A stretch of 35,022 nt of DNA from Deltaproteobacteria bacterium (lineage in GTDB: Bacteria; Desulfobacterota; Desulfuromonadia; Geobacterales; Pseudopelobacteraceae). Position 1 is the stretch's first letter. Each line of letters starts with the position of its first letter. A model generated the notes under the pieces. That model had not been told where the DNA came from. It did no database searches and saw only the letters and a list, made by a program, of their open reading frames with translations. The DNA is taken from positions 1-35,022 of the forward strand of contig JAJYCS010000019.1 in the NCBI GenBank assembly GCA_021778115.1, read 5' to 3'. A program made the translations under genes and the position numbers. This document shows, in pieces, positions 1-35,022 of the stretch.

Positions 1-604
1 GCTGCTGGTGATCGCCGCTATCGGTCTTGTCATGAACCTGCTGGCAGCCCAAGCCCTGCACAGCCATGCGCACCACGATCTGAACGTGAAGAGCGCCTTT
101 CTGCATGTGGTGGGAGACGCCGCTGCCTCGGTGGGGGTGATCATCGGCGGCATTGTCATGTATTACACCGGCTGGTTTTTGCTGGACGCCCTGCTGTCGG
201 CCGGCATCGGTCTGCTCATTCTGACCGGGGCGGGCCGGGTGTTGCGCGATTCGGTGCATATCCTGATGGAAGGGACGCCCCGCGGACTGGATCTGGCTCT
301 GGTGGCCGATGAAATCCGTTCGGTGGAAGGGGTGCGTAATCTGCACCATCTGAACCTCTGGTCGGTCTGTTCCCATATCACCGCCCTGTCGGTGCATGTA
401 GATCTGGCCCCGGATTACCGGGGTGGGCACAGCCAACTGCTGCAGCTGATCGAACACCGGCTTGCCGACCGGTTCCATATCACCCATACCACTATCCAGC
501 TGGAATGCAGCGACTGCAACGGAGGGCCGTTGGTCAAGCCGCTGCGGCATCTGGGACGGTCCGAGGTCTGCTGTGGCCATGATCATGATCATCAAATCAC
601 TTAA
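1..604 (+). CDS. Cation diffusion facilitator (CzcD/ZitB-like), 3' part
   Basis: C-terminal part of a cation diffusion facilitator, an inner-membrane exporter of divalent metals such as Zn, Co or Cd driven by proton exchange. The reading frame is open to the left edge, so the start lies outside the window. Visible are an HxxxD motif (HVVGD) in a membrane helix, which forms half of the family's transport metal site, two more hydrophobic segments, and the cytoplasmic domain beginning after RDSVHILMEGTP, a typical CDF junction. The extreme C-terminus is rich in Cys and His (CCGHDHDH), plausibly a metal-sensing tail. The next gene starts about 19 bases downstream, so the two are probably co-transcribed. 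Metal specificity cannot be read from this fragment. The family assignment is firm. Confidence 0.9.
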   Translation, partial: LLVIAAIGLVMNLLAAQALHSHAHHDLNVKSAFLHVVGDAAASVGVIIGGIVMYYTGWFLLDALLSAGIGLLILTGAGRVLRDSVHILMEGTPRGLDLALVADEIRSVEGVRNLHHLNLWSVCSHITALSVHVDLAPDYRGGHSQLLQLIEHRLADRFHITHTTIQLECSDCNGGPLVKPLRHLGRSEVCCGHDHDHQIT

Positions 605-622
605 ATGAAGGAGCAAGGAACC

Positions 623-853
623 ATGAAACTGGAAGTGTTAGGCACCGGTTGTGCCAAGTGTAAGACGTTGTTTGACAATGTACTCAAGGCGGTGGCTGCA
701 AGTGGCAAGGAGGCCGAGGTGGTCAAGGTGGAGGATATTCCGTCCATCATGCGGTATGGCGTCATGAGCACACCGGCCCTGGTGAAGGACGGCAAGCTGC
801 TGTTCTCCGGCAAGGTGGCGACGCCGGAAGAGATCGCGGGGATGATCCGCTAG
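623..853 (+). CDS. Small thioredoxin-fold redox protein (redox-active disulfide protein 2 family)
   Basis: A 76-residue protein with Cys10-Ala-Lys-Cys13 just after the first beta strand (LGTGCAKC), as in the archaeal/bacterial small thioredoxin-like proteins called redox-active disulfide protein 2. A cis-Pro region is visible (VMSTPALV), followed by the last strand and helix, so the fold looks complete in its minimal form without the N-terminal extension of normal thioredoxin. The start at 623 is preferred over an in-frame ATG at 605 because GGAGCAAGGA lies just upstream of 623 and would be coding if 605 were used. It follows the metal exporter closely. Its partner is unknown; a role in thiol or metal redox homeostasis is an inference from context. 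Confidence 0.85.
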   Translation: MKLEVLGTGCAKCKTLFDNVLKAVAASGKEAEVVKVEDIPSIMRYGVMSTPALVKDGKLLFSGKVATPEEIAGMIR

Positions 854-867
854 GTCAAGTCACTGCA

Positions 868-881
868 CCCCCTGCAGGGGG
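868..881. repeat. Perfect 14-bp GC palindrome in intergenic gap
   Basis: CCCCCTGCAGGGGG is a perfect palindrome in the short gap between the redox protein and the TolC-like gene. It could be a protein-binding site or a weak hairpin. There is no T-tract, so it is not a convincing terminator. Confidence 0.4.
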
Positions 882-895
882 CGTTACTCCACGGA

Positions 896-2212
896 ATGGA
901 TACCGTCATGACCATGCATCGTTTTCTGCTCCTGTTGTTCCTGCTGTTGCCGGCGCTACCCTCTCGGGCTGAAGATCTCACCCTGCATGCAGCCGTTGTC
1001 CGCGCCCTGGCCGATAACCCCGCCATGGCGGCGGCCCGTCTGGGGGTGGCCGCCGGCGAGGAGGGGGTGAAGAGCGCCTTCGGCCGCCATCTACCCCGTC
1101 TTGCCCTGGACGGCAACTACACCATCCGCCAGGACCCGCTCCCCTACATCCCGGCCCAGTCGGCCACCATAGGCCCTCATTTCAGCGATCAGTTCGCCTC
1201 CTACACCATCACGCTCACCCTGCCGCTTTACCAGGGGGGGCAGATCGTGAACGGGGTGGCCTTGAGCCAGGCCCGCAAGGTGCTGCAGGAGCAGGGGGCA
1301 GTCCTTACCCGCAACGAGCTGATCGCCAACACGGTAAACACCTACAACAAGATCCTGCAGCTTGCGAGCCTGCGGGATGCCTCCCAGGCATCACTTACCG
1401 CCCTTGAACAGCAGCAGGCCAACGCTCAGCTCCTGTTCAAGGTAGGGCGGATTGCCCGGGTGGATCTGCTGAAGGTTGAGGTGCAGACTGCCAATGAGCA
1501 ACAGCGGCTGACCTCGTTGAACGCCGGCATTGCCACCGCCTTCGCCACCTTGCGTACCCTGATGGGGACGCCGGAGCAGGCGGTGCAGGCGACACCGGCT
1601 CTGGTCGATCATTTGGGCATTCCTTCTCTGCAGGCGGATTTTGGCGCGGGTCTGGTCCAAGCGTTAAAACAGCGCCCCGAGTATCAAAGTGCCCTGCAAG
1701 AGGTGCGGGTGGCCGATCTGAACCGTAAGATGGCCATGGGCAAGCTGCTGCCCGGCCTGGCCGCCTTTGGGGGCTACCTGGATCAGTTTGGTCTGCAGCC
1801 CTGGTACAAGGAGGCCAACTGGTTCGGCGGGGTCAATCTGAATATGCCGCTCTTTGACCGCTCGCTCTACGCCGATCTCTCCCGGCAGCGGATCGAGGCC
1901 GACCGGGCCCGTGAACAACTGCACGGTCTGGAGAACCAGGTGCGGCTGGAGCTGCGCAGCGCATTGAACTCCCTGGATGAGAGCCGGGCCCGGATCGGCG
2001 CCACCCGTCAGGCGGTGGAACAGGCCCATGAGGCCTACCGGATCGAGCAGCAGCGCTTCCAGACCGGTGCTGGCGCCGTGGTGGACCTGTTGTTGGCCCA
2101 GTCGGCCGATGTGACGGCCGCTGCCAATTACAGCCAGGCGCTGTACGACTATAACGCCGCCGTGGTGGCCTACCGCAGGGCCACCGGGACCCTGGAGGAG
2201 TATCTGCAATGA
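896..2212 (+). CDS. TolC-like outer membrane efflux protein
   Basis: Outer-membrane channel of a tripartite efflux pump. The 438-residue protein starts with a signal peptide whose hydrophobic core (FLLLLFLLLPALPSRA) follows MHR, so the physiological start may be an in-frame ATG at 908 or 914 rather than 896; no strong ribosome site separates them. The body shows the two repeated halves of the TolC family, each a long coiled-coil region, with the family-typical TPLYQGG-like segment (TLPLYQGGQIVNG), NMPLFD, and a C-terminal EQQRFQTGAGAVVDLLLAQ segment equivalent to the usual RYxxG...LLxAQ motif. Length is normal. Its stop overlaps the start of the membrane fusion protein by four bases (ATGA), so translation is coupled. 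Transported substrate is unknown. Confidence 0.93.
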   Translation: MDTVMTMHRFLLLLFLLLPALPSRAEDLTLHAAVVRALADNPAMAAARLGVAAGEEGVKSAFGRHLPRLALDGNYTIRQDPLPYIPAQSATIGPHFSDQFASYTITLTLPLYQGGQIVNGVALSQARKVLQEQGAVLTRNELIANTVNTYNKILQLASLRDASQASLTALEQQQANAQLLFKVGRIARVDLLKVEVQTANEQQRLTSLNAGIATAFATLRTLMGTPEQAVQATPALVDHLGIPSLQADFGAGLVQALKQRPEYQSALQEVRVADLNRKMAMGKLLPGLAAFGGYLDQFGLQPWYKEANWFGGVNLNMPLFDRSLYADLSRQRIEADRAREQLHGLENQVRLELRSALNSLDESRARIGATRQAVEQAHEAYRIEQQRFQTGAGAVVDLLLAQSADVTAAANYSQALYDYNAAVVAYRRATGTLEEYLQ

Positions 2213-3378
2213 AACGGAAACCTGTCATCATCCTGATCGTCGTCGTGCTGATCGTTGCCGGTGCCCTGCTGATCATCCGGAAAAAGCGGGAGATAGCCCA
2301 CCTGAAGCCCCCCCAGGCGCTGCCGCCGGCGGTTATGACCGCGCCGGTCCGCACCGGTGACCTTGAGGTGACCGCCCACTACCTGGCCACCATCGTTCCC
2401 TATACCCGCAGCGACCTGGCGGCCCGTATCTCCGGCAATATCCTGACCATTACCAAGCATGAGGGGGACCCGGTCCGCAAGGGTGAGCTCCTGATCACCA
2501 TCGATGATCGGGAATTGCAGGACCGTACCCTGGCGGCCACCGCCGAGTTGCTGGCCACCCGCGAGAAGCTGGCCGGGGCCAGAAGCGCCTACCAGACCCA
2601 GCGGGCGGTCTTTGAACGTGATCATCTCCTGTTCCAGGCCGGGGCCATCTCCCAGGAGGCGCTTGATCGTTCCCGAGCCGCCTTGGATGGCGCCAAGGCC
2701 ACCGTTGATGCCTACCAGGAAAACCTGAAGGGGCTGGCCAGGAATATCGAGGTGGCAAAGACCCAGGCCGGCTATTCCCGCATCTACGCCCCATTTGCCG
2801 GTGTGGTCTCCAAACGCTGGAACGAGCCGGGGGATCTGGCGGTGCCGGGCAAACCGATCCTGACCCTTGACGCCGGTGGGCAGTTCAAGGTGCTGGCCCA
2901 GGTGCCCCAGGAGGAGCTGGGGCCACTTCATAGCGGCACCAAGGCCTATCTGAGCACTGACAGTCAACGGCTTGCCGTCCGGGTGAACCGGATCTATCCC
3001 GCTTTAGGGAAGAGCATGCTGGCCACGGTGGAGATCATCTGCCCCAGTGCGCCGTTTCATCTGCCGGCCGATGCCACCGTGGGGGTGGATCTGGTGACAC
3101 GGGAGGTCAGCGGTCTGTTGGTGCCGGAGCAGGCGGTGGTGAAATCGCCGCACGGGGTGGTGCTGTATGAGGTTGTACACAACACCGTGCATCTGCAGCC
3201 GGTGACGCTTTTAGGAGTAGGAAGCGGCATCGCCGCCGTGAACGGGCCTCTTACGCCGGGGCAACAGGTAGCGGTGGCCCAGGAGAACAAGCTCCTTACC
3301 CTTACCGAAGGCAGCAGGGTAACGCCGGCGCCGCTGGCACCGCCAAACGCTCCGCAAACCCCGGGAGGCGGGCGATGA
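2209..3378 (+). CDS. RND efflux periplasmic adaptor (membrane fusion protein, HlyD family)
   Basis: Periplasmic adaptor joining the inner-membrane pump to the TolC-like channel. The 389-residue protein has an N-terminal membrane anchor (about residues 5-23, with KRK before and RKKR after) and no lipobox, so it is anchored by a helix rather than lipid. Next come the biotinyl/lipoyl-like half-motif (ISGNILTITKHEGDPVRKGELL), an alpha-helical hairpin (about 95-185), the second lipoyl half (YSRIYAPFAGVVSKRWNEPGD, segments seen), a beta-barrel and a membrane-proximal domain. The last 20 residues are Pro/Ala-rich and probably disordered. It overlaps both neighbours by four bases, which fixes the start and implies balanced expression of the three-part pump. 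Confidence 0.93.
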   Translation: MKRKPVIILIVVVLIVAGALLIIRKKREIAHLKPPQALPPAVMTAPVRTGDLEVTAHYLATIVPYTRSDLAARISGNILTITKHEGDPVRKGELLITIDDRELQDRTLAATAELLATREKLAGARSAYQTQRAVFERDHLLFQAGAISQEALDRSRAALDGAKATVDAYQENLKGLARNIEVAKTQAGYSRIYAPFAGVVSKRWNEPGDLAVPGKPILTLDAGGQFKVLAQVPQEELGPLHSGTKAYLSTDSQRLAVRVNRIYPALGKSMLATVEIICPSAPFHLPADATVGVDLVTREVSGLLVPEQAVVKSPHGVVLYEVVHNTVHLQPVTLLGVGSGIAAVNGPLTPGQQVAVAQENKLLTLTEGSRVTPAPLAPPNAPQTPGGGR

Positions 3379-6300
3379 AGTTCGTCGAACAGTACATCAG
3401 AAAACCGCACCTGGTGCTGTCGGTGGTGCTCCTCTTCGCGGTGGTGGGTGTCATCGGCTACCACAAGATGCCGTTCAACCTCTTCCCCGACACCGATCGG
3501 CCTCAGATCAGCGTCATTACGGTGATGCCGGGGGCCGCCGCAAACGATGTGGAATCGGATATCTCCCGCACCATCGAGAAGGAGCTCTCCACCATCGACA
3601 TGGTCCGGCGGGTCACCTCCACCTCCAAGGATGAGGTCTCGGTGGTGACCGCTGAGTTCGAATACGACAAAGGGCTGGACGCCGCCGCCACCGACGTGGC
3701 CAATGCGCTCAGCAAGGTGACCGCCCGGCTCCCCCAGGGAATCCGGCCGCCGCAGATCTTCAAGATCAGCCAGGCCACTCAGCCCACCATGACCCTTTCC
3801 CTTTCGCCGAAACCGGGCTATCCGGCCGATCTGCGTAAGATTCGGGAGCTGGCCGACAACCAGATCAAGGAAGAACTGCTGCGGCTGCCCGACGTGGCCA
3901 ATGTGGAGGTGTTCGGCGCTAACCAGCCAGAGATCGCCGTCTCGGTGGACCAGGACCGGCTGGACCGGTTCGGCGTCAGCATGGGTGATCTGATGGGGGC
4001 CCTGGCCGCCCAGAACCAGAACATCCCCCAGGGGTTGATCATCCGGCAGGAGGGGCAGTACCTGTTTAAGACCGCCGGCGAGGTAAAGAACCCCGGGGAG
4101 CTGAATGACCTGGTGATCGCCCGCAAGGAGGGGGGCACCGTCCATTTGCGTGATGTGGCCACCGTCCACGACAGCGTACAGGAACCGCAATCGGCCTACC
4201 ACGGCAACGGCGCCGAGGCGATCGGCATCAACATCCTGCGGGCCCAGAACGGCCACACCCTGGATGCGATCCACTCGGCAGAGTCCGATATCCCGACCCT
4301 GCAAAAGGAATACCCGTTCATCAGCTTCGCGGTCAGCTACACCCAGAAGGATCTGATCGAACGGAGCGTGGACAACATGCTCGGCGCCCTTCGTGACGCC
4401 ATCATCATCACCGTCATCGTCATCTTCCTGTTTTTGGGAAACCTGCGGACCATGTTCCTCTGCGCTATCTCGATCCCCTTTACCTATCTGATCACCTTTG
4501 CCGTTATGTGGCTCTTCGGCTTCGAGTTCCACATGGTGACCCTCACCGGGGTGATCCTGGCGGTGGGGATGCTCCTGGACGACGCCATCGTGGTGATCGA
4601 GAACATCGAGCGCCACTACCACGAGTCGAACCGCGACCTGACGGAACTGGTGGCCGGCGGTACCGAGGAGGTAATGCTGGCGATCTTCTCCGGCACCTAC
4701 GCCACGGTGGTGGTGCTGCTGCCGATCATCTTCATCGGCGGCTACGTCCAGACCGTGCTCCGTCCTCTGTCGCTGTCGCTGACCATCGCCCTGATCGCCT
4801 CCTACGTGGTCTCGGTCACCATCATCCCGATCCTGGCCCCGTACATCCTGAAGAAGGAGGCCACAGAGAACCGGTTCGAGCGGTTTATCAAGAAGGGAAG
4901 CGACCGATTCGTCGGCGCCATCCGGGACTTCTTCACCAACATCCTGGGCTTTGCCCTCAAACATCGCTTCATGTTCATCCCGCCGGCCCTGATACTGCTG
5001 ATGATCAGCGGCAAGGTGGTGAAGCCGCTCATCGGCCAGGATGTCATGCCCCCCATGGACACGGGGATCGTCAAGATCAACTTCGAGGCGGACAGCAACT
5101 CCTCCCTGGCTCAAACCAACGCCATCCTTTCCCGGATGGAAAAGATCATCTACGGCGAGGAAGGGGTGGTGGCGGTCAGTTCCACCCTGGGGTCGGAGCC
5201 GTCGGTGGTCTCCTTCGGCAGCGGTAAGAACCCCCAGCAGGGGAACATCACCATCAACCTGGTGGACCGCTTCCACCGCAAGCAGACCATGTGGCAGATC
5301 GAGGACGACATGCGGCGCAAGTTCCTGGCCATCCCGGGGATGAAATCGGTGGATGTCTTTGACTACGGCGCCACGCCGCTCTCCTCCATCCGTTCCACGG
5401 TGGATGTGATGGTGAGCGGCCCTGATCCCCAGGTGCTGTCTGGCCTCGGCGCCGAGATCAAGCGCCGGCTGGAGGCGGTGCGGGGCCTTAAGTCGGTATC
5501 CCTCTCCTGGACCGCCGACAAGAAGGAGGTGAACTTTGTCGCCAGCCGGGAGAAGTGCGCCCAGTTCGGTATTTCACCCAAGGATATCGCTGCTCAGGTA
5601 CAGGCCGCCGTTCAGGGGGGGGCGGCATCCCTGTTCCGGGTGGCCGGAGAGGACGGTTTCCTGATCCGCCCCCGTTTTGAGGCGGCCCAGCGGGACAGCA
5701 TCGCCGAGATGAACCAGCTCAAGGTAAAGACACCCCAGGGGGAGGTGCCGCTGGCTGCCCTGGGGAGTATCTCCACCTCCTACGTGCCGATGCTGCTCAC
5801 CCGGCAGAACATGCAGAATACCATCGACATCTTCGGCTACCGGGAGAAGGCGGCGGTCTCCCATATCATGGATAACGTCCAGGTAGCGCTCAAGGGGTTG
5901 CAGCTGCCGCCGGGGGGGTACACCCTCTCCCAGGAGGGGGACGCCAAACAGGCCAAGGAGTCCTTCACCGCCCTCATGTCGGCGCTGATGATCGGCATGG
6001 TGCTGCTTTACTTCTCCCTGGTGCCGGCCTTCAAGTCGTTCATCCACCCGCTGACCATCATGGTGGCCATCCCCCTGGCCCTGATCGGCGCCACCTGGTC
6101 GATGCTGATCACCGGCAAGCACCAGTCCATGGGGTCGTTCATGGGGTTGATCCTCCTGGCCGGGATCGTGGTGAAAAACTCCATCCTCCTGATCGACTTC
6201 ATCGAGATGGCCAAGGAACAGGGTATGTCCACCTTCGATGCGCTCCGGGAGAGTGTGCGGGTTAGGACCCGGCCGATCCTGATGACCGCCTTCGGCACGG

Positions 6301-6527
6301 CGGTGGGGATGATCCCGATCGCCATGGAGTGGGCCATCGGACTGGAACGGCTCTCCCCCCTGGCGGTGGTGGCCATTGGCGGCCTCATGGTATCCACCTT
6401 CCTGACCCTGTTGTATGTGCCGATCTTTTATTCGCTGTTCGAGGACCTGACGGAAAAGGTGAAAAAACGCTTTCACCGGAGAAGGCATGAAGCCAGGGGT
6501 ACGAAGCTGACCGATGCGGCGTCATAA
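3375..6527 (+). CDS. RND-family multidrug efflux pump (AcrB/HAE1 type)
   Basis: Inner-membrane proton-driven pump of 1050 residues, the standard length for the hydrophobe/amphiphile efflux family. Two homologous halves each carry a first helix, a large periplasmic porter domain and a cluster of helices. In helix 4 the proton-relay aspartates are Asp402 and Asp403 within GMLLDDAIVVIENIERH; the Asp-Asp pair points to the drug-efflux branch rather than the heavy-metal branch. In the second half VVKNSILLIDF holds the lysine equivalent to the relay Lys of AcrB helix 10. The N-terminus MPFNLFPDTDRPQI matches the family signature. The tail (KKRFHRRRHEARG) is strongly basic and cytoplasmic. No local regulator gene is present, so the inducer is unknown. 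Confidence 0.95.
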   Translation: MKFVEQYIRKPHLVLSVVLLFAVVGVIGYHKMPFNLFPDTDRPQISVITVMPGAAANDVESDISRTIEKELSTIDMVRRVTSTSKDEVSVVTAEFEYDKGLDAAATDVANALSKVTARLPQGIRPPQIFKISQATQPTMTLSLSPKPGYPADLRKIRELADNQIKEELLRLPDVANVEVFGANQPEIAVSVDQDRLDRFGVSMGDLMGALAAQNQNIPQGLIIRQEGQYLFKTAGEVKNPGELNDLVIARKEGGTVHLRDVATVHDSVQEPQSAYHGNGAEAIGINILRAQNGHTLDAIHSAESDIPTLQKEYPFISFAVSYTQKDLIERSVDNMLGALRDAIIITVIVIFLFLGNLRTMFLCAISIPFTYLITFAVMWLFGFEFHMVTLTGVILAVGMLLDDAIVVIENIERHYHESNRDLTELVAGGTEEVMLAIFSGTYATVVVLLPIIFIGGYVQTVLRPLSLSLTIALIASYVVSVTIIPILAPYILKKEATENRFERFIKKGSDRFVGAIRDFFTNILGFALKHRFMFIPPALILLMISGKVVKPLIGQDVMPPMDTGIVKINFEADSNSSLAQTNAILSRMEKIIYGEEGVVAVSSTLGSEPSVVSFGSGKNPQQGNITINLVDRFHRKQTMWQIEDDMRRKFLAIPGMKSVDVFDYGATPLSSIRSTVDVMVSGPDPQVLSGLGAEIKRRLEAVRGLKSVSLSWTADKKEVNFVASREKCAQFGISPKDIAAQVQAAVQGGAASLFRVAGEDGFLIRPRFEAAQRDSIAEMNQLKVKTPQGEVPLAALGSISTSYVPMLLTRQNMQNTIDIFGYREKAAVSHIMDNVQVALKGLQLPPGGYTLSQEGDAKQAKESFTALMSALMIGMVLLYFSLVPAFKSFIHPLTIMVAIPLALIGATWSMLITGKHQSMGSFMGLILLAGIVVKNSILLIDFIEMAKEQGMSTFDALRESVRVRTRPILMTAFGTAVGMIPIAMEWAIGLERLSPLAVVAIGGLMVSTFLTLLYVPIFYSLFEDLTEKVKKRFHRRRHEARGTKLTDAAS

Positions 6528-6542
6528 CAAGGAGATGCAACC

Positions 6543-6896
6543 ATGGATTTCAAGGAACTGATGGAAAACATGAGAAAAGAAAACGGTGAGGTGCCTCGCC
6601 CTTTGGAACTTTTGGGGCAGTTGGATGAGGGGCAGGTGATGCGATTTGTAGCGGAACGGCAGGGTGCAATGAATGGCACCGCTATCCCCGTGAAGTACAA
6701 GGCGCTGATCGCCCTGTCGGTAGGGGTGGCCCTTGATTCGCCAGCCTGCATCCTGAACAACGCCAAACAGGCCAAGAAGGCAGGCGCAACCACTGAAGAG
6801 ATACTGGAGGCCTTTGCCATCGCGCGATTTGCCAGATCGGCCCCGGCGCTGGCAAGCGCCCTGCCGACCTTTGAATGGCTGCTGCAGACCGCCTGA
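6543..6896 (+). CDS. Carboxymuconolactone decarboxylase/AhpD-like protein with degenerate active site
   Basis: A 117-residue all-helical protein of the carboxymuconolactone decarboxylase/AhpD fold. The core ALIALSVGVALDSPACILNN followed by AKKAGATTEEILEAF aligns with the AhpD active-site helix, whose usual pattern is Cys-x2-Cys-x3-His. Here the first Cys is Ser66, the second is kept as Cys69, and the His position is Asn73, so a disulfide peroxidase-reductase mechanism is unlikely. A good ribosome site (AAGGAGATGCAACC) precedes the ATG, 15 bases after the pump gene. It may be a single-Cys sensor or a binding protein; no function is claimed beyond the fold. The following gene begins only six bases after its stop. 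Confidence 0.8.
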   Translation: MDFKELMENMRKENGEVPRPLELLGQLDEGQVMRFVAERQGAMNGTAIPVKYKALIALSVGVALDSPACILNNAKQAKKAGATTEEILEAFAIARFARSAPALASALPTFEWLLQTA

Positions 6897-6902
6897 TCTC
6901 CC

Positions 6903-7922
6903 ATGAAGAAGGTTACTGCCGTTCCTCAGTCTACTATGCAACTTCCGCCACTGGGAGAACAGACTCTCCGCGCCTTGGTGCATGGTTCACCGCTGGCGAT
7001 CTTTGCCGTGGACCGCGCTGCCCGGATCCTGTTCTGGAACCAGGCTGCCGAACGGCTGTTTGGCTGGCAGGCCGAGGAGGTGTTGGGTCGGACCAACCCG
7101 ATCGTCCCCGTTGAGCGGGACGCCGAGTTCCGGCTGCTGCGTGAGCGGGCCGTGGCCGGCGAGGTATACCGCGGCATGGATCTCACGGTGCGTTGTAAAG
7201 ATGGCGCCAGTGCTGCCATCAGCATCTCCACCGCCCCGCTCAAGGCGCTGCAGGACGGAGTCGACGGCGTGATGGTGATGGCGGTCGACATCAGTGAACG
7301 CCAGGCAATGCTTGAAATGCTGCAGCAGAGTCTGGACAAGTCACAACGGCTCTTTCGACAGACCATACAGACCCTGGCCACCGCCCTGGAAATTCGGGAC
7401 CCATATACCGCCGGTCACCAGCAGCGGGTTGCACGTCTGGCCCAGGCCATCGCCGAAGAGATGGGACTCTCCGTAGAACAGGTCAACGGCATCCTTACTG
7501 CGGCTCTCGTGCATGATATCGGCAAGTTGTGCGTGCCGGTGGAGATTCTGAGTAAGCCGGGGAGGTTGACCGAGGCGGAGTTCAATCTGATCAAGGCGCA
7601 TCCTCAGGCCGGTTATGAGATTTTAGTAAGTATTGAGTTCCCTTGGCCGGTGGCCCGAATCGTCCACCAACACCACGAACGGTTGGACGGCAGCGGCTAT
7701 CCGCAGGGTCTTCAGGGTGGGGCTATTCTGCAGGAGGCACAGATTGTTACCGTGGCCGATCTGGTGGAGGCCATCGCCTCCCATCGTCCCTACCGGCCGG
7801 CAAAGGAGTTGTCCGAGGCCTTTGATGAGCTGCGCCGTTTCCGCGGTCGGCGTTATCTCCCTGAGGTGGTGTACGCCTGTCTTGCGGTCTTTAAGAAGGG
7901 ATTTTCTCTGGAAGGTCCCTAA
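6903..7922 (+). CDS. PAS domain - HD-GYP cyclic di-GMP phosphodiesterase
   Basis: A 339-residue soluble signalling protein. An N-terminal PAS domain (about residues 20-130; LFWNQAAERLFGWQAEEVLG is a clear PAS core) is joined by a short helix to an HD-GYP domain (about 150-339). The metal/catalytic motif is His204-Asp205 in LVHDIGKL, and the diagnostic GYP is at residues 265-267 within HHERLDGSGYPQG, so the enzyme appears intact and should degrade cyclic di-GMP. No membrane segment or receiver domain is seen. The start at 6903 lacks a strong ribosome site; translation may be coupled to the preceding gene, whose stop is six bases away. The PAS ligand (haem, flavin or small molecule) is not evident. 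It links this efflux/redox run to cyclic di-GMP control. Confidence 0.9.
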   Translation: MKKVTAVPQSTMQLPPLGEQTLRALVHGSPLAIFAVDRAARILFWNQAAERLFGWQAEEVLGRTNPIVPVERDAEFRLLRERAVAGEVYRGMDLTVRCKDGASAAISISTAPLKALQDGVDGVMVMAVDISERQAMLEMLQQSLDKSQRLFRQTIQTLATALEIRDPYTAGHQQRVARLAQAIAEEMGLSVEQVNGILTAALVHDIGKLCVPVEILSKPGRLTEAEFNLIKAHPQAGYEILVSIEFPWPVARIVHQHHERLDGSGYPQGLQGGAILQEAQIVTVADLVEAIASHRPYRPAKELSEAFDELRRFRGRRYLPEVVYACLAVFKKGFSLEGP

Positions 7923-7943
7923 TACCCAGATAAAGGAGCATGT

Positions 7944-9698
7944 ATGCGGATTGTTTTGCAGTCATTCCGGTTGGCTGTCTTCTGTATTGCCCTGTTCGTA
8001 ACCTTGGCTGCTTATGCCGGGTCCGCCTCGGCCGGGTCCCTCATCGAACCGGCCCAGTTGAAGCAATGGATCGACCACGGCTATCGCACGGAAAAGGGGG
8101 AGCGGGTGGTGATCATCAATGTGGTGCCCAACCCCAGCGACCGGTTCTCCTGGTTTGCCGGGGATGCCGCCAAGCTGCAGGAGATGGTGAAGGCCCGCTT
8201 TGGGGACCGGTCGCCCCAGTATCTGCTGATCGGGCAGCTTGACAGGCGCCATGAGCTGGGGCATATCCCGGGCTCGCTGTATTTTACCGCCCATGCCGGC
8301 GGCGAGGTGGCCGACCGGAGCGAAGGGCCGATGGTGACGGAGCATGAGGTGGGCATCGGGGCGAGGATCAACGCCATGTTGCAGAAGCTCGGCGTCACCA
8401 AGGATGATCTGCTGGTGCTGGCCAGTCCCCAGCAGAACCCCTGGATGGTCTGTGCCCCGCGCCTCTGGTGGACCCTGTACTACTGGGGCTTTTCACCGGA
8501 CAAGCTGAAACTTCTGGACGGTAGCACCAAGGGGTATGCCGATGCCGGCTACCCCCTGGAAAAGGGGATAGCGCAACCGGCGGTGACCCCTTCCACCTTC
8601 AGCCTGGCCCAACTGCCGACTCGGCACTTCCAGATCAGGGTCAGCCTGGGGGAGATGATCTCTCTGGTGGACAGCGGGGCAACCTCAAACGGTTCGGTCT
8701 ACCTGCTGGATGCACGGCAACCGCCGGCCGCCTACTACCTGAAGGATGAGCGAACGGCCGCCGGCAGGCCCGGCAGTGACGGCATCCCCGATATCTACCA
8801 GGTGCCCGGATTCGGGTACGATGCAAAAACGCAGCTCTTTACCCGCAACGCGGACCGGGCCGTCTTTACCTTGAGCCAGATGCTGTTCGCCGCCGCCGCC
8901 AATGACGGCAAGCAGCCACGGGTACCGTTCAGTATGACGGTCAACCCGCCGGTGCCGTTGCCCAACCGGTGGCTGGCGATGCATCACACCCCCCAAAATC
9001 CCAACTTCGCCATCCCGCTCTGTGTCAAGGACAGCTCCTTTGAGGGGATTATCAAAGGGGCCCACCTGACCAAGACACCGCAGTACAACATTACCGTCCC
9101 GGCGTTGGCAGGGCCGGATCACCGCTACAAGAGCAAGGCCGAACTGCTGAAGCTGTTTGCCAAGGCTGGTATTGACGGCACCAAGCCGATTATCCTCTAC
9201 TGCAACACCGGCGCTGTTTCTGCCTTCTACTTCTACGCCCTGCATGAGATCTGCGGTTTCAAGGATGTCAGGATGTACGACGGTTCGTGGGTGGAGTGGG
9301 GCAACCTGACCGCCTTTGAACCGGTCGACACCAGCTATGTCCGGCATGACGTCGAGATGGTCTTCCCGGCCTATCCCTCGTTGATACCGGAGGTGAGCTT
9401 TTTTGACGGCCGTAACAACTACCTGGAGTGGGACGGCAACCGGCTGGTGGACGCCGTGACCGGCAGGCCGGCCTCGGTGGCCCAGGTGAAGCCGGGGGGA
9501 GACTTGAACGGAAACCTCCGTTGGGATACGGTGCACCGCTCCGAACATGTGGTTTTCCGCGCCTCGGAGAAGGTCCAGGATCCGAAGCGGTATCAGACGT
9601 ACAACAGCGATACCGACTGGCCCGATGAGGAGACGACGCCCGCTTATGCCGGAACGGCCGACAAGATCGGTCGTGAGGATGCCGCCTGCTGCCATTGA
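7944..9698 (+). CDS. Secreted tandem rhodanese-domain protein (sulfurtransferase-like)
   Basis: A 584-residue exported protein. A signal peptide (hydrophobic core about residues 10-24, likely cleavage after GSASA) is followed by two rhodanese-like regions (about 36-205 and 225-470). The second contains a candidate catalytic cysteine, Cys420, in ILYCNTGAVSAFYFYALHE, the position of the rhodanese active-site loop. The first region has no matching loop Cys in the expected form. The last residues include a Cys-Cys-His end (DAACCH), which could bind metal. The start has a strong ribosome site (AAGGAG). Rhodanese-like proteins in Geobacter have been tied to extracellular electron transfer (Ext operons) and oxyanion reduction, but no such link can be shown here. 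Substrate could be a sulfane-sulfur donor or a chalcogen oxyanion. It is the last gene of the run. Confidence 0.85.
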   Translation: MRIVLQSFRLAVFCIALFVTLAAYAGSASAGSLIEPAQLKQWIDHGYRTEKGERVVIINVVPNPSDRFSWFAGDAAKLQEMVKARFGDRSPQYLLIGQLDRRHELGHIPGSLYFTAHAGGEVADRSEGPMVTEHEVGIGARINAMLQKLGVTKDDLLVLASPQQNPWMVCAPRLWWTLYYWGFSPDKLKLLDGSTKGYADAGYPLEKGIAQPAVTPSTFSLAQLPTRHFQIRVSLGEMISLVDSGATSNGSVYLLDARQPPAAYYLKDERTAAGRPGSDGIPDIYQVPGFGYDAKTQLFTRNADRAVFTLSQMLFAAAANDGKQPRVPFSMTVNPPVPLPNRWLAMHHTPQNPNFAIPLCVKDSSFEGIIKGAHLTKTPQYNITVPALAGPDHRYKSKAELLKLFAKAGIDGTKPIILYCNTGAVSAFYFYALHEICGFKDVRMYDGSWVEWGNLTAFEPVDTSYVRHDVEMVFPAYPSLIPEVSFFDGRNNYLEWDGNRLVDAVTGRPASVAQVKPGGDLNGNLRWDTVHRSEHVVFRASEKVQDPKRYQTYNSDTDWPDEETTPAYAGTADKIGREDAACCH

Positions 9699-9742
9699 AC
9701 AGGCGGCGCGCCTTGATGTAACGGCATGGATTGAGATGAGAC

Positions 9743-9768
9743 GAGGGCGGGGAGTGTTCCCCGCCCTC
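9743..9768. terminator. Bidirectional hairpin terminator between convergent genes
   Basis: A perfect 11-bp stem, GAGGGCGGGGA pairing with TCCCCGCCCTC around a four-base GTGT loop, lies between the rhodanese gene (+) and the lipase gene (-), which converge here. T-tracts are weak on both sides, so it is a GC-rich hairpin of terminator type rather than a textbook example. Confidence 0.75.
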
Positions 9769-9799
9769 TGTTGTTGCAGTGTTGTAGCTGATCAGACTA

Positions 9800-12244
9800 T
9801 CAGTAGCCCAGTATCGTGAGGTGCTGCGGCAGGCTGAAGGTGATCGGCAGCGAGGGGGTTGCGCCCAGTTTCGCGGCATAGACCGGGGCCAGCGGCGACG
9901 TGGTCGGGTCGACCACCACACCGGTCAAGAGGTAGTACGCCATCTGGGTCTGGGCCAGCACAATGGCCTTGGGCGAATTGACCGGATCGAGAAGCATGCC
10001 GTGGGTCGCATCGGACTGGTCAAACTGGAAATACCCTTCCGTGGGGGTCGCTGCCAGGGGGCCGTAGGGCGCACTCTGGCTGATGCCGGCGGCCACGACG
10101 GTCTTCGGCAGCGGGGCCCCTGTTGCGCTCAGGTAGTAGAGGAAGAGCGACGGGATCCTGCTGTTGGTAAGGTAGGCCAGCTGGTTAAAGCCCGAGGCGA
10201 TCTCGGCGCCGATGACCCCCCGTCCGCCCAGGGCGCTGCCGAAGTAGCGGCAGTAGGGGTTGGTGATCACCTGGTCACCGTTAGTCGAGGTGGTGCTGGT
10301 GGCCTCCTGGATAAGGACCCGGCCGGAGAGGCGGGAGGGGAGACCGCTGGCCAGCGGTGTGGTGATGGTGGCCGGATCCACCGGATCGACCACCGACTGG
10401 GTTACCTGAAAGAACTGATTGTAGGTGGGGGTTCCCTGCTTGATCCCGACCGCGGCCAGGCCGGCATTGATGGAGGGCGAAAAGGCCGGGCTGTCCTGCA
10501 GCAGATAGGCCAGGCGGCCACCCGGCACGCTGAGGAGGCCCTTCATGTCGCTGTTTAGCGAGGTCTGGGTGTAGGGATAGCCGGTGGTGGACAGTGTGGT
10601 GTTGCCGGCCAGGTAGTAGGCACCTACGATGGAGCCGAGGCTGATGCCGACGAACTTCGGCGTGGTGGCCATACTGGGGGCATCGGCCCCGAGTCCGGCA
10701 AAGCCGCCCGCTTTAACGGTCAGTTGTAGGCGGTCGAGGTTGAAGGCGGCCTGCTGGATGTTTGAACGGGTGGCCAGGGGGGCCCCCAAGGCCATGAAAT
10801 CCTGGCCCCAGACAGCGCCGGTCGTGTGGCCTGAGATTGCCAGCTGACCATGCAGCGGCAAATCGATGGCCGCTACGGCAAAGCCGCTTTGGGTCAGGGT
10901 CTGGGCAACGGCGATCACCTGCTCCTTCTGTCCGGTGATACCGTGTTGGAAGATTACCAGGGGCCAGCCGCCAGCAGGGGCGGTCCCCTTCGGGGTGATG
11001 TAGACGAACGGCACGGTGCGGTTGGCGTAGTAAAAACCGGACAGCTGCTTGCTGCTGCCGGTGCGGAACGGCTGCAGCACCCCGGCTGCCGGGTTGTCGG
11101 CGCCGGTGACACCGGTGAGGTCCATACTGGAGGTGTTGGCGGCAACCACCACCGGATCCATGGAAAGATCGGCGCTGGCGATGGTGCCGGTGTAGACGGC
11201 CCCCACGCTGGCAGGTGCGGTGGTGGTGGTCTTCAGGACCGCTGACCAGTAGGTATCAGGAGTAATATTGGTGATGCTGCCAGCCGGAACGGTCCAGGGG
11301 GTGTAACCGGAGCTGGCCGGGAAGAGGCTGTTGCCGGGGAGCCCTTTGGCAGCAAAGGCGTAGAGGGCCGATTCCATCGGCAGCAGGTTGGTGGTGGCAA
11401 AATCGGTGCTGGCGCCGGTAACGGTCAGGCGTACGGCGCCTGCGCCGGTGGTGATGAACCGGCCCAGGAGGGAGATCTGGTCACGCCCGGTGACGGTGGT
11501 GGTGGCAGCGGCGGCGATCAGGTCATCCATCACCTTGGCGTAGCCGGAGAAGAGGATAGCCCCGTTACTGGTGGTGTTGGCGCGAACCGGTTCGAGTCCG
11601 GCAAAAGAACTGCCGGTGAGGGGCTGGGTCAGTTTGAGGGCATCGAAGTAGAGGGAGCTGGTGACCGGGCTCTGGTTCGTATCCTTCACCCGGTTGGTCA
11701 CCAGGTAGAGATAGCGGGTGCCGGGGAGCAGCGGGAACTTGGGAAACAGGAACAGGTCGGTGCCACCGGCGGTGTAGCGGTAGTCAAACAGTCCCGAGAC
11801 ATCCTTGAAGGTCAGGGGGTTGTTCTCGGTCAGACCGTTGCTGTCGCCGGTGGTCTGGAACACCTTGATGTTGGCGGCGGTTACCGTTGTCGGGTCCAGA
11901 GGCGCGGAAAACCTGATGTAGATCGGCGCGTTCACCCCTGACACGGCGTTGGTGTTCCCCATCTCGTAGAGGTTCACATAGGCCAGGGCCTCCGGCGGGG
12001 TCATGGGGGTGTTGGCCGGCCTGACGCCAATGGCGCCGCTGGCGCTGGTGTACTGGGTCAAGGGGTCCTTGGCGGATGCTGTGGCCAGGACGTTGGGCAG
12101 CGGGATCGAGCTGCCGGTACTGTCGGTGGGGTCGAACAGCGCCGTGGTGGGGCTGGCGCTGCCGGACATGCCGTCCTGCTTGCTGCAGCCCAGGGCCAGC
12201 AGGAACAGGAGTGCCAGGATACATCGTGTGAATGTCTGTCGCAT
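9800..12244 (-). CDS. Surface lipoprotein lipase/lysophospholipase (Pla-1/VolA-like)
   Basis: An 814-residue lipoprotein with an alpha/beta-hydrolase domain. The N-terminus has a lipobox (LALGC, acylated Cys20). A long N-terminal part with beta-rich, Ig-like character resembles the bacterial virulence-factor lipase N-domain. The hydrolase core shows an oxyanion segment (FQHGITGQKEQ), a DLPLHG turn, and the nucleophile elbow GISLGS with Ser535; a C-terminal His748 in DATHGM is the likely triad histidine. The start at 12244 is chosen over an upstream in-frame ATG because GAGG stands six to seven bases before it and the lipobox then falls at the right distance. It lies 46 bases after fadL on the same strand, matching the known volA-fadL pairing in Vibrio. 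Likely role: release of fatty acids from lysophospholipids or glycerides at the cell surface. Confidence 0.85.
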   Translation of the reverse strand: MRQTFTRCILALLFLLALGCSKQDGMSGSASPTTALFDPTDSTGSSIPLPNVLATASAKDPLTQYTSASGAIGVRPANTPMTPPEALAYVNLYEMGNTNAVSGVNAPIYIRFSAPLDPTTVTAANIKVFQTTGDSNGLTENNPLTFKDVSGLFDYRYTAGGTDLFLFPKFPLLPGTRYLYLVTNRVKDTNQSPVTSSLYFDALKLTQPLTGSSFAGLEPVRANTTSNGAILFSGYAKVMDDLIAAAATTTVTGRDQISLLGRFITTGAGAVRLTVTGASTDFATTNLLPMESALYAFAAKGLPGNSLFPASSGYTPWTVPAGSITNITPDTYWSAVLKTTTTAPASVGAVYTGTIASADLSMDPVVVAANTSSMDLTGVTGADNPAAGVLQPFRTGSSKQLSGFYYANRTVPFVYITPKGTAPAGGWPLVIFQHGITGQKEQVIAVAQTLTQSGFAVAAIDLPLHGQLAISGHTTGAVWGQDFMALGAPLATRSNIQQAAFNLDRLQLTVKAGGFAGLGADAPSMATTPKFVGISLGSIVGAYYLAGNTTLSTTGYPYTQTSLNSDMKGLLSVPGGRLAYLLQDSPAFSPSINAGLAAVGIKQGTPTYNQFFQVTQSVVDPVDPATITTPLASGLPSRLSGRVLIQEATSTTSTNGDQVITNPYCRYFGSALGGRGVIGAEIASGFNQLAYLTNSRIPSLFLYYLSATGAPLPKTVVAAGISQSAPYGPLAATPTEGYFQFDQSDATHGMLLDPVNSPKAIVLAQTQMAYYLLTGVVVDPTTSPLAPVYAAKLGATPSLPITFSLPQHLTILGY

Positions 12245-12290
12245 GGCGTTACCTCGTATAGGTTGGAGTCTCATAACGATATGGTCCCGG

Positions 12291-13673
12291 TTAGAAGGTG
12301 TAGGTAAAGGTCAGGCCACCGCCCCACAGCTGTCCGTTGGCATTCACCGATGCCTGTGAGGGTGCGGCGCCGGTCATGGCGTTCAGGTTGACGCTCTCGC
12401 CGCCGATCTGCCGCTTCTGCTCGGCGTAGGTGTACTGCACCACAGTGTCGAGGGTGAGATGTTTACCCATCTTGAAGCCGGCGCCAAGGGAGTAGGTCTT
12501 CTTGTCGGCATCAGGCCAGGTGAGGTCGAAGGTGGTATCGGGCACCGGGGAGGGATCGTAGAAATAACCGCCACGCAGGGCCAGCCACTCCAATGCCTGC
12601 CATTCGACGCCGATCCGGATCTGGTTGGTGTCGTTCCAGTTGCGGGCATAGGTCTTTGAGGTCGCCCCGCCCAGCACCACCAGGGGGGCACTGAAGTGGG
12701 CGGTGTAGGAGTCGATGATGCTCCAGTTGGTCCAGACGTAGTCAAGTTCCATGGAGACCGTCTTGATCGGCTGGTAGCGGACCCCGACCTGGACCTGTTG
12801 CGGGTGGTCAACCGAGACGGAGGTGTTGACCTTCTGGTTGATGGGGGAGCCGGCAACCGGGAACCCGGATACCTCGGTGGTCCCTTTGAAGTTGGTCTCG
12901 GTGCGGCTGCGGTAGGTGCCCCCCAGGGTGAGCGGCGTAAACGGCTTGTACATCACCCCCAGGTTGTAGGACCAGTTCAGGTCGTCCACCAGCTGGGTCT
13001 TGATCTTCCAGTTCTGGAACTGTCCGGCCGGACCGGTGGGGCTGCCGGCGAAGAGGTAGTGCTCGTCGCCGCTCTCGGAGCGGCCCAATGAGATACCGGC
13101 CCCGACGGAGAGCTGATCGGTGATCTTGTACGCCACCGTCGGTGTCAGCACTATCCGGTTGTACCACGAGTGGCTGGAGCTGTAGGCGGCCGGATCGGAA
13201 CTGGACCACTTGATGTCCAGCCCCCAGGGGACATAGGCGGCCAGCCCCACCGCCAGCCGGTTGTTGATCGGCATGGCAAAGCCCAGGTGCGGCACCGCCA
13301 TCACATCGGAGCGGTCATCCACATTGGTTGGGGGGATCAGGGTGCTTCCCGCCGGCGCTGTGCCTCCTGCTGCAGCGGTGGCGCCCAGGTCGTTGGCCTG
13401 CATGCTGGGAGCCAGCAGGTGGGCGCCGGCGGTGATGGTGGCGCTTTTGATCTGGGTGAGGCCGGCCGGGTTGTAGTAGGCGGCGAACGGGTCGTCGGCG
13501 GTGGCGGCGTAGGCCCCGCCCAGGGCCGTCGCCCGTGAGCCGATGCCGAAGGTGTCCACGTTACCCGCATAGGCGCTGCCGGCTGCCAGCATGATCCCGG
13601 TGACGGCGAGACGCTGGACGAGTCGTCGCGCGTCATCTCGTCTGCTGCTGCGCTTCTCTCTCTCTCTTCTCAT
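12291..13673 (-). CDS. fadL: FadL/OmpP1-type long-chain fatty acid outer-membrane channel
   Basis: A 460-residue outer-membrane beta-barrel that moves long-chain fatty acids across the outer membrane. A signal peptide with an unusually long, arginine-rich n-region (about 22 residues) ends near Ala36 (AAGSAYA). The mature N-terminus shows the family segment GSRATALGGAYAATADDPFAA and NPAGL at residues 68-72, equivalent to the plug/hatch of FadL. Alternating strands follow, and the protein ends in an aromatic residue (FTYTF), the usual barrel-assembly signal. AAAGGAGGG precedes the start. It is the first gene of a two-gene unit with the lipase and is divergent from the acyl-CoA synthetase. Aromatic-hydrocarbon transporters share this fold, but the neighbours favour fatty acids. 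Confidence 0.92.
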   Translation of the reverse strand: MRREREKRSSRRDDARRLVQRLAVTGIMLAAGSAYAGNVDTFGIGSRATALGGAYAATADDPFAAYYNPAGLTQIKSATITAGAHLLAPSMQANDLGATAAAGGTAPAGSTLIPPTNVDDRSDVMAVPHLGFAMPINNRLAVGLAAYVPWGLDIKWSSSDPAAYSSSHSWYNRIVLTPTVAYKITDQLSVGAGISLGRSESGDEHYLFAGSPTGPAGQFQNWKIKTQLVDDLNWSYNLGVMYKPFTPLTLGGTYRSRTETNFKGTTEVSGFPVAGSPINQKVNTSVSVDHPQQVQVGVRYQPIKTVSMELDYVWTNWSIIDSYTAHFSAPLVVLGGATSKTYARNWNDTNQIRIGVEWQALEWLALRGGYFYDPSPVPDTTFDLTWPDADKKTYSLGAGFKMGKHLTLDTVVQYTYAEQKRQIGGESVNLNAMTGAAPSQASVNANGQLWGGGLTFTYTF

Positions 13674-13719
13674 GGGTTCAGGCCCTCCTTTGGGGTTGAT
13701 AGAACGGTATTTTGATAAA

Positions 13720-13749
13720 TTTATAATTTGTCATTAACGCTAATGTCAA
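13720..13749 (-). promoter_or_regulatory. Sigma70-like promoter of the fadL-lipase unit
   Basis: On the minus strand TTGACA (13749-13744) is followed, after 18 bases, by TATAAA (13725-13720). The -35 box is a perfect consensus and the -10 box matches five of six. The start codon of fadL is about 47 bases further on. Confidence 0.7.
13732..13745. promoter_or_regulatory. Inverted repeat CATTA-ACGC-TAATG in the fadL promoter spacer
   Basis: A 5+5 inverted repeat lies inside the promoter, overlapping the edge of the -35 box. A repressor bound here would block RNA polymerase. Its core AACGCT is shared with the repeat at 13864-13880. The operator role is an inference. Confidence 0.45.
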
Positions 13750-13855
13750 GTATAAAAATAAAATAGTTTTGCCTGTTCATCATGCAGATGCTTTTACCGT
13801 ATATATAGGCGTGAGTCATGGCCATCGCGGCGCCCCTATCGCAGGCAGTGATGCT

Positions 13856-13883
13856 ATTGTAGCAATAAAACGCTTTTATTCAA
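13856..13883 (-). promoter_or_regulatory. Possible second, distal promoter for fadL
   Basis: On the minus strand TTGAAT (13883-13878) and TACAAT (13861-13856) are 16 bases apart. The -35 box is a partial match and the -10 box matches five of six. The spacer contains the inverted repeat at 13864-13880. Confidence 0.35.
13864..13880. promoter_or_regulatory. Inverted repeat AATAAAA-CGC-TTTTATT
   Basis: A perfect 7+7 inverted repeat with a three-base centre, abutting another inverted repeat (13852-13864). Its centre reads AACGCT, as in the repeat at 13732-13745, and like that repeat it falls in the spacer of a possible promoter. It is a candidate operator. Confidence 0.4.
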
Positions 13884-14016
13884 TTTTTTATGTCGCTCGG
13901 CGGGGCGATGCCGGATGATGCGAACAGGAGTAAGTTATTTCAACATGTTATGTAATGTAAGACGATGGGGCCTGTTGCGGCTACGCGACGCGATAAAAAA
14001 TTATTTTATTTTGTAG

Positions 14017-14043
14017 TTGACATGCGCGTAAAGGACATATAAG
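14017..14043 (+). promoter_or_regulatory. Candidate promoter of the fadD operon
   Basis: TTGACA (14017-14022, perfect -35) precedes TATAAG (14038-14043, five of six) with a short 15-base spacer, about 30 bases before the acyl-CoA synthetase start. The short spacer would make it weak or activator-dependent. Confidence 0.5.
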
Positions 14044-14075
14044 CTGGGATCAAATCCACTCAGGCGGGTGCCGTG

Positions 14076-15890
14076 ATGTCCGATATCACCTTCAGATCGA
14101 TCCCCGACATGCTGCGGAAAAACGCGGCGGCCTACGCCGGCCGGCTCGCCCTCAAGTACAAGAAGCAGGGGCGGTACGTCACCCTTACCTATGCTCAGTA
14201 CTATCAGCGGGCCCTGATGGTCTCCCGGGGGCTGGTCAAGCTGGGGATGCATCCGGGGGACCGGATCGCCATCCTTTCGGAAAACCGGGTCGGCTGGGTG
14301 ATCGCCGACATGGGGATACTGGCTGCCGGCTGCATCACCGTGCCGATCTATCCCACCAATACCCCGGAGATGGTCAAGTATGCCCTGAATCACTCCGGGG
14401 CGCGGGTGGTCTTCATCTCCAACACCTATCAGTACGCCAAACTGCTCAAGATCAAGGATGAGATCCCCCAGGTGGAGCTGGTGGTCTCCTTTGAGCGTTT
14501 CCTGGGGGAACAGGCCCTGCCGCTGACTACCTTCTACCAGCTCTCGGAGATCGACCTGCCGATCAGCCCGGCCGAACTGGTCTCCCTGGAGGCCGGCATC
14601 GATCAGGTGGGGCTGGATGACCCCCTGACCATCATCTATACCTCCGGCACCACCGGCGTCCCGAAAGGGGTGGTGCTGACCAACGCCAATATCCTGCACA
14701 ATGTTACCACGTTGCTCCATTCTCTCAAGGAGCTGGCTGAAGAAAACGTCATGCTCAGTTTTCTGCCGTTAAGCCATGTCCTGGAGCGGACCGCCGGCTA
14801 CTACACCACCATCGCCTCCGGGGCGATGATGGCCTTTGCCGAGAGCGTGGAGAAGGTGCCGGAGAATATGCTGGAGGTGCAGCCCACGGTGATTGTGAGT
14901 GTCCCGCGGCTGTTCGAGAAGATCTATTCCGGCATACTGGAGAACGTCCATCAGATGCCGACCCTGCGGAAAGAAATTTTTCACTGGGCGTTGAAGATAG
15001 GCAAGGAGTACGTCCAGCGGAAGTATGTCCGGCGGGAGTCGGTGGGGATGCTGCAGTTGAAATACAACCTGGCCGATCGCCTGGTGTTCGGCAAGGTGCG
15101 TGATCGGTTCGGCGGTCGGCTCAAGTTTTTCTGCTGCGGCGGGGCCCCCCTAGACAAGACCATCAACGAGTTTTTCTGGGCCATGGGACTGCCGATCCTA
15201 GAGGGGTATGGCCTGACCGAGACCAGCCCGGCGGTCAGTTTCAACCGTTTCACGGCGCTCCGCTTCGGTTCGGTGGGGATCCCCCTGGAGGGGACGGCGT
15301 TCAAGGTCGCCGACGACGGTGAACTGTTGATCAAGGGGCCCCAGGTGATGCAGAGCTACTACCATAACGACGAAGCCACCGCCGAGGCGTTCGAGGATGG
15401 CTGGTTCAAGACCGGAGACATGGGGCATATCGACGATAACGGCTTCATTTACATCACCGATCGGAAGAAGGAGCTGATCATTACCGCCGGCGGTAAGAAC
15501 ATCGCCCCGCAGCCGATCGAGAACGAACTGAAGCTGGACAAGTATATCTCCCAGGTCTTTGTGTACGGAGACCGGCGCCCCTATCTGGTGGCCCTTATCA
15601 CCCCCAACCTGGAGCGGCTGTTCGATTTCGCCCGCAGCAAACAGATTCATCACTTCGCACTGGATGACCTGGTCAGCAGCGAGCGGGTACGGGCTCTGTA
15701 TGAGGAGCGGATCAATGAGGCCAACAGTCGGCTGCCCCAGTATGAGACCATCAAGCGCTTTGTGCTGCTGCCGGTGGAGTTCTCCATCGAGGGAGGGGAA
15801 CTGACTCCGACCCTGAAGCTGCGGCGGAAGGTGATTCAGGAAAAGTACAAGGAAAAGATCGAGGCGATGTACAGCGACGGCAGCAATTAA
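14076..15890 (+). CDS. fadD: Long-chain acyl-CoA synthetase (AMP-forming)
   Basis: A 604-residue adenylate-forming enzyme that activates fatty acids with ATP and CoA. Motifs appear in order: the phosphate-binding loop YTSGTTGVPKG (Tyr188 onward), the adenine-site segment GYGLTETSPAVSFN, GWFKTGDMG, and the hinge and C-terminal segment DRKKELIITAGGKNIAPQPIE. The GKNIAPQPIE form and the length match the long-chain (FAA1/ACSBG-like) branch rather than acetyl-CoA synthetase. The start is taken as ATG 14076; a GTG directly before it at 14073 would add one residue. It is the first gene of the long + operon and is divergent from fadL, so import and activation of fatty acids share one control region. 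The next gene begins 37 bases after its stop. Confidence 0.93.
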   Translation: MSDITFRSIPDMLRKNAAAYAGRLALKYKKQGRYVTLTYAQYYQRALMVSRGLVKLGMHPGDRIAILSENRVGWVIADMGILAAGCITVPIYPTNTPEMVKYALNHSGARVVFISNTYQYAKLLKIKDEIPQVELVVSFERFLGEQALPLTTFYQLSEIDLPISPAELVSLEAGIDQVGLDDPLTIIYTSGTTGVPKGVVLTNANILHNVTTLLHSLKELAEENVMLSFLPLSHVLERTAGYYTTIASGAMMAFAESVEKVPENMLEVQPTVIVSVPRLFEKIYSGILENVHQMPTLRKEIFHWALKIGKEYVQRKYVRRESVGMLQLKYNLADRLVFGKVRDRFGGRLKFFCCGGAPLDKTINEFFWAMGLPILEGYGLTETSPAVSFNRFTALRFGSVGIPLEGTAFKVADDGELLIKGPQVMQSYYHNDEATAEAFEDGWFKTGDMGHIDDNGFIYITDRKKELIITAGGKNIAPQPIENELKLDKYISQVFVYGDRRPYLVALITPNLERLFDFARSKQIHHFALDDLVSSERVRALYEERINEANSRLPQYETIKRFVLLPVEFSIEGGELTPTLKLRRKVIQEKYKEKIEAMYSDGSN

Positions 15891-15927
15891 TCGAACGCAG
15901 AGAATGGCACGTACAAGGAGAGGCGCA

Positions 15928-18315
15928 ATGAGACAGATCAACAAGGCGGCAGTACTCGGCGCAGGGGTGATGGGGGCCACCATCGCCGCCCACCTGGCCA
16001 ACGCCGGCATCCCGGTGCTCCTGCTGGATATCGTCCCGCGGGAACCCAATGAAAGCGAGCAGCAGCAGGGGCTGACCCTGGCCGACCGTGCGGTGCGCAA
16101 CCGTTTTGCCGCCGCCGGGCTGGAGGGGCTGAGGAAGATGAAGCCAGCCCCGTTCTTCCTCCCCCACTACGCCGACCTGATCGAGGTGGGGAACTTCGAC
16201 GACGACATGGCCCGGCTCAAGGAGTGCGACTGGGTGATCGAGGTGGTGGTGGAGAACATGGCCATCAAGAAGCAGCTCTTCACCGAGAAGGTGGCCCCCA
16301 ACCTGAAGCCGGGGGCGATCCTTTCCACCAACACCAGCGGCCTGTCGGTGAACGAGATGGCGGCGGCACTGCCGGAAGAGCTGCAGCGGCGCTTCCTGGT
16401 CACCCATTTCTTCAACCCGCCCCGCTATATGCGTCTTCTGGAGATCGTCCCCTGCAGCGCCTGCGATCCGCAGGTGGTCGAATTCATGGCTGCCTTCATC
16501 GCCAAGCGTCTGGGCAAGGGGATCGTCTACGCCAAGGATACCCCCAACTTTATCGCTAACCGGATCGGCGTCTACGCCATCTGCAACAGCATCCGCACCA
16601 TGCAGGCGCTGGGCATGACCGTGGAGGAGGTGGATGCGGTGGCCGGCCCAGCCACGGCCCGCCCCAAGAGTGCCGCTTTCCGTACCGCCGATCTGGTGGG
16701 GATCGATACCCTGCGCCATGTGGCCAACAACTCCTTCGAGCTGCTTCCCGACGACGAGGAGCGGGAGGTGTTCCGTCTGCCCGCCTTCATGGATGAGATG
16801 GTGGCCAAGGGGCTGCTGGGGAACAAGAGCAGACAGGGGTTCTACAAAAAGGTGAAGGGAGAGCAGGGGACCCAGCTCTTCTACTACGATTACACCACCG
16901 GCGAGTATGCCGAAAGCAAACGGCCCAAGTTTGCCTCGGTGGAGGCGGCCAAGGGGATCGACGATCCAGGCAGGCGGCTGCAGGCGCTCCTGGCCGGCAG
17001 CGACAAGGGGGCGCAGTTTGCCTGGAAGAACGTGCGTGACTCCCTGATCTATACTCTGAACCGGATCCCTGAGATCGCCGACGACATCGTCAACGTGGAT
17101 AACGCCATGAAGTGGGGGTTCAACTGGGAGTTGGGGCCGTTCGAGATGCTTGACGCCATAGGCCCGGCCGCCTTTGTCCAACGGGCCGAGGCGGATGGGG
17201 TGACGGTGCCGGCATGCCTTAAGGAGGTGACGTCGTTCTACCGTTTTGAGGACAACCAGCCCCAATACTACTGCCTCCAGAGCAAGGAGTACCGGCCGGT
17301 GACGGTGGTGGCCGAGCGGCTCTCCCTGCAGGTCCTGAAACGTGCGGGGGGTGTTGTCGAGAAGAACAGCGGCGCCACCCTGGTGGACCTGGGGGACGGC
17401 GTCTTCGGCCTGGAGTTCCATACCAAGATGAACGCCATCGGCAACGAGATCCTCAGCATGATCCAGAAGTCCACCCGGTATGTGGAGGAGAACGGGGTCG
17501 GTCTGGTGATCGCCAACGAGGCGCCCCAGTTCTCGGTGGGGGCCAATCTGATGCTGCTGGCCATGGCGGTGGCGGAAGGGGCCTATGACGAGATCGCCCT
17601 GACGGTCAAGGGGTTCCAGAAGGCGATGATGGCGATCAAGTACGCCAAGGTGCCGGTGGTGGCGGCCCCCCATGGTCTGGCCCTGGGGGGCGGCTGCGAG
17701 ACCTGTCTGCATGCCGATGCGATCATCCCCCACGCCGAGACCTACATGGGGCTGGTGGAACTGGGGGTGGGGCTCTTGCCGGCCGGTGGTGGCACCAAGG
17801 AGATGGCGCTCCGGGCCATCCTCCTGGCCGAGCAGAACGAGTGCGACGTCCAGCCGTTCATCTTCAAGAACTTCATGAACATCGCCATGGCCAAGGTCTC
17901 CCTGTCCGCTGCCGAGCTGTTCGGTATGGGCTACCTGCGTCAGGGGGACGCCATCAGTATGGATATGGAACGGCGGATCTTCGATGCCAAGCAGAAGGCG
18001 CTTTCCCTGGCTGCAACCTACCGCCCCGGCGCCCCGCTGGTGAACCTGAAGGCGCCGGGCCGCAGCGTAGCCGCCAGTATCAAGTCTCAGCTCTGGAACA
18101 TGAAGGAGGGGGGCTTCATCTCCGCCTATGACGCCTCTCTGGCCGGTACGGTGGCCGAGGTGATCACCGGCGGCGATGTCCCGGCCGGCACCCTGATCAC
18201 CGAGGAGTACCTGCTGCAGCTGGAGCGGGAGGCCTTTGTCCGGCTCTGTGGCCAGAAGAAGACCGCGGAACGGATCCAGCATATGCTCAAAAAGGGGAAG
18301 CCGCTCCGCAACTAG
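15928..18315 (+). CDS. fadN: 3-hydroxyacyl-CoA dehydrogenase/enoyl-CoA hydratase (FadN type)
   Basis: A 795-residue beta-oxidation protein. The N-terminus is a 3-hydroxyacyl-CoA dehydrogenase NAD domain (VLGAGVMGATIAAH, a GxGxxG fingerprint), followed by dehydrogenase C-terminal helices and then a crotonase-like domain near the C-terminus (about residues 470-640; ANEAPQFSVGANL and GLALGGGCETCLHAD). This order, dehydrogenase first and crotonase last, is the reverse of E. coli FadB and matches Bacillus FadN (YusL). The length also fits. The start at 15928 is chosen because AAGGAG lies eight or so bases before it; an in-frame ATG at 15904 has no ribosome site. The following thiolase and acyl-CoA dehydrogenase complete a fadN-fadA-fadE order. 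Confidence 0.92.
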   Translation: MRQINKAAVLGAGVMGATIAAHLANAGIPVLLLDIVPREPNESEQQQGLTLADRAVRNRFAAAGLEGLRKMKPAPFFLPHYADLIEVGNFDDDMARLKECDWVIEVVVENMAIKKQLFTEKVAPNLKPGAILSTNTSGLSVNEMAAALPEELQRRFLVTHFFNPPRYMRLLEIVPCSACDPQVVEFMAAFIAKRLGKGIVYAKDTPNFIANRIGVYAICNSIRTMQALGMTVEEVDAVAGPATARPKSAAFRTADLVGIDTLRHVANNSFELLPDDEEREVFRLPAFMDEMVAKGLLGNKSRQGFYKKVKGEQGTQLFYYDYTTGEYAESKRPKFASVEAAKGIDDPGRRLQALLAGSDKGAQFAWKNVRDSLIYTLNRIPEIADDIVNVDNAMKWGFNWELGPFEMLDAIGPAAFVQRAEADGVTVPACLKEVTSFYRFEDNQPQYYCLQSKEYRPVTVVAERLSLQVLKRAGGVVEKNSGATLVDLGDGVFGLEFHTKMNAIGNEILSMIQKSTRYVEENGVGLVIANEAPQFSVGANLMLLAMAVAEGAYDEIALTVKGFQKAMMAIKYAKVPVVAAPHGLALGGGCETCLHADAIIPHAETYMGLVELGVGLLPAGGGTKEMALRAILLAEQNECDVQPFIFKNFMNIAMAKVSLSAAELFGMGYLRQGDAISMDMERRIFDAKQKALSLAATYRPGAPLVNLKAPGRSVAASIKSQLWNMKEGGFISAYDASLAGTVAEVITGGDVPAGTLITEEYLLQLEREAFVRLCGQKKTAERIQHMLKKGKPLRN

Positions 18316-18357
18316 GAGCGGAAACGATAGCGTACAACTCGATTCAGGAGGTTCGAT

Positions 18358-19530
18358 ATGAAGACGGCATATATCCTGGCGGCCTGCCGTACCGCCGGAT
18401 GCAAGGCAAAAAAAGGTGGTTTCAGGGATATGCGTCCCGACGATCTGGCGGCGGCGGCCATTGCCGGGCTGCTGGCACGGACCGGCGCCGACCCGCTGGA
18501 GGTGGAGGATATCCTGATGGGCTGCGCCTTCCCGGAGGGTGAGCAGGGGATGAATATGGCCCGCGTGGCGGCCATGAAGGCCGGACTGCCGTTTCAGGTG
18601 CCGGCCCAGACCGTGAACCGGTTTTGCTCTTCGGGGCTGCAGACCATCGCCTCGGCAGCGGAGCGGATCATGGCCGGGTTTGCTGACTGCATCATCGCCG
18701 GCGGCGCCGAGAGCATGACCATGATCCCGATGGGGGGGAGCAAGTACAGTGCTAACCCCGCCCTGGTGGCCACCTGGCCCGAGTCCTTCGCCTCCATGGG
18801 GGTGACCGCCGAGAAGGTGGCTGCCCAGTACGAGGTCAGTCGCGAGGATCAGGACGCCTTTGCCGCTGCCAGCCATCAGAAGGCGGCCGCCGCCATCGCT
18901 GCCGGACGCTTTGCCGACGAAATCGTTTCGGTGGAGGTGGAGTCCTGCAACCTGGTGAACGGTAAAATGGTGCGTAGCACGCAGCTGATTGCCGAAGACG
19001 ATGGCGTGCGGGGGGATACCACCGCGGCCGGCCTGGCCAAGCTGAAGCCAGCCTTCAGGACAGACGGCTCGGTCACCGCCGGCAACTCCTCCCAGATGAC
19101 CGACGGCGCCGCCGCGGTGATGGTGGTCTCCGAGGAATATCTCAAACGGGTCGGCAAAGACCCTCTGGCCCGTTTTGTCGCCTTTGCCGTGCGGGGGGTG
19201 CCGCCGGAGATCATGGGGATCGGTCCGGTGGAGGCGATACCGGCGGCCCTGCGTCTGGCCGGACTGCAGCAGGATGAGATCGGCCTGCTGGAGTTAAACG
19301 AGGCCTTCGCCTCCCAGTCCCTGGCCTGCATCCGCACTCTGGGGCTCGACCAGGCCCGGATTAACGTTAACGGCGGCGCCATCGCCCTGGGGCATCCCCT
19401 GGGCTGCACCGGCGCCAAACTGACCGCCACCCTCCTGCACGAGATGCAGCGGAGCAGCACCCGCTACGGCATGGTCTCCATGTGCATCGGCGGTGGGATG
19501 GGTGCGGCAGGGATCTTTGAACGGGTCTGA
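18358..19530 (+). CDS. fadA: Acetyl-CoA C-acyltransferase (3-ketoacyl-CoA thiolase)
   Basis: A 390-residue thiolase that cleaves 3-ketoacyl-CoA to acetyl-CoA and a shortened acyl-CoA. The nucleophilic Cys90 is in VNRFCSSGLQTIA. The other catalytic elements are NEAFASQ, GGAIALGHPLGCTGAKL (catalytic His) and the C-terminal CIGGGMGAAGIFE with the acid/base Cys. Length is normal and no key residue is missing. AGGAGG stands just before the ATG. It is 42 bases downstream of fadN and 33 bases upstream of fadE. Placement with FadN supports a degradative rather than biosynthetic thiolase. Chain-length preference cannot be read from sequence. Confidence 0.94.
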   Translation: MKTAYILAACRTAGCKAKKGGFRDMRPDDLAAAAIAGLLARTGADPLEVEDILMGCAFPEGEQGMNMARVAAMKAGLPFQVPAQTVNRFCSSGLQTIASAAERIMAGFADCIIAGGAESMTMIPMGGSKYSANPALVATWPESFASMGVTAEKVAAQYEVSREDQDAFAAASHQKAAAAIAAGRFADEIVSVEVESCNLVNGKMVRSTQLIAEDDGVRGDTTAAGLAKLKPAFRTDGSVTAGNSSQMTDGAAAVMVVSEEYLKRVGKDPLARFVAFAVRGVPPEIMGIGPVEAIPAALRLAGLQQDEIGLLELNEAFASQSLACIRTLGLDQARINVNGGAIALGHPLGCTGAKLTATLLHEMQRSSTRYGMVSMCIGGGMGAAGIFERV

Positions 19531-19563
19531 ATGACCTCTCAACCATAGCGAAGGAGAACAACC

Positions 19564-21342
19564 ATGGCAGCTCGACTGTTTAAAGGATCCGAATACCTGA
19601 TCACGGAAGTAGGCAAGGACGACATCTTTACCCCGGAAGATTTTACCGACGAGCAGAAACAGATCGGCGAGACCACGGAGCAGTTTGTGATCAACGAGGT
19701 GCTCCCCCGGCGTGACGAGATCGAACACCAGGATTTCACCATCAATGTCGCCCTGATGAAGCGGTGCGGCGAACTGGGGCTGCTGATGATCGACGCGCCG
19801 GAGGCCTATGGCGGGCTGGACCTGGACAAGGTCACCAGCATGCTGGCCGCCGAAAAGATCTCCCAGGCCGGCTCCTTCTCGGTCACCTACACGGCCCACA
19901 CCGGCATCGGCACCTTGCCGCTGGTCTACTACGGCACCGACGCGCAGAAGGAGAAGTACCTCGGCAAGCTGGTCTCCGGCGAGTGGGTGGCCGCCTACTG
20001 CCTCACCGAACCCGGATCCGGCAGCGATGCCCTGGGGGCCGCCGCCACCGCCACCCTGTCGCCGGACGGTACCCATTATATCCTGAACGGCACGAAACAG
20101 TTCATCACCAACGGCGGGTTCGCCGACCTCTACACGATCTTTGCCAAGATTGACAAGCAGCAGTTCACGGCCTTCCTCGTGGAACGGACCACCGAAGGCC
20201 TCTCCATAGGGGCTGAGGAGAAGAAGATGGGGGTGAAAGGTTCCTCCACCACCCAGGTCATCCTGGAAGATGCCAAGGTGCCGGTGGAAAACCTGCTGGG
20301 TGAGATCGGCAAAGGGCACAAGATCGCCTTCAACGTCCTGAACATCGGTCGTTTCAAGCTCGGTGCGGCGACCACCGGCGCGTCGAAGCAGGCGATCGCC
20401 GAAGCGCTGCGCTATGCAAAGGAACGGAAGGCGTTCGGTGTCCCGATTGCCACCTTCGGCGCCATCGGCGAGAAGTTTGCCGACATGGCGGCTGAGATCT
20501 TCGCCTCCGAGGCGGTGGTCTACCGCCTGGCAGGTATGATTGATGACCGCCTCGCCACCATACCGAAAGAGACCCCGGACTATTACGACGCCTATCTCCA
20601 GGGGATCGAGGAGTATTCCATCGAATGCGCCATCGCCAAGGTCTTCTGCAGCGAGGTGTTGGCCCATGTGGTGGATGAGGTGCTGCAGGTCTTCGGCGGC
20701 TACGGCTTCACCCAGGAGTACCCTGCCGAGGGGTTCTACCGTGACGAGCGGATCAACCGGATCTGGGAAGGGACCAATGAGATCAACCGGCTGCTGATCC
20801 CCGGCACCATCCTGCGTCGGGCCATGAAGGGGGAGATCCCGCTGCAGAAAGAGGCGATGAAGGCCTTTGAGTCCCTGATGTCTCCCGATTTCGTGGAGCT
20901 GGACGAGACGGTGCCGTTTGCCGCTGAAAAGGCGTTGCTGGCCAACCTGAAGAAGGCGTTCCTGGTGCTGGCCGGTAGCGGTGTGCAGAAGTTCATGGAC
21001 AAGATCAAGGATGAGCAGGAGGTGCTGCTGGCCGCCGCCGATATCGCCATCAACATCTTCGCCATTGAGAGCGCGGTGTTGCGGGCCGAGAAGATCATGC
21101 CCCGCCTGAGCGAGGCCCGTCGTGCAGCGGTGAGCGCCGCCGTCAAGGTCTTCACCTTCAGCGCCACCGAGACCGTCGGCACCGCCGCCCGCAAGGCCGC
21201 CTACTACGTGGAGGAGGGGGATACCCTGACCATGCTGCTGGCCGGGGTGCGCCGTTTCACCAAGTACGACGCCACCGGCCTGCTGCCGGCCAAGCGTTGC
21301 CTGGCCGCGGCCTGTCTGGATGCGGAGCGGTATCTGTTTTGA
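19564..21342 (+). CDS. fadE: Acyl-CoA dehydrogenase (Bacillus FadE/YusJ-like)
   Basis: A 592-residue flavoprotein that oxidises acyl-CoA to trans-2-enoyl-CoA and hands electrons to electron-transfer flavoprotein. The N-terminus FTPEDFTDEQKQIGETTEQF resembles the Bacillus YusJ/FadE and VLCAD-like family, as does the extra C-terminal helical domain that makes it longer than the usual 380-residue enzymes. FAD-site segments (CLTEPGSGSDA, KQFITNGGFADLYTIFA) are intact, and Glu402 in IWEGTNEINR is in the position of the catalytic base of medium-chain enzymes. A strong ribosome site (GAAGGAG) precedes the ATG. ETF genes are not in the window, but an HdrD-like oxidoreductase at the right edge may be part of the electron route. 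Confidence 0.93.
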   Translation: MAARLFKGSEYLITEVGKDDIFTPEDFTDEQKQIGETTEQFVINEVLPRRDEIEHQDFTINVALMKRCGELGLLMIDAPEAYGGLDLDKVTSMLAAEKISQAGSFSVTYTAHTGIGTLPLVYYGTDAQKEKYLGKLVSGEWVAAYCLTEPGSGSDALGAAATATLSPDGTHYILNGTKQFITNGGFADLYTIFAKIDKQQFTAFLVERTTEGLSIGAEEKKMGVKGSSTTQVILEDAKVPVENLLGEIGKGHKIAFNVLNIGRFKLGAATTGASKQAIAEALRYAKERKAFGVPIATFGAIGEKFADMAAEIFASEAVVYRLAGMIDDRLATIPKETPDYYDAYLQGIEEYSIECAIAKVFCSEVLAHVVDEVLQVFGGYGFTQEYPAEGFYRDERINRIWEGTNEINRLLIPGTILRRAMKGEIPLQKEAMKAFESLMSPDFVELDETVPFAAEKALLANLKKAFLVLAGSGVQKFMDKIKDEQEVLLAAADIAINIFAIESAVLRAEKIMPRLSEARRAAVSAAVKVFTFSATETVGTAARKAAYYVEEGDTLTMLLAGVRRFTKYDATGLLPAKRCLAAACLDAERYLF

Positions 21343-21378
21343 ATGGGCAGCTAACCTTCATGATCAGCGGAGTAAGCA

Positions 21379-22557
21379 ATGAATATCCATGAGTATCAGG
21401 CGAAGGCGATATTGAGGAAGTTTGGGGTGCCGGTACCGGACGGTCATGTCTGTTACAACGGCAACAGCGCCCGTGAGTGGTCCAAGCGGCTGGGTCCGGG
21501 TCCGTGGGTCGTCAAGGCCCAGATTCACGCCGGCGGCCGTGGCAAGGGGGGCGGTGTCAAACTGGCCCGCACCCCCGACGAAGTGCGGAGCACCGCCCGC
21601 GACATGCTGGGAATGGTCCTGCGGACCCACCAGACCGGCCCTGAAGGGAAAGTCGTCACCCGTGTCCTGGTGGAAAACGGCTGCAGCATCGCACGGGAGC
21701 TCTACCTGAGCCTCGTCGTCGACCGGGCCAGCTCGCGGGTCAGCCTCATGGCCTCCACCGAAGGGGGCATGGAGATCGAAGAAGTAGCCGCCAACAGCCC
21801 GGACAAGATCGTCATCGAGACCGTCGACCCCCTGGTGGGGCTCACCGGATTCCAGTGCCGGACCATCGCCTTCGCCCTTGGGCTCACCGGCCCCCTGCTG
21901 CCCAAAGCGGTCAAACTGCTCGGCAATCTCTACACCACCTTCCTGGCCTGCGACTGCTCCATGCTGGAGATCAACCCCCTCGTCGTCACCACCGACAACG
22001 ACCTGCTGGCCCTGGACGCCAAATTCGGCTTTGACGACAACGCCATCTTCCGTCACCTGCAGATCGCCGACATGCGGGATTACGACGAAGAAGACCCCAA
22101 CGAGATCGAAGCCTCCCAGCACGACCTCTCCTACATCTCCCTGGACGGCACCATCGGCTGCCTCGTCAACGGCGCCGGCCTGGCCATGGCCACCATGGAC
22201 ATCGTCAAACACTACGGCGGCGCGCCGGCCAACTTCCTCGACGTCGGCGGCGGTGCCACCATCGAGCGGGTTACCGAGGCGTTCAAAATCATCCTTTCCG
22301 ACCGCAAGGTCAAAGGGATACTGGTCAACATCTTCGGCGGCATCATGAAATGCGACATCATCGCTACCGGTGTCGTCGAAGCGGCCAAACAGGTCTCCCT
22401 CCAGGTTCCCCTGGTGGTACGGCTTGAAGGGACCAACGTCCAACAGGGGAAACAGATCCTGGCCGAAAGCGGCCTGAATATCATCGCCGCCGACGGCATG
22501 GCCGACGCGGCCCAAAAGATCGTCGCCGCCGTAGGCCAGGAGGGGAGCAGACCATGA
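21379..22557 (+). CDS. sucC: Succinate-CoA ligase (ADP/GDP-forming) beta subunit
   Basis: A 392-residue ATP-grasp subunit that, with SucD, converts succinyl-CoA to succinate with formation of a nucleoside triphosphate. The N-terminus [20 protein letters not shown] is typical. The ATP-grasp domain ([26 protein letters not shown]) and the C-terminal CoA-ligase domain ([33 protein letters not shown]) are complete. It overlaps sucD by four bases. From roughly 21500 onward codon choice differs from the neighbours: Val is mostly GTC and Lys often AAA, whereas the flanking genes prefer GTG and AAG. This may reflect a different origin or recombination. Presence inside a beta-oxidation operon suggests a dedicated copy rather than the general TCA-cycle enzyme. 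Confidence 0.95.
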
Positions 22558-23429
22558 GTATCCTGATCAACCGCGAAACCCGAGTCATCACCCAGGGGAT
22601 CACCGGCGCCACCGGGCTCTTCCACGCCCAGGGGGCCCGTGACTACGGCACCCAGATGGTCGGGGGGGTCACCCCCGGCAAAGGTGGCACCGTCATCGAC
22701 GGCTTCCCGGTCTTCGACACCGTCCGTGCCGCCGTAGCCGCCACCGGAGCCACCGCCTCCGTTATCTACGTACCGCCCCCCTTTGCCGCCGACTCCATCA
22801 TGGAGGCGGTAGAGGCCGGCATCGACCTGGTCATCTGCATCACCGAAGGGATCCCGGTCCTGGACATGGTCAAGGTCAAACAGTACCTGCGGGGCAGCCG
22901 CACCCGTCTCATCGGCCCCAACTGCCCCGGGGTCATCACCCCCGGCCAGTGCAAGATCGGCATCATGCCGGGCTACATCCACAAACCGGGGAAGGTCGGC
23001 GTCGTCTCCCGCTCAGGAACGCTCACCTATGAGGCCGTCTGGCAACTCACCTCCATCGGCCTTGGCCAATCCACCTGCGTCGGCATCGGCGGCGATCCGG
23101 TCAACGGCACCAGCCACCTTGAGGTGCTGCGGATGTTCGAGGAAGACCCCGACACCGAAGCGGTCATCATGATCGGCGAGATCGGCGGCAGCGCCGAAGA
23201 AGAGGCGGCCCGGTTCGTGAAGGACCACATGACCAAGCCGGTGGCCGGGTATATCGCCGGCCGCACCGCGCCGCCGGGCAAGCGGATGGGCCATGCCGGG
23301 GCGATCATCGCCGGCGGCAAGGGGACGGCAGCCGAGAAGGTCGCGGTCCTGGAGGAGTGCGGCATTGCCGTGGCGCCAACACCCGCAGATATGGCCCAGG
23401 CCCTCATGACCGTCTACAGGCCCAAGTAG
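22554..23429 (+). CDS. sucD: Succinate-CoA ligase alpha subunit
   Basis: A 291-residue subunit carrying the CoA-binding Rossmann domain ([19 protein letters not shown] family segment at the N-terminus) and the phospho-acceptor His247 in [16 protein letters not shown], matching His246 of the E. coli enzyme. [11 protein letters not shown] and [11 protein letters not shown] are intact. The ATGA overlap with sucC fixes the start. The GTC-rich codon style seen in sucC continues through most of the gene and returns to the local GTG/GAG style near 23200, within the gene rather than at its end. With sucC it would generate succinate and ATP or GTP during acetyl-CoA oxidation. Confidence 0.95.
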
Positions 23430-23441
23430 GGAGGGCGCCCG

Positions 23442-24398
23442 GTGACCGTCATGACCATCCGACAGCATACCGTGCCCACCCCCTACATGGTGGGGCCGGT
23501 CCATTTCTACAGCGCCGAGCATGAAGACGGTCTGGTGCTGTTCGATACCGGCCCTCCCACGCCGGAGGGGGAAGCGGCCCTGCGGGGGGAGGTGGATCTC
23601 GGCCGGTTGCGCTACGCCCTGATCACCCATTGTCATGTCGATCATTACGGCCTGGTGAATCTGCTGCTTAAGGAGAGTGCCGCCGAGGTGTTGATCCCCC
23701 GTAGCGACGCCCTCAAGCTGCGGCACCACGAGGAGCGGCTGGCCAGGATCAGCGAGCTGCTGGCCGGGTATGGCTTCGACCGTGCCTTCCGCGAGCAGTT
23801 ACAGGAGTCCTTTGAGCGGAACCGGATCTTCCCCGAGGCGCCGGAGCGGTTCAGTATCGTCGAGGAGTCGGATCTGCCGGCCCGCCTGGGGATCCGGTTC
23901 GTCTCCTGTCCCGGTCACTCCCAGAGCGATCTGGTCTACCTGCATGGCGACAGCGCCATCAGCGGCGATGTGCTGCTGCGGGGGATCTTTCAGGCGCCGC
24001 TTCTGGACCTCGATCTGGAGACCTTTCAGGGCCGGTTCAACAACTACCGGGCCTACTGCCGCTCCCTGGCCGATCTGGGCCGGTTGTGGGGCTACCGGAT
24101 CCTGCCCGGTCACCGGGAGTATCTGGACGGGGTGGACGCCACCATCCTCTGGTATGTGCGGACCCTGCTGCAGCGCGCGGCACTGGTCCTCCCCCTGCGC
24201 CACCTGCCGGTGAGCGAGATCGCAGCCCAGCTGTTCCGGGGGAGGATCACCGATCCATTTCTGATCTACCTGAAGGTCTCGGAGATCGTCTGTATGCTCG
24301 ATCTCATCGCACAACCCGACCTGCTGGCTGATGCCCTGGCGGGGATCGGCCTGCTGGAACCGGTGGCCGACTGTTTTGCACCGTTGCACAGGGGGTGA
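23442..24398 (+). CDS. MBL-fold metallo-hydrolase
   Basis: A 318-residue metallo-beta-lactamase-fold hydrolase of the glyoxalase II-like branch. The dinuclear metal motif HxHxDH is complete: His63, His65, Asp67, His68. A further His in CPGHSQSD and the Asp in ISGDVLL supply the remaining ligands. A C-terminal helical region of about 100 residues follows. A GTG start at 23442 is preferred over ATG 23451 because GGAGGG lies six bases before the GTG but 15 before the ATG. It sits 12 bases after sucD and 3 bases before the dienoyl-CoA reductase, so it is part of the operon. Substrate is unknown; an acyl thioester is a reasonable guess from context and fold. Confidence 0.82.
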   Translation: MTVMTIRQHTVPTPYMVGPVHFYSAEHEDGLVLFDTGPPTPEGEAALRGEVDLGRLRYALITHCHVDHYGLVNLLLKESAAEVLIPRSDALKLRHHEERLARISELLAGYGFDRAFREQLQESFERNRIFPEAPERFSIVEESDLPARLGIRFVSCPGHSQSDLVYLHGDSAISGDVLLRGIFQAPLLDLDLETFQGRFNNYRAYCRSLADLGRLWGYRILPGHREYLDGVDATILWYVRTLLQRAALVLPLRHLPVSEIAAQLFRGRITDPFLIYLKVSEIVCMLDLIAQPDLLADALAGIGLLEPVADCFAPLHRG

Positions 24399-24401
24399 AC
24401 C

Positions 24402-26405
24402 ATGTCTGATCCGCTGTTTCAACCGATAACCATACAGGGTATGACCTTGTCAAACCGGATCGTCATGCCGGCCATGCACCTGAACATGGCCCGCCGCTAT
24501 GAGGTGACGGACCAGTTGGTGGCGTTCTACGCCGAGCGGGCCAAGGGGGGGGCAGCCCTGATCACGGTGGGATACGCCACCGTGGATGAACGTTCCGGCA
24601 ACCCAGGCAACATCGGCGCCCACCGGGACCATCTGATCCCCGGCCTTGCCCGGCTGGCAACGGCCATCAAGGAGCAGGGGAGCCGCGCGGCGGTGCAGCT
24701 GAACCATGCCGGACGGTACAACCACTCCATGCTGATGGGGGGCAAGCGGCCAGTGGCCCCGTCGCCGGTCCCGTCTCGTCTCACCCGGGAAGAGCCGGAG
24801 GAGTTGAACCAGGCCGGCATCGACGAACTGGTCGCCGCCTTTGCCGCAGCGGCAAAGCGGGTGCAGCGGGCCGGTTTCGACGCGGTGGAGATCCTGGCCG
24901 GCACTGGCTACCTGATCAGTTCCTTTCTCTCTCCCTACACCAACCGCCGCAGCGACGGCTACGGCGGCCCATTTGACAACCGCTGCCGGTTCGGTCTTGA
25001 GGTGGTCGCGGCGGTGCGGGCCGCGGTGGGACCGCGTTTCCCTCTGATGGTCCGGATGAACGGCAACGATTTCATGCCCGGCGGCAACAGCAGGCAGGAG
25101 CTGCAGGAGTTCGCCGTCCGCCTGGAACAGGCCGGCGTAGACGCCCTCTGCGTCAACGTGGGGTGGCATGAGGCCAGGGTTCCCCAGATCGTCACCGAGG
25201 TCCCCCGGGGGATGTTCGGGTACCTGGCTCGGGGGATCAAGGAACGGGTATCGGTGCCGGTCATCGCCAGCCATCGGATTAACGATCCGGCCACGGCCCG
25301 CAGGCTACTGGAGGCCGGTGATTGCGATCTGGTGGCGATGGGGCGGGCACTGATCGCCGATCCCCAGTTGCCGGTAAAGGCCAGGGAGGGTGAGGAGGCG
25401 GAGATCGTCCACTGCGTGGCCTGCGCGCAGGGCTGTTTCGACAACCTCTTCAAGATGAAGAGCGTCGAGTGTCTCTGCAACCCCAGGGCCGGCCACGAAC
25501 AGGAGTGGCGGCTCGAGCGGGTGAGCCGTCCCCGCAAGGTTCTGGTGGTGGGTGGCGGTCCGGCCGGGATGAGCGCGGCCCTGGCAGCGGCCCAGCGGGG
25601 GCACCGGGTCATGCTTCTTGAGCAGAAGGGGCGTCTGGGGGGGCAGCTACAGCTGGCCGGCGCTCCGCCGGGACGCCATGAGTTCCTGACCCTGGCCGCC
25701 GATCTTGAGCATCAGCTGCTCTGGAACGGGGTACAGGTGGCCCTGGGACAGGCGGTGGACCTGCCGATTATCGAGGCCAAACAGCCCGATCTGGTGGTGC
25801 TGGCCACCGGCGGCGAGCCGGTCAGGCCACCGATTCCGGGGGTCGAGCTGCCCCAGGTGGTGCAGGCCTGGCAGGTGCTGGCCGGTGAGGTTACGGTGGG
25901 ACGGCGGGTGGTGGTGATCGGTGGCGGCGCCGTGGGGGTGGAGACCGCCCTTCTGTTGGCCGAGGAGGGGAGCCTCACCGGAGAGGAACTGAAGTTCCTG
26001 CTGGTCCATGGTGCTGAGACCCCGGATGAGCTGCGTCGTCTGGCGCTCAAGGGGTACCGTGAGGTGACCGTGGTGGAGATGGTGGATGAGCTGGGGCTGA
26101 ACTTCGGCCGCAGCACCCGCTGGGGGATGCTGTTGGACCTGGAACAGACCGGCATCAAGGCCCTCACCGAGAGCAGGGTGCTGGAGATTACGCCGACCGA
26201 GGTGCTGCTTGAACGGGCCGGGAGTAAGGAACGGCTGGTAGCCGATACGGTGGTGCTGGCGGTGGGGACCAGGCCCTGCAATCCCCTTGAACAGGGGTTG
26301 GTGGCCCGGGGTATCCCGTACCGGCTGGTGGGGGACGCCGCATCGCCGGGGATGGTGTTTGACGCCATCCATCAGGGGTTTGCGGCAACCGCATCCTATG
26401 AGTGA
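24402..26405 (+). CDS. fadH: 2,4-dienoyl-CoA reductase (FadH-type, FMN/FAD/4Fe-4S)
   Basis: A 667-residue old-yellow-enzyme-family reductase. The N-terminal TIM barrel (about 1-335) binds FMN and substrate (MPAMHLNMA; HAGRYNHSM). The [4Fe-4S] cysteines are Cys338, Cys341, Cys345 and Cys357, with exactly the spacing of E. coli FadH. FAD (VLVVGGGPAGMSAALAAA) and NAD(P) (RVVVIGGGAVGVETALLLAE) binding folds follow. The enzyme would reduce 2,4-dienoyl-CoA made during breakdown of unsaturated acids. Enoate reductases and trimethylamine dehydrogenase share this layout, but the neighbouring fad genes and the isomerase downstream favour FadH. AGGGGGTGAACC precedes the ATG, which is three bases after the previous stop. 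Confidence 0.87.
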   Translation: MSDPLFQPITIQGMTLSNRIVMPAMHLNMARRYEVTDQLVAFYAERAKGGAALITVGYATVDERSGNPGNIGAHRDHLIPGLARLATAIKEQGSRAAVQLNHAGRYNHSMLMGGKRPVAPSPVPSRLTREEPEELNQAGIDELVAAFAAAAKRVQRAGFDAVEILAGTGYLISSFLSPYTNRRSDGYGGPFDNRCRFGLEVVAAVRAAVGPRFPLMVRMNGNDFMPGGNSRQELQEFAVRLEQAGVDALCVNVGWHEARVPQIVTEVPRGMFGYLARGIKERVSVPVIASHRINDPATARRLLEAGDCDLVAMGRALIADPQLPVKAREGEEAEIVHCVACAQGCFDNLFKMKSVECLCNPRAGHEQEWRLERVSRPRKVLVVGGGPAGMSAALAAAQRGHRVMLLEQKGRLGGQLQLAGAPPGRHEFLTLAADLEHQLLWNGVQVALGQAVDLPIIEAKQPDLVVLATGGEPVRPPIPGVELPQVVQAWQVLAGEVTVGRRVVVIGGGAVGVETALLLAEEGSLTGEELKFLLVHGAETPDELRRLALKGYREVTVVEMVDELGLNFGRSTRWGMLLDLEQTGIKALTESRVLEITPTEVLLERAGSKERLVADTVVLAVGTRPCNPLEQGLVARGIPYRLVGDAASPGMVFDAIHQGFAATASYE

Positions 26406-26430
26406 TCCAGAGATGAGAAAGGGGCAAACG

Positions 26431-27000
26431 GTGGCAAACCATCTTACCAGAGGTGTTGTGACGCTCTGCTTGCTGCTGTTCACGGCGTTGCCGGTGCGGG
26501 CCATGACGGTATACGGCGTATCAGTGGACAACGCGGTCACCATGAATGGACAGACCTTGCAGCTGAACGGATTTGGTCTCCGTACCAAATGGTTCTTCAA
26601 GATCTATGTCGGCGCCTTCTACGTACCCCAGTTGATCCATACCAGCGCTGAGGCGGTCAGGTACCAGGGTGACCGCTTGATTCGCCTCCATTTTGTGTAC
26701 AGCAAAGTCTCGCGGGACAAGGTGCTGGAGGCGTTGAATGAGGCGTTTGAGAACAATTCTCCGGGCTTTACCGGCACCGCCGATGCCCGTCAGTTCAGAT
26801 CCTGGTTCAGCCATGATTTTCTCCGAGGGGATCAGTTGGACTTGGCGTTGGGTGCTGACAGCAGTGTGGTGGTGACGCATAATGGTCGGTTGCTCGGTTC
26901 CATGATCTCAAAGCCGTTACAAGCAGCGATCATGCGCGCCTTTTTCGGCGTGTATCCTGCCGATGAGGCACTCAAACGAGGTATGCTCGGGATGCTTTAG
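26431..27000 (+). CDS. Secreted chalcone isomerase-like protein, copy A
   Basis: A 189-residue exported protein with a chalcone-isomerase-like domain. A signal peptide (hydrophobic core VVTLCLLLFTALPVRA) is followed by the domain: LNGFGLRTKWFFKIYVGAFY, LHFVYSKV, ENNSPGFTGTADAR, FLRGDQLDL, HNGRLLG and PADEALKRGMLG. GTG 26431 is chosen as start because AAAGGGG lies about six bases before it; in-frame ATGs at 26398 and 26413 have no ribosome site. The fold is related to plant fatty-acid-binding proteins, and bacterial members usually have no known catalysis. It lies between fadH and the enoyl-CoA isomerase and closely resembles copy B. Likely role: binding fatty acids in the periplasm (inference). 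Confidence 0.78.
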   Translation: MANHLTRGVVTLCLLLFTALPVRAMTVYGVSVDNAVTMNGQTLQLNGFGLRTKWFFKIYVGAFYVPQLIHTSAEAVRYQGDRLIRLHFVYSKVSRDKVLEALNEAFENNSPGFTGTADARQFRSWFSHDFLRGDQLDLALGADSSVVVTHNGRLLGSMISKPLQAAIMRAFFGVYPADEALKRGMLGML

Positions 27001-27022
27001 GACCCGGTAAAGGACGTCGACC

Positions 27023-27796
27023 ATGACTACAACGATGACAGGGATAGAGGCTGCCGAGGCCGAGGGGATCCTGACCCTGCGGATCAACCGGCCTGACAAG
27101 AAAAACGCCCTCACGCCGGCCATGTATGAAGGACTCACCGCCGGCCTGCGCCGGGCCGACCAGGACCAGGGGATCAGGGCGGTCATTATCACCGGCGGTG
27201 ATGCCTGTTTTACCGCCGGCAACGACCTGCAGGACTTTCTCCAGACCCCGCCTTTGGGGGAAGAAAGTCCGGTGATGCAGTTTCTGCTTACCATCAGCGA
27301 GACTCGAACCCCGATTGTGGCGGCCGTAAACGGCGTGGCGGTGGGGGTGGGCACCACCATGCTGCTGCACTGTGACCTGGTGGTGGCCGCCGAGGACGCC
27401 CTGTTCCAGATGCCGTTTGTCAACCTGGGGCTGTGCGCCGAGGCCGCCTCAACCCTGCTCATGCCCCAGTTGATGGGGCAGCGGCGGGCGGCCGAACTGC
27501 TGCTGCTGGGTGAACGGTTCTCACCGCGGCAGGGCGTTGCAGTTGGTCTGGTCAACCGGGTGGTGCCTGCCTACGAAGTGGCCACGGTCGCCCGGCAGCT
27601 GGCCGTTGCCCTGGCTGCCCAACCCCCCGATGCCCTGCAGTTGACCAAGCGGCTGCTGAAAGCGGCAAACAGCAGCGCGGTGCGGGAGACCATCCTGGCC
27701 GAGGGACGCCATTTTGCCGAACTGTTACGTCGGCCTGAGGCCAAAGAGGCCTTAAGCGCCTTTCTTGAACATCGTCCCCCTGATTTTTCCCGCTGA
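27023..27796 (+). CDS. Enoyl-CoA isomerase of crotonase superfamily (ECI2-like)
   Basis: A 257-residue crotonase-fold protein. The oxyanion-hole segments ITGGDACFTAGNDLQDF and VAAVNGVAVGVGTTMLLHCD are clear. The hydratase Glu in the usual PE position is replaced by Phe (FQMPFVNLGLCAEAAS), whereas Glu140 in CAEAAS aligns with the catalytic Glu of peroxisomal/ECI2-type delta3,delta2-enoyl-CoA isomerases (PF-x2-LG-x2-xE pattern). It is therefore better read as an isomerase that moves a 3-double bond to the 2-position than as a hydratase. This fits with fadH two genes upstream, since both are needed for unsaturated chains. AAAGGA precedes the ATG. It stands between the two chalcone-isomerase-like genes. 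Confidence 0.85.
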   Translation: MTTTMTGIEAAEAEGILTLRINRPDKKNALTPAMYEGLTAGLRRADQDQGIRAVIITGGDACFTAGNDLQDFLQTPPLGEESPVMQFLLTISETRTPIVAAVNGVAVGVGTTMLLHCDLVVAAEDALFQMPFVNLGLCAEAASTLLMPQLMGQRRAAELLLLGERFSPRQGVAVGLVNRVVPAYEVATVARQLAVALAAQPPDALQLTKRLLKAANSSAVRETILAEGRHFAELLRRPEAKEALSAFLEHRPPDFSR

Positions 27797-27843
27797 TATG
27801 CAGCGCAGATATTACTCTCATGGAGAGCACAAGGAGTGAACCG

Positions 27844-28398
27844 ATGAAGAGATTGCTGGTGGTGATCAGTATGTTGTGTCTCTGGACCGGCACGGCCTCA
27901 GCCCTGCAGGTGGCCGGTGTCAACCTGAGCCCTGTTCTGCAGTTGCATAACCGGACGTTGCACCTAAACGGCTACGGCATCCGGAAGAAGTTTTTCTTCA
28001 AGATCTACGTGGGGTCACTGTACAGCGTCGATCGCCTGACCTCCGGCGAGGCAGCCCTGCGGGACAGCGGCGATAAGCTGATCCGGATGAACTTTCTCTA
28101 CAGCCGGGTTGAACCGGAGAAGATCGTGGAGGCCTTTGCTGATGGGCTCCGTGAAAATAGCCCAGCTGTGGCGGGGACTGCCGATGCCAGGCGTTTTCTT
28201 GGACTCTTCCGTAACGATTTCGTCCGGGGGGATCAGGTTGACCTCTACCTCGGCGGTGACGGCACGGTAACCGCCAGTCACAACGGCCGCCTGCTGGGGG
28301 TGCTGCACTCGGTGCCGCTGGCACGGGCGGTACTGGCCATCTACCTGGGGCAGAATCCGGCCGATGACGATCTGAAGGCAGGGATGTTGGGGCACTAA
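27844..28398 (+). CDS. Secreted chalcone isomerase-like protein, copy B
   Basis: A 184-residue exported protein paralogous to copy A, alignable over the whole mature domain almost without gaps. A signal peptide (LLVVISMLCLWTGTASA) is followed by LNGYGIRKKFFFKIYVGSLY, MNFLYSRV, ENSPAVAGTADARRF, FVRGDQVDLYLG, HNGRLLG and PADDDLKAGMLG. The start at 27844 has AAGGAG just upstream; the in-frame ATG at 27820 has none. Conserved aromatic and basic positions in the FFKIYVG strand are shared with copy A, while strand surfaces differ, so the two may have distinct ligands or form a heterodimer. Proposed role: periplasmic fatty-acid or acyl-lipid binding. No enzymatic function is claimed. Confidence 0.8.
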   Translation: MKRLLVVISMLCLWTGTASALQVAGVNLSPVLQLHNRTLHLNGYGIRKKFFFKIYVGSLYSVDRLTSGEAALRDSGDKLIRMNFLYSRVEPEKIVEAFADGLRENSPAVAGTADARRFLGLFRNDFVRGDQVDLYLGGDGTVTASHNGRLLGVLHSVPLARAVLAIYLGQNPADDDLKAGMLGH

Positions 28399-28406
28399 GG
28401 AGTCTG

Positions 28407-28811
28407 ATGATGCGCGAGTATACCACCTCTATCGAGGTTCGCTTTGCCGATCTGGACCTGTACGGCCATGTCAACGGGGTGGCCTACTTCACCTTCATGG
28501 AGACCGCCCGGGTCAAGCTGTTCAGTGCACCGTTTAGGGAGCTGACCCGGCAGGGGGTCTTCCTGGTGGTGGCACGGGCCGAATGCTCCTACGCCCAGCC
28601 GATCCTGCCGGGAGATTCCGTGCTGGTCACCATCTCCGTGTCGAGGATCGGCGGCAGCAGCTTCGAGTTGTCCTATCGGTTGCACGACGGCGCTGGCAAG
28701 GAATACGCCGTTGCCAGTACCACCATGGTCTGTTTTGATAACACAGCCAAGCGCCCGGTGCCGATTCCGGAGCAGCTCAGCCAGCTGCTGCACGATGAAG
28801 ACTCAGTCTGA
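28407..28811 (+). CDS. Acyl-CoA thioesterase, 4HBT/YbgC hotdog family
   Basis: A 134-residue single-hotdog thioesterase. The active-site motif FADLDLYGHVNGVAYFTFME matches the 4-hydroxybenzoyl-CoA thioesterase/YbgC group, with the catalytic Asp in the DLYGHVN segment. The rest (ARAECSYAQPILPGDSVLVTISV and SFELSYRL) is the normal hotdog sheet. Two adjacent ATGs (28407, 28410) follow GGAG; either could be the start. It would hydrolyse acyl-CoA to release CoA, useful as overflow relief when beta-oxidation stalls. Eight bases separate it from copy B and 12 from the chemoreceptor. Confidence 0.87.
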   Translation: MMREYTTSIEVRFADLDLYGHVNGVAYFTFMETARVKLFSAPFRELTRQGVFLVVARAECSYAQPILPGDSVLVTISVSRIGGSSFELSYRLHDGAGKEYAVASTTMVCFDNTAKRPVPIPEQLSQLLHDEDSV

Positions 28812-28823
28812 GGAGAGGGATGT

Positions 28824-30092
28824 ATGCATGCGATGAAGATCAGGACCAGACTGATTGTTGTGGTGGCCTTTGTGGTGATAATGGTCAGTGGGATGGTGAC
28901 GGCAGGTCTCTACGGCATGCAACAGGCCATGGACGGCTTGGAGCAGATACATAGCCTGGCGGGGGTGCAGGGTGAGCAGCTGCAGCAGGTGTACCATACG
29001 GTCAGTGAACGTACCGCACGCATTCGACTGGGTTTGCTAGCGGTTTTCGGTCTCTGCATGATCGTGGCGATCTACCGTTGTGCCCTGCTGGTGCGTGAAC
29101 TGGCTGTGGCTACCCGCAAGCTTTCCGATGCATCGGCCCGTATCGCCTCCGGTGACTTGACCGCTCGTTCGGCCATTGCAGGTGGCGATGAGTTTGCCGA
29201 GATCAGCCATTACTTCGATCAGGTGGGTGAGATGTTTCATGACTTTGCCCGGGGTGTGCTGCTCAGCGCCCGGCAGGTGGAACTGGCCTCACAGCGTCTG
29301 CACGTCTCGGCCGAAGAGATGTCTGCAGGGGTCGATAGTGCGGCGACCCAGATCAATACCGTCTCAGTGGCTGGTGAACAGATGGCCTGCACCTCTGGTG
29401 AGATCGCCCGCAACTGCACCTCGGCGGCAGGCACTGCCAATCTGGCGGCTGATGCGGCTCAAAGCGGTGCTTCCGTGGTACGTGGCAGCGTTCAGACCAT
29501 GGAGCGGATCAGTGGTCAGGTCAGTGGCGCTGCCGGTAACATGGAGAACCTGCGTGGCCGCTCTGAACAGATCGGTGTCATTGTAGCCACCATCGAGGAT
29601 ATTGCCGACCAGACCAATCTGTTGGCCTTAAACGCCGCCATTGAAGCGGCCCGAGCCGGTGAGATGGGGCGCGGTTTTGCTGTGGTTGCTGACGAGGTAC
29701 GGGCACTGGCCGAGCGTACGACGAACGCAACCAAGGAGATCGGCGATATGATCAAGGCTATTCAGATCGAGACTCGCCAGGTGGTGTCGGTTATCCAGGA
29801 AAGCGTCGGCCAGGTGCGGTGTGGTACTGAGGAGAGCCTGCGTTCCGGTGCTGCTCTGGAACAGATTCTGGAACAGGTCCATGGGGTTTCGGGGCAGATC
29901 GCTCAGATCGTCACGGCGGCTGAACAGCAGAGCGCCACTACGGTTGAGATTAGCACGAACATCCAGCATATCTCAGAGGTGATCCGGCAGGCCGGGCATG
30001 GCGCTCGTGAGTCGGAGGGGGCTGCCTCGGAGTTGTCGCGGCTTTCCTCCACACTGATACAGTCGTTGGGAAGATTCAGGCTGGCAACGTAG
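28824..30092 (+). CDS. Methyl-accepting chemotaxis protein with very short periplasmic loop
   Basis: A 422-residue chemoreceptor. Membrane helices lie at about 10-28 and 68-90, separated by a periplasmic part of only about 38 residues, too small for a standard ligand-binding domain. A HAMP domain (about 90-145) and a full signalling coiled coil follow, whose tip ([20 protein letters not shown] region, about 257-297) that contacts CheA/CheW is intact. There is no C-terminal CheR-tethering pentapeptide. AGGAGAGG precedes the ATG; an in-frame ATG at 28833 is a possible alternative. As the last gene of the fatty-acid operon, it may report membrane or energy state, or a ligand delivered by a binding protein. 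The stimulus is unknown. Confidence 0.9.
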
Positions 30093-30127
30093 TTTTCTGC
30101 CGCTGTGGACTGGTGGTGTGTGTGGGG

Positions 30128-30193
30128 GACGTGCGGAGATCCTTTGTGCCCTAGCCCAGGGGACAATTGCCCTGCTAGGGCAAGCCGCACGTT
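30128..30193 (+). other. Long imperfect hairpin, possible structured RNA leader or terminator
   Basis: Nested pairing in the 159-base gap before the GGDEF gene: an outer 8-bp stem (ACGTGCGG 30129-30136 with CCGCACGT 30185-30192, plus a possible G-U pair), an asymmetric internal loop, a middle 8-bp stem (GCCCTAGC 30148-30155 with GCTAGGGC 30174-30181), and an inner 4-bp stem (AGGG/CCCT) capped by an eight-base loop. There is no T-tract. It does not match the GEMM or other riboswitch consensus that I can recall. The remainder of the gap (30194-30251) shows no clear promoter. Confidence 0.5.
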
Positions 30194-30251
30194 GTCATGC
30201 AGCGGGTAGCCCACCTGGCCATACAACAGGGTACGTGCACAAGAGAAAGCT

Positions 30252-31367
30252 ATGTCCCTCGTCGGTTGGATGAAACAGGTGGTTTTGCCTCCGGACGATA
30301 TCAAGCAGGCCTTGAGAATCCGGCGCTTCTTGATCGCGGTCGGGGTATATGCCGTCTGTCTGCTGGTCATTTATCTTTCCTGCCGGATGGGGTTGATGTT
30401 GTGGGAAGGATTTGCCGGGTTGCTGGTGATTATCCCCGTTATCAACCTTGCATGCTATCTGGTGCTGCGAAGCGGTCTGAATAAATATGTCCGCGATCCA
30501 AGTCTGACCGAGCTTCAGATCTATTTCGGCGCTTTGGTCACCATGTACGGTCTGTACTACAGCCTCGGTTCCCGAGCGATCTGGTTGCTGTTTTACGTGG
30601 TGGTGCTTCTGTTCGGCTGTTTCCGGATGAATACCGTTGGCTTCCTGCGGGCTAGCGGGTTCATCCTGACCAGCTATTTTATCGTTATCCTGTTGTTAAA
30701 AGATCAACATCCCCAGCGCATCGATCCGAATATCGAGCTGGTGCAGCTCTGCATGCTGGCGTGCATCCTGCTGATTATCTCGGTAATCGGCGGACAGATC
30801 AGCGCCCTGCGGCAGAAACTACACGTAAACAAGGCGGAGTTGGCCCGTTCTCTTGAACATATCCGCGAGATTGCCATCAGGGACGATTTGACCGGCCTGT
30901 TTAACCGCCGTTATCTGATGGAACGGGTCGAGTTTGAAAAGAACAGGGCCAATCGTGATACCCGCCCTTTTTGTCTTGCCCTGGTGGACATCGATCACTT
31001 CAAACAGGTAAACGACCGCCATGGCCATCAGACCGGTGATCTGGTTTTGAGGGGGGTTGCCGGTCTGCTGGCCTCCTCGCTACGCTCCACGGAGTTCTGC
31101 GGTCGTTATGGCGGAGAAGAGTTTGTCATCGTATTGACAGGGACTGACATGGTTGGTGGCCTGCAGGCGGTTGAGCGGCTGCGCTCTGCGGTGGCGGAAC
31201 TTCGTTTTGGCGAACCGGCGCAAGGGCTGATGATTACGGCATCATTCGGTTTGGCAGAGTACCGGTTGGGGGAATCCGTTGAAAACACCATTGGCCGTGC
31301 CGATACGGCTCTGTATCGGGCCAAAGATGCGGGACGAAACCGGGTGGAAACAGAGGCTGTGGGATAA
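30252..31367 (+). CDS. Membrane-bound diguanylate cyclase (GGDEF)
   Basis: A 371-residue protein with about six predicted membrane helices (residues 25-185), a short coiled linker and a GGDEF domain (about 205-370). The active-site motif is GGEEF at residues 287-291 (RYGGEEFVIVL), an active form, and DDLTGLFNRRY and the metal-binding LVDIDHFKQVND are intact, so it should make cyclic di-GMP. The allosteric inhibitory site, normally RxxD five residues before GGDEF, reads Arg-Ser-Thr-Glu, so product inhibition may be weakened. The helix bundle is not a recognised sensor family. The start has only a weak purine-rich ribosome site. It lies between the chemoreceptor and the aldehyde dehydrogenase. 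Confidence 0.9.
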   Translation: MSLVGWMKQVVLPPDDIKQALRIRRFLIAVGVYAVCLLVIYLSCRMGLMLWEGFAGLLVIIPVINLACYLVLRSGLNKYVRDPSLTELQIYFGALVTMYGLYYSLGSRAIWLLFYVVVLLFGCFRMNTVGFLRASGFILTSYFIVILLLKDQHPQRIDPNIELVQLCMLACILLIISVIGGQISALRQKLHVNKAELARSLEHIREIAIRDDLTGLFNRRYLMERVEFEKNRANRDTRPFCLALVDIDHFKQVNDRHGHQTGDLVLRGVAGLLASSLRSTEFCGRYGGEEFVIVLTGTDMVGGLQAVERLRSAVAELRFGEPAQGLMITASFGLAEYRLGESVENTIGRADTALYRAKDAGRNRVETEAVG

Positions 31368-31393
31368 CCTATGGGGTTGTGAGGGATTTGCAG

Positions 31394-32968
31394 ATGACAG
31401 ATACCGCTTGGCCGTCGCATAGTACCCCCGATCTCTTGGAGCGTCTGAAGGAGACAACGGTGTTGACAACCGCAACCGGGGGAAGGCAGATCATTGTCGA
31501 GGCCCCGGCAACCGGCGACGTGGTCGCGTCCCTTCCCTCCTGCACGGTTGACGATCTGCAACAGGCCGTTGGCCGCGCACGGGCAGCCCAGCAGCGTTGG
31601 GCTGCAGTACCGCTGGCGGAGCGGCGCCGGATCTTCCTGCGCTATCACGACCTGATCCTTCGTGAACAGGAGCTGCTGTTGGATCTGCTGCAGCTGGAGA
31701 CCGGGAAGGCGCGGCGACATGCCTTGGAGGAGCTGCTGGATGTGGCGATCGTCAGCCGCTACTACGCTTTGCGGCTTAAACGTTATCTGAAACCGAAGCG
31801 GCGGCGGGGTGCCCTGCCGCTGCTCACCAAGACCATTGAGTACCATCATCCGGTAGGGGTGGTGGGGATTATCTCGCCCTGGAATTACCCCCTTTCCCTG
31901 GCAGTTTCCGATGGGTTGCCGGCATTGATGGCAGGTAATGCGGTCATCCTCAAGCCGGACAGCCAGACGCCGTTCACCGCCCTGCTGGCGGTACGCCTGT
32001 TGGAACAGGCCGGCCTTCCCCCTGATCTGTTCCAGGTGGTGACCGGTTCCGGCACGGAGCTGGGTGGCACGCTGATCAACAACAGTGATTTTCTCTGTTT
32101 TACCGGCAGCACTGCCACCGGCAGGGTGGTGGCGGCACGGGCCGGCCAGTGTTTGATCAAGTGTTCTCTGGAGCTTGGCGGCAAGAATCCTGCGTTGGTG
32201 CTTGATGATGCCGATATTGAGCGGACCGTTGAGGGGCTGGTGCGGGGCTGTTTCTCCAATGCCGGCCAGTTGTGTGTCTCCTTTGAGCGACTGTACGTGC
32301 AGTCCGGTATCTACGACCGTTTTATGGCCGCCTTTCTCCAGAGGGTCACCTCCCTTAAACTGGGGCATCGCTACGACTACGAGCCGGAGATCGGTTCTCT
32401 GATATCCTCCATGCAGCTTGCTGCCGTCGAGCTGCAGCTGAAGGATGCCCTGGACAAGGGGGCGGTCCTGTTGGCTGGTGGTCGGCATCGCCCGGATATC
32501 GGGCCTTATTTTTTTGAACCGACCGTGCTGACTGGGGTGACCGAGGCGATGACCCTCTGCAGGGAGGAGACCTTTGGCCCCGTGGTCTCGGTCTACCGCT
32601 TTGACCAGGTAGAAGAGGCTGTCCGTTTGGCCAACGACACTGGGTACGGACTGAATGCAGCGGTCTGGACCCGCAACCGTCGCCGGGGCGAGGCCCTGGC
32701 CCGTACGATCCAGTGCGGCACCGTCAACGTCAATGAGGCCTATGCCGCTGCCTGGGCCTCCCTGGATGCCCCGATGGGTGGCATGAAGGGATCGGGGGTG
32801 AGTCGTCGGCACGGCAGCGAGGGGATGCTTAAATATACCGAGTCCCAGACGGTTGCCACCCAGCGGCTGCTGCCGATAGCTCCGCTCCCCGGTATGTCCG
32901 GGGGACTTTATGCGCGGATCATGACCGTTGCGTTACAGTTCATGCGGCATCTGCCCGGTCTCGGGTGA
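31394..32968 (+). CDS. Aldehyde dehydrogenase with hydrophobic C-terminal tail
   Basis: A 524-residue NAD(P)-dependent aldehyde dehydrogenase. The catalytic Cys294 (NAGQLCVS) and general base Glu260 (LELGGKNPALVL) are present, as are the cofactor segment ISPWNYPLSLAV and the TGSTATGR loop. The family closest in layout is the succinate-semialdehyde/fatty-aldehyde group. After the usual end, about 30 extra residues (APLPGMSGGLYARIMTVALQFM region) are hydrophobic or amphipathic and could attach it to the membrane. ATG 31394 is preferred because GAGGG lies eight bases upstream; a GTG at 31379 has no ribosome site. With the alcohol dehydrogenase that follows after 24 bases, it would oxidise fatty aldehydes to acids feeding the synthetase (inference). 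Confidence 0.88.
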   Translation: MTDTAWPSHSTPDLLERLKETTVLTTATGGRQIIVEAPATGDVVASLPSCTVDDLQQAVGRARAAQQRWAAVPLAERRRIFLRYHDLILREQELLLDLLQLETGKARRHALEELLDVAIVSRYYALRLKRYLKPKRRRGALPLLTKTIEYHHPVGVVGIISPWNYPLSLAVSDGLPALMAGNAVILKPDSQTPFTALLAVRLLEQAGLPPDLFQVVTGSGTELGGTLINNSDFLCFTGSTATGRVVAARAGQCLIKCSLELGGKNPALVLDDADIERTVEGLVRGCFSNAGQLCVSFERLYVQSGIYDRFMAAFLQRVTSLKLGHRYDYEPEIGSLISSMQLAAVELQLKDALDKGAVLLAGGRHRPDIGPYFFEPTVLTGVTEAMTLCREETFGPVVSVYRFDQVEEAVRLANDTGYGLNAAVWTRNRRRGEALARTIQCGTVNVNEAYAAAWASLDAPMGGMKGSGVSRRHGSEGMLKYTESQTVATQRLLPIAPLPGMSGGLYARIMTVALQFMRHLPGLG

Positions 32969-32992
32969 CAAACAGGTGAGAAGGAGACTGCG

Positions 32993-34210
32993 ATGTGGTG
33001 GTTAGTCAGGAAGGGGTACTACCGTAGCTATCATACCATCCTGAAGTATCTGATCAGACTGCTGCCGTTCCCGGTGCCAACGTTGCTCGTGGGACCGGGT
33101 GGCATCGGCCGACTGGCCGATGAGATACGTCAGAAGGGTCACCGGCGGCTGCTTGTGGTGACTGATCGCGCACTGGTTGCCATCGGGCTGCTGGATGGCC
33201 TGTTGACAGCCCTTCAGGAGGCCGGACTGACGGTGGTGCTGTTTGATCAGGTGCAGCCGAATCCCAGCATCGCGAATGTAGAGCAGGGGCGTACCCTGTA
33301 CCTCACTCAGCGGTGCGACGGGATCGTGGCCTTTGGCGGTGGTTCCCCCATCGACTGCGCCAAGGTTATCGGTGCCCGGGTGAGCAACCGGTACCGGTCG
33401 GTGCGGGGGATGAAGGGGCTGTTCAAGGTCTGGCGGTCGATCCCGCCGCTGTACTGCGTACCCACCACCGCCGGAACCGGCTCGGAGACCACGGTCGCTG
33501 CGGTCATCAGCGATCCCGACCGCCATGAGAAGTTTGCCATCAACGACCTCCACCTGGTGCCCAAGGTGGCGGTGCTGGACCCGGAGGTGATGGCAGGGCT
33601 GCCCCCCGCCCTCACCGCCACTACCGGAATGGATGCCCTGACCCATGCAGTTGAGGCCTACATCGGCATCATCGGGAACCGTTTCACAAACCGTGAAGCC
33701 GAACAGGCGGTACGGCTGATTGCCGCCAATCTCCCGGAGGCCTATCATAACGGTGCCAATCTGGAGGCCCGCACCAACATGGCCCTGGCCTCCTTCGCAG
33801 CCGGTTCGGCCTTTACCCGAGCCTACATCGGCTATGTCCATGCCTTAGCCCATGCCATGGGTGGGCTGTACGGGGTGCCCCACGGCCTGGCCAATGCGGT
33901 CATACTTCCCTCGGTGCTGGATTTCTGTCGGCCTGCTGTTGAAGCCAAACTGGCTTGTCTGGCACGTGCTGCCGGCCTGGCAGCTGACCAGATCGGCGAA
34001 GAGGCGCTCTCGTACCGATTTATCGCCTGGGTGCGGGAGTTAAATCAGGCAATGGGGATACCGGCCTGTATCCCGGAGCTCAGGGAAGCAGATATTCCGC
34101 TGATAGTTTCGCGCGCCCTGCGCGAGGCCCATCCCGCCTACCCGGTGCCGTTGATCATGACCCCGAGCCAGTGCGAGGGGATTGTCAGGGGTTTTTTGTG
34201 TCCACCCTAG
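32993..34210 (+). CDS. Iron-containing alcohol dehydrogenase with N-terminal extension
   Basis: A 405-residue group III alcohol dehydrogenase. Metal ligands are Asp214, His218 (GMDALTHAVEAY), His283 and His297 (VHALAHAMGGLYGVPHG), with the exact spacing of E. coli FucO. The NAD site GGGSPIDCAKVIG and the TAGTGSETT segment are intact. Before the normal start of the fold there are about 28 additional residues, basic and amphipathic (WWLVRKGYYRSYHTILKYL), suggestive of membrane association. AGAAGGAG precedes the ATG. It is the last gene of the + run and converges on the SCP2-like gene with only 16 bases between. Expected role: oxidation of a (long-chain) alcohol to aldehyde for the dehydrogenase upstream. 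Confidence 0.9.
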   Translation: MWWLVRKGYYRSYHTILKYLIRLLPFPVPTLLVGPGGIGRLADEIRQKGHRRLLVVTDRALVAIGLLDGLLTALQEAGLTVVLFDQVQPNPSIANVEQGRTLYLTQRCDGIVAFGGGSPIDCAKVIGARVSNRYRSVRGMKGLFKVWRSIPPLYCVPTTAGTGSETTVAAVISDPDRHEKFAINDLHLVPKVAVLDPEVMAGLPPALTATTGMDALTHAVEAYIGIIGNRFTNREAEQAVRLIAANLPEAYHNGANLEARTNMALASFAAGSAFTRAYIGYVHALAHAMGGLYGVPHGLANAVILPSVLDFCRPAVEAKLACLARAAGLAADQIGEEALSYRFIAWVRELNQAMGIPACIPELREADIPLIVSRALREAHPAYPVPLIMTPSQCEGIVRGFLCPP

Positions 34211-34226
34211 GCGGGGCCTGGCGCGG

Positions 34227-34535
34227 CTAATCCTTGCCGAAGGCGGCGAGGAACTCCTGCAGCAGACCGGGGGCGTTGGATTTGATGGCGCCGCTCAAGA
34301 ACTCCTTCATCCCTGGACGGTAGCCGTCGTTCCAGATCCGGTTGAACAGCTCCTCGCTCATCTTGCAGACGCAATTGGCATCCTGGGCCGGTTTCCCCTC
34401 CCGTACCCGACACCCCTCGGGGCCGAGGATAACGGTCATTTTCAGGGTGCCCAGGCTGAAGTAGAAGGTGGTGGGGTGCTTAAAGGCCCCCGGCAGGTAG
34501 GCCGTTGCCAGGTGCTCAAAGATCGGTGCGGTCAT
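34227..34535 (-). CDS. SCP2-like sterol/lipid-binding domain protein
   Basis: A 102-residue protein that looks like a single SCP2 sterol-carrier domain: FYFSLGTLKMTVILGPEGCRV for the sheet, CKMSEELFNRIWNDGYRPGMKEFLSGAIK for the helix-rich part that follows, the latter with the hallmark phrase of the family (M-x-F-x-x-G-x-I-K). No signal peptide, so cytoplasmic. The start at 34535 is chosen because GGAG lies six bases before it; an upstream in-frame ATG at 34547 has no ribosome site. SCP2 proteins bind fatty acyl-CoA and other lipids, which suits a cytosolic acyl carrier near these genes. It is probably co-transcribed with the Fe-S oxidoreductase gene upstream (39-51 bases away). Confidence 0.8.
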   Translation of the reverse strand: MTAPIFEHLATAYLPGAFKHPTTFYFSLGTLKMTVILGPEGCRVREGKPAQDANCVCKMSEELFNRIWNDGYRPGMKEFLSGAIKSNAPGLLQEFLAAFGKD

Positions 34536-34586
34536 GGTACGCTCCATGGTGTGGTGCTATGCCGTTCTTCACGGTAGTGTTCAGGG

Positions 34587-35022
34587 TTAACGCAATACCG
34601 CCTCCGCCAGCACCTCGGCGATATCCTTCACCTGCACCCGGTCGGCCGCCTGCAGGTCCTTGATGCCGTCGTCCAGCATGGTCAGACAGTAGGGGCAGGC
34701 GGTGCAGACCGTATCCGGCCCTTGGGCCAGGGCCTCTTTGGCGCGATTCAGGTTAATCCGCTCGCCGGTAAACTCCTCCATCCACATCCTGCCGCCGCCG
34801 GCGCCGCAGCAGAACCCCTCCTCCCGGCTGCGGGGCATCTCCAGCGGCGTTGCGCCGGTGGCCAGCGCCAGCGCCTGGCGCGGCTCGTCGTAGATCCCGT
34901 TGTGACGCCCCAGATAGCAGGAGTCGTGATAGACCAGCCTGCCCAGTTCCGTTGCCTGGCGCGGCAGCGCCAGTCGTCCATCCTGTACCAGGTGCAGCAG
35001 CAACTGGCTGTGGTGGATCACC
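34587..35022 (-). CDS. CCG-domain Fe-S oxidoreductase (HdrD/GlpC-like, possible ETF:menaquinone oxidoreductase), C-terminal part
   Basis: C-terminal 144 or more residues of a heterodisulfide-reductase-like iron-sulfur protein; the frame continues past the right edge, so the start is outside. Two cysteine-rich elements of the CCG domain are visible: YHDSCYLGRHNGIYDEPR and GFCCGAGGGRMWMEE, plus CTACPYCLTML. In Geobacter and syntrophic fatty-acid oxidisers, membrane proteins of this family (DUF224/EMO) move electrons from ETF to menaquinone. Adjacent acyl-CoA metabolism genes make that role attractive, but the N-terminal membrane helices and ferredoxin domain that would confirm it are not in view. 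It could also be a GlpC- or lactate-dehydrogenase-type subunit. The family is firm, the specific role is an inference. Confidence 0.83.
   Translation of the reverse strand, partial: VIHHSQLLLHLVQDGRLALPRQATELGRLVYHDSCYLGRHNGIYDEPRQALALATGATPLEMPRSREEGFCCGAGGGRMWMEEFTGERINLNRAKEALAQGPDTVCTACPYCLTMLDDGIKDLQAADRVQVKDIAEVLAEAVLR

Follow-up and report, generated by a model that had tools for sequence, protein, structure and literature searches.

Paired chalcone isomerase-fold proteins with signal peptides in a fatty acid degradation operon of a Geobacterales bacterium: candidate periplasmic fatty acid carriers

Results

Gene content of the locus

The window analyzed here, a stretch of 35,022 nucleotides (the entire contig JAJYCS010000019.1, positions 1 to 35,022, assembly GCA_021778115.1, from a Deltaproteobacteria bacterium of the Geobacterales), carries on its plus strand a run of genes in the order fadD-fadB-fadA-fadE-sucC-sucD-MBL-fadH-like-CHI_A-ECH-CHI_B-fadM-like, which extends from 14073 to 28811 (Table 1). 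The intergenic gaps along the series fadH-like/CHI_A/ECH/CHI_B/fadM-like measure 8 to 47 bp, which supports a single transcription unit; promoter and terminator scans gave no signal above shuffle level, and the fadL-fadD intergenic region showed no convincing operator repeat. Both the gene order and the Pfam matches bear out the arrangement described in the first-pass annotation, that is, two paralogues bracketing a crotonase gene within a beta-oxidation operon. The same annotation had called the product of the bracketed gene an enoyl-CoA isomerase; here, the assignment to the crotonase family stands (PF00378, 183 bits), whereas the more specific name reaches no equivalog in NCBIfam. The glutamate in the LGLCAEAAS segment of this protein presumably fits the Eci/PECI type of isomerase.

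Table 1. Coordinates of the fatty acid-related genes and their neighbors in the window
Feature	Coordinates	Strand	Evidence
VolA/Pla-1-like lipoprotein lipase	9800..12274	-	lipobox LALGC, GISLG nucleophile motif
FadL-family outer-membrane transporter, divergent from fadD	12291..13673	-	PF03349 226 bits
fadD-like acyl-CoA ligase, first gene of the run	14073..15890	+	PF00501 273.5 bits
fadB-like hydroxyacyl-CoA dehydrogenase/crotonase	15904..18315	+	PF02737/PF00378; NF052272 593 bits
fadA thiolase	18358..19530	+	PF00108/PF02803
fadE acyl-CoA dehydrogenase	19564..21342	+	NF058590 860 bits, cutoff 600
sucC and sucD (succinyl-CoA ligase)	21379..23429	+	NF001913 587 bits, NF004230 480 bits
MBL-fold protein	23442..24398	+	PF00753 60.7 bits; conserved in relatives
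FadH/BaiCD-like OYE flavoenzyme, probable 2,4-dienoyl-CoA reductase	24402..26405	+	PF00724 229 bits
CHI_A, PF16036 chalcone isomerase-fold protein, predicted to be exported	26413..27000	+	PF16036 135.3 bits, signal peptide, model
Crotonase-family protein, probable enoyl-CoA isomerase	27023..27796	+	PF00378 182.9 bits
CHI_B, PF16036 chalcone isomerase-fold protein, predicted to be exported	27844..28398	+	PF16036 140.9 bits, signal peptide, model
FadM/YbgC-like hot-dog thioesterase	28407..28811	+	PF13279 78 bits

The gene for the VolA-like lipase follows fadL on the same strand, and its product scores 141.5 bits against TIGR03502, below the curated cutoff of 383.9, and 22.1 bits against PF12262, just below 22.3. 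Taken together, the VolA-like lipase, FadL, the FadD-like ligase, and the beta-oxidation enzymes point to one lipid-scavenging module, and the FadH-like, isomerase-like, and thioesterase genes suggest that its substrates include unsaturated chains. A similar lipase-fadL pair occurs in locus L075 and in the gammaproteobacterial locus L107. The presence of sucC and sucD within the fad operon is, among the loci inspected, common only to UBA4074 (L083/L028); the MBL-fold gene between fadE and the fadH-like gene is kept in nearly all copies of the operon. Elsewhere in the window, at 7944-9698, a rhodanese-like protein partly resembles ExtH, which belongs to selenite/tellurite reduction operons (135 bits, below the cutoff of 200).

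Both CHI_A and CHI_B are real open reading frames, and all of the motifs that had been read from the sequence—LNG(F/Y)G, FFKIYVG, GTADAR, RGDQxDL, HNGRLLG, and PADx3KxGMLG—are found in both copies. That each copy has a separate signal peptide, as also proposed, agrees with the sequence once the start codons are slightly corrected. CHI_A may start at the ATG at 26413 or at the in-frame GTG at 26431, its signal peptide ending in VRA with either and its mature domain beginning at about 26500. The longer open reading frame of CHI_B begins at 27820; its start is most likely the ATG at 27844, with the Shine-Dalgarno sequence AAGGAG at 27831-27836, from which the signal peptide reads MKRLLVVISMLCLWTGTASA and the mature protein begins at 27904. 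Both proteins are predicted to be exported to the periplasm via this Sec signal peptide, and since sites of the same AxA type are present, as judged by eye, in CHI_A, CHI_B, and nearly all homologues inspected, export appears to be a family trait.

CHI_A and CHI_B cover the full PF16036 (Chalcone_3) model, from position 1 to 165 and from 2 to 165, respectively, with scores five times the curated cutoff of 27 bits. The two proteins share 46% identity over 179 amino acids (E = 4e-58), which argues for true paralogy, and they represent the only PF16036 loci in the source genome (2.29 Mb).

Fold and ligand-site residues

AlphaFold2 models of the mature proteins reached a mean pLDDT of 96.8 for CHI_B and 95.5 for CHI_A and matched the chalcone isomerase (CHI) fold over the whole domain (Z 17-20 over 158-163 residues, rmsd 2.1-2.9), with Z scores of 17-19 for CHI_A and 18-20 for CHI_B. 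The plant fatty acid-binding proteins (FAPs) AtFAP1 and AtFAP3 match both models at Z of about 17-18, which confirms the fold relation suggested by the first-pass annotation. CHI and CHIL match equally well or slightly better, so that the fold alone gives no pointer to fatty acids. The fungal proteins Aim18p/Aim46p follow with Z 15-17 and chloroplast FtsHi subunits (8xks, 8xqw) with Z 10-12; for both models, the next unrelated folds stayed at Z 4.0 or less, and Foldseek or VIA searches gave nothing notable outside the CHI fold.

A profile built from 75 homologues reached AtFAP1 (4doo) at 1e-14, AtFAP3 (4dol) at 6e-11, the CHI ancestors at 2e-5, and CHIL at 0.13, with no match to the fungal hemoproteins at E up to 1. 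By this measure, the nearest solved relatives are the FAPs rather than CHI, CHIL, or the fungal hemoproteins. Five residues (L21, G23, G25, R27, and Y35 in mature CHI_B numbering) are invariant in 75 of 75 homologues and Y40 is present in 74 of 75; across the same set, no His or Cys is conserved. In the profile alignment, R27 and Y35 align with the Arg and Tyr of AtFAP3, and CHI_A and CHI_B thus seem to carry a FAP-type site signature, consisting of the Arg in LxGxGxR and a subsequent Tyr. We take R27 and Y35 to be equivalent to Arg103 and Tyr116 of AtFAP1, and the Y35 position to be that of Thr48 in CHI. Judged by spacing, Tyr40, which lies 13 residues past Arg27, had been a candidate for the counterpart of AtFAP1 Tyr116; it was dropped because the profile alignment puts Tyr35 there, the difference being due to a 4-5 residue insertion in the plant proteins. 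When the Arg and Thr48 positions of the CHI catalytic residue set (Arg, Thr48, Tyr106, and others) were mapped, the Arg was found to be kept and the Thr48 site appeared to be Tyr35 (alignment through 4dol). In the CHI fold, the pocket Arg lies within the motif LxGxGxR (PMC9996372); CHIs and FAPs have this Arg, whereas CHILs lack it (PMC10276294).

With AtFAP1 and AtFAP3, then, CHI_A and CHI_B share the full-length CHI fold, the pocket Arg, and the Tyr (seen in 4dol), and no catalysis is expected of either group. The bacterial proteins are shorter (∼164 compared to ∼205 amino acids): they lack about 25 residues that lead, in the plant proteins, from the VKVY strand to the following helix, close to where the ligand enters, and their pocket may accordingly differ in shape. 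Unlike AtFAP1 and AtFAP3, they are encoded in a fad operon, carry predicted Sec signals for export to the periplasm, and have a putative ligand. Plant CHI and CHIL have the same fold with weaker sequence similarity, CHIL being devoid of the pocket Arg. The yeast proteins Aim18p/Aim46p likewise have the fold and the LxGxGxR Arg motif and differ in an extra fungal loop, their location at the inner mitochondrial membrane, and their heme ligand.

Gene neighborhoods, genome surveys, and phylogeny

The neighborhoods of the homologues were compared over 79 loci from named genomes, with locus genes identified by tblastn plus HMM; 50 loci fall in a Desulfuromonadia-type clade (L045-L094) and 29 in L095-L123. 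A codirectional fad-operon gene lies less than 1.5 kb away in 41 of the 50 clade loci, a number that is a lower bound, since not every contig is long enough for a verdict, and that does not count independent events, since the loci share ancestry. At 36 of the 50, fadA/B/D/E is found within 8 kb. The usual order is fadH-like, CHI, fadM-like, with the fadH-like gene upstream in 33 of 43 and the fadM-like gene downstream in 28 of 38 scored cases.

Outside the clade, fad-operon linkage was seen in 2 of the 29 loci (L095-L123). Looking at individual loci, both in Desulfuromusa (L090) and in a proteobacterial MAG (L095) fadL lies ∼70 bp upstream of CHI; in L107, which is gammaproteobacterial, CHI and FadD are divergently oriented, and FadL and a VolA-like gene are found at a distance of 5-8 kb; in Sideroxydans (L116, L118), CHI adjoins fadA on its downstream side, with FadL and FadB-type genes upstream; and in L121, FadE and FadD are upstream of CHI. 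Linkage to uptake or beta-oxidation genes is therefore found in independent lineages (41/50 in the clade; L095, L107, and L116/L118). The neighborhood survey that had been suggested as a check on the carrier idea thus gave a divided answer: the fatty acid link is strong in the clade of CHI_A and CHI_B and present in a few independent lineages, but it does not extend to PF16036 as a whole. Accordingly, among the bacterial "chalcone isomerase-like" proteins of PF16036 (Chalcone_3), of which CHI_A and CHI_B are full-length members, their clade is tied to fad operons and others are not.

Several loci showed other arrangements. In L171 (7683-12284), a PF16036 gene is followed by a gene for a protein with an SCP2 (sterol carrier) domain and by acyl-CoA ligase and thiolase genes, and in a deep-sea MAG (L087, 10001-11500), two tandem PF16036 genes lie downstream of a fadH-like gene in what seems an independent duplication. 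A diverged second PF16036 paralogue of Geobacteraceae is located in a lipid modification cluster (L043, 4669-12328, and the related L038-L044) with genes for CMAS, DUF1365, amine oxidase, DUF1295, DUF2177, DUF1475, and DUF1499, a membrane-lipid setting that fits general lipid binding more than beta-oxidation in particular. In L168 (8403-9380), a PF16036 gene lies beside genes for ferrochelatase and a flavin amine oxidase, which bears on a possible heme ligand in that branch. Long open frames around CHI in two genomes (G231 and G411) were considered as fusions and rejected; they look spurious, given that in G231 the neighboring FadE is in a different frame.

In a tree of 126 sequences, the fad-linked genes, apart from those of Sideroxydans, fall into a single clade that has good support and comprises 60 rows (46 of them labeled fad). 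A separate tree set of 46 rows, mostly from other Desulfobacterota, contains no fad-linked gene, and its neighbors include genes for ferrochelatase, an AI-2E transporter, and homoserine dehydrogenase. The linkage to fatty acid genes is therefore strong in one clade and not family-wide. CHI_A groups with a gene that occupies the corresponding place in the UBA4074 operon (L083), and with L096 and L097; the pair is therefore older than the split of the source genome from UBA4074. The genomes that carry these last two CHI_A-type genes, both Trichlorobacter-like (G004 and G010), yielded neither a FadL nor an ortholog of the operon FadE, so that no strict tie to beta-oxidation holds for the CHI_A type.

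A survey of 57 genomes around the source found PF16036 in 19 and FadE (E below 1e-150) in 16, and the 10 genomes with an operon-type FadE of at least 78% identity are exactly the 10 with PF16036 in the operon. None of the three genomes with a FadE at 73% has PF16036 in the operon; two carry it elsewhere, and one (G052), which also has FadL, carries none, so that the PF16036 protein is not obligatory. The named Geomonas species (L048, L052, and L065) also have PF16036 elsewhere, off the operon. Across 395 genomes of the phylum, with PF16036 in 90, FadL in 196, and FadE in 78, FadE occurs in 41 of the 90 genomes with PF16036 compared to 37 of the 305 without it (odds ratio 6.1, P = 6e-11), and FadL in 59 of 90 compared to 137 of 305 (odds ratio 2.3, P = 7e-4), both P values being optimistic because kinship is ignored. 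No PF16036 was found in 14 control genomes, E. coli included.

Discussion

Escherichia coli takes up and degrades fatty acids, and we know of no dedicated periplasmic fatty acid carrier described in this organism. FadL delivers fatty acids into the outer membrane and FadD traps them inside, and the step between was called "still unclear" in a 2022 review on E. coli (PMC9329746). The locus described here encodes a FadL homologue and a FadD-like ligase as well, consistent with the same vectorial uptake logic; unlike the E. coli system, it encodes a duplicated exported putative binder alongside the pathway.

Our preferred explanation, to which we give about an even chance and which we consider the best single one, is that CHI_A and CHI_B act as periplasmic fatty acid carriers. 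Its starting points are computed: the family, the export signals, the fold, the invariant site residues, and the membership in an operon together with the conservation of that membership. On this basis, CHI_A and CHI_B would be noncatalytic CHI-fold binders secreted to the periplasm as part of a lipid-scavenging/beta-oxidation module. The VolA-like surface lipase would release fatty acids, which FadL would carry across the outer membrane; CHI_A and CHI_B would then take up the free acid, holding its carboxylate at the invariant Arg27/Tyr35 and its acyl chain in the space that separates the beta-sheet from the helices. Once loaded, the CHI protein would ferry the acid over the periplasm as far as the inner membrane; there the acid would flip in, and FadD would trap it as the acyl-CoA substrate of FadE/B/A. 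Unsaturated chains would be dealt with by the isomerase and by the FadH-like and FadM-like enzymes. Fatty acid as the ligand, the direction of shuttling, and a benefit from the second copy, which may lie in chain length preference or dosage, are the parts of this scheme that we infer. The carrier role is thus putative, although much better supported than by a reading of the sequence alone. Against it speak the yeast CHI-fold proteins that bind heme, the mostly fad-free neighborhoods of PF16036 genes beyond this clade, the CHI_A-type genes in genomes that yielded no FadL and no operon FadE, the genome with FadE and FadL that does without PF16036, and the lack of PF16036 in E. coli, which nevertheless uses fatty acids. 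A bolder claim, for which we put the chances somewhat short of even, is that these proteins, as CHI-fold shuttles from FadL to FadD, are the first dedicated periplasmic fatty acid carriers to be recognized in Gram-negative bacteria, and that plant FAP, and then CHI, descended from a bacterial periplasmic lipid binder.

CHI_A and CHI_B could instead serve as a periplasmic fatty acid buffer or lipid homeostasis factor rather than as a ferry to FadD, binding free fatty acids or lysolipid-derived acyl chains and thereby protecting the envelope or feeding membrane-lipid remodeling. The diverged Geobacteraceae paralogue in its membrane-lipid cluster (L043) and the occurrence of CHI_A-type genes in genomes without a detected FadL or operon FadE speak for such a role; yet CHI_A and CHI_B sit in a degradation operon and their position there is kept over deep divergences, and we regard a buffer as unlikely, if a realistic prospect.

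The fungal proteins make a heme ligand a serious rival. Aim18p/Aim46p have the same fold (Z 15-17), share four of the five site residues of FAP1, and keep the Arg, which they require for heme, and they bind heme and not fatty acids (PMC9996372), a precedent that prevents fold and site residues from settling the ligand. By analogy, CHI_A and CHI_B would be periplasmic hemoproteins with a redox or sensing role, their conserved Arg serving heme instead of a carboxylate. This is quite unlikely in our estimation, as the 75 homologues show no conserved His or Cys, the profile misses the fungal proteins at E up to 1 and reaches the plant FAPs at 1e-14, and the operon context is acyl metabolism.

Slightly less probable still is a role in contacting protein partners, for example, in assisting FadL or the lipase to fold or dock, with no small molecule as physiological ligand. 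CHIL provides the model, using the CHI fold noncatalytically for protein-protein contact when it assists chalcone synthase (PMC10276294); against it, the pocket Arg, absent from known CHILs (PMC10276294), is invariant in the homologues studied here. The CHI fold also occurs in the chloroplast FtsHi motor subunits (8xks, 8xqw), and fadL is immediately upstream in L090 and L095. Finally, a periplasmic enzyme, with a chalcone isomerase-like activity on flavonoids or as an acyl isomerase, would agree with the CHI fold and the retained catalytic Arg but is highly improbable, given that there are no flavonoid genes nearby and that the Thr48 position of CHI (an equivalence that we assume) appears in the profile alignment as Tyr35, as in AtFAP3. 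The ancestor of CHIs is reported, in work cited by PMC9996372, to be noncatalytic.

The CHI fold and its fatty acid-binding relatives are known already; what we consider new is an exported bacterial form that is encoded within a fad operon and may account for the missing step in the periplasm. In the open-licence literature, we found no paper proposing an exported bacterial CHI-fold protein of a fad operon as a periplasmic carrier, and on the function of bacterial PF16036/CHI-like members this literature gave plant and fungal work only. A small, soluble, duplicated, exported protein in the fad operon of many Geobacterales, with a fold that includes proven fatty acid binders, makes the question of how fatty acids pass from FadL to FadD a testable one. 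If the carrier role is true, it would be the first function for bacterial PF16036 and would inform the debate on whether the ancestral ligand of the chalcone isomerase fold was a fatty acid or heme.
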